Source: Ilex aquifolium (taxonomy: Eukaryota; Streptophyta; Magnoliopsida; Aquifoliales; Aquifoliaceae). Taken from it: 64,000 nucleotides of DNA. The notes beneath the pieces are model-generated. The model had not been told where the DNA came from. It was given only the letters and a program-made list of their open reading frames with translations, and searched no databases. How positions within the stretch are numbered: the stretch's first letter is position 1; the number at the start of each line of letters is the position of its first letter. The stretch covers positions 20,322,551 through 20,386,550 of the forward strand of contig OX637391.1 in NCBI GenBank assembly GCA_951799425.1. Reading direction: 5' to 3'. Both the position numbers and the translations under genes were made by a program. Shown piece after piece: positions 1-64,000 of the stretch.

Positions 1-603
1 TGCAAGAAAAGGTTTAAACTACAAGAACAAAGTCATTCATACCCAAAATACAAAGCTTGAAGATAAACTACCCAAATGTAGATATGGAAAAGCAAGAACA
101 CTTAACTAGCTTGATTACAACTTAAATAAAAGAGTTTAGAGTGAAAGAGAGAAAGAAGGAAAGATTACAAGTAAAATAAAGCTTACTACAATGAAAATAG
201 TGAAGGAAATGTAAAAAATCAACTTTCTCTCTCTAAAAATTCATCTTCAACCTTGGAGCTTCTCTCTCTAAAAGCATGTAAAATCTGAATAATGGTGTAA
301 GACTCTTTAAATTTCGTCCATCCTCCATCCCTTAGCATGTGTGAACTGAATTAGAATGATTGGAGAGAGGTTGGACACTTGAACAAGTAATTTCAGTCCA
401 AGCATGCTCCTCCCATGCTTTCCCAACCACCCCTCTTCTCTTTCTTGCTTCTCCCCTCTCTCTCATGCTTCAAATCTGAATATAGGGGTTAGGAGATCAT
501 CATGGAGTGTTAAAAATGTTAGGACATGGTTTAGAGGACAAAATGTGGGCCTTAGTGGTTGGTGGATTCGTGTGGGGAAGTGTTTGGACTTTTTGGGCAA
601 GTT

Positions 604-710
604 CTACCAGTAGGTCGTGGGACTTCTACCGCTAGGTTTTAAGGTTCTACCGGTAGGTCGTAAGGTGGATGCTACCGTTAGGTAATTAGGGGTCTGCTAC
701 CGGTAGCTCA
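604..710. repeat. Five spaced palindromes of CTACCGGTAG type
   Basis: CTACCrGTAG-like decamers start at 604, 626, 647, 672 and 697. Spacing is 21-25 bp. Two copies (647 and 697) are the perfect palindrome CTACCGGTAG, and the others differ at one or two central bases. The block lies upstream of the TATA-like site when the LTR is read on the minus strand. This is a direct sequence observation; function is unknown. Confidence 0.85.
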
Positions 711-857
711 GGACCATTTTTCATAAATTTGTCATAACTTTTGATCATATTGTGCAATTGGGCTGAAATTTTGACAAAAGATAGAGGACATCCAAATATA
801 CAACTTTCATGTTTTTCACTTTTTCATATTCGAAGTGGATCACGGTCAAAAATAAAA

Positions 858-924
858 AATACCGGGGTATTACCAATTGGTGCAGGTGCCGGCACCAAAA
901 TTCCAATAGGCTTAGATACCGGTA
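858..924. repeat. Second cluster of CCGG-centred palindromes
   Basis: Three inverted repeats occur in under 70 bp: AATACC/GGTATT arms at 858-871, the perfect 12-mer GGTGCCGGCACC at 885-896, and TACCGGTA at 917-924. They flank the conserved AT-rich module at about 735-835 on the side opposite the 604-710 cluster. Confidence 0.8.
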
Positions 925-1183
925 CCTAGATCCCAAGTACCGCTACCTTCTTGATTTATTTCACTTTAAAGCCTCCTAATCCTCATGTAATGTGTCCATC
1001 TCTTCACCACTCATCCACACTTAGTTGCAGGGTTCCGAAAGCCATCATTTACCATATAATTACCTGCAATATCAAAATTTTTACATTATTCATAAATTCG
1101 ACTAACTCTAAGTAATTAAATGCAAAGTTGAGTTTAAATGCATGTAATGAGGCCATTAAATATGCAATATTACGTGCTCATCA

Positions 1184-4100
1184 ACCATCCTCCTAGTCTA
1201 TTATTTGTAAGGCCTCTATTTGGGCAGCCCACAAGGTGGAGTGTGGTTTTTCGGAGAGGAGTTTGATTGGTTTGAAGTCTCAGTATGCCATTCCTAATTT
1301 TGTTCGGCTCTGGCTGTCATTGGCACACAAGCAAGCCTGTTCTCCCTTCTATGGGGAAGTGTGTTTCCCCAAGCCATCCCTCCAGGTTGGTGGTTCCCTA
1401 TCCTTTCTTTCATTAGGTCGATACTATTATGGTTGGGAATTTCTCATTGTCAACTCGTCCCTAATGCTTGGAAGACTTTTACCAGTCTTATGGCACTGAC
1501 ATCTTAGTAGTCAGGGTCGCTACTGCATTTCTTTGGAGGATTTTGTGCAATGTTTCGAGGTAAAATAGTGTAGCTAGAAGGGTTTATTTTATCTTAGCAC
1601 CCACAACAGGGTGGCTAAACTTGTCTTGGGGCTTACTACTTCCAACAAAAATTGGAAGCCTCAATTTTTCTTTGTGTTCGAGGATTGGGAGTTTGGAGTT
1701 CCCTTCCCCTGTGCCTTGTTAGTACTTTAATTATCCTCCTAATTTTTCTCATAGGTGCTTTCGTCTTCTTGCAGCCGCAAAGACCTATCTCAACGACGAG
1801 TTGTTCAAGCGCGTGGAGCAACCTGAGAAGTACTCTTCTAACAATTTTTGGATCCTAATGGCGGAGGATAAAATTAATTCCTTTCTCTTTTTGGGTTCGT
1901 TAATTTCTTCGATTTAGAGTTCACTAGCGTGTCTCACTCTGTCGATTTGCAGAATCATTTGGTCTCCCATTAGAAAAAAAGGCTATGGCCATTTTGAAAG
2001 CCAAGTCAATGCTTGGGAAGGGCAACCTGCCAGCCTCAAAAAATTTTAAGCTCTTGAAAGGGTGGTCCATTTCTATTCCTGCCAGTATTTCTTTAGCTGA
2101 TGCAGTGTCTACTGAGGTCACCCCTTAAGTGGAAGGACAAACGACCTCGATCCCCATTGTGGACCTTTTGCAGAAGACTAGTGGGACACTTCTTCTTCCA
2201 CTGGCTCTGGCATTCCCCAAAATCATAAGAATTCTATCAAGATGTGGGCCACTTTTTCTACAGGCCTTCGACAGTCTTCAGTGGCCAGTGTGCAGGGCAA
2301 GGTCAGTAAGGAAATAGTGAAAAAACTTCACAAGTTGGGCTCGATCGAGGTTCAGGCTCGCACTTGCGAGAAAATGAGCAAGGTTTAGCATTCTCTCCCT
2401 TTTCGCTATCATTGTTCATATTTCTCTCTCAACTTTACTCCTTTTTTTGTAGCTTGTCGAGCCTCTTTTGCCCCTTTATGTTGGAGATCATGCAACTGTG
2501 AACTTAGTGGCCAGGCTTCTCCAGTCCAAGGCTTGTTTGAAGGAGGACTTGGACAAGCAATAGGCCTTCCTTAAGCAAGCCATTAAGGAGAGGGATGTTT
2601 TTGCAAAGAAGACGGCCAGTGTTGAGGCTCGATTAACTAAATTGGTTGAGTCCCTGCTAGCGAAGATGGAGCATGTTGTAAAGCTGGAGAATGTTGCAAA
2701 GCTGGAGAGGAAGGTCTCTAAGCTTATTCAGGCGTTGGAGGAGAAAAAGAAGGGCGTTGCCGCTCGTAAGGAGGCGGAGATGAAAAAGTTCCAGGACTCT
2801 AAATATTATCAGTAATTGATCGATGGGTACTACCTAGCAAGGTATGAAGCTTTTTGGGCCGAGTCAAAGACCAAATTTTTTGAACTTTATTTTAGATCGC
2901 TCCAACTTACCTCTGATAGTGAAGAGGTGAATGATGAGGGGCTCTATAAGGGAAAATCGTAAGGTTCTTCCTATGTAAAACTTTGTAAAAACTCGTATTT
3001 TATATGTTTTTTTTGTTATGTCTATGTTTATGGTGCTACTTTATCAATTATGATATGATTATGCTCTGTTCCCCTGAAAAGAAGGCAAATTTTCCTTGGG
3101 GTAATCATGGTCTGACAAACTTTGCCTTAGAAAAATTAATAAGCATGGGGTTCATACATGAGCCTTGGCCCTTTGTGATCGGGCAGATTTGACTTAACAA
3201 AATTAATAAGCATGGGGTTGGCTCATGAACCTTGCCCCCTTGTTCTCGGGAAGATTTACCTTAGAAAAATTAATAAGAGCGGGGGTTGGCTCGTAAGCCT
3301 TGCCCCATTGTGACCAAGTAGATTTTCCTTAGAAAAATTGGCTTGTGTGGGAGGTCAGCTTGAGATCTCTGCCCCCATTGTCAAAAGAATCGGCCTTTGG
3401 AAGGGGAGCCTTGCCCCGTGGTCGAGAAAATTTGCCTTCGAAAGAATTCATATGTTTAGGAGATCATCTTGTGAGCCCTAGCAGCCGTGTATTTTGGATT
3501 TCTCTAGGAACTAGTCCTCGGTGGTTGGGAAAGCGGGGACCTTGTCAGTCTCCCTGAATCCCTCTCTCCCTAAGGAACGGTCCTTGGTGGGTGGGGAAAG
3601 TAGGGACCTTATCAGTCTCCCCCAATCCCTCTCTCCCTGGGGAACTTCGCTCTTTTTTCTTAATGAGTCATTCTGATTGATACTGCAATGTGAAATTTTA
3701 TATTTATATCCAATTTTTCAAAGTGCACTTTTTCGGACATCATTCTCATTTGTACCCTAAGGGTCATACTTTTTGTGGTGCTCTATATTCCACGGGTGTG
3801 GCAACTAATTCCCTTTGGATGTCTAAAGTTGGTATGTTCTTGGTCATACTTTTTGGGGCTAGTTTTTCCTTTTATGTCCTAGGAGAATCTTTCTTCAACG
3901 CAGGGTCTCCTACTTACAAGCTTCATTCCCTAGCCCGATTGTTACAGTAGTGGGTGGTTTATTGTTGGTAGGAGGAAACTCGGAGGGCGGATTGGTCTCT
4001 GACTTCTTTGAGGGAGTCAAGGTTTGCCCTGAGCTCCCTCTCGTTGTTTTGGGGGTTAAAGTGCAGGGTGGACTGTGAGGGTAGCACAACCTCTATGGGG

Positions 4101-4600
4101 ATCACACTTCAGTTCCGAAAGCCAACATGAAGGGCGTTCTCAAGTAGCTTTTTGTGGGGTGGTTCAATAAGCCTAGAATACTTCTAGCAAACGCTTGACC
4201 GATAAGCTTTTCTATTCCTCAGGCTTGGTTTTGATATTCTACAGCAAGGTGAGATTCATGACTTTGGCCTGCCTGTTTGTCTATGGGTGTGTTGGGGATA
4301 AAAAAAAATTTCTTAATGTTGAGGTGTGAGCAAACCTCACGAAAGCCCCTCGAATCGAATTGATTATCGTTGTTGGAGACGATGACCTGTAGTACCCCCA
4401 AACCGATGGACTATGAACTTCCACACAAAGTCTATGATTCTCTTCTCTATAATGGTGGCTAAGGCCTCGACCTTAGTCCACTTGGTAAAGTAATTGATGG
4501 CTATTATAGAAAAGTGGCACTGATTCTTTTCTCGAGGTAGAGGTCCAACTATGTCGATGCCTCATTGGGCAAAGGGCCATGAACTACTCATCCACTTTTG
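1184..4600 (-). mobile_element. Old Tat-lineage Ty3/gypsy remnant A
   Basis: The plus strand of the left part (about 1190-2960) resembles the antisense genes of the two large Tat elements in this window: first a Transposase_28-like stretch, then a Lys/Glu-rich coiled coil near 2490-2820. The right part (about 4200-4600, minus strand) is an integrase-core relic with the 'IVSNNDNQF' type signature. Between them lies a tandem repeat. The same order and clear nucleotide similarity are seen in remnant B at 23032-26720. No LTRs are visible, and it is heavily broken with many interruptions, so it is much older than the elements at 11363 and 52215. Confidence 0.7.
3110..3440. repeat. Tandem repeat of about 67 bp in remnant A
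   Basis: A unit built around CCTTAGAAAAATTAATAAGC followed by a 'ggggttggctcatgagccttgcccc' type segment recurs about every 67 bp, with anchors near 3126, 3193, 3262 and 3328 and a degenerate copy after that. It occupies the junction between the antisense gene relic and the pol relic, the same position as the arrays at 16545 and 58098. Remnant B keeps roughly one unit (near 23850). Confidence 0.75.
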
Positions 4601-5032
4601 CTACCCACTTTATACTTGTGCTTCGTTGAAAATTCAAGGAGAAATAGAATGGCCCACTAAAAAGTAATGAAAACTTTAAATTGAATTTGAAATGAATGGG
4701 ATATTTCCCGCCCAAAACAATGGTTTGGGAATTCTATAAATTGGCATTGCTTGAAGGCCATTTGAGAGGCTTTCTGTTTTGGAGAGGGAAAACTCTATTG
4801 AAAAAGAATTAGAAATGTATCAAAGAAGAATTGGGTTCAAGCAGAAGGAGACAAGAAATTATGAAGGCAATGGATCTGTTAAGAGATATAAGCAAAACAA
4901 ATATATAGGAAGCTTGAGCGTTGGTATTGTGTATCCTGCCAGTCGAAAACTTCATGAATACCAATTACATACCTCCGACCAAATGATTTGTTCAGACACA
5001 ATGGTGGTTTCAGCCACATGGATTATATATCT
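4601..5032. other. Unassigned sequence between Tat remnant and mitochondrial insert
   Basis: This stretch does not resemble any other part of the window. A plus-strand open frame from 4779 is compositionally plausible as coding (Lys/Glu/Gln-rich, then mixed). I recognise no domain, and the frame continues into the mitochondrial insert, so it is not a credible intact gene. It could be a piece of a decayed host gene or another repeat. The last 17 bases (5016-5032) are duplicated at 5311-5327. Confidence 0.35.
5016..5032 (+). repeat. 17-bp direct repeat, left copy
   Basis: The sequence ACATGGATTATATATCT occurs here and again at 5311-5327, immediately on both sides of the mitochondrial rRNA fragment. 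Bases beyond the 17 differ, so the duplication has sharp limits. Confidence 0.9.
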
Positions 5033-5310
5033 CTTGACCCATCATGCAAATGGTACACTATTAGAGTGAGTGCGCTTTAGAAAGTAAAGGCTCTAAGCTC
5101 CACTCCTTCGACTGATTGTTCGCATCGGATCTCAGGTTCTCTATTGCACTTCCTAAATAGGGTTCTTTTTACCTTTGCCTCACGGTACTTGTATGTTATC
5201 GGTCATTGAGGAATACTTAGGCTTAGAGGGTGGTCCCCCTTTTTCGTGTAAAAGCGATCAGAATTTGGACACGCTGCGTTTTACTGGGAAGGATCGAACC
5301 ATGGGAATTG
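5033..5310 (-). pseudogene. rrn26: Nuclear copy of mitochondrial 26S rRNA fragment (NUMT)
   Basis: Read on the minus strand, about 5033-5255 matches from memory a 5'-domain stretch of plant mitochondrial large-subunit rRNA. Recognisable parts are the run around 'gggggaccaccctctaagcc', 'accgata..gaacaagtaccgtgagg', 'gagaacctgagatccgatgc', and 'gcgcactcactcta' with the following 'gatgggtca'. It differs from both the bacterial and the chloroplast 23S versions. Only about 220-280 bp of a gene of over 3 kb is present, so it cannot give a working rRNA. The piece nearest 5260-5310 is less certain. Direct 17-bp copies flank it. Confidence 0.8.
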
Positions 5311-5327
5311 ACATGGATTATATATCT
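5311..5327 (+). repeat. 17-bp direct repeat, right copy
   Basis: This is the exact partner of 5016-5032 and marks the right edge of the mitochondrial insert. Confidence 0.9.
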
Positions 5328-5694
5328 GCTGGTGTTAGTCAAAATCAAAGATTTGGCGATTCCAATTACTTGAAGAACATTCAAATAAAAGGCAAATTAT
5401 GGCCAAAGAAGATGTCGACGAATGAACCCACCTTGGTGCTTATATGGATACTGGTTGATATGCGACCATTAGGAATTGCAACTCCACCACCCTTTAACAA
5501 AATATTTGAAGTAAATAATAATGAACCTTGTACAACATTAATTAAAATGTCCTAATTAGCGAGGTTTATATGCGTTGTTGAATAGCGTTTTCAGATAAAA
5601 AATGGAGGGAGTGATCGAGAAGTATGAGTCCAGAGGTGCCTGTGGACATATTTCGTAAACTTAAGTTACTAACCAGTACAGGGATGCTACAACT
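5328..5694. other. Unassigned sequence between NUMT and copia element
   Basis: A plus-strand open frame continues to about 5555 with mixed, coding-like composition but no domain I recognise. It may be the right half of the decayed region at 4601-5032. The copia target site GGGTT is at its right end (5695-5699). Confidence 0.3.
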
Positions 5695-5699
5695 GGGTT

Positions 5700-6176
5700 T
5701 GTTGTGTGACTTGTATTCCAAGTCTCAATTGGATTTGGAGATTTACCATGGGCAGCCTGTTGAGATTAAATTTGTTGACTCAAGAGTATTTGTTTTCAAA
5801 TAGAAGATTGTTTCATTATTTAATTGGGAATGTACTGAAGTATTCAACCGGTGATGAGTTCTAGTCCTACATGGACTTATGTGATTTAAACTCCTTTCCT
5901 TAAAAGGAGTTTTCTAGCCTATAAATATAGGGATTTGGTTTGCTTTATTTGATGTCTTTCCAATAATTAATGTAATATTGGAATAGAACGGGTGGATGTT
6001 CTCTTGCCTTTTGATTTGAGAACTTTGTAATCTCCAACATTCAATAGTGAAATCTTGCCGCTGTGTTTCATTCGTGGACGTAGGCTTGCTTGTTGAGCCG
6101 AACCACGTAAATCTTTGTGTTCTATTTTTCTATTTCGTTGTGTTATTATTTTACTTGTGGTTTTTGGTTCATAACA
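5700..6176 (+). repeat. Copia 5' LTR
   Basis: This is a 477-bp LTR beginning TGTTGTGTGAC. A TATA box CTATAAATATAG lies at 5919-5930. Directly upstream, at 5888-5912, is a 10-bp perfect inverted repeat (AAACTCCTTT / AAAGGAGTTT, 5-bp loop). The partner LTR at 10258-10733 is about 97% identical. Confidence 0.92.
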
Positions 6177-6179
6177 AAT

Positions 6180-6191
6180 TGGTATCAGAGC
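6180..6191 (+). other. Primer binding site, initiator Met tRNA
   Basis: TGGTATCAGAGC is the standard copia-type primer site complementary to the 3' end of plant initiator tRNA-Met. It lies a few bases inside the 5' LTR. Confidence 0.92.
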
Positions 6192-6204
6192 TATTAGTTT
6201 CAGG

Positions 6205-7000
6205 ATGGCTACAACAAAATTCAAGATAGAAACATTTGATGGTCAGAAAAATTTCAGTTTATGGCAGATCAAGATGAAGGCATTGCTTCATCAGCAGGGT
6301 TTGGCAAAGGCCATTGATGGAACTTTATCCAAGGAGACAGATCAGACTAAAGTTGCTAATATTGAAGAAAAAGCACACAGTGCAATTCAGTTGTCTCTTG
6401 CTGATGAAGTTCTTCGTGAGGTTATCGATGAAGACAAAGCCCAAGGGCTATGGAAAAAGTTGGAGAGTTTATATATGAAGAAATCTCTCGCCAACTGCAT
6501 GTATCTAAAACAACGGTTGTATACATTCAAGATGAAGGAAGGTACGCCCATTAATGAACATCTTGATGAATTTAACAAAATTATTATTGACTTGAAAAAT
6601 ATTGATATTAAAATTGGGGATGAAGATCAAACCCTGATTGTGTTATGCTGGCTGCCTGATTCGTTTGATAATTTTATTAATTCGATGTTGTATGGGAGAG
6701 AGTCAATCTCTTTAGTTGATGTGAAATCCTCTTTGAATTCTAAGGAGTTGCGTACTAAATTGAACGGCAAGGGCAGTGATGCTCAGGCCGAGGGTTTATT
6801 TGTGAAGGGTCATCATGATAATTCCTCTAATAATAATAGAGGTCGATCTGTTGAAAGAAATTCAGATAAAAGAAAAGGAAAATCTGGATATCGATCATAG
6901 TCTAAAAAGAAACAGAATAATGTTGAATTTTTTTATTGTCATAAAATTGGTCATTATAAGTGTGATTGTTTTAAGTTGAAAAATAAAGGGGGACAGAAAA
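6205..7000 (+). pseudogene. Copia gag region (fossil)
   Basis: The N-terminus 'FKIETFDGQKNFSLWQIKM' is the typical copia Gag (UBN2/DUF4219-type) start, followed by the helical capsid-like region. A CCHC zinc knuckle with the pattern C-x2-[CH]-x4-H-x4-C (FYCHKIGHYKCDC) lies near 6930-6970. Gag packages the element RNA in cytoplasmic particles. The region is no longer intact. Confidence 0.85.
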
Positions 7001-7079
7001 AATCAAATCCTTTCGATTCCTCTAGTGTTGTTGGTGTTGCAGAAGATACATCTGATGGTTCAGATAATGTCCTTATAGT

Positions 7080-8640
7080 CTTTGATGGACGTTTTAATGA
7101 TGAATGAATTCTTAATTCGAGTTGTTCCTATCATATGTGCCCTAATAGGGATTGGTTTACCACCTATGAGTTAATCAATGGTGGTTCAGTCTTGATGGGA
7201 AATAATAGTGCTTGCAAGACTGTTGGAATAGATACTATCCGAATTAAGACACATGATGGGGTTATGAAGACTTTGACAGATGCACGACATATTCCAGAAT
7301 TAAAGAAGAATTTGATTTCCTTGGGTACTTTAGATTCCATTGGTTGCAGGTTTTCTGCTAAAGGTGGAGTTATGAAACTTTGCAGAGGTTCCCTGGTTGT
7401 GATGAAAGGTAAAAAGATTAATGGCCTCTATGTTCTTCATGGTGATACTGTGATTGGTGCAGCTGGTGTGTCATCTTCAAAAATTTCAGATTCAGATACT
7501 ACCCAGCTATGGCATATGAGTTTGGGTCACATGAGCGAGAGGGGCATGGAAGTCTTGTGTAAACAGGGTCTACTTGGCAAACAGGAAATTAGGAAACTTG
7601 ATTTTTGTGAGTATTGTGTCTTTGGGAAATAGTGCAGATTCAAGTTCAGTACAACTATTCATAGGACTAAAGGTACAATTGATTATATTCATTCAAACCT
7701 TTGGGGTCCTTCTCAAGTTCTATCTAAGGGTGATGCTCAGTTTCTTTTGACCTTTATTGATGATTATTCAAGAAATGTTTGGATATATTTTTTGAAAGGC
7801 AAGAGTGATATTTTTGGGACTTTCAAGCAATGGAATACTTTGATTGAGAAACAGACAGGCAAGAAAGTCAAGCTTCTCAGAACAGATAATGATTTGGAAT
7901 TTTGTGGAGGTGAATTTAATAAGTTCTGCAAAGATGAAGGCATTGTCAGGCATCGTACTGTCTAGTCTACTCCACAACAAAATGGGGTTGCAGACAGGAT
8001 GAACAAGACTCTTTTGGAGAGAGCACGTTATATGCTCTCTAATTCAAGATTGTATAAAGATTTTTGGGCTAAGTCTGTCAGCAGTACTTGCTATTTGGTT
8101 AATCGTTCTCCATCCACTGCTATTGAGTTGAAGACTCCACATGAGGTATGGTCTGGTACTCCTGCTGATTATTCTAATTTAAAAATATTTGGTTGCACTG
8201 CTTATTGTCATGTGAATGATGGTAAACTTGAGCCTAGGGTTAAGAAGTGCATATTTATTGGTTATGCTAATGGTGTGAAAAGATATAGATTATGGTGTTC
8301 TGATCCTAAATCACCTAAGTTTATAGTCAGTAGGGATGTTGTATTTGATGAATCTTCCATGTTTCATCCGAGAAAGGAGTTTGTAGTTTCTGGAGGGAAA
8401 GAACGGGATTATAGCAAGGAGGTGGAGCTACAGGTAGAAGCTTCACAAAAAATACTTAAAAGTACTCCAATTCAATCTATTTCAGATTTGTCTGGTTCTA
8501 GTTCAGGTGATGATCCACAGGAGTATAGTATTGCAACAGGTAGGGAGAGGAGGCAAATTAGACCCCCTCATAAATATGGGTATGCAGACTTGATGGCTTA
8601 TGCACTGAATATAGCAGAGGAGTTTGGTGTTTAGGAGCCT
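7080..8640 (+). pseudogene. Copia protease and integrase region (fossil)
   Basis: A protease-like segment is followed by the GAG-pre-integrase segment ('LWHMSLGHMSERGM', the H..H half of the zinc site) and the integrase core ('FIDDYSRNVWIYFLK', 'LRTDNDLEF'). An integrase C-terminal part contains 'FGCTAYCHV' and 'CIFIGYANGVKRYRLW'. The order integrase before reverse transcriptase is diagnostic for Ty1/copia. Interruptions are present. Confidence 0.85.
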
Positions 8641-8689
8641 TCCACATATTCAAAAGCTGTCACAGGCAATGAGTCTGCACATTGGGTTG

Positions 8690-10168
8690 TTGCTATGGTC
8701 GAGGAAATAGAATCTCTTCATAAGAACCAGACTGGGGAATTAATGAAGTTGCCTAAGGGCATGAAGATTGTTCGCTGCAAATGGGTCTTCAAGAAAAAGG
8801 AAGGAATCCCAGGGGTTGAATCTGCAAGGTACAAGACACAGTTAGTTGCAAAAGGCTATAGTCAGAGAGAGGGTGTGGACTTCAATGAAGTTTTCTCACC
8901 AGTGGTGAAACATAGCTCTATTCGTGTATTGCTTGCCTTAGTTGCTTCACTCAATCTTGAGCTTGAGCAACTTGATGTAATGGCAACTTTTCTACATGGT
9001 GAGCTAGAGGAAACTATCTACATGCATCAACTAGAGGGATTTATTGTTCAAGGTAAAGAAGATCATGTTTGCTTGTTGAAGAAATCATTATATGGTTTGA
9101 AACAATCTCCAAGGCAGTGGTACAAACGTTTTGACACCTTTATGGTAGATCATAATTACTCTAGAAGTACTTATGATAGTTATGTGTATCACAGGCAGTT
9201 GTCAAATAGTTCTTTTATATATTTATTGCTTTATGTGGATGACATGCTTATTGCTGCTAAGAGCATGTTAGAGATTGACAGGTTGAAGAAACAGTTAAGT
9301 TCAGAATTTTAGATGAAAGATTTGGGTGCTGCAAAGAAAATTTTGGGTATGGAGATTCATAGGGATAGAAGAGCAGGTATGTTATATATATCTCAAAAGA
9401 AATATATTGAGAAAATTATTGAGCGGTTTGGGATGCAGAATTCGAAGCCCGTGAGTACTCCACTTGCCACTCACTTTAGGCTTTCAATAGCTTTATCACC
9501 ACAGAGTGAGAATGAGGAGCAGTTTATGTCTCATGTTCCTTATTCTAGTGCAGTTGGGAGCATCATGTATGCTATGGTTTTCACTCGTCCAGATATTTCA
9601 CAGGCAGTTAGTGTAGTTAGTCGTTACATAGCTAATCCTGGGAAGGTTCATTGGCAGGCTGTGAAATGGATACTTCGTTATTTGAGAAGCACTACAGATG
9701 TTGGCTTAGTATTTGGTAGAAGAGATGGCATCGATTCTACAGTTGTTGGTTTTATTGATTCAGATTATGCGGATGATCTAGATAAGAGGAGATCTCTGAC
9801 AGGTTATGTTTTTACAGTCTACAATTGTTTTGTCTACCACAGAGGCAGAATACATGGCAGTATTAGAGGCAGTTAAAGAAGCAATTTGGTTAAGAGGTTT
9901 GGTCTGTGATTTGGGCTTGGAAGAGGAGGTAACTACTGTGTTTTGTAATAGTCAAAGTGCAATACATTTGACCAAAAATCAGATGTGTCATGAAAGGACC
10001 AAGCACATTGATGTTAGGTATCACTTCCTTCGTGAGGTTATGGCTCAAGGTATCGTCACAGTGAAAAAGGTTGCTATAGCGGAGAAACCAGCATATATGT
10101 TTACTAAGCCGGTACTAGTGCTCAAGTTCAAGCATTTCTTGGACTTGATTGGTGTTTGCACTATTTGA
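8690..10168 (+). pseudogene. Copia reverse transcriptase and RNase H region (fossil)
   Basis: The RT region contains 'CKWVFKKKEGIPG', 'YKTQLVAKGYSQREGVDFNEVFSPVVK', 'LEQLDVMATFLHGELEE', and the catalytic 'YVDDMLIA' near 9235. RNase H-type sequence follows, with 'STTEAEYMA' near 9835 and 'HIDVRYHFLRE' near 10005. These are standard RVT_2 copia landmarks. The region ends just before the polypurine tract. A few interruptions are present. Confidence 0.87.
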
Positions 10169-10257
10169 GTTGTATCCTTCGGGGTATTTGACGAAAGCAG
10201 GGGTCAAATTCACTTATGGTTAGATGGCTTGATGGAATACTAGCCAAGGTGGAGATT

Positions 10258-10733
10258 TGTTGTGTGACTTGTATTCCAAGTCTCAATTGGATTTGGAGAT
10301 TTACCATGGGAAGCCCGTTGAGATTAAATTTGTTGACTCAAGAGTATTTGTTTTCAAATAGAAGATTGTTTCATTATTTAATTGAGAATGTATTGAAGTA
10401 TTCAACCGGTGATGAGTTCTAGTCCTACATGGACTTATGTGATTTAAATTCCTTTCCTTAAAAGGAGTTTTCTAGCCTATAAATATAGGGATTTGGTTTG
10501 CTCTATTTGGAGTCTTTCCAATAATAATTATAATATTGGAATAGAACGGGTGGATGTTCTCTTGCCTTTTGATTTGAGAACTTTGTAATCTCCAACATTC
10601 AATAGTGAAATCTTGCCGTTGTGTTTCGTTCGTGGATGTAGGCTTGCTTGTTGAGCCGAACCACGTAAATCTTTGTGTTCTATTTTTCTATTTCGTTGTG
10701 TTATTATTTTACTTGTGGTTTTGGTTCATTAGA
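10258..10733 (+). repeat. Copia 3' LTR
   Basis: This 476-bp LTR aligns along its whole length with 5700-6176 and is followed by the target duplication GGGTT at 10734-10738. The U3 inverted repeat beside the TATA box is kept here with one mismatch. Confidence 0.92.
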
Positions 10734-10738
10734 GGGTT

Positions 10739-11227
10739 GTATATGAACATAAGTGTAAACACAACTCTTGTTTTCGTGCAAGTAGTTTACCCAAAACCCA
10801 AGTGAACTTGACATGTAATGTGCGGATTAATTTTTGCACTTGAGATGAATTACAAAATTTTTATAAAGCATTTGGTTAATGTTTCGATGTTTACAATGGA
10901 CGATGGTTTGATGAAGAATGGACTTGCACTTAGGAACCAAGTCCCCTTGCTGGAACAAATTAATAATAATTGTATTAAAAGGAAAACAACTTACAAATGA
11001 TATTTATCAACTAAAATATGTGAAACATATAAAAGAGTAATATAAATAAGTTGTATATGATGCTTTATTTAAAAATTAAAATAATAATGAACAATAACAA
11101 CATTGTTTGGAACAAATAGTCGGTGCTAGCAACATTGTTATCAATAACAAGCAGTTAATTCATGCAATAAATGTAACCAACAAGGTTCATTATATCGGAG
11201 ACTTGTGCTACCCGTTGAAAAGTCACG
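10739..11227. other. Unassigned AT-rich sequence
   Basis: I see no gene, RNA or mobile-element end. Short open frames exist but are not coding-like. The right limit is where similarity to the Tat antisense-gene relic begins. Confidence 0.4.
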
Positions 11228-11362
11228 AGGTCACCCCTTAAGTGGAAGGACAAATGACCTCGATCTCAGTTTTAGACCTTTCATAGAAGACTAGTGGAAA
11301 ACTTCTTCTTTCGTTGCCTCAGTTGTCTCACACCACTAGAAGACTTCTATCCAGATATGAGT
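11228..11362 (-). mobile_element. Old Tat-lineage remnant B, left part
   Basis: The sequence from GAGGTCACCCCTTAAGTGGA onward matches remnant A at about 2115-2250 (antisense-gene relic, plus strand). It is interrupted by the Tat element at 11363-23026 and resumes at 23032. The shared TGAGT at the break (11358-11362 and 23027-23031) confirms the split. Confidence 0.75.
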
Positions 11363-11942
11363 TGATGGTGTATAAAACGTGGATGAGCAGATCGTGCAAA
11401 TCTGTTACGTAGTGTTAGATTTGAGCTCCTTGGTCCGTGGACACAGTGTGTTGATTTACGGGATTGGTGGAATATGAGAGGGCTGACACCGGAAAAGTAT
11501 AGTGGTTCACCAGTTCGGGAGCTCGACTAATCCACTTTCTAATGGAGTCTCTTGCTCCGGTAGTTTATATTCTTAGTGATCGCTGTTTACAGAGAGTCTT
11601 TGTTAGCATTCCAGTCGCCCTTCTAATGGAGGCATTGTACAATATTTATAGTTTCATTCCTGACTGTATGGGATCTGTACCGAGATCTTTGCCCTTCATT
11701 AGCAGGATCTCCCTTGATTTCGGGAGAGAATCTCGGTTAGTTGAGAGTTTGGTGTCTTGATTGAAGCTTGTTCCTGTTTGAGGGGATGCTTCATGGCTGC
11801 CAGCTGTCTTTCATGCGTTCTCCTCGGAGTGCAGGTCGAGGGGGTCCTAGATCTGGATTGGCGAGCTCAGAACCTCTTGGCTGAGCTACCAATCTAACCC
11901 CCATATCCGAGCTCATACTTAGAATTTTTCTAGGTATCATCA
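11363..11942 (-). repeat. 3' LTR of the 11.7-kb Tat element
   Basis: This is a 580-bp LTR. On the minus strand a TATA box CTATAAATATT lies at about 11640-11650, and an inverted repeat TCTCCC...GGGAGA lies about 60 bp upstream of it (11708-11727). Confidence 0.92.
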
Positions 11943-11960
11943 GTTGCCCCCAGCCTCTGG
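11943..11960 (-). other. Polypurine tract of the 11.7-kb Tat element
   Basis: On the minus strand this reads CCAGAGGCTGGGGGCAAC directly before the 3' LTR start TGATGATA. The second Tat element has the same arrangement at 52928-52946. Confidence 0.75.
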
Positions 11961-12110
11961 TCGGAGTGGGCTCCAGCTGGTGATGAGCTACGGTCGGGTT
12001 GAGGTAGACCTCCTTGCGGCGACCTTGATTTGCGAGCGAATAAGCTTTTCTGGCAGTTTTGTGTAATCATTTCTTCCTCGATTCCCGTGCACATTGCCCA
12101 CTTCGAAGAC

Positions 12111-12134
12111 CCACGTACCATAAGCTTTAAATGC
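12111..12134 (+). promoter_or_regulatory. Candidate promoter of the antisense genes
   Basis: CCACGT (12111-12116) is followed by AAGCTTTAAATGC (12122-12134), a TATA-like core. A CT-rich leader and the antisense gene lie downstream on the plus strand. The same pair, with almost the same spacing, is at 53088-53113 in the other Tat element. Promoter function is inferred from conservation and position. Confidence 0.5.
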
Positions 12135-12612
12135 TTATGATCTGATGGAAACCACCTCACTTCTCCCTTCAATTTCTCTCTCTAGGCCTTTCCCCTCCTT
12201 CTTCCTTGTGATTTTTGGTTTTCCCCAATCTGCTTCTGCTTCTAGGGTTTCATCGGAGGCAGTTTTTCTCTGATTCAGTTCAAGGGTTTGCTAGGCTTGC
12301 TCTCTGATTTCGGACCGAGCTATGATCAGCCACTCAACTTCGATTAGGTACGTTTTTTGCCTTTTATTCATTTCTTCGTTCTAGATCCCTCGAGTCTGAG
12401 GTGGTTGTTGCACTTTTGGACCTTTCGTTTTTGCTATTTTAGGAACCGAGGTTCTACCTTGTACCCCATTCCCCTCTTTCTTGATCCGTATTCTGCGGCT
12501 AGGATCTTTGTCATCGGTCGCTGGTGTCTTGCCCCCTTGACCCTCAGAGAGTATTTTTCAGAGGTTCCCCCTCTTTACATGTCCTTCAAGCTTCCTTTCT
12601 CTTGTCCAGTTA

Positions 12613-14549
12613 TGTTTACTTCTTCCGAAGCCACGGGTTCATATATTTCCCTAATGGGGAACAGGTCTGTCGAGGAGGATACTGATTTGGGGGACGTGGG
12701 CGAGGAGATTGACAATTTCTCTTGTGTCGATTCTGTCGATGTTGAGGAAACTACTAAAAACCCTAATCAAGGTAAGGCCAAGGTGAGTGGCGTAGGGATC
12801 TCGAGTAGTGCTGAGGGTGTAACGGCTGCCTCCAGAGCTGTAGAGCTCATGGGTCCTAGTGAGGTCTCTTCTTCTTCTATGAAGGTTCTAGCTGCTCGTT
12901 TTGGTTTTCCTCTGGGTGTACAATACTGGAGCCCAGACGCATATACCCGATATGATTCCCCCATTTCTAAGAAGATCTATTTTTTCGTGGCTGCCTTTGA
13001 GAACGGTCTTCGCTTTCCTATACACCCTTTTATTAAGAGTGTCTTGCAACACTTTAACATCTGTCCTGCTCAACTTTCCCCCAATTTCTGGGGTGTACTG
13101 GTGGGCCTCCTCGTTTTCTTCAAAGCACGAACTTGGGGTTCCCAACGTTTCCTTGCTCATGAAGTTTTTCAATGTTAAATACCTTCTTTCCGATGGCTTT
13201 TTGTATATTTCTAAACGGGTGAAAACCAAGGTTATCATTTTCGACCTCCCAAGCTCCCACAAGGGTTGGAAAAAACGTTTCTTCTTTGTGTGGGGTAGAC
13301 AATGGGAATACAATCCTGCCGACGCAACAGACATTCTTCCAGTTCCTCGGGCCTAGTCTGCCCCTGACAACTTAGGTAAGTCCTTGTCTGAGCAATTTGA
13401 TGGCTTACCTTGCTGACCTCATTTCACTCATTTTGCTTTTCTCTTGAAGCGTTCGACCTGAACTTAGTGTTGTGGATAGGCAGGTCTTGCTGAGCTTGGA
13501 GGGTTGCGATTTAGAGAAATACTCTGAGCTTATCAAGCCCCGGGTTCTTGTATCGCTCGGGTTCAGCCTTTCTGAGGTGAGGATTGAGACTCCTATTCCC
13601 ATTTCTGTTGTTGGAGCTGAAGGAGTGGTAGGTGGTTCAACTTCTATCTCTTATGTCCTTTCCTTTTTTTTTTTTTTACTGTTTGTCTTGAGTTCTTAGG
13701 TTCTTCCTCGATGGAGCCTTCTGTAAAGGATCTTCAAGCAAAGGTGAATCAGCTGAAGAAAGGCAGGAGTGGGAGTAAACGTAAGGTAGAGGTTGGGACA
13801 GGCAGTGGTGCTGCTTCTTCTCCCAAGGTGCTGAGGTTGAACGTGCCCCCTGCTATTATTACTTCGACTCAAGTGGCACTTGTTCCCCCGTCGAGCTCTC
13901 TGAAATTCATAGCGACCTTTTCCTTCCGAGGGACCCTGCCTACTTTCAGAGAGGCTCCCGAGCGTGATCCAACCTCCCCTTCTTCGGCTGAAGTCGAGAG
14001 AGCCTTGGAGGTGATCCCTCGTGTTCCACCTGCTTCTACTTCTTTTGAGCTACTTGAAAAGCTTTCTCAGTTACTGCCAACAAGCTCCAAGATCGAGAAA
14101 GAGAAGCATCCCATGGCAGAGTCAAGCGAAGATTCCTTTCTCGACAATGCAAAGCTTGTTGCTGTTGTCATTTCCTCCATCATTCCTGATTCTGATGTCC
14201 AGAGGGTTGCCACAATGCCTCTTGGGATCTCTGTTAGTTCAGCATTATTTGGGGCTACTACTGTAAGCCCCTATCCTTTTTATGTTCTATTTTTACCTTG
14301 TACTTGCCATTTTATGCTGACTTTCACCTCTGGTTGTACCTGTTCCCAGCTGGCCATCCATGTGAAGGGGCTACTAAGCCGAATCCAAGCTCTGGAGAGC
14401 TCTGCCAAAATGTCGAAAATGTTCAAGCTTAAAACCGTCGAGCTGTCATTTGCTAATAATGACCTTCAGTCTTAGGTTCAGGACCTGCAGGCGCAGGTGG
14501 AGAGGCAGGCTTCCATCATCAAGGGTTTGGAGGCCGATGTGTCGAACTG
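12613..14549 (+). pseudogene. Antisense gene 1 (Transposase_28-like domain plus coiled coil), fossil
   Basis: This gene is encoded on the strand opposite gag-pol. It has an acidic N-terminal part ('DTDLGDVGEEIDNF'), then a domain with 'FGFPLGVQYWSP', 'FFVAAFENGLRFPIHPFIKS', 'LQHFNICPAQLSPNFWGVL' and 'GWKKRFFFVWG'. That matches the family annotated as 'putative gypsy-type transposon' (Transposase_28 style). A Ser/Lys-rich linker and a Leu/Glu-rich stretch near the end follow. The copy at 53591-56279 has the same layout. The reading frame comes in blocks separated by short gaps with intron-like GT...AG edges. The start is chosen by alignment with the sister copy. The biochemical role of this family is not known to me. 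The copy looks broken. Confidence 0.7.
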
Positions 14550-15366
14550 AGGTTTTTCGCAAAGGAGACTTGGTTCTTCTTGAACTGGACTTCAATTTTT
14601 AAAGAACTGAAGAGCTAAAGAGCTGTTGGGTTGTTGAGGTTTTACCACTGGGGAGCTCATTCTTGAAGCTCAACGCCATCAATGGAGCATTGGATGGTGG
14701 ATTTGACATACTTCTTAGTGACTAGAGGTTTGCTGGATTTGGTAAAGAAAGTAAGCAATTTGATGCTGAGTTCCATCACTGGTACGTCTAGGGAGGCCGA
14801 GTTGCTGCATACATGATAATTTTGATGGAAGATGATCTTGAGAGATACCAATTCCATTTTAACCAAAGTAGCAGGAAAGGTCTTGTGGCAGATGGCTTTG
14901 AGTACCAAAAGGTCCATGTATACATACGAGCTGACCTCAACTCAAAGAAACTTGAGAAGTCTTCAAAGGAGCACAAGAGGTATAACCTAAAGAAGCTCAC
15001 TTACGAGCTAGGGAAGACTTTGTTAGTTATGCCCCAATTCACTCTTGAATAATCCAAGCTCATAGAATTGTCCTAGCCGAGCTGAATCAGCTAAACTGGA
15101 CATTGAAACTTCCATCAGTGTTGCGCGCGTCCACCTTGGGGGGCATCCTTTCGTCTTCTTACGTTTCTTGTCCCTTCAAATTTGGGATTTCTTGAAGTTT
15201 CCTTTAAATTTCAGACTTCCTATTTGTTTATGAGTCTAGGACTTTCTTGATTACCTTCGAACTTTGGGATTTCTTGCCTATCCTTCTTAGGGTTTTTGAG
15301 TTTCTCTCTCTTTGTTTTCTCCTCTGATTCTCAATGGTTGTTCCTCCTTTTTCCCTGTTTAAGCAA

Positions 15367-16419
15367 TGATCCTCCATTGGGATCGATTGGAAGTGGCATT
15401 CCAACTACTTGGTTCCCTCGGTGAACACATCCTTAGACTTGGATGAGATCAAGAGGCGTTTCTTCCCTTCTGTGGACTTGTCCCTACGAGTCCCAAGTCC
15501 AGATGAGCCATGTAACTTCCTTCCTCAAGGGGAGGTTTGTTTTTTGAAGGTGCCTTTGAGATGGGCCTTCGACTCTCCATCCACCCCTCCATTGGGTGGA
15601 TTCTTGCGTACTTTAGGCTGTGCCCCTCTCGTCTTTCTCCTCGAGGTTGGGGAGTCTTGATTAGCTTTTTCCTTTTCTGGCGTTTGCAAGGCAACGATGA
15701 ATTTCCCACTGTTGTTGAGTTTCTTTATTTTTATGCGCTTGAAGAGAACGAGGTTCCCTGTTTCAGCTGCTTCCGATGGAGGCACTTCCGCATACACCAT
15801 CTGGTTCTTGACCTTCCCTCCCCTCCTGAAGAGTGGTCTCAACGTTTCTTCTTTGCCTCCAGAGATTCCTAGAGGTCCACCGAGCAGCGCTGTTCAGAGA
15901 CTAGGGTTCCAAGCTCCTGGAAGAGCTTCTCTCACAAAGGTGGGTTTAGAAGGAACCTTCTTGGCTATTCTTTGTAAAAATTCATTCTTATTGCGCTTAT
16001 GTTATGCAGGCATACCTAATCTGACCCTGGTGGAGATGTTAAAGATTGAGCAAGTGATCTAAGCTGAACCTATGGCTTTTTCAGAGCTAGTGACACCTGA
16101 GAACCTTTTCTTGTTCAACGCTGAAGCGGCTGCTTTGAAGTTTGCTTTGTTCCTAGACTCTTCTGGCTCCTCCCCCTCCGATTCAGATGAGGAAGAGGAC
16201 GTTGGTGCGTCTTCAAGGAAGCGCAAGAGGAATGGATCTTGTGGTTCCTCTTCCCCGTCATCTGGTTCCTCCTTTGGTGCAGTTTTGCTCTCCTCTGCTG
16301 GGGAAAAACTCCTTAACATGCTTTCGGAGGCGGAGAAGGAGAGAGACGACCTAAAGGAGGAAAATGCTCGCCTGAAGGAAGAGGTTGCCGAGCTAAAGAA
16401 ACAACCTGGAAATAGTTAG
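15367..16419 (+). pseudogene. Antisense gene 2 (second Transposase_28-like domain), fossil
   Basis: This is a second antisense gene downstream of the first. Landmarks are 'FFPSVDLSLRVPSPDEPCNF', 'HPSIGWILAYFRLCPSRLSPRGWGVLI', an acidic Ser-rich segment ('SGSSPSDSDEEEDVGASSRKRKRNGS') and a short C-terminal zipper 'ERDDLKEENARLKEEVAELKK'. It resembles antisense gene 1 in the core but is a separate copy with its own ending, and it pairs with 56960-57961. The basic KRKRN patch could be a nuclear localisation signal (inference). It is partly broken. Confidence 0.68.
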
Positions 16420-16544
16420 GAGCTTCCTTTTTCTTTTTTCCTTGTAATTCGTTCTTTTTTAATGAACTACAGAACTCTTATGCCGCTTTTGCATTTTCTT
16501 TCCGTTGAATGTTCATTTCGTCGTGTATTCATGAGCTTGAGAGC

Positions 16545-16800
16545 TCATCTTAATTTTTATGGGCCGAGGAGCTCATCTTAATTTTTAGGAGCTGAAGAGC
16601 TCATCTTGACTTTATGAGCCGAGGGGCTCATCTTTGTTTTATGAGCTGAAGAGCTCATCTTAATTTTTTTAGGAGCTGAAGAGCTCATCTTGTTTTATGA
16701 GCTGAAGAGCTCATCGTTGATTTATGAGCTGAAGAGCTCATCTTAGTTTTTTAGGAGCTGAAGAGCTCATCTTAGTTTTATGAGCTGAAAAGCCTATCGT
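16545..16800. repeat. Hairpin tandem array, about 28-32 bp unit
   Basis: About nine or ten units of the type 'gagctgaagagctcatcttaatttta' lie between the end of antisense gene 2 and the end of pol. Most units contain the inverted repeat ATGAGCT-GAAG-AGCTCAT or its shorter form. Being palindromic, the array would fold the same way in transcripts of either strand. Confidence 0.88.
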
Positions 16801-17138
16801 TAGCTTTTACCTACTCCATGGAATCGTGTTGGGATGAGTCAAGAACTTGCTGTTTCTTAATTCAAAAATAGTTTTCTTACAAAAGAAAGTCACTGGAATT
16901 TTTTTTTGAGATGCTCTACATTCCAAGAGTGAGGTAGGATTTTTTCCTCTTCTGTTTGCAACTCGTAGTTCCCAGGTCTGATTACCTTTGAGATGATGTA
17001 AGGACCCTCCCAATTAGGGCCCAATTTTCCATGAGTTGGGTCCTTTCTTGCAAGAAGGAGCTTTCTAAGTACTAGATCCCCGACCTTGAAACTCTTGTGT
17101 TTGACCCTTCTATCATAGTATCTTGCTGTCTTCCTCTG

Positions 17139-18013
17139 CTAACTCTTGATACGATGCAGAGCTCTGTCTCTCTTTTCGTCCAAGAGATTGAGATTTAGAA
17201 GAAGTGACTCGTCATTGTGCTTGGGCTCTGTGAATTCAGCCCTGGGGGATGGGATTCCAACTTCTACAGGTGCCACTGCCTCGATTCCAAAAGTCAAGGC
17301 AAATGGTGTTCCTGAGTTGCCGACCTGGCAATTGTCCTGCAGGCCCATAGGACTTCTAGGAGGTGTTCTACCCATTTTCCTTTCAGATCTTTCAGCTTGG
17401 TCTTCAAGGCTGCTTTTATGGTTCGGATAGTAACCTCCGCTTGTCCGTTGGATTGAGGATGAGCTGGAGCTGAGAAGTAATTCTTTATCCCTATTTCAAC
17501 ACATAATTTTTTGAACTTAGGGTTTTTGAATTGCTTTCCGTTGTCGGAGACGATTGCTCTGGGGATCCCAAACCTGCAGATTATTGACTTCCACGCGAAG
17601 TTTTGACCTTTCTGCTCTGTGATTGTTGCCAAAGGTTCCACTTCCACCCATTTGCTAAAGTAATCAACTCCAACGATGGCGAACTTACATTGCCCAACAC
17701 TGGTGGGAAGGGATCCAAATATGTCCAAACCCCACTGCTGGAAAAGCCAAGGGCTTACCACCGAGGTTAAGAGCTCAGGTGGACAATGGGGGATGTTGGC
17801 GTGTACTTGGCAGACCTTGCATTTTTTGACTAGATCAGTGGCATCTTTGAGCATGGTGGGCCAGTAGTACCCCTGCCTCAATGCTTTTCCTGCCAGAGCT
17901 CGGGCTCCGATATGGTTACCGCAGACTCCTTCGTGGATTTCTCTGAATACGTAGTCAGCATCCTTACTTCCTACACATTTAAGGAAAGGTGTCGAGAAGC
18001 CTCGTTTGTACAA
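17139..18013 (-). pseudogene. Tat integrase (fossil)
   Basis: An HHCC zinc site ('HEGVCGNHIGARALAGKALR', 'KKCKVCQVHAN') is followed by the DDE core with 'GLDIFGSLPTSVGQCKFAIVGVDYFSKW', 'IVSDNGKQF' and 'APAHPQSNGQAEVT'. Together with the RNase H to the right it ends pol. It lies directly after the hairpin array on this strand. Interrupted. Confidence 0.85.
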
Positions 18014-18019
18014 GTTCCA

Positions 18020-18790
18020 CTACAGGAGGAAGAATCTGGCGGACCTAGTTCTTAGCTTTGCAGCCTCTTTGGGGTCTTCTTGCAAGGTTCCATTGTAAAG
18101 ATATCCTTTGATAGGGTCCATCCATCTCAACGTGACTAGTACAGGAAGTACTTCTTGATCCTCGACACTTACAGATAGTTCTGTCAGGTGCTCTACTGGG
18201 ATTAGCCTATCTAGGTTTTCCTGCAAAGCTGTCGCCAACCTTGCCAAAGCGTCTGCTCGTGAATTCTCGGCTCTGGGGGCATGCCTGATTTTAACTTGCA
18301 CAAATTTCTTGATCAATTCCTACGCCTTTTTGAGGTATAGGATCATTTTTTTTTTACCCTTAACCCCATAAGACTCCTCTATCTATTTTACCACGAGCTA
18401 AGAATCACTACAAATCTCGAGCTGTTGTGCCTCCATTGAGTGAGCAAGGTTGAGCCCAGTGATCACCGCTTCATACTTTGCTTCGTTGTTTGAGGCCTTA
18501 AACCCGAATCTAAGGGAATATTCGACATCTATTCCTTCTGAGGAGGTTAGAATTAGCCCTGCACTGCTTCCTTGAGAATTAGCGGCTCCATCTACTGACA
18601 ACTTCCATATGGGGAGGTCAGGCACTAGCTGTTCTATCTTCGTATGTACTTCCGTGGTGAACTCTGCGATGAAGTCCGCCAAGATTTGCCCCTTGATTGC
18701 AACTCTAGGTTTATACCTGATATCGAATTCACTGAGCTCTATGACCCATTTGACCAACCTCCCTGATGATTCTGGTTTATACAACACCTA
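18020..18790 (-). pseudogene. Tat second RNase H (fossil)
   Basis: The segment 'LSVDGAANSQGSSAGLILTSSEG', 'NNEAKYEAVITGLNLAHSMEAQQLEICSDS' and 'RAENSRADALARLA' shows the D, E, D, D spacing of the extra plant/archaeal-type RNase H that Tat elements acquired in addition to the ordinary Ty3 RNase H. Interrupted. Confidence 0.85.
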
Positions 18791-18889
18791 CTTCATTGGC
18801 TGGTCGGTTGGGACTTCAATGGTGTGAGCCTAGAAATACGGTCTGAGCCTTCTTACAGTTGTTACCAGGGCTAAGACGAGCTTCTCCAT

Positions 18890-19900
18890 TTTTTAGTACC
18901 TCTCCTCTGCCCCCCTCAGAGCTCTGCTACAATAATAGACTGGATGCTGAGCTCTGTCTCGCTCCTTTACCAGTGCTACACTGGTTGAGAAATTCGATAC
19001 GATAAGGTAGAGAGTGAGCACTTCTCCTTCCAATGGACTCACCAAAACAGGGGGTGAGCTCAGGTAATCCTTCAAGGCTTTGAATGCTTCTTCACATCGG
19101 GTATCCCATTGGAATGCCTTTTTAAGGACTTGAAAGAAAGGTTGACATTTGTCGCTTGATCTAGACACAAAACGACTCAAAACAGCTATTCTTCCTGTTA
19201 AATGTTGGATCTCCGTTGTATTGGAAGGTGGCTGCATATCCATAACTACCTTAACTTTTTCTGGATTAGCTTCAATCCCTCTACTGTTGACTATAAAGCC
19301 CAGAAATTTTCCCGCAGACACTCCAAAGGCACATTTGGCGGGGTTGAGGTTCATCTTGTATTCCTTAAGGACCTGGAATGACTCTGCGAGATATCCGATG
19401 TGGAGCTCTGCCTTTAGTGACTTCACTAGCATGTCGTCAATATATACTTCCATAGATGTTCCAATTTGCCTTTGGAACATTCGGTTTACTAGGCGCTGGT
19501 AAGTGGCTCCAGCATTCTTTAGTCCAAAAGGCATGACCTGGTAGTATTACGTCCCCTGCTCAGTCACAAATGAGGTCTTCTCTTGGTCACTGGGATCCAT
19601 TCTGATCTGATTGTAACCAGAGAAGGCGTCCATAAAGCTGAGGAGCTCGTGCCCAATTGTGGCATCCACAATCAAGTCAATTCGTGGTAACGAGAATCTG
19701 TCTTTGAGACAAGCCCGGTTGAGGTCGGTAAAGTCGATGCAAAGTCGCCATTTGCCATTGGTTTTCTTGACGAGGACCACGTTTTCTAGGTAGGTCGGGT
19801 AATCTACTTCCCTTATAGCTTTGGCAAAGAGGAGTTTGCTGACTTCCTCATTGATGGCTTTCTGGCGCTTTGGTGCAAAACGTATGCGTTTCTATTTGAT
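18890..19900 (-). pseudogene. Tat reverse transcriptase and first RNase H (fossil)
   Basis: RT landmarks are 'VLVKKTNGKWRLCIDFTDLNRAC', 'LLSFMDAFSGYNQIRM', 'MPFGLKNAGATYQRLVNRMF' and the catalytic 'YIDDMLVKS'. The connection and Ty3 RNase H segment follows ('LSSPPVLVSPLEGEVLTLYL', 'PVYYCSRALRGAEERY'). Interrupted. Confidence 0.87.
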
Positions 19901-20600
19901 GGGTTTACAGGCCGGATTCACACTGAGCTTGTGTGTGATGACTGAGGAGTCGATTCCATTCATGTCTTCCTGCTTCCAGGCAAAGACTTCTATATTCCCT
20001 TTTAGAAATTGGATCAGGAGGTCTTTGATTTCTCTGCTCAGCTTGGACCCCACATAAACTAGATGCTCTGGATCCTCGTCAAGATGAATGGGCTCCAGTT
20101 CTTCCGATGGGGTTGGTCTGGTATCCAGCTCGTCCCTCATGTCGAGCTCATCTAGCTGGATATTCTCAACCTCTTTCTTTTTCACTGAAGCCATGTAGCG
20201 TTCTCGTGCTATGCGCTGATCTCCTCGGACCACTCCGACTCCATTTTCTATTGGGAACTTCATGAAAAGATGATAAGCAGATGGGATAGTCCTCATAATG
20301 TTGAGGGAATGTCTCCCTAGCAGGATGTTGTATGTCGAGGGGGCGTCGACTACCAAGAATCTCACAGTAGTGGTGGTCTGGCAGGGTGGATCTCCGATAG
20401 TGAGTACGAGCTGGATTGATCCCAGGGGTAGAACCCTTTCTCCTGAAAATTCTAACAAGTGGGTGCTTACTAGTTCGAGTTTATCTCTACCTATATCCAT
20501 CTTGTCGAAGGCAGATGCAAAAATAATGTCTGCTGAGCTCCTGTTGTCTACTAGGACCCGGTGGATTGTCTTGTTGGCCACGATGGCCCTCACTACAAGG
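19901..20600 (-). pseudogene. Tat protease region (fossil)
   Basis: The segment 'HRVLVDNRSSADIIFASAFDKM' corresponds to the aspartic-protease active-site region seen as 'LIDNGSSTDIIF' in the sister element. It is followed by 'LVVDAPSTYNILLGRHSLNIMRTIPSAYHLFMKFP', the usual Tat protease end, and then by the acidic linker to RT. Confidence 0.8.
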
Positions 20601-20826
20601 GGTCATTGTGGGGGTGCTGGTATCCCTCCAAATTTGAATCTGAGAAGGTAATGTCTGTGTCTAGGTGAGGCATTTTGGACACCGTGTGTACTTCCAATGT
20701 TTTGCCAGTCCTGACTCTGCACAAGTGAGCCTTCCTAGCTGAACTGGACTAGCCTCCTCCTGCAAATCCTCTGGATATCACTCTGATCTCCCCCAGAGGC
20801 TATTGATGTTGCGCAGGTGCTTGTTG

Positions 20827-22388
20827 TTAAGGTGCTGGAGATGGTGGAGCTCGGTTCTGATCATCGCGGGCCACAAAACGGAGCAACTGCCCTCGTTGAA
20901 TAAGAAACTCTATTTCTTTTTTTAACTGGATGCAATCATCTGTGAGATGGTTGTGGTCCTTATGATATTCGCAATACTTTGTTGTATCTCTTTTCGCTGG
21001 GTCCGCCTTCATCCGGGATGGCCACTTTAGGAATTTCTCATTTTGCACTTCGTACAGGATCTGAGACACTGTCGCGGTGAGAGGGGTGAACGGCCGAGCT
21101 GCATACCTCGGTTGCAACTCCAGTTGCGAAGGACCTAGGCGATCTCTGAAATTCCCCCTTCTCTTAGGAGAACGTTCTTTGTCTCTTCTTGGAGACCAGC
21201 CTCTTTCTCTTTCTTTCCTGGGACTTTGGTCCCTCTTCTTATCTTCCTTCCCTCTCTCTTTCTGCGATGATGAGCTTCCTACCTTTGAAAGGAGGGCTTC
21301 CTCACCATTAATATATTTTTCAGCCTTGGCTAGCACCTCTGCCATGCTGGCTTGTGGGTTTTTTGAGATGGAGAACATCAAGTCCTTCGACTGCACTCCT
21401 AGACCAGCGACGAAAGCAGTGAGGCGAACTTCTCGTCTGGAACATCCACCTTCAAGGACTCTAAGTTGAACCTTTGAACATAAGATCTCAAGTTTTCATT
21501 GGGCCCTTGTTTTACATTCAATAGGTGATAACTCGGCTTTCTGTAGGTTCGGGCCCCAATGAAATGGGACACGAAAGATATGGAGAGCTCCTTGAAGGAA
21601 GAGATTGACGCCGGGGGTAGTCTATTGAACCATGCCGAGGCTGGGCCTTTCAGTGTGATGGCGAAGGCTCGGCAGCGTACAGGGTCCTGATACCCATGCA
21701 ACTCCATCTGATTCTTGTAGGTGTTAAGGTGATCATTGGGATCTTTTGTTCCATCAAAGGCCTCCACTTGGGGCATTCTGAATTTTGGAGGAAGGGGGAA
21801 ATGTAATACCCCACCGGTGAATGGGGACTCAGTTTGTTGCACCAGAGCATCCATCGTCACTGGGGTCTTTCCTCTCACGGCTTCCTTCATGTGGTTGAGC
21901 TCTTGCTAGATGTCCTTGAAGCACTGCTCCCAGTACTGCTCTCTCATTTCCTGTTGGAAAGGAAGAAAACCATTTTTCTTGATCCCTTCATTTTGACTCT
22001 GCACTTCTTCGTTGTCACCATTCCTAGGACGTGGATGGGGAACCTATCCCATTGCCTGGCTATTCTCACCCCCTTCATTAACTTCTCTAAGAGGGTCGAG
22101 GTGTTGACGTTCCCCTTGTGGGGGACCTCCTAGGGCCGGTCGAGTCTGTTGAGGATCTTGTAGGAGCTTAAAGAGTTATTCGTTTTGCTGGAGCAGATGC
22201 TGGTTGGCTAGACGAAGAGCCTCCAATTCGTTATTCACTGGGGGATCTGCTATAGGAGGATTGTTCTCAGTGGTAGAGAAGAAATCTTGAAGATTTTCCT
22301 GTTGTCTGGCGCTAGTGGCCTTCTGTTGATTCTGCGTCTGCAGGGGATTCATCTGACTTCTGCTCATATTGCGTGTTGAGACCATCAA
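20827..22388 (-). pseudogene. Tat gag (fossil)
   Basis: The N-terminal Gln/Asn-rich part ('NELEALRLANQHLLQQNE') is followed by the retrotransposon gag domain ('VEAFDGTKDPNDHLNTYKNQMELHGY', 'ITLKGPASAWFNRLP', 'RFNLESLKVDVPDEKF'). An Arg/Lys/Glu/Ser-rich linker with repeated 'SPRR' motifs and a zinc-knuckle-like 'CEYHKDHNHLTDDC' segment complete it. Interrupted. Confidence 0.85.
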
Positions 22389-22426
22389 TTACTGAAAAAT
22401 CAGTGTATTTATAACAAGAACAGTCG

Positions 22427-22444
22427 TTCCCACAGACGGCACCA
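22427..22444 (-). other. Primer-binding-site-like sequence of the 11.7-kb Tat element
   Basis: On the minus strand TGGTGCCGTCTGTGGGAA begins four bases inside the 5' LTR. It has the TGG start and position expected of a primer site. I do not assign the tRNA with confidence. Confidence 0.7.
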
Positions 22445-22447
22445 AAC

Positions 22448-23026
22448 TGATGGTGTATAAAACGTGGATGAGCAGATCGTGCAAATCTATTACGTAGTGT
22501 TAGATCTGAGCTCCTTGGTCCGTGGACACAGTGTGTTGATTTACGAGATTGGTGGAATATGAGAGGGCTGACACCGAAAAAGTATAGTAGTTCACCAGCT
22601 CGGGAACTCGGATAATCCATTTTCTAATGGAGTCTCTTGCTCTGGTAGTTTATATTCTCAGTGATCTCTATTTACAGAGAGTCTTTGTTACCATTCCAGT
22701 CGCCCCTCTAATGGAGGCGTTGTACAGTATTTATAGTTTCACTCCTGACTGTATGGGATCTGCACTAAGATCTTTGCCCTTCATTAGCAGGATCTCCCTT
22801 GATTTCGGGAGAGAATCTCGGTTAGTTAAGAGTTTGTTACCTTGATTGAAGCTTGTTCCTGTTTGGGGGGATGCTTTATGGCTGCCAGTTGTCTTTCATG
22901 CGTTCTCCTCGGAGTGCAGGTCGAGGGGGTCCTAGATCTGGATTGGCGAGCTCAGAACCTCTTGGCTAAGCTACCGATCTAACCCCCATATCCGAGCTCA
23001 TACTTAGAATTTTTCTAGTATCATCA
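22448..23026 (-). repeat. 5' LTR of the 11.7-kb Tat element
   Basis: This 579-bp partner of 11363-11942 has the same TGATG...CATCA ends and is followed by the target duplication TGAGT at 23027-23031. Confidence 0.92.
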
Positions 23027-23031
23027 TGAGT

Positions 23032-26000
23032 CATGCTTCCTATAGCCCTTGAGGAGTCTGTAGTGGCCTGGGTGCAGAGTAGGGTCACCAAGGAAGCGGT
23101 GGGAAAATTTCAAGGGTTAGGCCCGATTGAGGTTCAAGCTCGGGCTTGCAAAAAGATTAGTGAGGTTTAGCACTCTCTCCCTTTTCCTATCTTTGTTCAT
23201 ATTTCTCTCCCAATATTGCTCCCTCTCTTTTTTGTAGCTTGGCGAACTTTTTTTCATCCCTTATGTCAGAGATCATGTGGCCATGAACTTAGTGGCCAGG
23301 CCCCGCCAACCGAGGCTTACTTGAAGGAGGACATGGACAGGAAAAAGTCCTTCCTTAAGCAAACCATTAAGGAAATGGATGATTTTACAAACAAGACAGT
23401 TGATGCTGAGGCCCGACCTTCTAATCACTTGAGTCGCTCCTGGTGGAGATAGAGCATGTTGCAGAGCTAGAGGGGAAGGTCTCTGAGCTTACTCAGACCT
23501 TGGAGGGGAAAGAGAAAGATGTCGCAGCTCATGAGAAGGCGACAGTGAAAAAGTTGCAGGAATCCAACAATTATCAGGAATTGATTGATGGGTATTACCT
23601 ACGGGGTATGAAGCTTTCTGGGCCAAGGCAAAGATGAAATTTCTCAACGTTGATTTTAGCTTGCTCCAACTTTCCTCTGATAGTGAAGAGAGGCCAGGAT
23701 GAGGAGCTCAATAAGGGAAATGAGTAAGGTATTTCCTATGTAAAATTTTGTAAAAATTCCTATTTGTATGTTGTTTATGTTATGTCTATGTTTGCGGTAC
23801 TACTTTGTTAATTATTATCTAATTATGCTCTATTCCCTCGAAAAAAAGACAAGTTTTCCTTTGGGTAATCATGGTTGGGCAATCTTTGCCTCAGTCTCCC
23901 CGCATCCCTCTCTCCCTTGGGAACATTTCTTTTCTTTTTTCTTAATGAGTCATTCTGACTGCTCCTGCAATATGAGATTTTATATTTATATCCAAGTTTT
24001 CAAAGTGCACTTTTTCGGACATCATTCTCATTTGTACCCTAGGTTAATACCTTTTGAGGTGCTCTATATTCCACGGGTGTGGCAACTCCTTCCCTTGGGA
24101 TGTTTGAAGTTAGTACATTCATGGCTGGACTACCTAGGTGGCCACGTATGGGCTTTCCCAATTTGGGCCCTATTTTCCTTTTTCTTTCCCAGCAGAATCT
24201 TTCTTCAACACAAGGTCTCCTACTTGCAAGCTTCGCTCCCTAACCCACTCGTTATACTAGCAGGCAAATTTTTGTTGGTAAGAGGCAACTTGGAGGGCGG
24301 CTTGGTCTCTGACTTCTTCAAGGTAGTCAAGGTTTTCCTTGAGCTCCCTCTCATTGTTCTCAAGGTCGAAGTGCAAGGTACGATGTGAAGGTAGCCCAAC
24401 CTATGTGGGGATCACAGTTTCATAAAAGGCATTTCTTTAGCAGTTGTTCATGTGGTGGTTCGATAATCCCAAAGTACTTCTAGTAATTGCTCGACCAACA
24501 AGCTTTTCCTTTTCTCAAGCTTGGTTTGATATTTTTCAGTAAGGTGCGATTCTTGATTTTGGCTTGCATGTTTGGTTGCGGGTGTGTAGGGGACAAGTAA
24601 AAACTCTTGATGTCGAGGTATGAGTAGAACTCACGAAAGCCCCCCGAATTGAATTGTTTCGCATTGTCGGAGACGATGGCTTGTGGTACCTCGAATAGGA
24701 AGACTATGGATTTCCACACAAAATCTACGATTCTATTCTATGTAATGATGGCTAAGGCCTTGGCCTCAATCCACTTGATAAGGTAATCAATGGCTATTAC
24801 AACAAAGCATCACTAATTTTTTCCCCAGGGTAGAGGTCCTACTATGTTGATATCCCATTGGGCGAAGGGCCATGAGCTACTTGACCGAGCTGAGCTCTTG
24901 GGAAGGGCCATGCTTAATGTTGGCGAACGTTTGACATTTATTGCAGATTTTTGCAAAGTTGTAGGCTTCTTTGCTCATGGTGGGCCAATAATATCCTTAC
25001 CGTAACGCCTTGTGGGAGAATGTTCATCCTCCGGAATGATCTCACAAATGCCCTCATGAATCCCTCTCAATATGTATCTCATTTCTTTAGGTCTGAGACA
25101 TCAGAGGAAAGGCAATGGTAGAATCCTTAGATAAAGGACACCATTGATGAGGAAATATTTTGCTAATCTGGGGGAAGGTCTCCTTTCTAAAGGTAGGAGT
25201 TGTAAACATCCATCTAGGTAGGTCATGTGGTGGCCTGGAATACTTCAAGTGAGTCTTCCCCTACGATGCTTGGTTCGAACAAATGTTTGAGGGGGATGTG
25301 CCACTCCTCATTGCTTACCCCTAATGAAGCCAGACATGTTAGGGAGTCAGCGTGTCTATTATCGTCTCGGGAGATCTACTCGATCGAGAAGGCAAAAAAA
25401 TTACAGACCATGCGAGATCAGCACCCATTTTGTTGTCTTTGGCTTTGTTCTCCATTTCACTTGGTGGACTATGATCCGTGAGTCTTTATATACCCGAATT
25501 TGTTGGACATCGAGGTGATGGGCTAGTTATAGCTCAACTTGGAGGGCCTCATACTTGGCCTTGTTGTTAGAGGCCTTAAAGCTGAACTTGAGGGTGTATT
25601 CAACTTTCACAAATTATGGGGAGATAAGAATTAATCCTACCCCACTGCAGTGCTTAGTCGAAGAGCCATTGACGAACAAGGATTAATCGAGGAATGGCTT
25701 CGGCGTTAGCTCTGGTGTTCCCTCTGTTCGGATATGCCCGTGTTCTGTTTTTACTTTCACTGGCCAGTTCTGAGACAAATTGAGCCGTTGTCTATCCTTT
25801 GATTGACCTCCAGGGTTGGTACTCAATATTGAATTCGCCAAGCACAGCCGACCATTTCATGGGCGCCCCGATGTCTGTGGTTTTTGTAGTATCTATAGAG
25901 AGGCTGCTCGTTTAACACGACTATCCAATGTGCTTAGAAGTATGTCCTCAGTCTTTTAGCAACAACTATTAAGGAATAGGTGAGTTTTTTTCCATCTTTG

Positions 26001-26720
26001 GGTATCATTCCTTGGCTCCTCAAAAGGCTCAACAATTGTAGTATATTGGTTTTTGAACGTCTCTCTCTTCTCGGATGAGGATCGAGTTGATAGCCATTGT
26101 AGATACAACAAAGTAAAGGTACAACTCTTCCCTTGGGACAACTATGGACAAGAGGGAAGTGACCCTAGGTATTGCTTTAGTTGGAGTAAGGCTTCTTCAC
26201 ACTCCTCCATCAACTCGAAGCTTTTCCTTAGGATTTTAAAAAATGGAAGGCATTTATTAGTAGGTCGGGAGACGAACCTATTGAGCATGGCAACCCGACC
26301 CTCGAGCTACTATACCTCCTTCGTAGAGCATGGAGACCTCATGTTGACCAGGGGAGCAATTTTCTCCATGTTGGGAGGAATTTCCCTGAGGTCACTCCAA
26401 AAGTACACTTTGTCAAGTTTAGCTTCATTTTATATTTTCACAAGGACTCGTCTCCTCAAGGTGTTGAATGTGGAGGTCAGCTTCGAGACTCTTTACTAGC
26501 ATGTCATCCACATAAAGACTCTATAGTTTTTCCAATATGATTATCAAACATCCGATTCACCAACCGTTGGTAGGTGAGTCCTATGTTTTTTAGCCCAATG
26601 GGCATTACTTTATAGTAGAAAGTTCCCCTATAGGTAATGAATGATTATTTCTCTTGGTTTGAGGGGTCCATTAAGTTTTTATTATACTTAGGAGCTCATG
26701 ACCAACTATTGCATCTATTA
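23032..26720 (-). mobile_element. Old Tat-lineage remnant B, right part
   Basis: From left to right it contains a plus-strand antisense-gene relic with coiled coil (about 23040-23720), one unit of the tandem repeat (near 23850), then minus-strand pol relics. These are an integrase core ('IVSDNAKQFNSGGFREF', near 24480-24720), an integrase zinc-site region near 24950-25150, RNase H near 25500-25900, and RT near 26480-26700. It is collinear with remnant A over the left 1.6 kb. Many breaks and no LTRs: an old copy. The right edge meets Helitron-like sequence. Confidence 0.75.
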
Positions 26721-26764
26721 TTATACTAGTTATTGCACACATGCATTGCAGTATGCTACCACTA

Positions 26765-28348
26765 TCTATATTACTAATAAAAGGAAGTTAAGTGACTTTT
26801 TTGATTGTCTATTATGTCCCTATAAAAAATATTAAAGGCACATATATCCTTATTTATTTAATTACATAATATTAATTATATAGTCAAATGACTCTTCATA
26901 TACTTCTATTTTCACAAGAATTATTGTTCTATGTATTGTAATTTTTTTTTATTTTCTAATTATCCAATATTAATTATATATTCAAATGACTCTTCATATA
27001 CTTCCATTTTCACAATAATTATTGTTCTATGTATTATACTTTTTTTTATTTATTTCCTGAGTTAATGACGTTATCTCTCCTTCATTTACTTCTCATAAAC
27101 TTTTTTTTTTACAATAAATCCATTAATCATCTTTAATTTATGAAAAATAATAGATTATCGTTAATACAACTATTATGCCATCGACAACCATCATAAAGTT
27201 CATTTTATCATTTATTTAATATGAACTGATGTGTAGCTTTGCAGACGGTACAAATTCCTGGCAATAAATATATTAATTAATCAAATAGAATTTGAATCAT
27301 TTCATCTTCCATTTTATGGCTACGTGGACAGATAATAATCAAATATTCAATCCCATGAATTTCAATCATAAATTAATAGTAATACTATTCTATTCCTCTC
27401 CCATTCTTTCATACTCACGTTTTTTATCTGGTTGCAGGTTATTACTCTTTTTATATGATTTATGTTTTGTTTGGAGCTAGGCTTGCACTAATATCTTGAA
27501 AATTTTCTTCTTGATTTTTTAAGTATTTTTTATTTATGAACAAGCATGATCAATTGTGGAAGGTCACTGTGAAAATGGCATCTTGAGATTTATTTACACT
27601 AAATCATATACATTTTATGTGTTTAATTTCCATAGTAATAGGTTCATTTTTTGTTTAGCGTTGAAACTCATTTTGCATATTTAGCATTATATCTCGTGTA
27701 CAGAAAAAATTATGTGATTCTTCTCATGCATTGAATAATTAAAATGTGATCTTCCATCATGTGGATCATGGTTCGACTTGGTTTTTTGAATTGCTCTAGC
27801 ACGTAAGGTACCAAGTACTAATTTTTGACAATATACATTTTACCATTTGAATGTGGTAAAACAAATTTTAGTATGTTTACTATAGATTTTTGTGGGTAAT
27901 TATTTTTCTAGGATGCATATATATGACATTTCTTTTGAAGTGTAATTTAATATTTGTCTTTCAGTAAATAATGAAGCAATTAGTGTTCACCAGTTATTTG
28001 TTTTTGTTTTTGTCATCAAAAATATGATAGTGAATTTTGAGGTAGACCGTCCCAAGCTTATCATAATATAAGCATCCATTTGTTTGTTATCATTTTAGAA
28101 ACGACGTATATTAAATTTGGAATAGACTATTGAAACTCTAATTTTATATGTTAATATGTGGCTAAATTTGTCCATGACTTAAGTTTCACTAGATACTACA
28201 CAAAATGTTTAAGTAGAGTTTATTTGTACAGTTGACGTTATTTCATAATTTTTATAGCAATACTATATTTGATATTGAAAATGATCCACGTGCAATACAC
28301 TTGTATACAATATATATATATATATATAAATTTACATATCTATATCTA
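26765..28348. mobile_element. Possible Helitron-derived segment 1
   Basis: It starts TCTATATTACTAATAAAAGG, a good match to plant Helitron 5' ends (TC start then ACTAATAAAAG), and is preceded by A. It is AT-rich and non-coding. A piece near 27405-27480 looks like an intron end followed by exon-like sequence and may be captured. No clean CTRR end was found; the weak hairpin at about 28289-28305 could mark it. Call is tentative. Confidence 0.35.
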
Positions 28349-28890
28349 TCTATTTATATATATACTACTAATAAAAGTACCCTAACATAAAAAACTTTTG
28401 ATTCATTGTTTTATCCTTATAAAGAATTTTAAATACCACATTATCCTTCCATAGGTAAATAGTTAAATTACCATCACATCCTTAGTGTTTAAATCTCCAA
28501 ATTACCCTTAACATCTCTTTTAATTCTCTATTCTTTATGTATAAATATCAATAACTATGAAACTTTTTAATTGACTATATTACCCTTAAAAATAAGCATT
28601 GGTTAGAATATTGACAATTTTTGTTATTTTATTCAATGAATTATAAGTTGAAACCTAATCAAATGAATTTCTAAATGAATTATTTTTATCTTTTTTTTCT
28701 TATAGTTAGAACAACGAATCGTTAGGAACAGACAAAATTTTTCAAATTATATAGTATAATACGAGCGATAAAAACATAATTTTTATAAACTTGAGATGAT
28801 ATTTAATTTAGGTACACATATACCTAAATTTTTTTATTAAATTTTATATACAAAAATTATTCATGTGCAATGCACATGGTGCATTACTAA
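28349..28890 (+). mobile_element. Non-autonomous Helitron
   Basis: The 5' side has 'TATACTACTAATAAAAG' near 28360-28376, the plant Helitron start signature. The 3' end has the hairpin CATGTGCA-a-TGCACATG (28862-28878) followed eight bases later by CTAA (28887-28890) and then T. This matches the rule of a hairpin about ten bases before a CTRR end and insertion next to T. There is no coding sequence. The exact start could be 28345 or 28349. Confidence 0.6.
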
Positions 28891-29193
28891 TTGTGATAAA
28901 TGAGTAGCATGTTGTAATTGTTATCTAGTTTTTATGTCACATAACAGACAAATGTACAAACTCCCACCCACCAGTGATAGAACATAAAATTCGAGCGCCC
29001 AAAAAACTGATCCCACTATATTAAATTTTTTCAACATGTATATACTATCGTTTTTAACATTTTTTCAACATGTTTGAAATAAAAATTATGTTAAACTATA
29101 AATTAATCAAATATTAAATGATTGACTTGTGATAGAAATAAGTGATGTGATGTTTTTAGGGGGAAAAATATGTAGGGGATACAAATTCAAGTT
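28891..29193. other. AT-rich spacer
   Basis: No gene or element end recognised. It ends at the LINE target duplication. Confidence 0.4.
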
Positions 29194-29208
29194 CTTATGT
29201 GTTTTATT
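29194..29208 (+). repeat. LINE target-site duplication, 3' side
   Basis: CTTATGTGTTTTATT is repeated exactly at 34368-34382, on the other side of the LINE. Fifteen bases is typical for L1-type target-primed insertion. The inner edge is uncertain by a few T residues because it meets the poly(A) tail. Confidence 0.9.
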
Positions 29209-29335
29209 TTTTTTATTTTTTTATTTTTAATTTTTTTTTTGTAATTCAAATGAATTATTATTATTATTATTATTTTTATCAATTGCACTTTTTATTCATG
29301 AATTCAAAATTTTCTACAAAGTAAAAAAATAAGAG

Positions 29336-32300
29336 CTATTGGAAAAGAAAGCTTCGAAACACAAAAGCCTTCCTCTTCCTTGCAACTGGCAGCCCAATTT
29401 GATCCTGCAACAACAGAACCTTCCCTTCTACAGGCAACCCATTCAATGTAAAATCATTGAAGCTCCTTGTCTTGACAGCCAGTGAAGCCAAGAATTCAGC
29501 AACCCCATTAGCTTCACGATATACATGGGATATACATGCATTAATCCTTCCCAGCAAATCACCAATCTGGCAAACCAAAGCCCTGCATTTCCAAGGCACT
29601 GCAGCTTTCCCCATAATCATCTTTACCAAGATCTGAGAATCAGATTCAATCTCCAACTGCTGACCCCTCAATCCATATTGAATTACCATTAATAAGCCAT
29701 CCAACATAGCCTTACATTCAGCCTGCATGTTTGAAGCTTCCCCATAAAAGACAGAAGCAGCAGCCACCAAATGACCATCAGAATTCCTCAACACCATGCC
29801 ACCACCAGCAAACCCATTCCTTTTCGATGCACCGTCAACATTGAGCTTCAAAAAATCTCTAGGTGGAGGAAACCATTTAATCCAAACTGCTTTAGACATT
29901 ACAGTACAAACAGATCCAACTTGCAAATTTCCCAGCAAATCCAATCCTCTCCCTCTGTCTGCCCTCTTGGGTTTTACCACAAAAGCCTGATATCTAAGCA
30001 CACTTAGAATCTGTAAATAAATTGAGTAAGAACTTAAAGACACACCTTCAAATCTTCTTCGACATCGCTCCTTCCAAATAAACCAGAAGATCAAAAGCGA
30101 AACACCCCTTACAAGGCCATGGCTCAAAGTCTGAGACTTAAAAGATCTAGAAATTCGTAAAAACCTCATTAAAGGTGATTCCCCATCAACGATTGGAATC
30201 CCCAATAAACCTGCAACTCTTCTCCAAATCGACTGAGCAAACATACAATCAATAAGGAGATGATTAAGAGACTCCTCATGATTACAGCATAGACTACAAT
30301 GACTAACCAGAGGAATCCCCAAACATCGAATTCTGCTATCCACAGTCAAAGCATTTCTGTAAATTTTCCACCCACAAAGTTGTGCACTAGGCAAAACTCT
30401 CTGCTTCCATATACAAGTAGCCATTACACTTTGCTCCCCTTGCTGCCTAATCTGATCCCATGCTGATTTTATCGAAAAACCTCCAGAATTAGTAAGTTTC
30501 CACACCCTTTTATCAGTCATATTAGAGAAAGAGATATCCGAAGACAAAATCTCACTCTGTAACTGATCCCCCAGAAACTGAGAAACACTCTCGAACTTCC
30601 ATACATTCCCATCAAAAACCTCTGCTAACATAGGAAAATAGTCTGGCATCTCACTAATCCTATTCAACAATGAACCAGAAACCAACCAAGGGTCACACCA
30701 GAAGTCTGTATGCTGGCCATTTCCAACTAATACCACAGAATTATTCACCACATGTGTAAACCAAGGCTTCAAAGTTCTAAAGCACTTGGAACCACTAACC
30801 TCAACACACCGTAGCAAATGTTTTCCCCTCAGGAACTTACATTTAAAAACTCTAGCCCATAGAGAATCACCCTCCAAAATCTTCCATACCTGTTTAATCC
30901 GAAAGGTAGACTGAATTTCTTCAAAGCTTCTGATCCCCAATCCTCCCTCTTCCTTGGGCTTTGAAATCTTAGACAAAGATACCCAATGTCTTCTCCTCAT
31001 ATCAACCTTATTTGACCATATAAACCCAGCAATCATAGAATTAAGCTTTCTCAAAATGCCCTTAGGAACATTCATACAGGCTAATAAGTGTAAAGGCACA
31101 GCATTTAAAACTGATTGAACAAGTACCACTCTTCCCATACCAGAGAGTAGCTTGGCATACCAACCCTCTATTTTCCTTCTAAAAGACTGTATCACTTCTT
31201 CAAAATAAACATTTCTAGACCTTCCTTTGATCATAGGACAGCCTAGATATGTAAATGGACAATCTTTTAAAGGAATTCCAACCATAGAAGACAAAACTCT
31301 CTTCCTAGCCCCTGAAATCTTAGTAGAACAGTACAATGCACTTTTCAGCTTATTAACTTTCTGCTCTGAGCAATCCTCATAAGCTGTAATAAACTTCATT
31401 AAATGGCCAATGGACCTCTTATCCCCCCTGGAAAATATCAGGGTATCATCAGCAAACAACATATGAGAAACAATTAGAGTCCCTCTCCCAGTATGAAAAT
31501 GAGACACTAATTTTTGTTGATAAATCCTCCTCAAACCTCTGCTTAACACCTCCTCTGCCAAGATGAATAAGGTAGGAGACAAGGGATCTCCTTGCCTAAG
31601 ACCCCTGGAATTTGCAAAATACCCATATCTCTGCCCATTCAAACATAAAGTAAAAAATTGAGTCTTTAAGCAGTTGTTCACAATCTGAACAAACAAACTA
31701 GAAAACCCAAAACAAACCAAAAACTTCTCCAAAAAGTCCCATTCAAGCCTGTCATAAGCTTTCATCATATCAAGTTTCAGAACTACATTACCTCCCTCCA
31801 CCTTTCTATCCAACTCCCCAATCATAAACTGACCCAGAGAAACACAATCACCAATACATCTCCCCTTCACAAACCCATGTTGTTCCTCCGAAATCAAAAT
31901 AGGGAGCAAAGATGACAATCTAACAGTCAAAAGCTTAGTAAAAATTTTGTAAATAAAATTACATAAACTGATTGGTCTGAAATCAGAAAATGTAATGGGA
32001 CACTCCTTTTTGGGAATCAACACCAATAAAGTCGAATTAATAGCCTTAGGAATCACCCCTCCTTGCAACAAAAAATTAACAGCAACGCAAACCTCCTGCT
32101 TAATAACATCCCAGGCAAATTGAAAAAACTTACCTGACATGCCATCTGGCCCAGGGGCACTCCCCACCTTCATAGAGAAAACCACATCCTTGATTTCCTC
32201 AATAGATGCAGGAGCCACCAACCTTTGATTCTCCTCCATGCTTACCAGATTAGGAATTACATCAAAAAGCTCTTCTTGTAAAGAATGAACCTCTGACTTA

Positions 32301-33514
32301 TATAAAGTAGCATAAAACTTCTCAGCCACCTCAGCTATCTCCTTTTCCCCATGTACCCACTCTCCATTTTCATCTTTAATTCGACTAATCTTGTTCCTCA
32401 CTTTCTTACTCTTAGCTAGAACATGAAAGAACTTGGTGTTTCTTTCCCCTTCCACAGCCCACTGTACATTAGACTTTTGCCTCAAATAAATCTCCTCCAG
32501 TCTAAGAAAATCATCTAACTCTTTCTTAGAATTTTCCACCTCAGCAATAGTAGCCCGACAACTATTCTGTTCCACCATACATTCTGCCATCTGTAATTTC
32601 CTTTCCTTTATTCTAATATTTTCAAACAAATCCCCAAAAACCTCTTTATTCCATCTTTTGATATGAGCTTTTAAGTATTTGAGCCTGATAAACAGATTAG
32701 AAACAGGGTTCTCTGAATAATTCCCTTCCCACTTGGAAGCAATCAGAGGCAAAAACCCTGCATGCTTACACCACATGTCTTGAAATTTAAAATAAGAAAC
32801 CCTTCTCTGAACAGGTCCATCCAAAATCTTAAGAAGCAATGGGTTATGATCTGAAGAACCCCTTGCCAGATGATCCACTTCTAGACCTTCAAATCTAGAA
32901 CTCCAAATAGAGTTCACAAAAGCTCCATCCAATCTTTGAAACATCCTACCATGCCGCTGATGATTATCACACCAAGTAAACCTGCTACCATTAAAACCAC
33001 AATCCACAAATCCACCTTGATCCATAAACCGGCAAAATTCCCCCATAGCAACCTGTGAAGGAGGAGCTCCACCTCTCCTTTCTTCAGATACCAAAATCGA
33101 ATTAAAATCCCCCACAATAACCCAGGGAACATCTAAAGGGATATCAATATCCAAAAGATGTTGGCATAGCTGCCTTCTACACACATAGTCACAACTAGCA
33201 TAAACAACTGAAAACCAAAAAGGATCAGCACCCATAAAAGAAAACTCCACAGTTAACACTTGCTCATGAGAAAACACTTCCTTGAGCATTACCCTATCAT
33301 CCCAAAGCAACCAAATGTACTTCTCTGCCAAAGTATTAAAACAGAAATGTCTCATTCCAATACTATTAGCAAAGATTGGTAGCTTAGAAGCTACCATTTT
33401 AGGTTCTTGCACAGCCACACAACAAACATCATTGCCCCTAACAATCTTTTTTAATCTCCTTCTCTGAGCACTCTTGCCTGCCCCCCTCATATTCCATGAG
33501 ATCAAATTGATCAT
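29336..33514 (-). CDS. LINE ORF2 protein: endonuclease, reverse transcriptase, RNase H
   Basis: This is a 1392-residue frame without interruption. An AP-like endonuclease occupies about residues 1-230: 'LISWNMRG' at the start, 'VQEPK' near 35-39, 'GDFN' near 135-138, 'SSDHNP' near 220-225. It nicks target DNA. Reverse transcriptase follows at about 440-760: 'GPDGMSGKFF', 'LIPKKE', 'DFRPISLCNFIYKI', 'LDMMKAYDRLEW' near 581-592, 'RQGDPLSPTLFIL', catalytic 'FADD' near 687-690. A Cys/His zf-RVT segment follows near 1060-1130 ('CSLCCNHEESLNHLLIDCMFAQSIWRR'). RNase H (RVT_3 type) spans about 1230-1350: 'LNVDGASKRNG', 'MQAECKAML', 'ESDSQ', 'YREANGVAEFLA'. In that last motif the usual final Asp (VAD) reads Glu, which may weaken RNase H. 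ORF2 overlaps the ORF1 stop by four bases (ATGA), suggesting termination-reinitiation. The LINE has lost its 5' promoter, so expression would need an outside promoter. Confidence 0.95.
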   Translation of the reverse strand: MINLISWNMRGAGKSAQRRRLKKIVRGNDVCCVAVQEPKMVASKLPIFANSIGMRHFCFNTLAEKYIWLLWDDRVMLKEVFSHEQVLTVEFSFMGADPFWFSVVYASCDYVCRRQLCQHLLDIDIPLDVPWVIVGDFNSILVSEERRGGAPPSQVAMGEFCRFMDQGGFVDCGFNGSRFTWCDNHQRHGRMFQRLDGAFVNSIWSSRFEGLEVDHLARGSSDHNPLLLKILDGPVQRRVSYFKFQDMWCKHAGFLPLIASKWEGNYSENPVSNLFIRLKYLKAHIKRWNKEVFGDLFENIRIKERKLQMAECMVEQNSCRATIAEVENSKKELDDFLRLEEIYLRQKSNVQWAVEGERNTKFFHVLAKSKKVRNKISRIKDENGEWVHGEKEIAEVAEKFYATLYKSEVHSLQEELFDVIPNLVSMEENQRLVAPASIEEIKDVVFSMKVGSAPGPDGMSGKFFQFAWDVIKQEVCVAVNFLLQGGVIPKAINSTLLVLIPKKECPITFSDFRPISLCNFIYKIFTKLLTVRLSSLLPILISEEQHGFVKGRCIGDCVSLGQFMIGELDRKVEGGNVVLKLDMMKAYDRLEWDFLEKFLVCFGFSSLFVQIVNNCLKTQFFTLCLNGQRYGYFANSRGLRQGDPLSPTLFILAEEVLSRGLRRIYQQKLVSHFHTGRGTLIVSHMLFADDTLIFSRGDKRSIGHLMKFITAYEDCSEQKVNKLKSALYCSTKISGARKRVLSSMVGIPLKDCPFTYLGCPMIKGRSRNVYFEEVIQSFRRKIEGWYAKLLSGMGRVVLVQSVLNAVPLHLLACMNVPKGILRKLNSMIAGFIWSNKVDMRRRHWVSLSKISKPKEEGGLGIRSFEEIQSTFRIKQVWKILEGDSLWARVFKCKFLRGKHLLRCVEVSGSKCFRTLKPWFTHVVNNSVVLVGNGQHTDFWCDPWLVSGSLLNRISEMPDYFPMLAEVFDGNVWKFESVSQFLGDQLQSEILSSDISFSNMTDKRVWKLTNSGGFSIKSAWDQIRQQGEQSVMATCIWKQRVLPSAQLCGWKIYRNALTVDSRIRCLGIPLVSHCSLCCNHEESLNHLLIDCMFAQSIWRRVAGLLGIPIVDGESPLMRFLRISRSFKSQTLSHGLVRGVSLLIFWFIWKERCRRRFEGVSLSSYSIYLQILSVLRYQAFVVKPKRADRGRGLDLLGNLQVGSVCTVMSKAVWIKWFPPPRDFLKLNVDGASKRNGFAGGGMVLRNSDGHLVAAASVFYGEASNMQAECKAMLDGLLMVIQYGLRGQQLEIESDSQILVKMIMGKAAVPWKCRALVCQIGDLLGRINACISHVYREANGVAEFLASLAVKTRSFNDFTLNGLPVEGKVLLLQDQIGLPVARKRKAFVFRSFLFQ

Positions 33515-34320
33515 GAATGAATTGAAGGAAAACCACCTCTGGGACTAAGCCCAGTACCATCCTCATTTTCATACAAAGAACCATCAGTATCTACTGCCTT
33601 AACTTCTTGCATCTTTGAACTCCCCTGATCTGAGAAATAGCCTTTATCAGGAGGCTCTTTCTCACAAAATAAACCCCTATCATCATCCACAGTTCCAACA
33701 CTACCCCTTCTCACTATAAAATTATGATCCACAAGAAATGAAGACCCCACCATAGGAGAGGGAATAATCTTACAGCCAGGAAAATCCTCCATCTTCTCCT
33801 TAGAATCAACTGACCTTTCAACATACTTCTCCTTCATCTCCCCTTTCTTTCCAGTTAACTTTTCATAAGAGTCAGAAACATATCCAGCAACCTCTGCATC
33901 AATCTGCTGAATGCCAAATGCTTCCTCATAATCCATATCTAACACCTCTTTCATTGGCTTTTCCTTCTGCAATCCCAGTCTCTTCTGCTCAGAAATTATC
34001 ACATTCTCTACCTCAATATTCTCAAAATTCCTAACTTCATTTGCAACATTCAAAGATCCCTGAAAAGTATCTTTGTTTACAAGATCATCTTCCTTAACAC
34101 TAACATTCCCATCCTTCTGTACACCACCTTCGACCATCGTCTTCCTCATGACAACTACTGAATCATTTCTAGAGGAATCCCCTTTCTCCATGACACTTCC
34201 TTTCAGAATTTGAGCAGAATGTAGGGGTCTCAGTACCTCCAAATCCACAGACTTTTTGTTTGATCCTAACCCACCTTCTGTTTGCCTTTGTTCGCTCCTC
34301 TTCCTTTCACTACTCTCCAT
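33511..34320 (-). CDS. LINE ORF1, C-terminal part
   Basis: This is a 269-residue open frame ending four bases into ORF2. Composition is Lys/Glu/Ser/Val-rich and disordered-looking. The DUF4283 RNA-binding domain and CCHC knuckle found in complete plant L1 ORF1 are not visible. Plant L1 ORF1 is usually much longer, so this is the tail left by 5' truncation. The ATG at 34320 is simply the first in frame. Another ATG at 34358 opens a different, short frame ('EWRVVKGRG...') which may be the original ORF1 frame displaced by a small indel. Confidence 0.8.
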   Translation of the reverse strand: MESSERKRSEQRQTEGGLGSNKKSVDLEVLRPLHSAQILKGSVMEKGDSSRNDSVVVMRKTMVEGGVQKDGNVSVKEDDLVNKDTFQGSLNVANEVRNFENIEVENVIISEQKRLGLQKEKPMKEVLDMDYEEAFGIQQIDAEVAGYVSDSYEKLTGKKGEMKEKYVERSVDSKEKMEDFPGCKIIPSPMVGSSFLVDHNFIVRRGSVGTVDDDRGLFCEKEPPDKGYFSDQGSSKMQEVKAVDTDGSLYENEDGTGLSPRGGFPSIHS

Positions 34321-34367
34321 TCCTGTTCCTCTCCTTTATTCTCATTTTTGTTGGCCATCTCCTTACC

Positions 34368-34382
34368 CTTATGTGTTTTATT
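34368..34382 (+). repeat. LINE target-site duplication, 5' side
   Basis: Exact copy of 29194-29208; marks the truncated 5' end of the LINE. Confidence 0.9.
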
Positions 34383-34667
34383 ATATAGATGTATACATCC
34401 TAAAAAATTAACATGGAATAAGATCAAAATTTCTAAAAAAATCATATGAACTCCTCATAACTCCTTTTTCCTATCAATAGATTAGGTGATGGAACATTTA
34501 CAATCAAGAATGTTAATCCAAAATTACGATATATAATGCATTTCATGTAGTGATTTATACGACACCTTCAACCAAAAGGAATCAAAATATAAATAACAAA
34601 AAATTGAAAGAAAATTGCTTCATTTTATCACATAAAATTCGAACCAAATTGTAAAAGATATCATAAG
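34383..34667. other. Spacer between LINE and LTR element
   Basis: AT-rich, no feature seen. It ends with the LTR element's target site TTAAC (34668-34672). Confidence 0.4.
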
Positions 34668-34672
34668 TTAAC

Positions 34673-35751
34673 TGCTACAACTTTAGAATTGATCACCCAA
34701 GTGCAGGTTGAGCAAAGTAATATATTCTCGGAAGTCCGAGGTCGATCCCACGAGGAATTGTAACAAGGAACAATCACACAAATAACAAAAGTAATTTGAA
34801 AAGAACAAAAAGAATTATTTGGAAAATTGTTGATTTGGGAAAAGTGATTTTGGTAATTAAAACAGTAATAAAATAAATACTAGAGCATCAGGTACTCCCT
34901 CTCAACTTCATACAATACTAGTTAAAGACTCAAAGCTTGACTTGAAAGAGGAATTAAATGTCAGTTAACCCAATTAACAAATCAAGTGATAAATCCAATG
35001 GTTATAATCAAAAGACTACCAGGAACCTGAATAATCATTCAATCATATTATTTTATGAAATAATGTTAATCCTTCCAGCGTGGAATAACCAGTGATTTAC
35101 ACGCAGGGAAAATCAAGCAATTGATGTACATGACACAACAACTCAAGAGTTTATACAGCATAAACACTTTGCTAAAATATTAAGGATTAAATTAACACAA
35201 TAACATAAATCCTTAAGTACAAGAGTCAATAAAAATACCGTACTCCGTTGAGAGATTTTCCCCTAGCCCTAGCTTAGCCTTCTAGCCAGACATGGTAACG
35301 GATGCAGAAAATAGACTAAAAACAAAAAGAGAAGAACCCCTTTACAATGTCCTAGGTTTGTATTTATAAATTACATTCCCCAGAGATTGCATCCCACTAG
35401 GATTCTAAATTCGGCAGCAGAGGTTTGACACGCGTCCGGACGCGACTCTCTCAACCGTCCGGACGCGCCTTCCAGAATGGTCCTTGCTTCGTTTGTCAAC
35501 TTTCTGCCAATCGCGTCCGGACGCGTATACTTCCTCCGTCCGGACGCGTGTTCCAGTGTGATCCGTCCTGAGCTATGCTTCCTTTCTTCTCATAGCTTCA
35601 CTCCAATTGTGCACTATTAACCTGCAAAACAACACAACTCATCTTTTATTCTCATAGCCTTAATCTTCAATTAAATCATCATAAATATCACACTTTCACA
35701 ATAAAATGATTAATATTACCTCTGACAAATGTAAATATTAGACCTGAATCA
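34673..35751 (-). repeat. 3' LTR of the non-autonomous element
   Basis: On the minus strand the TATA box TTATAAATAC lies at about 35362-35372. Upstream of it in U3 is a block of four CCGG-centred palindromes (35431-35546). The 5' LTR at 41027-42105 is nearly identical. Confidence 0.93.
35431..35546. repeat. Four GTCCGGAC palindromes in two pairs
   Basis: The perfect 14-mer CGCGTCCGGACGCG lies at 35431-35444 and 35512-35525. The perfect 10-mer CGTCCGGACG lies at 35456-35465 and 35537-35546. The pair spacing repeats (25 bp within each pair, 81 bp between pairs). They are strikingly GC-rich inside an AT-rich LTR. The other LTR has the same set at 41785-41798, 41810-41819, 41866-41879 and 41891-41900. 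Confidence 0.93.
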
Positions 35752-35764
35752 TACCCCCCCACTT
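35752..35764 (-). other. Polypurine tract of the non-autonomous element
   Basis: Minus strand AAGTGGGGGGGTA immediately precedes the 3' LTR start TGATTCAGG. Confidence 0.85.
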
Positions 35765-36619
35765 AAACCTTGCTAGTCCCTAGTAAGGCAAACAAATAAA
35801 AACAGAATACTAACAAAAACAAAAGACATAACCATTTTCGTAGGCTTCACGATTGCATTTAGCATATGCAACAAGCCTTTAAACCCCTAGGTTTCCCCTA
35901 GTGGACGAGTATAGTCTCGTGAGGGTTTCCAGAGATGATACCCACAAACATCACCCTGAAATCAAATATCTAAATAATAATTTTATAACACAAATTGCTA
36001 CCACAATCTAAAAATTCTAAGATGCAAACTCTTTATAAGCACATGCAAAACAAAATATAGAACTATGCGCTATATAAATGTATGCACTTATCATATTCTC
36101 ATATAAACTCGTGTGTAGTGTGAATTAACTATACAAAGTCAGTAATTTATCTGGTAATCACCTCTACAACTATCAACTATTCGTCTCAATGCCAAATCTC
36201 ACTAGATAATTCACTCATAAAAGATTCTCTCAGATTATAGTGACTATTCCCTCAAATATCACATGTGAGAAGAAGATATTTAAGTCAAAACAAAATAATG
36301 CTCACATGTTCCATTAAAATAATTGTAATCCAAAAGAAATTGATTTGACATAATCTCATGAAAGGAAATCAACACACAATAAATAAATAATCACCATTTT
36401 CTTCCTTATTCACACAAGTCATGCATCCATCAATACACTCTTGAGATCAAATAGGTCTTTATTTAAGGTTGTAATGGGGCCTTGGGATTAGGGTTTTGAA
36501 ACGAAGGATATTCAGGAATTCAAAAGACTATCCCGAGAGAACATGTACATTACACAACCAAACTTCTTTCCATAGCCTTTCACTCTCCATCCTTTAGAAG
36601 CACAATTTACATCACTTGC

Positions 36620-36825
36620 TCATATTTTTTTTTCTTTTCAAACACATGCTTGCTATTTTTTCTCTTTTTTTTTTTTCAATCTGTTTTTTTCACTGCTAGA
36701 CATATTGTCTTTCTTTTTTTTTTCAACTTTTTTTTTTTTTCTTTTCTTTTTTTTTTTTCAGCAAGACATCTAATGCAAATATTCACAAGTATGTAAAACT
36801 CTTTTTTTTCTTTTCTTTTCTTAAC
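36620..36825. repeat. T/CT-rich low-complexity tract
   Basis: Long runs of T broken by C occur inside the internal region of the non-autonomous element; on its own strand this is an A/AG-rich untranslated tract. Confidence 0.7.
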
Positions 36826-36836
36826 CAACATCTCCC

Positions 36837-39068
36837 TGTAACGCCCCAAATACCACCCTAGACGACATTACATACTAAAACCATATACATCATGAGAGCA
36901 CTAATATCATCCATACATAAATTACACTTCATTCATCATCCATAAAATATTTACATCATTATCCAAAAGAATATGTCATCTTTGGCCTTTACATTTCAAA
37001 AATTAATCCAAGTTGCACAGCGGAATAAACAAAAGGAACTAGACTACACAATGTTCCAAAAGAATGTCCTAGTCTAGTACAAAAGGAAAAGAGGTCGCTC
37101 TAAGCGTCCACCTCGGGATCCACACTCCCGTCTAGTGGAGTCTCCCAAGTAGCGGGCTCCTCGACCCCTACGTCCTCCTCTTGTAGGAAATCTGAAAAAT
37201 GTTAGCAGCAGGGGATGAGCACGAAGCTCTGTAGCAAAATCTTCCCAAACTCAAACAAGGTTTAGAAAAGCATATAAAACGGTTGGTCTCATTTTCAACA
37301 TAACATAGATACATAATTTGAACGAAAGCAGTGACATTTGAATAGATCTCAAGTTTAAGGAACAATAGTAATTGAATGAATAAGTGAAACCAGTATACAG
37401 TTAACAAACTATATCCAAATATAACCCATTCTACCATAAACCGTTTCCAACAAGTTCTCTCGGAATCTCATACTTCCGGAAACTCTTGTCGAAACCATTT
37501 CCGGTACAATGCACGATAACCCACAATGTATATCCGACACTACCCACGTTACTATTCCGTCATCATTAGTGCTAGGAAATGTTCGTACCCACACGGCGTA
37601 CAAAGACGTCTACCCACACTATGTGGTAGGAAAAGTTCATACCCGCGTGGCATACAAAGCCGTCTACCCACTACATGACACCCGGTCAATAGTAAACCAT
37701 GTTAGCATCGTACAACTACGCAAGAGATACTATACCGACAAACACCTCACCTTCCCAACAATTACACAATTCCCCCAATTTACACGCCATATCCAAGAAA
37801 AATCCCCAATTCTCATAAGTTGTGGTACAAGAGTAATACAATAAAATGTACAAGAGATCATCATAAATAGCATTTTGTTGTTCACTATGAAACACTAACG
37901 TTTTGAAATCGAGAACATAGGAGGAATCAAAAGAAAAACCCCTTTCTCTTGAAACCTAGGGTTTTAAGATGAGAAAAAGGATTTAATGGTTATTCCACCA
38001 TATATTTGTTTAAAACTTGATAATCATTGCAAGGATGTCAAGACTCAAGTAAATACTAGCAAGTATATACGGTTTTGAAACAAAAGAGTACATATAATTT
38101 AACCCTAACATCAATGTAAGAGAATAGGAAGAAATCCCCTACCTCAACCAAGTATCTCTAGCAACCCAAGCTTTAATGACTCCCCTTTTCCCTTTTTTTT
38201 TCTTGTTCCCTTGCTACTTTCTCTTTCGGTTCTAAGAGGTTTGAGTGAAAGTGAAGTGAAATTATAGTAGAGGGAATGGGTGGAGAAGTGGGTTCTTGAA
38301 AAACTAGGGTTTGATTTTGTTCAAGGTGTAAATCTCTCTTGATTTTATGTTTTTCTCTTCCTCTCTTCCTCTCTAATGGTTTCTAGGGTTTCAATTGGTG
38401 TAATGAGGCTTAGAGAGGTGTAAGGATGTATTTATAGTCAAAGAAATGGAGAAAGAACCGAAGCCGGGTCGGGCTAGGCTTTGCCGGGCGTACCGGTACG
38501 CGTACCGGTACGGTTGAGCTACTGGAGTTCGGCGTACCGGTACGCGTACCGGTACGGTTCGACTGCCAGATTTTTGCTCCAACTTCCAGTGCAGTTTTGA
38601 CCCATTTAGAGGTCGAATTGGAAAATTTTCATGAGATACACTTTTGTAGCCCTAGATGTCTACTATCTACTGTAAAAATTTCAGACCAATTGGACTTAAG
38701 GATAAAAAGTTATGGCCGAAATACTAAGCAGTGTCCAAAATCTTAAATTCCCAAATTTTCTCTACAATGTGTTTTAACTCCAAAATACTTCCTAACTTCG
38801 AATACACCTCATATTACCTCTCCCAAGGTTTCTCGACCTTCCGGACTCAATGGAAACCTTATTTTGACCTAAAAACCTTTAGAAACTTGTCTATTCATCC
38901 TTTCCAAGTTTAAACATCTTCGACACGTAACTTCCCAATCAAATTGTCTCCATAGCATTTATTCCTACGGTTTATTCTTATGTCACTACATATATCTACA
39001 TCTTTACTAATATTATTTACTATATATATATCTCTATAAATATATAAAAGAAAATTCAGGGTGTTACA
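36837..39068 (-). mobile_element. Solo LTR (2.2 kb) nested in the non-autonomous element
   Basis: It begins TGTAACGCCC and ends GGGTGTTACA, with the 5-bp target duplication CTCCC at 36832-36836 and 39069-39073. One LTR with clean ends and matching target duplication means element loss by recombination between two LTRs. The TGTAACRCCC end is common among plant Ty3/gypsy LTRs. A TATA box (CTATAAATAC, minus strand) lies near 38427-38440, with palindromes upstream at 38489-38556. A related LTR piece is at 44747-46570. Direct repeats with 'ggcgtacaaagacgtctacccac' type units occur near 37590-37680. Confidence 0.88.
38489..38556. repeat. Four CGTACCGGTACG palindromes in two head-to-tail pairs
   Basis: The perfect 12-mer CGTACCGGTACG occurs back to back at 38489-38500 and 38501-38512, and again at 38533-38544 and 38545-38556. 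They sit in U3 about 50-130 bp upstream of the TATA box of the solo LTR. Confidence 0.95.
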
Positions 39069-40037
39069 CTCCCAAATTACATAAACAATAAAAATTCAAT
39101 CTCAGGATAACCAAGGATAAAAGATATTATTTTTTTCATTGGCTTGGTTATTATATGTTGGGTATAAGAAATAAATTTTTGCTTCAAAGGCTCAATCATG
39201 GCTTCTAGGGATAATAATATTCAAAGAATAAGGTTTAGGCTCAAATAATCAAAGATGGCCTAAAATCATATCTCAAGAGCTTTTGATAACACACTTCCCA
39301 TGCAAATAATTCAAAGTCAAGCAATCATTCACAATATTGGTGTTAACCAAAACAAAAATAATGAGACTATTGAAGGAGAATAGCTGAATAAAAATATTTT
39401 TTATTGAGTAAATGTAAATAACCCTTCAAGAAAGATTGGATCAAAATTCACTAGGGTTTTTATGCATCTCCACTATATGTTTCAAGTTCTCAAGGTAAAA
39501 TACCTAATAAATTTTCAACTTGGTAAAGTCTAAAGTGCACAAATTTTGAGTTTTTATAAGAACATGATATGAGATACAAAAATATAGAATAAAGTTCTAT
39601 ATAATGCTTAAACAGTTACAAATTTAAAACTAAGCAAATTATTTCTATATTGTGGTATCAAATTATGCATAAAACTGTTATTTAAATATTTAATAACCAA
39701 CAAATTTTTTTTTATTTTTTAGCAAAGTAAATAAACTAAAAAAAAAATAAAACTAGGAATTTTCACAACACAAGGCATACTCATACCCCCCAACCTAAAT
39801 CCAACATTGTCCTCAATGTAAAAATAAATATATTATTGCTCAATAAAAATAATGAATAAAGATAAAAAGGATAAGAATACCTGGTGCTGCAACAACGCTA
39901 AAACCTAAAAATAAAATACTCAACAAACAAAAAAAACTATAAATTGAAACAAATAAAAATGAAACTGAAATTAAACAAAAAAAAAATAAATAAATAAAAT
40001 CTAACTACTATGTACAAATAAAAATAAAAGCTCACGT

Positions 40038-40826
40038 TCAATCCGGTTTAAAGTCAGATTTGAATATGCGACCATTCAATTTTATTGGCTTAAAAATGTG
40101 GTGTCGAAGTAACTCCTTTAATCGAATTATCCACTCATATATCCAATATATCTTTTGAACATGCAAGAAAAGGGAGATATTTACATTTTTATGCAAATCT
40201 AATAATGAGATAGAAAATAGATCTTTATCAATTATAGCACACAATTCAACTTTCATACCCTCACCAAGATTAGATATGTGAATCTCATTACTACTTGTTG
40301 ATAATGAAAGGTCTTTGGGCTCATTAGCCTCTTGTGGAATAATAATGTCACTTAATTCTTCACTATCAAGAGTATTAATGGATTCATCCTCAGTTTGTAG
40401 TTCAGGAAAAGAATCACTCTCATATTGACTATTTTTAACCTCTTGTTTTTGTATCAATATATTGAGTATATCTTGTATCTCTTTAATATCTTGACTTGTT
40501 TGGGCATTGAAAGCTAGTTGGCTTTGCATAAATTCGTTAAGAATATTCTCCAAATTCTCTTCTTGTAGGTCATGGTAGGGTGGATATTGGGGAGGGTCTT
40601 GTGGTGATGTGACATATATAGGTAACTGATAATGTTCATTCCCCCAACCAAAATTGGGATAAAAAGTTTCAAAACAATGGTCGGGGTAAGGTTGAGACGA
40701 ATTAGGTAAGACAATTGTCCCATTCCTCAAAATTTTCCGAGCAGTTGGAATTAAAGGGCAAACCTCAATGGGATGCCCATACACATCACAAAACACACAC
40801 AGTTCCTCCATCGGGGAAATCTTCAC
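40038..40826 (-). CDS. Gag-like frame of the non-autonomous element (C-terminal part)
   Basis: This 262-residue open frame is the only sizeable one in the element. Near its start is a zinc knuckle of form C-x2-C-x4-H-x4-C (residues 10-23, 'CVFCDVYGHPIEVC'), the nucleic-acid-binding motif at the end of plant Ty3/gypsy Gag. A Gln/Asn-rich helical stretch follows ('FNAQTSQDIKEIQDILNILIQKQE'), then an acidic part. The capsid-like half of Gag is not visible in the element, so this is a relic or a minimal RNA-binding product. The start is the first in-frame ATG, close upstream of the knuckle. Confidence 0.6.
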   Translation of the reverse strand: MKISPMEELCVFCDVYGHPIEVCPLIPTARKILRNGTIVLPNSSQPYPDHCFETFYPNFGWGNEHYQLPIYVTSPQDPPQYPPYHDLQEENLENILNEFMQSQLAFNAQTSQDIKEIQDILNILIQKQEVKNSQYESDSFPELQTEDESINTLDSEELSDIIIPQEANEPKDLSLSTSSNEIHISNLGEGMKVELCAIIDKDLFSISLLDLHKNVNISLFLHVQKIYWIYEWIIRLKELLRHHIFKPIKLNGRIFKSDFKPD

Positions 40827-41002
40827 ACCACATTAAAAGAAATATAAAATATAAAAATAAAAATTATGAAATATCTAACCTGAGGAAAAATGAAACAAAT
40901 AATTAACAATAAATAAAAAACAAAAGGAACGAGATTACCGGATCTGTGATGAATCTCAAATCAAGCAAACCTCAATGATGTAATGGCTCCTTGTCTTTCA
41001 AT

Positions 41003-41020
41003 TCCCCGGCAACGGCGCCA
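41003..41020 (-). other. Primer binding site, tRNA-Asp
   Basis: Minus strand TGGCGCCGTTGCCGGGGA, six bases inside the 5' LTR, is the complement of the 3' end of plant tRNA-Asp(GUC). This site is typical of Athila-group Ty3/gypsy elements. Confidence 0.9.
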
Positions 41021-41026
41021 AAAACT

Positions 41027-42105
41027 TGCTACAACTTTAGAATTGATCACCCAAGTGCATGTTGAGCAAAGTAATATATTCTCGGAAGTCCGAGGTCGAT
41101 CCCACGAGGAATTGTAACAAGGAACAATCACACAAATAACAAAAGTAATTTGAAAAGAACAAAAAGAATTATTTGGAAAATTGTTGATTTGGGAAAAGTG
41201 ATTTTGGTAATTAAAACAGTAATAAAATAAATACTAGAGCATCAGGTACTCCCTCTCAACTTCATACAATACTAGTTAAAGACTCAAAGCTTGACTTGAA
41301 AGAGGAATTAAATGTCAGTTAACCCAATTAACAAATCAAGTGATAAATCCAATGGTTATAATCAAAAGACTACCAGGAACCTGAATAATCATTCAATCAT
41401 ATTATTTTATGAAATAATGTTAATCCTTCCAGCGTGGAATAACCAGTGATTTACACGCAGGGAAAATCAAGCAATTGATGTACATGGCACAACAACTCAA
41501 GAGTTTATACAGCATAAACACTTTGCTAAAATATTAAGGATTAAATTAACACAATAACATAAATCCTTAAGTACAAGAGTCAATAAAAATACCGTACTCC
41601 GTTGAGAGATTTTCCCCTAGCCCTAGCTTAGCCTTCTAGCCAGACATGGTAACGGATGCAGAAAATAGACTAAAAACAAAAAGAGAAGAACCCCTTTACA
41701 ATGTCCTAGGTTTGTATTTATAAATTACATTCCCCAGAGATTGCATCCCACTAGGATTCTAAATTCGGCAGCAGAGGTTTGACACGCGTCCGGACGCGAC
41801 TCTCTCAACCGTCCGGACGCGCCTTCCAGAATGGTCCTTGCTTCGTTTGTCAACTTTCTGCCAATCGCGTCCGGACGCGTATACTTCCTCCGTCCGGACG
41901 CGTGTTCCAGTGTGATCCGTCCTGAGCTATGCTTCCTTTCTTCTCATAGCTTCACTCCAATTGTGCACTATTAACCTGCAAAACAACACAACTCATCTTT
42001 TATTCTCATAGCCTTAATCTTCAATTAAATCATCATAAATATCACACTTTCACAATAAAATGATTAATATTACCTCTGACAAATGTAAATATTAGACCTG
42101 AATCA
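41027..42105 (-). repeat. 5' LTR of the non-autonomous element
   Basis: Nearly identical partner of 34673-35751, with the same promoter and palindrome arrangement, followed by the target duplication TTAAC. Confidence 0.93.
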
Positions 42106-42176
42106 TTAACTAAAATAAATAATCTATTATTTGCATAATAATTAATCTATTGATTTTAATTTCAATGAACCAGTCT

Positions 42177-42481
42177 CAGGGCCGGCCTAACTATGGAAGT
42201 AAAAAAACTTGGGCTCTAGGCCCCATAATTTTAGAAGGTTCTATAATTTTAGGTAAATAGTTGGCCCACTTTAGAATTTTAAGTCCATGAAAATTATAAC
42301 TCCTACAAAAAAGCCTTGGTCAAAATTTAAGGCCAATCAAAAATTTTAATTTTAATAATTTTTTGAGCTCATGATTCATCCCATAATAATAAAAACCTAA
42401 AAAATAAAAATTTTATTAAAAAAAACTGATGGTATACTCAAAAGTCAAGTCATAATTCACTCCATCCATTCTTAACCACAT

Positions 42482-42517
<36 letters not shown>

Positions 42518-43115
42518 AAGCCCCTCCCTCTCATTTTCATTCTCATTCACTCTTTCTTCATATCAATTTCAAATAAAAAAAAAATTTGATTGTTTATTTA
42601 ACTTAAAAAATAAAATTATTAAATGCTGATAGTTTAAAAAAATTTATCTTGATTTCGGATGTTTCTTAAAACATAACAATTTTTTTGACATTAATAGTTT
42701 AGATTATTTTAAAAATAAAATATTTTAAAGAAGATTTTATAAATGAAAGAAAATACTCCAATTGAAACACTAAATTATATAAAAATATTAGATTTTTTTC
42801 TTCAAATGTATGCATTGTTTATAAAATATTATTATTAATTTTTGTAATAGTTATTTCTACAAAAATAAGCTTTTCAAAATTAAAATTGATAAAATCTTAC
42901 CTAAAATCGATTATCAAAAGAAAAAATAATTAGATTAGTGATATTATCAATAAAAAAAAATATGATAACAAAATTTAAATATAAAAACTCAATTTATACT
43001 TGTACAACTCAAAAAATGAAAAGAATTAATTTTAATCAAAAATTTTAACACTAAAAATAAAAAGGCCTCAAAATAAATTACCGCTTTAGGCCTCAAATTT
43101 CCTTGAGCCGTGCTG
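42177..43115. mobile_element. Non-autonomous hAT DNA transposon
   Basis: The left end is CAGGGCCGGCCTAAC. The right end read inward is CAGCACGGCTCAAGG, and both continue into 'aggcc' rich inner terminal sequence, giving imperfect terminal inverted repeats. Eight-base flanks ACCAGTCT (42169-42176) and ACTAGTCT (43116-43123) match at seven of eight positions, the hAT target-duplication length. The interior is AT-rich with a (CT)n run at about 42487-42515 and has no transposase. The flank mismatch suggests a fairly old insertion. Confidence 0.78.
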
Positions 43116-43123
43116 ACTAGTCT

Positions 43124-43395
43124 TCTTTTGTATCATGGGAATGGAGAGAGAAATAGCCCTATATACACAAATTGACCAGAGTTGAAAATTTTTCGAGTAA
43201 ATTACATGACTTTATCTACTTAGAGAAAGCACGGCAGTTAAAACTTAAGGTTAATTGCATGTGACTTTTGACACACCATCAGTTTCTGAAGCCTATTTCC
43301 TCACTTCATTCTGTTTCTTTCTTTATATCTAATTTAAGTAATATTAATATTTGTGTTTGAACCACGTGTGATTCACTAATACACTTTGTATGCCA
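43124..43395. other. Unassigned AT-rich sequence
   Basis: No gene, repeat or element end recognised. Confidence 0.35.
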
Positions 43396-44528
43396 TGTAA
43401 CGCCCTGTTTTAGGGACGAGTTACTTGATAGATCAATAGATCGATCACAATAAACCACAAATATCTCCGAATACGAGAACAAAGCTCTAATTTCCTTAAT
43501 AAATTTATAATCACAATTTTGATCTCCAAATACCTATAAAATTTAAAAATTATATCAAGATTCGTCCATCTTCGATCCCTCAAATATCAACTCTGGTCAT
43601 TTCCTACAAGATCATCCTGAAAAAAAATATTAAAGACGAAGAAGTATACAATATGATAGGAAATAATATGTTCAACGAGAAAAAAATATGAATGATCAAA
43701 TATCAAATAATTCAATCAATAGACAATCATAGATAGAAGAATCAATAATCCAATTCGATAAGTCACATAGCTCAATTTCTATCAAACATAGGCTTATACT
43801 TGGTTCCTCTTTGACAACATGACAAGTGATACTTGGGCATATAAATCCATTCTCATAATAACTAATCACACCCCGTAGGGCTGTAATCCCAATCGCACCC
43901 CGCAGGGCCATAATCACATTTTACCAATTATGCCCAAAGTACACTTCGTACATGTACCAATTAATCCCAAAGTATTTAGCCCAGCGTATAGTTCAACCGA
44001 TAAAATTGACAGAATTTCGTATCAATTAAAATAATCAATAGGAATACAAATTTCAGATAATCAAATAATACTCTTTACAAAGAGATTTAAAATACATGAA
44101 CATATTGTATACTACCACGTACCTCAAAATCATTAATAACTTCAATAAATAAGAAATTCAAAGTACCCCGAACAAGACACTTCAATTTGGTAATGATCGA
44201 AAATAAAATTCACTATTTAATTTTTGACCCCAAAATCTCATAAATTTCTCTCTCTCTTCATCTATCTCTCTCTCTCCATCTTTTTCTCTCTTTCTCTTCC
44301 TTCCTCTCTCTTTCTTCCTTGCTCTGCGTTTTGCTTATTGGTAGCCCCTTATTTATAGGGTGAAATGCTTGGCCTCCAAGTTATTTACGCAAGGTTAAGA
44401 GCATGTGATGATGCAAGGCAAATGAAGTCATTGGACAAATGTCCATTCTCTCATGGTTGCTTCTCTTTTTTTTTATTTATTTAAAAACACATGTCACTTA
44501 ATTACAAATCATGGTTCCCAGGGTGACA
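43396..44528. mobile_element. LTR-like fragment starting TGTAACGCCC
   Basis: The start TGTAACGCCCTG matches the LTR-end type of the nested solo LTR but the interior is different, so it is another family. A TATA box on the minus strand (CCCTATAAATAAGG) lies near 44351-44365, preceded by CT-rich sequence. A short duplicated motif ('caccccgtagggctgtaat') lies near 43868-43912. The right edge near GGGTGACAC is tentative, and no target duplication was found. Confidence 0.5.
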
Positions 44529-44746
44529 CTTGTGATGATGCACAAATCGGTATTGCGCAAGATCAACAGTCAAGTATATGAACAGGTGTAATTAATGAGC
44601 AATAAACATGTAATCAATGATAAAACAATAAATAATAGCAAACATGCAGATTTATAGTGGTTTGGTCCGGATGACCTACTCCACTCTCGAGAACGGCAGC
44701 GGTGGTCGGAGATCTTTATTGATGAATAATGTAACCGGGAGAGTGC
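44529..44746. other. Short fragment resembling a Tat-type LTR module
   Basis: The stretch 'atagtggtttggtccggatgac..ctccactc' near 44655-44690 resembles the 'agtggttcacc..ctcggctagtccactc' block present in the Tat LTRs at 11500, 22590 and 52367. It is too short to assign to a family. Confidence 0.3.
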
Positions 44747-46570
44747 TGTAATGCCCCAAATACCCCCTTAGACGACATTACATACTAACAACTATTTACA
44801 CTATGAGAGCACTAATAAAATCCATAAATAACCGGGGGTCCTTAATTTAACAAAATTCGGGCAGAGTCTCCTTTGTTCGGAGAGCTCTACCCAAAACACA
44901 ACCTGTGCAATTATACTACATCGACCACACCGGGTCCATTTATCCATAAAATATTTACAACATTATCCCAAAATATTTTCATTCACCGTATGTAATACCC
45001 ACAATAACATTCCAAAAGAATAAGTCAAGCCATGACCACAATATCAAAAGAATATGCCCAACAATGGCATTTACATTTCCAAAGAATTAAATTATGATAA
45101 CGCAGCGAAATAAAAAAATACTAGACTTTACATGATCTCAAAATAATTTCTCTAGTCTAGTACAAAAGAAACTTATAGCTCTACATGTCCACCTCGGGAT
45201 CTAGATTCCCCTCGAGTGGGGCCTCCCAATGCACGGGTTCCTCGACTCCTGCAGCCTCCTCAAGGGTAAAATCTGAAAATGTTTATATGTAGGGGGTGAG
45301 CACGAAGCTCTGTAGAAAAATCATCCCAAACTCGAACAAGGTTTAGAAAAGTATAGAAAACGGTCGGTCTCATTTTTCAACATAACATAGATATACAATT
45401 TGAAATAAAACAGTGACATTTCAAACAGATCTCAGGTTTATGTAAAAACAGTAATTAAATGAATAAACAAGCACAACGTAAAAATAATAACCGGTTTCAC
45501 CATAAACAATTTCCAACAAGTCTTTTGGGCAGGCGGCATACTTAACGGTAACCTCCACCCCCTCAAGGTTCTCTTTGGCAGGTAGCATACTTAACAGTAA
45601 CCTCCACCCCCTCCATGTCATCTTTGTTTCTCAAGTATCCTTACAAGGAACCTCCTGAGAAGGAATGAGCATCCTTACAAGGGACCTCTCACTCATCACG
45701 GTATTGTTTCCCAAGCATCCTTACCGGGAACCTCTTGAGAAGGAATGAGCATCCTTACAAGGAACCTCTCACCCATGTTCATTCCAACAACCATGTAAGA
45801 ACATATCATACCAACAATCATCACACATAACCAACAATTCCATAAATCCCCAATTTACAAGCAATTTTTTCAAAGATCCACAAATTCATTATAAGGCAAG
45901 TTCAATAAACAATTAGGAAAATACAAGATATCGTAACCACGTCATTTTACTACTCAACACAAATCACTACGGTTTAGAAATCAATAACAAAGAACACATT
46001 TAAGAAAAAAATCCATCATTTTCAAATACTAGGATATTTAAGACAAGAAAAGGGATTTCATGGGTATTCAACCCTAACTTTGTTCAAGTATGTAATCTTT
46101 GTAAAAAAACTAAGAGATGATGATTTCATATCATAAATATATAACATTTATAACCAAAACATACATATATAAATACCCTAACCTCAATGTAAGTGAATGA
46201 GAGAAAACCCCTACCTTAAATCCTTAGTTTGTATGAAGAACTTGAGCTTTGATCTTGAATTTACCCTTAAATCTCTTGTTTTTCCCTTCCTTTCTTCCTC
46301 TCTAATGATCTCTAGGGTTCTAAGAAGTGTGGGGTGAGAGTGGAATGAAAGAATGGAAAAAAAATGGGCTGAATCTGTGTTTTAAACACAGCAATCTGCG
46401 AGTTACTGTTCATGGCTGAATTTGGGTTTTCTCCAAAATTACGGTTTTACCACTAAAAATCTCCAATTTGATCCATATGACTACCCTAAGGTTTTTCGAC
46501 GTTCCGGATTCATTTTTAATGTTATTTTTATGATTTATTTCAAAACTAAAATAAATTTACACTCGAAACA
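44747..46570. mobile_element. LTR fragment related to the solo LTR at 36837-39068
   Basis: It begins TGTAATGCCCCAAATACC and stays collinear with the solo LTR: the 'gacgacattacatacta' start, the 'cctcgggatc' block near 45200, and the 'gggtgagcacgaagctctgtag' block near 45290. It continues to the 'ttcgacgttccgga' block near 46495, after which similarity ends. It carries its own minisatellites at 45525-45780. No matching end or target duplication is visible, so it is truncated or the end is hidden. Confidence 0.65.
45525..45780. repeat. Minisatellites inside the LTR fragment
   Basis: Two units of about 57 bp ('ggcatacttaacggtaacctccacccc') are followed by two units of about 80 bp ('catccttacaaggaacctc..gagaaggaatgag'). 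The homologous part of the solo LTR has a different local repeat instead. Confidence 0.75.
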
Positions 46571-47009
46571 TTAAAATTACTATCTAAGGAACACCACAGT
46601 GCAAATTTTTGGTCAACTTCGGAGAATAAACTGATTTGACTCAGGTATTTCTAGTATGTGTGACCTATATGGTTGGAAAGATATACGAGTTAGGGTTCTA
46701 ACAAAAATAACGGTGTGCAATTTGGACTTTCCAACAAAGAGTTATGATCAAATTGGTGAAAGGTAGTCTGCCGGACTGCTTGGTTCTTCTATACTTGTCT
46801 AACTCGAGTATGGGTGTCTTTTGTCACAAATCCTATCTCATACCCATCTCCAATATAGGTAGTATGGCTTGCATAAAGATCCATATCTAGCATCATTCAT
46901 TAACCAAAACCAAATTACCATCCGTCTCCTAGAATCATCCATAACAACATGATGTAGAACTAGTATATCCATTGAAATTTTTTTCTTCAATTCCTCTAAA
47001 CTAGCTAAT
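46571..47009. other. Unassigned sequence with an LTR-like module
   Basis: Near 46670-46775 is a module with 'ggttggaaagatatacgag' and 'aaagagttatgatcaaattgg', similar in style to a module in other LTRs of the window. A short minus-strand open frame (46838-47023) has no domain I recognise. Confidence 0.3.
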
Positions 47010-47756
47010 TGATGAGAATGCAAAATATCATATTTTTCTCTTTTATTATTTAGCCTTTTATACTTATTTGGAGCCTAAATATACTTATTATTCTTATATT
47101 TTGATTTAGGATGTAAATGGAGACGTTAAATGCAAAACGAAGCTAATTGAACGATTGTTGATAGTTTAAACATGTGGGGGTTTACAAGTGCATTCCGGGA
47201 GAATTACAATGCTTTAGGAGAGAGAAACAATGTGTGTAGAGAGGTATAGTGTGTGTAGGGATATCAAATTATAGAGGTATCAAGGTCGTGGAACATGCCT
47301 TCTACGTGAAGAGGGCTTACATTATATATGTATGGTGAGGCGGTGAGTTAAGGCGATCACCACTATTTTGGTAAGTACAATTAAGGTAGGACTCTACCAC
47401 TTTGGTAGTAGTACAATCATGGTAGGACTAGATCTTCGTGCGTAACCCGATATTCTCTCACTCGTGCTCCTATTCCGTCGGGGGAGGATCCTGAGCTGGG
47501 CTGGACTTGAGCTGGAGCGACAAAGTCAAGAGGGCGAAGGACTACGCAGGAGAGGGAGCGTGGAACTAAGGAGGGAAGGGATCCCCTTGGGCGGCGCCCC
47601 TTTGGGGTAGCCCCTTGGACGGCGCCCCTTTGGGGGTGTCCCATTGGACTCCTCTTTGACTTGATGACTCCTCCTTAACTTGATGACTTGGGCTCCGGGA
47701 TGACGTGGGCCTCTCTTGATTCGTTGGGTTTGGCCCAGTTAATTTCGGACTCATCA
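47010..47756. mobile_element. LTR-like unit TGATGAG...CTCATCA
   Basis: This 747-bp unit has perfect 7-bp inverted ends (TGATGAG/CTCATCA). A TATA-like stretch lies near 47306-47316 and a duplicated GC-rich block at 47583-47640. No 5-bp target duplication is found (flanks CTAAT and ACTTG), so it may be one LTR of a damaged element or a rearranged solo LTR. Confidence 0.5.
47583..47640. repeat. Duplicated GC-rich block centred on GGCGCC
   Basis: The segment 'ccccttggrcggcgcccctttgggg' occurs twice, about 28 bp apart. Each unit contains the palindrome GGCGCC with partly complementary CCTTGG/CCAAAGG-like flanks. It recalls the paired palindromes of other LTRs here. Confidence 0.8.
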
Positions 47757-47947
47757 ACTTGTACCTTTTAATACAAGAGAAAAATAATACAAAGAAATAA
47801 TTACACCAAAATAGTATCTAACAAATAGATATTGGCTAGAAATTTGTATACAAAAATAGTTACACCAAACGATACTCTGACTTTTTAATACAGTTACACA
47901 AAGAAACATAAAAAAACAATGTCAGAAAAGTTAAATACAAAAATAAG

Positions 47948-49953
47948 GGTTTTTTGGCTGTGGGTATAATTTTTTAGACTTTTTTGAAAAAAAGTGTATG
48001 AATAAGTTGTTTACTCTATTAAGTTCATTTTTAATAAAGCATATTGTGTTTAGTCACAAAATTCAAATGAAATCAAAACTTTTTTAACTAAATGCCCTCC
48101 CTTAAATTATGCATTCTTGATTGACAGTTATATATCTAATCAAATATGTAAAAATTTCATTAGACTCTCTCACTATCTCTCCCCTATTTTCTCTCAATCT
48201 CTCTCTCTTTCTCTCCCCTATTACTTTCCCCATCTCTCCCCTATTTTCTCTCTCTATCTATCATTGATAATTTATTTTCTTTTCAAATATGTAAAGATTT
48301 GATTTATTTTTCATCTCTCTCTCCCGCAATTTTCTCTAACGCTTCTCTCTCTTTTTTTTTCTCTCTCTCTCTATTTATATCAACATTACAACAATATATT
48401 TACACTAATCAGTTATACCAATCGGTTACAATTGTCCTATAATACACAAAATAATTACTCATGCGTTCTAATAAACCAAACAGTTACACCAAATAATTAC
48501 ACAAAATTATGACACCAACCCAATTTTTCATTCAGTTGTTTACATAAACTAAATAGTTGCACCATTTAGTATCGCGACATCGTTACACCAATTATATATA
48601 CCAAATTTAGTATAATGGTAAAGTCTTTTGTGTAATGATAAACCTAATTTGGTGTATATAATTGGTGTAATCATGTCGTGATACTAAATGATGTAACTCT
48701 TCGATTTATGTAAATAACTGAATGACAAATTAGGTTGGTGTTGTAATTTTGTATAATTGTTTAGTGTAAATGTTTAGTTTATTAGAAAGCATGATTAACT
48801 GTTTAGTGTATTATAGTATAATTGGAATTAATTGGTGTAACTAATTAGTGTAATTGTGTTGTTGTAACGTTAATATGAGGAGGGAGAGAGAGAGAGAGAA
48901 TAAGGAAATAAGGGGAGAGGGAGTGATAGAGAGAGAAAAAGAGGGAGAGAGAAGGACCGAGAGAGTAATGGAGTAATAACTGGCTTTTTAGTCTTCTTTT
49001 CAAAAAAATGCATTTAGGGCCAAATAAGTTTCCTTAATGTAGTTTAGCTCAAATAAGTCTAAATTTTTGTACCGACTTCCAAATTACCCCAAAAACAATT
49101 ACACCAAAAAACCAACTAAAAAACATAAACAAAATACATATATACAACCAAACAGTACTATGATTTTTTAACACACACAAATATACAATATAAACCAAAA
49201 AACAAAATGTACATTTCTATCTACATAGAAAATATGATATCATAAATTAATTAAAAAAATGTGGCGTAAAAAGTCTATACAAAAAATAATTACAACCATT
49301 AAAATCATTATACACGTCACAAAAAAATAAAAAAAAATAAGTAAATTTTTCCCTACATCCCAAACTCTGACAATACATAATATCCAACAAACACCTTAAC
49401 GTGGCCAATCAAAATTGTTTTTCCCAATAAAAAAATGGCCGAATAAAAGAAAATCAGAATTATTAAAAACTTACCTTCAAACCGATGATAGTGATCATAA
49501 TTTTCAATTCCCCTTTCGGAGCAAATCCTCAATTGATTAAGAAAATAGACTTCAGAAGCAAACAAAAATAAACCAAGAAGTTGCCACAAACCCAAACCGG
49601 AGAAGTTAAATTGCCAAGCCGGACGTTGAACGAAGTCGCCAGAATGCTGGGCATTGATGGCTGGTCGTTGAAGGAAGCAGTTTAAGGCAGAGACTTAATA
49701 CAAAATGCTGTTGAAAATTCAAAAAAAATGATAATATCTAATAAAATATTTACATATTTTATTAGATACATTACTATCAATCAATCATACATAATTTAAG
49801 AGAGGGTAATTAGGTAAAATAATTCTGATTTCATTTGAATTTTGTACCTAAACACAAGATGCTTTATTAAAATTGAACTTAATAGAGTAAAAAATTTATT
49901 CATATATTTCTTCTCAAATAAGTCTAAAAAAGTATACCCACACTCAAAAAACC
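47948..49953. mobile_element. Long fold-back (inverted-repeat) element
   Basis: Outer arms 47948-48160 and about 49735-49953 are clear inverted copies, starting GGGTTTTTTG on both sides. Inner arms about 48365-48607 and 48646-48890 are inverted copies at roughly 80% identity around a 38-bp centre, with CT-rich/GA-rich blocks between inner and outer arms. The right arm carries about 750 bp extra (about 48985-49735). There is no transposase and no clear target duplication. Recurrent TTACACCAA/TTGGTGTAA motifs run through both arms. The superfamily is undecided (Mutator-like or fold-back). Confidence 0.65.
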
Positions 49954-49971
49954 CAAATCAGAACATTTGCC

Positions 49972-50135
49972 CAGGGCCGGCCCAAAAGCAAAGCATATGA
50001 AACAGTCGCTTAGGCCCCTAATTTAAGAAGGGCCCCCAATGAGAAAAGTAATGCTCCAAAAAAGGTGAAACAAAATGCAATCTATGTGTATTTGGCCCAA
50101 AAATTGCAAACCCACACAAAGAGTCCAGAAGTCAA
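49972..50135 (+). mobile_element. hAT-like transposon end
   Basis: It starts CAGGGCCGGCCCAAAAGC and continues into 'gcttaggcccctaatttaagaagggccccc', closely similar in style to the hAT end at 42177. I could not find a partner end or target duplication, so the right limit is arbitrary. Confidence 0.45.
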
Positions 50136-50137
50136 CC

Positions 50138-50170
<33 letters not shown>
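50138..50170. repeat. (CT)n microsatellite
   Basis: Uninterrupted CT dinucleotide run; a similar run is present inside the hAT element at about 42487-42515. Confidence 0.9.
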
Positions 50171-50174
<4 letters not shown>

Positions 50175-50640
50175 AATCCTATCCTTCATAAACCGGCCAA
50201 TGCCTACGAACATAAATAAGGAAAATACAAGATTAAAAAATAATAATAAACTAGTGACTATAAAAATGCTGCATAGTGATAGTTGCCATTCCTCTCTTTC
50301 TTTTATTGTTTAATTTTAACTAACACTCTGTCAATTTAAACCACTGTGCCTATTTATATGAATGTAATTTAATTTAAGTCAAATTTTATTGTATTATTGT
50401 TATTATTGTTATGCCATTCCTCTCTTTTATTGTTATCTCTTATTGTTTTGTTATTCTTAAAGCTTTGATTTATCAGATTTTTATGTTAGTATAAAATTTC
50501 TATCTCTTTATTTATCTTTTTTTTTTTTTTTTTACACATTTTCAAGGATGACCTACCTGTAGGTTATATAACCTAAGTTATCATTACTTGTCTCCACTTC
50601 TTCGTTTACCTTGGCGCATTGCTGATGATTACCCTTTTTG
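50171..50640. other. AT-rich sequence, possible intron
   Basis: No repeat ends seen. It ends in a T-rich stretch with TTTTTGTAG, a possible splice acceptor for the exon-like block at 50644. Confidence 0.3.
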
Positions 50641-50643
50641 TAG

Positions 50644-50781
50644 GTAAAAAAAAATGTCAGTGTGAACATGGGAATATAAATGACATATGCGATAAAAGGC
50701 TACCGGCATGCTTTGTAATTGGAAAACTGGCCACAGATTTTGCATTTGCAAGGAAACAGTTTAAGAATGAGGATTGTCCAG
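50644..50781 (+). pseudogene. Exon-like block 1 of an unrecognised host gene
   Basis: After a T-rich stretch ending TAG, an open frame runs 'CQCEHGNINDICDKRLPACF' then 'VIGKLATDFAFARKQFKNED' and ends CCAG before GTAATT, a good splice donor. The Cys-rich, non-repetitive composition looks like real protein. I do not recognise the family. It could be one exon of a host gene, a gene relic, or a fragment captured by a transposon. No further coding context is visible upstream. Confidence 0.35.
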
Positions 50782-50876
50782 GTAATTAATTGTGAATTCG
50801 TCTTACAATTTTGGAGGAAATACCAATTACATATATAAGAACCATTAACCATTTTCTTTCTTTCCCGATTGTAAAG

Positions 50877-50940
50877 CGATGGGGATAGAATTTGAACCCA
50901 ACTATTTTAAAACAACAGTTGATCATATCCGAGAATATAA
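50877..50940 (+). pseudogene. Exon-like block 2 of the same unrecognised gene
   Basis: After a pyrimidine-rich stretch and a TGTAAAG (an imperfect acceptor), an open segment 'MGIEFEPNYFKTTVDHIREY' ends at AAG before GTTAGG. Distance and phase are compatible with block 1. Nothing further downstream looks like a continuation. Confidence 0.33.
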
Positions 50941-51028
50941 GGTTAGGTTAATTATAAGTCCTTTTTTTTTTTGTACTTTAATTATAAGTCAATTGGATGC
51001 CAATGAAGCCCAAACACTTCTGACCCCA

Positions 51029-51029
<1 letters not shown>

Positions 51030-51060
<31 letters not shown>
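51030..51060. repeat. Homopolymer C run followed by A run
   Basis: Twenty-one C residues are followed by ten A residues. Such a tract is rare and error-prone in sequencing; its true length is uncertain. Confidence 0.9.
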
Positions 51061-51061
<1 letters not shown>

Positions 51062-52214
51062 AAAAGAATAAAAAGGTGCCATTCATTTTGGGTCTTAACC
51101 CAAAAACTTGACTAGTATATAGCCCTGTCCTATAGTCCTAAATATTTTTTGTGATGGCATATTGGTGTTGCCATGCAATGGACCACTGTTGGTGGAGAAG
51201 AGAGGATTTCTATTTATGGGTTGATTGTTGAGCCACGTTTTTTGTAGTCTCTTTATTAGCAGCTATCAAATTACATTGCACAACTAGTGGCATTCTGTCA
51301 TCCTTGTATCCCTATACATTGCCATTGTGATCTTTTTTTTGAGACACAATGAATATGACATCTCCTTCTTTTCTCCTTCTCTCGTGAACGTAGATTACTA
51401 CTCTGGTAGCCGATAAATCATTGACTTCTTGTTTATTTCTTCACCATTAGGTGCAGTGCCGAAAAAGCTCCCTTATACTTTTGTCTTTAAGATCTAGGAC
51501 ACCTGAGAGAGCAATCTAGAAACACTTCCAATTTAAAGAAGAAATTATATCGGGACAGTGTTTGGCTTTGCCAATTGACCAACACGTGTTCCAAAATCAA
51601 ACTTAAATAATCAAAATAAGGAGCATTAACTGAACCATAAGCAAAAAGATGAAGTGCTGACCATGTGCTGAAGCAGGTGGAAGTTCAGAGGAAGAGAGAG
51701 AGAGCTTGGGGTTTATCAAATATGAAATGAGAAAACGTTGTAAGGCCCCATACCCACTTGTCCACCATCTACGGTTTGTACGATTTCTGACATTTAAGCA
51801 TAAATTGTCAATTAGTTAAGAATTTTTGAAGAACAGATTCATTGTAATTTAATCTGTAGATGGTACAGCTTATAGCTGTAGGAAGATTTCTTGATTTTAA
51901 GTATGGAGATTGGTTTTACTATATATGTCTTGCGAATGTGTTATGTGGACTTCCACCTTTAATGAAAGTGACACACTACGGGTTTGCCTCCCAATAGCAA
52001 ATATGAAAGACACTTTATGGATTTCCTTTTAAGTATTTGACCATCATCCTTTTTCATGAACAGGCAAAGTTTAGGCCAGGTTGAGTACTCCTATCTCCAA
52101 TAATTTGAATATCTTTTGGGGCACTTGTTGGGAAAAATTAGCATAATTATTCATAATTTTAATTAATAAATTAATATCCATATCACAAACTAACAAGAAT
52201 ATGCAAATAAATAT
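51061..52214. other. Unassigned sequence left of the second Tat element
   Basis: No gene or RNA recognised. The last 85 bases begin TGTTGGGAAAAATTAGC (52130) and look like the start of another LTR, into which the Tat element may have inserted. Confidence 0.35.
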
Positions 52215-52927
52215 TGATGGTGTAAATCTACCGAAAATGGACTAAGGGTATGGATATGCGTGAAATTAAATGTGGTGTCTGAGGTACAAGGCTCGTGCCA
52301 AACAATATCAGTTGATGCTCAGGGGAATTGAGGAAAGGGAGATCTCAAAAAGGAATTACAGTGGTTCACCGGCCTGGGAGCTCGGCTAGTCCACTCTGCA
52401 ATGGAGTCTCTAGCTCCTATTTTCTTATTGATTGTGTTACAGCGTAGTAAGGAGGGAATTAGGGTTCTTCGTGGCTCTATTGCATATATCTCCCTCTCAA
52501 TGGAGGCATATCCCCCTTTTATAGCCTCTTACTTACCTCTAATCCGATTTTACTTCCTATAATGAAGGGATCTTCCCTCCTTTCTCTCTCCAGTCCCGGA
52601 GTTACCTAAGACTCCATATGGCTGGTTTTAACGGTCTATATCCCGAGATCTTTGCCTTCTACCATGGCATCCTCCTTAGTATTTGGAGAGGATCTTGGTT
52701 GGTTAAGGGTTTTATGCCTCGATTCCAGCTTGACTCCTACTCTGGAGGTGTCAGCTATCGTCTTGCTGTCTCCTCATCCTTTCCCCTATTGCCTTGCTTC
52801 GGGGAGCTCCAATACTGGCTGGACGAGCCTTGACCATAGATTGGATGAGCTCTGCTATTCTTGTCCGAGCTACCGAGCTGAGCTCATTTCCTGAGCTCAT
52901 GTTTGAGGTTTATTTTAGGTATCATCA
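52215..52927 (-). repeat. 3' LTR of Tat element 2
   Basis: This is a 713-bp LTR. On the minus strand a TATA box GGCTATAAAAGG lies near 52513-52524. Blocks shared with the other Tat LTR include 'agtggttcaccggcctgggagctcgg' near 52367 and the end 'tttaggtatcatca'. Confidence 0.88.
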
Positions 52928-52946
52928 GATGCCCCCCAGCCCTTGG
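52928..52946 (-). other. Polypurine tract of Tat element 2
   Basis: On the minus strand CCAAGGGCTGGGGGGCATC directly precedes the LTR start TGATGATACC. Confidence 0.78.
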
Positions 52947-53087
52947 TTTAGGCGAGCTTGGGCAAGGGCTGAGCTGCTTTTAAACTGAGCTAGATCTGCA
53001 CATGGTTGACCCTGACTAGCACGTGACTGTAGCTCTTTGACGGTTTGTATCAATCATGGCTCTCATCGATTCCCGCGCACGTTTCAG

Positions 53088-53113
53088 CCCACGTCCTTCA
53101 AGCTTTAAATACC
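53088..53113 (+). promoter_or_regulatory. Candidate promoter of the antisense genes, element 2
   Basis: CCCACGT (53088-53094) and AAGCTTTAAATACC (53100-53113) match 12110-12135 of the other Tat element, while the surrounding bases have diverged more. A CT-rich leader follows. The next shared block downstream contains AGGTACGTT, which looks like a splice donor in a leader intron. Confidence 0.5.
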
Positions 53114-53590
53114 CAAACGGCTGTCTGAACCGCCTTTCTCCACTGTTCAACTTCTTCTCTGTTCTTCGAACTTCTTGCTTCTGCGAATCCTCGGCTTTCT
53201 GTCTCAAAGCTCTCTGATTCTTACTCAAAACCGATTTTCCTGTGTTCGATTCAAGGACTCACAGTGCTTCCCCTTTTGATTTGGCCCCGGATTGTTGTTC
53301 GTCACTTTCTCCCAACTAGGTACGTTCTTTCTGTCCCCTTTTCGCATCTTTCGTCGTTCTGGATCCCTCGAGTTCGAGGTGGTTATTACATTTTTGGTCT
53401 TTTCGGTTCTTTTATTGCTGGAATCGTGATTGTTGTCTGTCCCCTCTTCCTCGCTTTGTGGATTGGAGCTCTATTGTGCATATTCTTGCTGTCGGGAGCT
53501 ATTGTGCTGACCCTAGGGTTATTAGGGAGAGTTTGATTAGTGTTCCCCCCCCTTTATCGCTCCTTTAATCTTCCCTTTTCTTGCCCAATC

Positions 53591-56279
53591 ATGTCTGCCT
53601 CTTCTGGTGCTACCCGTTCCTCTGTTTCCCTTCTAGGCGATCGGTCTGAGGACACCGATTTAGGGGATGTAGGTGATGAGATTGACAATTTTCCTGGTGT
53701 GGAGGCTGTGGAAACCGAGGTCGGCACTGAGGAGCCCCCTACTACCTCTTCACCTGTGCCCCCCAAGCCTGACAAAGGTAAGGGCAAGGTGAGTGGAGTT
53801 GGGGTTGCTGATAAGTCTTCATACCTGGGGGCTGCCTTTAGGTATGCCAAGTCCGTAGGCTCTAGTAGAGAGGCCCCTACGTTAATGAGAGCATATAAAG
53901 CTCGATACGGTTTTCCTCCTGGGGTTGAACCCTGGTGCCCAGATAAATCCATCTATTACGTAGAACAAGTGCGCAAGAGGGTCTGCTTCTTCCTTGCTGC
54001 TTTTGAGAATGGCCTTCACTTTCCCCTGCACCCCTTTATCAAGGCTGTTCTGCAGCACTTCAATGTATGCCCTTCTATGGCGTTATGGTAGGCCTCTTAG
54101 TCATCTTTAACAAGCATAAGCTCGTAGTTCCTAGCATTTCTCTGCTTATGGAACTTTTCAATGTCAAGCTGACCTCTTCCGAAGGTTTTCTGTATATCTC
54201 TAAACGAAACGCTGCTAGGAAGATTATTACCGACCTCCCGACTTTTCACAAAGGGTGGAAAAAACACTTCTTTTTTATTGGGGGTACCAACTGGGAATAT
54301 AATCCTGCTGATAAAACAGATACTCTGGGCATCCCTATGGCCTGGTCTAGACCAGAAAACTTGGGTGAGTCTTTACTCAAGCTGGCTGAGCTCTGATCTG
54401 AGACTTATGAGCCTTTTGTTTTTCTCTTACTTGCATTTTTTTTTTTTAGGTGGTCGGCCTGAGCTAAGCCCTGAAGATAACAAGGTGCTATTGAAATTGG
54501 GAAAAATCAAGCCAGAGAGGTACGCTGATCTCATTGAGTCTCGAAATCTGGTGGAGTTAGGTCTGAGTCCCCCCTGGCAACCTTAGCTATTCCAATATCT
54601 GTTGTAGGCGCTGAAGAAGGTAATATCATTAACATTTTCTTTCTCCTCCTCTTTCGTTTTCTTTCCTTCTCCTCTTTTTCTTTTTATATCTCCTGATTCC
54701 ACTCAGATCTTCCAGGTCCCTCCACCATGAAGTCTACTCCTGAAGAGCTCCAGGCTAAGGTTGAGAAATTGATGAAGGGCGGTAAATCTGGCAAGCGAAA
54801 GACCCAGGTTAGCTCTGGCAGTGGCCCTATCACCCGGGCTAAAATTCTAAGATTGGAGATGCCTTCACCCTCTTCATCTGCTAAAGAACCGGCTCCCACC
54901 AAGGCACTGCCTTCCTCCTCCGACACTCCTCAGATTGCAGCCACCTCTTCCCCTTTAGAGGCTCTGCCTGCATTGGTTCAAGCTCAAGTGGGAGGTCAGG
55001 CTTCCCCCTCCTCTTCTGAGGTCGAGAAGGCTTTGAGACTGATCCCCGATCTCCAACCCGGCACTTTCACATACAGTGCTTCCGGGAAGATGGTTGAGAA
55101 AGAGGGAAAATCCGAAGAGGAAGATGAAGATTCTTACTTCGACAACATGGATCTAGCTGCAGGAGCTATTTCTTCTATTTTTTCTGAATCTGACGTCCTG
55201 AGGGCCGCTTCTGTGCCCCTCGAGGAATCCATTGCCTCAGCTCTTCAGGGAGCAGCTGCTGTAAGTGCTAGCATTTTTCCATCTCTATTTTTCCTCGTAT
55301 AATAGCTTTACGCAACTTTGCTGATCTTACTTTACATCCCCAGGCTGCCCTCCATGCAAAAGGTTTATTGCACCGGATTCGGTTTTATGAGCGCTCTGTT
55401 AAGGCTCTGAAGGCGTATGAGGTCAAAGTTACTGAGTTGTCCCTTGAAAACGAGGACCTCAGGACTCAGGTGCAAAGCCTTAAGGAGCAAGCAGTGAAGC
55501 AAGCCTCCGACCTCAAACATACCTTAACCGTCAATGCCAGAGCTGAGGAAGGGGAAAAGAAAGCTCGAGATGAGCTACGGTTAACCAAGGAGGATCTGGA
55601 GCTCAAGACTGAGGCGTGGACCAAGGCTAGCCAAGAGGCCTTTGACGCCAAAAATTCCCTTATGCAGGCAAGGCAGGAGTACCTCACTCTAAACGAGGCC
55701 AATGGCAAACTCTGCGAGGAGCTTGAGGGGCAGAAAGACCTGGTCAGACAGAGGGATAGCGAGGTAGCAGAGCTGAAGGATGAGGCCACCACCTTGTGGG
55801 CTACTGGGTGGCTCGCCTTTAGGCGCAAGGCTATCAAAGCTTTTCCAGACCTGGACTTCAACTTTCCTATCCCCACTGAGGAAAAAATGGAAGGATCTGA
55901 CTCTGATAACGAGGAGGATGCCTCGGTTCCACCAGCTGAAGCCTTGAATCAAGATGTACTTGCTTCTCCAGCTATTCCATGTACCACTCCCTTCTCTCCT
56001 GAGATTTCTGAAGCTCTTGCCACTGGGACAGGCTCTCTTGCTGCATTTCCTGAGCTCCCAACTGCAGCTCCTGAGCTCCCAACTACAACTCATGCTATTC
56101 CTGCCGCTACACCGTTCTCAGCTGACCTTGTGACTGAGGCCCTTGTTCAGAATTCGGAATCAATAGGAGCAGAGACCCGTGCAGCTGGCACCCCTGGAAG
56201 TTCTTCTCTTTTGCCTGCTGCTGAGGGCTCATCCACAGGGTTGCAAACTCCTTCAATTACGCCTTCCTTAGATACTTAG
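53591..56279 (+). pseudogene. Antisense gene 1 of Tat element 2
   Basis: The N-terminal part is acidic ('DTDLGDVGDEIDNFPGVEAV'), followed by Ser/Pro-rich sequence. The Transposase_28-like core has 'RYGFPPGVEPWCPD', 'FFLAAFENGLHFPLHPFIKA' and 'FHKGWKKHFFFIGGTNWEYN'. Then come a Ser/Lys linker, an acidic segment ('EEEDEDSYFDNMDLAAGAIS'), a long coiled coil (about 55370-55800) and a Pro/Thr/Ala-rich tail. The frame comes in several blocks whose gaps have intron-like GT...AG edges at the same places as in the sister element. It may encode a DNA- or RNA-binding factor of the element; no activity is known to me. The label pseudogene reflects uncertainty about integrity, not a proven defect. Confidence 0.72.
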
Positions 56280-56959
56280 AGCTCTTCTTTGTGTTCATGT
56301 AATTCTATCTTTCTTTTTTCCTGTACTTCGAACTTGTGTTTTGGAATACAAACTTTAAAAAGTAATTTCTGAATTTTGTTTTGAATTGTGATGTGTTGTG
56401 ATTTTGATTTGAGACATAACTCACGTGAATTTTCTTCTCCTTGTACTTCCCTTGCCCCCCTTGCTTTGAGAAGTGATTCAGTCCTTCTTGAAGCAAGATT
56501 ATGGACTTTATGAGCTGCCAAGTTCTTTTGATGAACTAAGGAACTCATCAGGAACTTCATCATCCTGATGTGAGCAAGGTTCTTGGAACTGAAAGTCTCA
56601 AAGACTTGCTATAGAGATGCTATGTTGCCAACCGAGCTGAGCTCAAATATGAGGAATATTTTGTTTAGGTGGGGTCAGACTCATTTCCGATTGTTTTGAG
56701 TGCATTAGGAGGGGTAATCTTGTGCTGACTCTTTTTCCTGCCTTTTCCCAACTGCCTTCCATAGCCGTAACCACCTTTATTAATTAGGAAACCAAAAAGA
56801 CCGCCTACTTTGCCCTTCGCGTGACTCTTGGTTTCCTAAAAATTTACAATTTTCTTTAAGTCTCCTAACATCTGCTGAGTTTCTTCTCCTTTGCCAAAAA
56901 TATTTCTGAGTTTCTTCTTGATCCTTCGTGGTTGTCCTCTGTTTCCACCATAATCCTTA

Positions 56960-57961
56960 ATGGCTGCCTCCGCTTCTTCCATGTTCAAGGAACGCACTTC
57001 CTTCAGAACCGAATGGAAGTGGCATTGTCGCTATTTGTCTCCTTCGACCTTAGAGCCTTCTGATTTGGTAGCCATCAAGAAACGGTTTTTTCCTGATCTT
57101 GATTTGCCTCTGCGAGTCCCTACCCCTGACGAGCCATGCAATTACCTTTATCGAGGGGAAGTCTGCCTTTTTGAGGGTGCAATGGACATGGGACTTCGCC
57201 TTCCCATTCATCCAGCTATCGGGCGAGTTCTTGCCCATTATGGTCTATGCCCTTCTCGCCTTTCCCCACGAGGATGGGCCGCTATGGTGAGCTTTTTCCT
57301 GTTCTGGCGCCTGTATGGCAGCGGTAGGTTCCCTTCTGTTTCCGAGTTCCTTTACTTCTTCGAGATCGAGGAAGACGATGCCCCCTGCTTCAGCTTCTTT
57401 CGTTGGAGGCACTTTAATTCACCTCCTTTGGTTCTAGGCCTTCCTTCCAATCCCGAAGGGTGGTCTAAACGTTTCTTTTTTGCTTCTGGGGAGTCTTGGC
57501 GGTCCCCTGAGGTGCGCTGTCATGATGCTAGGATTCCACGGTCCTGGAAGAGCTTCTCTCACATTGGTAAGCTCAAGCCGAGCTCTATTGAATTTGACTT
57601 TGAAGACATATTCTTATTATATTCTTGTTGCGCAGGTCCACCTGATCTTTATTTGCTTGGGGCTGAGGCTACTGAATATGAATTTTCCTCCGTTTCCTAC
57701 TCTTCCTGGACTTATTTCTCTAATTCTGACGAGGAAGGGGATTCCGACGAGGAGGGGGATACTGGTGCGAGTTCAAAGAGGCGTAAGAGGGATGGCTCTT
57801 TCTCACCCGACTCTCTTTCCACTATTTTTCTTACTCCAGCAGGTCAGAAGGTTCTTGACTCACTCTACAAGGCTGAACAAGAAAGGGACGAGCTGAAGGA
57901 GGAGAATGCTCGCCTGAAGGAGGAAGTTTTCGAGCTTAAGTCACAACTTAAGAAGGATTAG
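56960..57961 (+). CDS. Antisense gene 2 of Tat element 2 (Transposase_28-like)
   Basis: This single open frame has 333 residues. The core contains 'AIKKRFFPDLDLPLRVPTPD', 'MDMGLRLPIHPAIGRVLAHY', 'LCPSRLSPRGWAAMVSFFLF', 'FFRWRHFNSPPLVLGLPSNP' and 'GWSKRFFFASGESW'. An acidic Ser-rich hinge ('SNSDEEGDSDEEGDTGASS'), a basic patch 'KRRKRDG' and a C-terminal zipper 'ERDELKEENARLKEEVFELK' follow. Fold and motifs match the family annotated as putative gypsy-type transposon. It is convergent with pol, with the hairpin array just downstream. The ATG at 56960 is the first in frame and is followed by Ala/Ser-rich sequence. Confidence 0.75.
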   Translation: MAASASSMFKERTSFRTEWKWHCRYLSPSTLEPSDLVAIKKRFFPDLDLPLRVPTPDEPCNYLYRGEVCLFEGAMDMGLRLPIHPAIGRVLAHYGLCPSRLSPRGWAAMVSFFLFWRLYGSGRFPSVSEFLYFFEIEEDDAPCFSFFRWRHFNSPPLVLGLPSNPEGWSKRFFFASGESWRSPEVRCHDARIPRSWKSFSHIGKLKPSSIEFDFEDIFLLYSCCAGPPDLYLLGAEATEYEFSSVSYSSWTYFSNSDEEGDSDEEGDTGASSKRRKRDGSFSPDSLSTIFLTPAGQKVLDSLYKAEQERDELKEENARLKEEVFELKSQLKKD

Positions 57962-58097
57962 GAGTTTTGCCTCCTTGTACTCCCTTTCTTTCTTGATTAA
58001 TGCCAAACTCTGTTTCTCTTTTTCTTGAATGCTTGTATTCTTGAACTCTTTGAATGTCAGATCTTTCTTTTTGAAAGTGCATGTTCATGTATGAGCT

Positions 58098-58435
58098 GAG
58101 GGGCTTATCCCTTATCAGTTGAGCTATGGAACTCATTCTGAATTCTGCAAGCTCTAGATGCTGAGCTGAGGAGCTCATCTTTCATTTTATAAGCTTAGAA
58201 GTTTATCGTTTGTTTATGAGCTGAGGAGCTCATCTTGAATTTTATAAGCTTAGAAGCTTATCGTTTGTTTATGAGCTGAGGAGCTCATCTTGAATTTTAT
58301 AAGCTTAGAAGCTTATCGTTTGTTTATGAGCTGAGGAGCTCATCTTGAATTTTATATGCTTAGAAGCTTATCGTTTGTTTATGAGCTAAGGAGCTCATCT
58401 TGAATTTTATAAGCTTAGAAGCTTATCGCGAGCTG
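58098..58435. repeat. Hairpin tandem array with an exact 55-bp unit
   Basis: Near-identical units start at 58216, 58271, 58326 and 58381, with degenerate copies from about 58098. Each unit holds two perfect hairpins: ATGAGCT-GAGG-AGCTCAT and ATAAGCTT-AG-AAGCTTAT. The array lies between the convergent ends of antisense gene 2 and pol, like 16545-16800 in the sister element, but unit length and sequence differ. Confidence 0.93.
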
Positions 58436-58811
58436 TAGAGCTTGTTTCACATGTGCTTATTATATATTTATTTATTTTGGAAACCACATGAGGATGAATA
58501 AAAGATTCGTTTATTTTCATCAAAAATAGCTCTATTACAAGGAAAACTTACTGAAAGAACTTCTTAAGGTGCTCGGCATTCCAAGAGTGAGGCAAGATCT
58601 TTCCTTCCTCGGTTTGCAGCTCGTAGTTTCCTGGTCTGATTACCCTTGATATGATATATGGTCCTTCCTAGTTGGGCCCTAGCTTCCCATGAGTGGGATC
58701 CTTCCTCGCAAGTAGAAGCCTCCTAAGCACCAAGTCCCCAGTTTTGAAACTTCTGTGTTTTACCTTCCTTTCGTAGTACTTTGCGGTTTTCCTTTGGTAA
58801 CTTTGAACGCG

Positions 58812-59700
58812 CTACAGAGCTCTATCTCTCTTTTCATCCAAGAGGTCGAGGTTCAGTAGGAGAGACTCATCATTGTGCTCGGCGTCTGCCAACTCCACCC
58901 TAGGTGATTGGAGCCCCACCTCAACAGGGGCCACTGCCTCGGTTCCGAAAGCCAAAGTAAACGGGGTTTCCTGAGTTGCAGACCTGGCGGTGGTCCTGTA
59001 GGCCCACAATACTTCAGGGACGTACTCCACCCACTTGCCTTTTAAGTTCTCTAGTTTGGTTTTCAGAGCTGCCTTTATGGTTCTGATTGTGACCTCTGCT
59101 TGTCCATTGGATTGAGGATGTGCAGGAGCTGAGAAATAATTCTTTATCCCGAGCTCAGCACAAAACCTTTTAAATTTTGAGTTGTCAAACTGCTTTCCAT
59201 TATCAGATACGACTGCTCTGGGAACCCCAAACATGCAAACTATAGATTTCCAAACGAAGTTTTGGACCTTTTGCTCAGTGATTGTTGCCAAAGGTTCGAC
59301 CTCCGCCCATTTAGTGAAGTAATCCACCCCTATGATAGCAAACTTGCATTGTCCCATACCGGTGGGAAGGGGTCTAATTATGTCCAAACCCCACTACTGG
59401 AAGGGCCACGGGCTTACCACCGAGGTTAACAGCTCAGGCAGACAATGGGAAATGTTGGCGTGCTCTTGGCAAGTCTTGCATTTCCTGACCAATCCGGTGG
59501 CATCCTTGAGCATGGTGGGCCAATAATACCCTTGCCTCAGTGTTTTTCCTGCCAAGGCTCGAGCTCCGATGTGATTGCCACATATTCCCTCATGTACTTC
59601 TCTGAGTATATAATTGGCGTCATCATCTCCCACGCATTTAAGGAGAGGTGCTGAAAATCCTCGTTTGTACAGATTTCCTTGCATCATAGAAAATTTGGCT
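58812..59700 (-). pseudogene. Tat element 2 integrase (fossil)
   Basis: The zinc site ('HEGICGNHIGARALAGKTLR', 'RKCKTCQEHAN') and the DDE core ('CKFAIIGVDYFTKWAEVEPL', 'AVVSDNGKQF', 'APAHPQSNGQAEVT', 'WAYRTTARSATQETPF') are clear. The end lies next to the hairpin array. Minor damage. Confidence 0.87.
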
Positions 59701-59859
59701 GACCTGGTTCTCAGCTTGGAGGCCTCCTTAGCATCGTCTGGCAGGGTTCTTTTCTGCAGGTATTCTATGATGGGGTCCATCCAGCTTGGCTGAGCTACAA
59801 TCAGTAGCATTTCCTCATTTTCAATGCTTACTGAAGGCTCTAGAAGGTGCTCCACTGGT

Positions 59860-60340
59860 ATTAGCCTATCCAAGTCTTCTTGTGAGGCAGTTGCTAACCT
59901 TGCCAACGCATCTGCTCGTGAATTCTCTGTTCTGGGAACGTGTATGACCTTAACCTGCACAAACTTCTTAATTAGTTCTCGTACCTTTCTGAGGTAAAGG
60001 ATCATTTTTTCGCCCCTCGCTTCGTAGGATTCCTCTGTCTGTTTCACCACTAGTTGAGAGTCGCTGCAGATCTCCAGCTGCTCTGCTTCCATAGAATGAG
60101 CAAGATTGAGCCCAACGATGACAGCTTCATACTCAGCTTCGTTATTCGAAGTCTTAAACCCAAACCTAAGGGCATATTCGACATCTATTCCGTCTGGAGA
60201 GGTTAGGATTATACCTGCACCGCTTCCCTGAGCATTGACAACTCCATCCACTGAAAGCCTCCATATGGGGAGGTCGGGAACTAACTCTGTGATCTCCATA
60301 GGTGCTATTGCCGTGAATTCTGCGATGAAATCCGCCAAAA
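59860..60340 (-). pseudogene. Tat element 2 second RNase H (fossil)
   Basis: 'LSVDGVVNAQGSGAGIILTS', 'NNEAEYEAVIVGLNLA', 'EICSDSQLVVKQ' and 'ENSRADALARLA' keep the D, E, D, D set of the extra RNase H characteristic of Tat elements. Confidence 0.87.
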
Positions 60341-60371
60341 TTTGCCCTTTGATGGCAGTCCTTGGCTTATA

Positions 60372-61560
60372 TCAGATATCAAACTCACTGAGCTCTATGG
60401 CCCACTTAACCAACCTTCCAGAAGATTCTGGCTTATGTAACATTTGTTTCATCGGCTGGTCTGTTGGAACCTCGATAGTATGAGCCTGGAAATAGGGCCT
60501 GAGTCTCCTAGCTATTGTAACCAAAGCTAAAGCGAGTTTCTCCATCTTTGGATATCTCTCCTCCGCCCCCCTCAGAGCTCTACTGCAGTAGTAGACTGGT
60601 TGCTGAGCTCTGTCTCGCTCCCTAACCAGCGCTGCGCTTGTTGAAAAATCTGAAACTGCCAGGTAGAGAGTAAGGACTTCCCCTTCTAAAGGGCTTACCA
60701 GAACAGGGGGGGAGCTCATGTAATTTTTTAAGGCTTTTAATGCTTCTTCGCACGTGGTATCCCACTGGAACGCCTTCTTCAAGACTTGAAAGAATGGTTG
60801 GCACTTATCGCTTGACCTGGACACAAAACGACTCAAGGCAGCTATTCTACCTGTCAGGCGTTGTACCTCTCTTGTGTTGGATGGTGAGTGCATATCTAAC
60901 ACCGCCTTAACCTTCTCTGGGTTAGCTTCAATTCCTCGGCTGCTAACTATAAAACTCAGAAAATTTCCTGCCGAGACCCCGAATGCACACTTCGCAGGGT
61001 TGAGCTTCATCTTGTATTCCTTTAGGATCTGGAATGACTCAGCTAAGTGCATGATGTGGAGCTCTGCTTTCAGTGACTTTACTAACATGTCGTCGATGTA
61101 AACCTCCATGGATGCACCTATCTGCTTTTGGAACATCCTATTCACCAACCGCTGGTAAGTGGCTCCAGCGTTTTTCAATCCAAAAGGCATGACCTGATAA
61201 CAGTATGTTCCCTGTTCAGTTACAAAAGAGGTATTCTCTTGGTCATTAGGATCCATCCTGATTTGGTTGTAACCCGAGAAGGCGTCCATGAAGCTAAGGA
61301 GCTCATGTCCGGCTGTGGCGTCCACTATTAAATCTATCCGGGGTAAGGGAAAACTGTCCTTAGGGCATGCTCGGTTGAGATCAGTGAAGTCGATGCACAG
61401 TCGCCACTTACCATTGGTTTTTTGACAAGAACCACATTTGCCAACCAGGTAGGGTAATTAACTTCCCTGACTGCCTTAGCGTGGAGGAGTTTGCCGACCT
61501 CTTCGTTGATTGCTTTTTGGCGTTCCGGGGCGAAATTTCTTCGCTTCTGTTTGATTGGTT
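60372..61560 (-). pseudogene. Tat element 2 reverse transcriptase and first RNase H (fossil)
   Basis: 'PTWLANVVLVKK', 'LLSFMDAFSGYNQIRM', 'MPFGLKNAGATYQRLV' and the catalytic 'YIDDMLVKS' mark RT. 'LYLAVSDFSTSAALVRERD' and 'PVYYCSRALRGAEERYPKME' mark the Ty3-type RNase H. Nearly complete, with a small number of breaks. Confidence 0.88.
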
Positions 61561-61899
61561 TGCAGGTAGGATTCACGCTGAGCTTGTGCGTGATGATCGA
61601 GGGGTCAATACCTTCCATGTCCTCTTGCTTCCAGGCGAAAACTCCTACATTTTTCTTCAAGAATTGGATAAGAAGTCTTTTGACCTCTCTGTTTAGCTTG
61701 GACCCTACATAAACGAGGTGTTCTGGCTCCTCATCGAGCTGAATCGGTTCCAGCTCTTCCGATGGCATTGGTCTTGTTTCCAGTTCATCTCTCATGTCGA
61801 GTTCATCCAATTGGATGTTCTCCACCTCTTTCATCTTCACAGACGCCATGTAGCATTCTCTTGCTACACGCTGGTCTCCCCGGACCACTCCGATTCCGT

Positions 61900-62280
61900 T
61901 TATGTAGGAAATTTAACGACCAAGTGATAGGCAGATGGGATTGCCCTCATAGAATTAAGGGATGGTCTTCCAAGCAAGATGTTGTACACAGAAGGTGCGT
62001 CAACCACTAGAAATTTTACGGTCGTTGTGGCTTGGCAAGGCGGGTCACCTAGGGTGAGTACCAGCTGGATCGAGCCCAGGGGGAGCACCCTTTCCCCTGA
62101 GAATCCTAGCAAATGAGTACTTACAGGTTCAATTTTTTCCCTTCCTATGTTCATTTTGTCGAATGCTGATGCAAAAATGATGTCTGTTGAGCTCCCGTTA
62201 TCGATCAAAACTCGATGAACGGTCCTGTTAGCTACCACGGCTCTTACCACCAACGGATCATCGTGGGGATACTGGAATCC
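61900..62280 (-). pseudogene. Tat element 2 protease (fossil)
   Basis: The active-site region 'VLIDNGSSTDIIFASAFDKM' and the end 'FLVVDAPSVYNILLGRPSLN' belong to the retropepsin-type protease of Tat elements. It is in frame with gag. Confidence 0.83.
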
Positions 62281-63991
62281 CTCCAAATCGGAATCGGAAA
62301 ATGTGATAGCTGTGTCTAAGCGTGGTGCTTTGGACACAGTATGCACTTCAAGAGCTTCTTCGGCTCTGATTCGTCGGAGGTGCGCTTTCCTGGCTGAGCT
62401 GGACTTTCCACCTCCCGCAAATCCTCCAGATATTACTCTGATCTCACCCAGAGGCTGCTGATGTGGTGCAGGTGCTTGCTGTTGAGGTGGCAGCGGTGGA
62501 AGAGCTCGATTCTGGTTGTCATGGGCCACAAAGCAACGCAACTGTCCTCGTTGGATTAGGAACTCGATCTCATTCTTTAACTGAATGCAGTTATCAATAT
62601 GGTGACCATGGTCCCTGTGGTAGTCACAATACTTTGTGGGGTCTCTCTTTGCTGGATCAGCCTTCATCCAAGGTGGCCACCTCAGGAACTTCTCGTTTTG
62701 GACCTCATATAGAACTTGGGATACAGCTGCGGTGAGTGGGGTGAATCGTTGAGGTCCGTACCTAGGCTGCAACTCAGGTTGCATGGGGCCCAAGCGGTCT
62801 CTAACATTTCCTCTTCTCTTCGGGGAGCGATCTCTATCCCTCTTTGGGGACCTTTCTCGCCCCTTTTCTTTCCTGGGACTTCGGTCCCTTTTCTTCTCTT
62901 CTTTTTCATTCTCCTTACGTGAGGATGTACTTCCCACCTTGGAAAGGAGTGCTTCTTCACCGTTTATGTACTTTTCTACCTTGGCTAACACCTCAGTCAT
63001 GCTTGCTTGAGGGTTCTTAGATATAGAGAACATGAGATCCTTTGACTGGACTCCCAATCCGGCAATGAAAGCAGTAATGACAAACTTTTCGTCAGGGATA
63101 TCTACCTTCAGAGATTCTGAATTGAACCTCTGAACGTAAGATCGTAGGTTCTCATTTGGCCTTTGTTTTATATTTAATAGATAATAGCTCGGCTTCCTAT
63201 AGATCCGAGTTCCGATGAAGTGTGACACAAAGGAAATGGAGAGTTCTTTAAAAGAAGAGATTGAGGCTGGGGGGGAGCCTATTGAACCATGCTAAAGCTG
63301 ACCCCTTCAGGGTGATGGCGAAGGCCCTACATCGCACACGATCCTGGTACACGTGCAACTCCATCTGGTTTTTGTAGGTGTTGAGGTGATCCACAGGGTC
63401 TTTTGTCCCATCGAAAACCTCTATCTGAGGCACTCTGAACTTCGGAGGAAGGGGAAAATGTAGTACCCCGGGAGTGAATGGGGATTCAGTTTGTTGCACC
63501 AAGGCATCCATTGTTATGGGGGTTTTGACCTTCACCGCCTCTCTCATGTGGCTGAGCACTAACTGGATGTCCTTGAAGCGGTGTTCCCAATATTGCTCCA
63601 TTCTCTCCTGTTGGAAAGGAAGGAAATCATTCCTCTCCAGCTCTTCGTTCCGGCTTTGTGATTCTTCGTTGATTCCCCTCCTAGGCGACTGACGTGGTGC
63701 TTGACTGCTTTCTCCTCCCTCGTTTGCTTCCCTAAGGGGGTCAAGGCACTGCCGTTCCCTAGGAGGAAGATTATTCGGGCCTTGCCGGGGTGGTTGTGCC
63801 TGCTGAGGATCTTGTAAGAGCTTCAAGAGCTCTTCATTTTGTTGGAGTAAGCGTTGATTGACCAGGCGAAGGGCGTCTAATTCGTTAGTAGCAGGAGGAT
63901 CCACCGTAGGTGGGTCGTCTTCAGTGCTGGGGACGAAATCATGAAGGTTTTCCGGTTGTCTTCCACTTGTGACCTCCTGGGGATTTTGCAT
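62280..63991 (-). pseudogene. Tat element 2 gag (fossil)
   Basis: The gag domain has 'IEVFDGTKDPVDHLNTYKNQ' and 'ITLKGSALAWFNRLPP', then 'RFNSESLKVDIPDEKFVITA', an Arg/Lys/Glu/Ser-rich linker with 'RSPKRDRDRSPKRRG', and the knuckle-like 'CDYHRDHGHHIDNC'. The N-terminal part is Gln/Pro-rich. The 5' leader and LTR lie beyond the window. Confidence 0.86.
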
Positions 63992-64000
63992 CCTTGGGGG

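Follow-up and report, generated by a model that had tools for sequence, protein, structure and literature searches.

A palindromic block upstream of the TATA box, apparently common to Ty3/gypsy and Ty1/copia retrotransposons of Ilex aquifolium

Palindromic promoter boxes have been described as a speciality of Sireviruses, elements of 10.55 kb with 1.28-kb LTRs, as against the 5.6 kb and 0.56-kb LTRs of classic copia elements, in which the repeated-motif (RM) box is called absent (PMC2829016; this and the other papers cited are represented here by extracts). The palindromes that we describe in Ilex aquifolium are alike in being short, CpG-rich and located in U3 upstream of a TATA box within a GC-rich island, in having extra copies upstream of an env-like gene (here at three loci, L051, L040 and L048), and in varying between families; they differ in that their carriers are Ty3/gypsy elements (with RVT_1) and a classic-size copia element (L039, placed by size rather than by an RT tree), in that their core is an overlapping CCGG without the CGG-before-CCG unit of RM, and in that their spacers are similar across superfamilies (PMC2829016). 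Judged from sequence, the module resembles Sirevirus boxes in position and form, and by host element and core it is not a member of their class.

Other systems share parts of this arrangement. CpG islands have been reported in Del LTRs, in a paper whose text nowhere mentions palindromes and which detected no CpG island in the cluster with its eudicot elements (PMC4029996); what we see is, in contrast, a defined palindrome module. The target repeats of VANDAL/VANC are likewise short, family-specific motif arrays in noncoding element DNA, but VANDALs are not LTR elements, and their factor is known and element-encoded (PMC5735166, PMC10398659). For the QuinCent motif of RLG_Quinta, too, the LTR is assumed to have taken in a segment on its promoter side that came from elsewhere in the genome, although this is a centromeric wheat element with no palindrome array in the parts of PMC11302176 examined. 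The extracts of PMC11963269, PMC7264820 and PMC10794571 held nothing bearing on a palindrome block. Matching the literature text for CGTCCGGACG gave nothing on plants; the matches listed for GTCCGGAC included no plant factor or LTR, and among the matches listed no title or abstract opening described a cross-superfamily palindrome block.

The palindromes and the young LTR element that carries them

The window, by which we mean the whole 64-kb stretch analysed, contains a young non-autonomous LTR element (Table 1) whose LTRs differ by 2 substitutions in 1079 positions (34706 and 35133) and which is flanked by the target site duplication TTAAC (34668-34672 and 42106-42110). Its gag-like ORF gave no Pfam hit. 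The family includes copies whose LTRs are separated by about 10.4 kb, among them an autonomous-looking element at locus L051, in which Pfam finds gag, protease, RVT_1, RNaseH and integrase (rve) domains, and PF20167 in a post-pol ORF; gag-pol with RVT_1, RNaseH and integrase plus a post-pol ORF is the arrangement by which we recognise Athila-like elements. We take the window family to be Athila-like, and a second group of LTRs discussed below to be Tekay/Del-like, in both cases from the character of the PBS, PPT and LTR start together with Pfam domains, rather than from an RT tree. Elsewhere in the window, positions 44747-46255 hold more diverged Tekay-like LTR fragments (77-87%), and positions 12000-26000 and 52000-64000 have raised GC (0.44-0.49) and an AT skew that is for the most part strongly negative.

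Table 1. Features of the element and its palindromes, in window coordinates
Feature	Position	Strand	Basis or remark
Non-autonomous Ty3/gypsy LTR element, young, taken to be Athila-like	34673..42105	-	LTR pair, TSD, largest ORF 262 aa
3' LTR	34673..35751	-	LTR comparison
TATA box TATAAATA, 3' LTR	35361..35368	-	putative: motif and position only
14-bp palindrome, 3' LTR, closest to TATA box	35431..35444	.	sequence match
10-bp palindrome, 3' LTR	35456..35465	.	sequence match
14-bp palindrome, 3' LTR	35512..35525	.	sequence match
10-bp palindrome, 3' LTR, most distant from TATA box	35537..35546	.	sequence match
Polypurine tract AAGTGGGGGGGTA	35752..35764	-	by eye
Nested solo LTR, Tekay/Del-like, beginning TGTAACACC	36837..39068	-	TSD CTCCC; empty site in L042
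TATAAATA downstream of sister palindromes	38429..38436	-	by eye
Four sister palindromes CGTACCGGTACG, U3 slot of nested solo LTR	38489..38556	.	starts 38489, 38501, 38533, 38545
gag-like ORF	40038..40826	-	zinc-knuckle-like CX2CX3GHX4C by eye
Primer binding site TGGCGCCGTTGCCGGGGA, putative	41003..41020	-	by eye
5' LTR	41027..42105	-	LTR comparison
TATA box TATAAATA, 5' LTR copy	41715-41722	-	putative: motif and position only
Four palindromes, 5' LTR	41787..41900	.	decamers at 41787, 41810, 41868, 41891

Four perfect palindromes with the core CGTCCGGACG lie in U3 of this element, alike in both LTRs; their centres are 23 bp apart within pairs. GTCCGGAC starts at 35434, 35457, 35515 and 35538 in the 3' LTR and at 41788, 41811, 41869 and 41892 in the 5' LTR, so that the window holds 8 matches against 0.19 expected. 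The earlier note had described four perfect palindromes in equally spaced long/short pairs 81 bp apart, some 60-180 bp upstream of the TATA box, identical in both LTRs and forming the only strongly GC-rich part of the LTR, and our measurements bear this description out: the coordinates agree, with a long-to-short start distance of 25 and a pair repeat of 81 bp; the palindromes cover LTR 206-319, which is 65-178 bp upstream of TATAAATA, whose first base is LTR position 384; no substitution falls inside the block; and GC content is 0.61 in the block, 0.34 in the remaining LTR and 0.44 in the best 116-bp stretch outside it. A blastn search with window positions 35300-35800 as query found nothing similar among plasmid records, and a bacterial-type promoter scan was set aside as not relevant to a plant promoter.

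Among 30 family LTRs (the best 30 of 41 matches, with 40 of 1867 candidates scored), 116 of 120 palindromes are intact; copies lacking the palindromes, which would have spoken against the earlier note, are thus not what we see. The same note had asked whether the palindromes are more conserved than neighbouring U3, and variation is indeed lower (the mean minor fraction is 0.0033 for palindromes, as against 0.043 for the spacers of the block, 0.026 for the rest of U3 and 0.025 for R-U5), but 77 of 706 shifted positions give equal or lower values; this extra within-family conservation is not significant, and we therefore do not rely on it as proof.

Genome-wide, the inner-CpG C-to-T variant CGTCTGGACG occurs 1810 times versus 488 for its reversed control, and the A/G variants CGTC[AG]GGACG show no excess (283 versus 406 for the control); since only the C-to-T variant is in excess, the palindromes seem to decay by cytosine deamination, which is what earlier methylation would lead to. 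As RNA, five arrays fold strongly (z -6.0, -5.4, -5.8, -6.8 and -2.8). With the palindromes fixed and the spacers shuffled, however, 9, 55, 176, 8 and 109 of 300 shuffles fold equally well, so that most of the hairpin signal simply follows from the palindromes, and structure beyond them adds no more than a weak signal, in the two Athila-like arrays. Selection for an RNA hairpin was rejected on this weak result.

Carriers of the palindrome across the genome

In the 800-Mb genome, CGTCCGGACG occurs at 8992 sites, compared with 42 for the same-composition palindrome CGACCGGTCG and 134 for the reversed control; close pairs number 3271 versus 0 for the reversed control. As a carrier sample we took the first 50 listed CGTCCGGACG sites, all retrieved, which span the first 8.7 Mb of one contig. 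LTRs or the array ahead of an env-like ORF account for 43 of them: Athila-like U3 for 18 (L040 4, L041 3, L042 8, L048 3), the Athila-like internal array for 9 (L040 5, L048 4), the two LTRs of the copia element L039 for 8, and Tekay/Del-like LTRs for 8 (L035 2, L036 4, L049 1, L050 1). Five sites fall in malectin-like coding sequence (L043-L047) and the remaining 2 (L037, L038) in no assigned class.

The single sites in malectin-like coding sequence we take to be chance occurrences; these closely related genes lie inside about 160 kb (C1 4.68-4.84 Mb), L043 having been domain-scanned and the other four called by 87-96% similarity to L043 or one another. At L035, positions 1-2415 hold a caulimovirid-like coat/zinc-knuckle/protease ORF, probably an endogenous pararetrovirus fragment, next to a Tekay-like LTR; an endogenous pararetrovirus was dropped as carrier because the palindromes sit in the adjoining LTR.

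Within Athila-like elements a further array lies between pol and the PF20167 ORF, with 8 exact decamers in L051, 5 in L040 and 4 in L048, and TATAAATA then follows in all three. By eye, a TATA box stands about 8-12 bp past the palindromes in the internal array of L051 and in L036. This array ahead of the env-like ORF looks as though it sits at an internal promoter. The autonomous element of L051 has these 8 internal palindromes plus 4 per LTR (L010, L014), the window copy 4 per LTR; at least 8 copies per element are the criterion for Sirevirus RM (PMC2829016).

The nested solo LTR introduces a second palindrome array into the window element. Its sister palindrome CGTACCGGTACG, with 14692 sites genome-wide and 14 for the reversed control, occupies there the slot held by CGTCCGGACG in L035 and L036. 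Of 20 CGTACCGGTACG loci compared, 9 group with the Tekay-like LTR and 10 with one another in a second cluster, which leaves 1 locus by itself. A Ty3/gypsy identity is probable for the second cluster, since gag, protease and RVT_1 domains were found in L072, whose membership we infer from its position between the L054 array and the repeat of that array 10.1 kb on.

Many palindromes are accompanied by the word CTGGA. CTGGA-N5-CGTCCGGACG occurs 2188 times genome-wide (reversed control 0); when the spacer is relaxed to N{0,30} there are 1632 forward and 2203 reverse matches, and N5 makes up 1153 of the 1632 on the forward strand. Among the matches listed, all but 8 spacings are N5 or N28, the latter corresponding to the next palindrome, 23 bp on. 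These counts track family copy number and so are not independent events. In the three representatives, of the Athila-like U3, Athila-like internal and copia arrays, a CTGGA within about 20 nt ahead of a palindrome starts 11 nt before GTCCGGAC in 7 of 7 cases; the word is missing ahead of 9 of their 16 palindromes, and one CTGGA falls beyond the last palindrome of the Athila-like internal array. ACTGGA is present in the palindrome flanks of five of seven hand-picked groups, where it takes up 10 of 589 positions, compared with 2 of 2041 outside the flanks; in shuffled sequence, some 6-mer or other attains five groups in 2 of 500 trials. In the nested Tekay-like LTR and three second-cluster members (5 instances), TCCAG starts 15 nt before GTACCGGTAC; the orientation of the partner word is opposite in Athila/copia blocks and the nested Tekay-like LTR. 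At C1 18701478-18724849 the same arrangement of CTGGA-N5-CGTCCGGACG sites appears four times at intervals of 6689 bp, as though an LTR element were present there in a head-to-tail array.

Similarity of the block between superfamilies

By its Retrotran_gag_2 and RVT_2 domains (Pfam), the carrier L039 belongs to Ty1/copia; it is about 4.9 kb long, with identical 441-bp LTRs and the PBS TGGTATCAGAGC. The family is more than a single copy, its LTR having at least 40 scored matches of 99-100% over the full 441 bp. Its decamers are spaced 23/57/23 versus 23/58/23 in the window element, the same four-site geometry, and the TATA box lies at 33 bp in the copia LTR versus 65 bp in the Athila LTR. The Tekay-like block of L050 has one decamer intact and three altered at a single position, carries the word TGGCAGAA mid-block as in the other versions, and has no TATA box close to it; in L049, TATAAATA lies about 155 bp beyond the palindrome (by eye).

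We aligned blocks with the palindromes masked, using one representative per family and 5000 shuffles. Outside the palindromes, copia and Athila are identical at 64 of 109 positions and Tekay-like L050 and Athila at 59 of 110, values equalled by 0 of 5000 shuffles in both cases, and L050 and copia at 50 of 106, equalled by 1 of 5000. Outside the block, the Athila and copia LTRs share only a 16-nt and a 10-nt match (E 0.41). As the spacers still align when the palindromes are masked, the block looks homologous across superfamilies, and is apparently common by descent to Ty1/copia and Ty3/gypsy elements in one genome. Such homology in gypsy and copia would mean that the block has moved between lineages; common descent plus inter-lineage transfer is the simplest reading.

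Probable function and exchange of the block

Given what is observed (the arrangement, the genome-wide excess, TATA proximity in several contexts, the masked cross-superfamily similarity and the partner spacing), we think it probable that LTR retrotransposons have in this block a promoter-proximal cis-regulatory module, one that has been exchanged between lineages, with protein binding, activation and a host factor as its presumed components. The earlier note's duplicated enhancer or binding-site block fits this evidence, but its one-family frame was too small, the block being also present in copia, other gypsy elements and an internal array. As we picture it, an array of CGTCCGGACG sites, probably dimer-bound because they are palindromic and often with CTGGA 5 nt upstream, would precede the TATA box; the Athila-like family would have one array at the LTR promoter and a second before the env-like ORF at the apparent internal promoter. 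The module would have moved between lineages, probably when co-packaged or nested elements recombined or a template switch occurred between them, and the factor binding it would be host-encoded and activate transcription. An Athila-like donor is a guess, made because that family has the most arrays. More tentatively, and with rather less than even confidence, we propose that one dimeric factor reading GTCCGGAC (with GTACCGGTAC as a sister site) gates at least three copia/gypsy lineages, which capture the module mutually and swap palindromes in a fixed U3 slot. Among presumable candidates we considered NAC, VOZ, LBD, FHY3 and CAMTA, and claim none.

A different role, which we regard as unlikely though it ranks ahead of the other alternatives, is that of a silencing target: CG/CHG-rich palindromes would be methylated, or would yield siRNA from a self-paired transcript, and would be kept or amplified under epigenetic conflict, an idea proposed for maize Sirevirus palindromes. 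The strong folding of five arrays and the deamination-like decay agree with it, as does the description of Sirevirus LTR palindromes as sRNA mapping hotspots (PMC5311732, in extract); yet some spacer-shuffled arrays fold as well, making the hairpins mostly a by-product, and if the palindromes did nothing but harm, one would hardly expect them to be kept, multiplied and held in common next to TATA boxes. It is also improbable that the binder is encoded by an element, whether a VANC-like anti-silencing protein or a Tat-like activator, such as the PF20167 product, on which copia and Tekay-like elements would be parasites. Arrays do stand both at the LTR and immediately ahead of the PF20167 ORF, and subfamilies hold different palindromes in the same slot, much as VANC targets differ between VANDAL families (PMC10398659, in extract), but Pfam finds only PF20167 in the post-pol ORF of L051, which is silent on DNA binding, and the scanned copia ORF has gag-pol domains only.

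That the palindromes act in genomic RNA, for dimerisation or packaging, seems to us very improbable: self-complementary sites do occur in the 3' U3 and internally, but their place is ahead of TATA boxes, including an internal one; the partner word is reversed in the nested Tekay-like LTR relative to Athila/copia blocks; and the palindromes leave only weak structure to be explained. We give a similarly low chance, about that of an element-encoded binder, to a block without function, a duplication-prone GC-rich sequence hitchhiking with successful families; the copy number of a few families accounts for much of the CGTCCGGACG count and within-family conservation is not significant, but near-identical geometry recurs in different superfamilies, repeatedly next to TATA.

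Our preferred reading, a cis-regulatory module exchanged between lineages, bears on how plant retrotransposons may be controlled. The presence of a related block in otherwise different lineages of one genome suggests a single promoter switch that these elements have in common and exchange. With such a block in Ty3/gypsy as well as in classic-size copia elements, regulatory modules would be able to cross superfamilies, which coding parts do not. The block provides a concrete, countable sequence with which to seek a factor that may control many plant retrotransposons, and would let bisulfite and small RNA data tell cleanly whether boxes of this kind draw silencing or withstand it.
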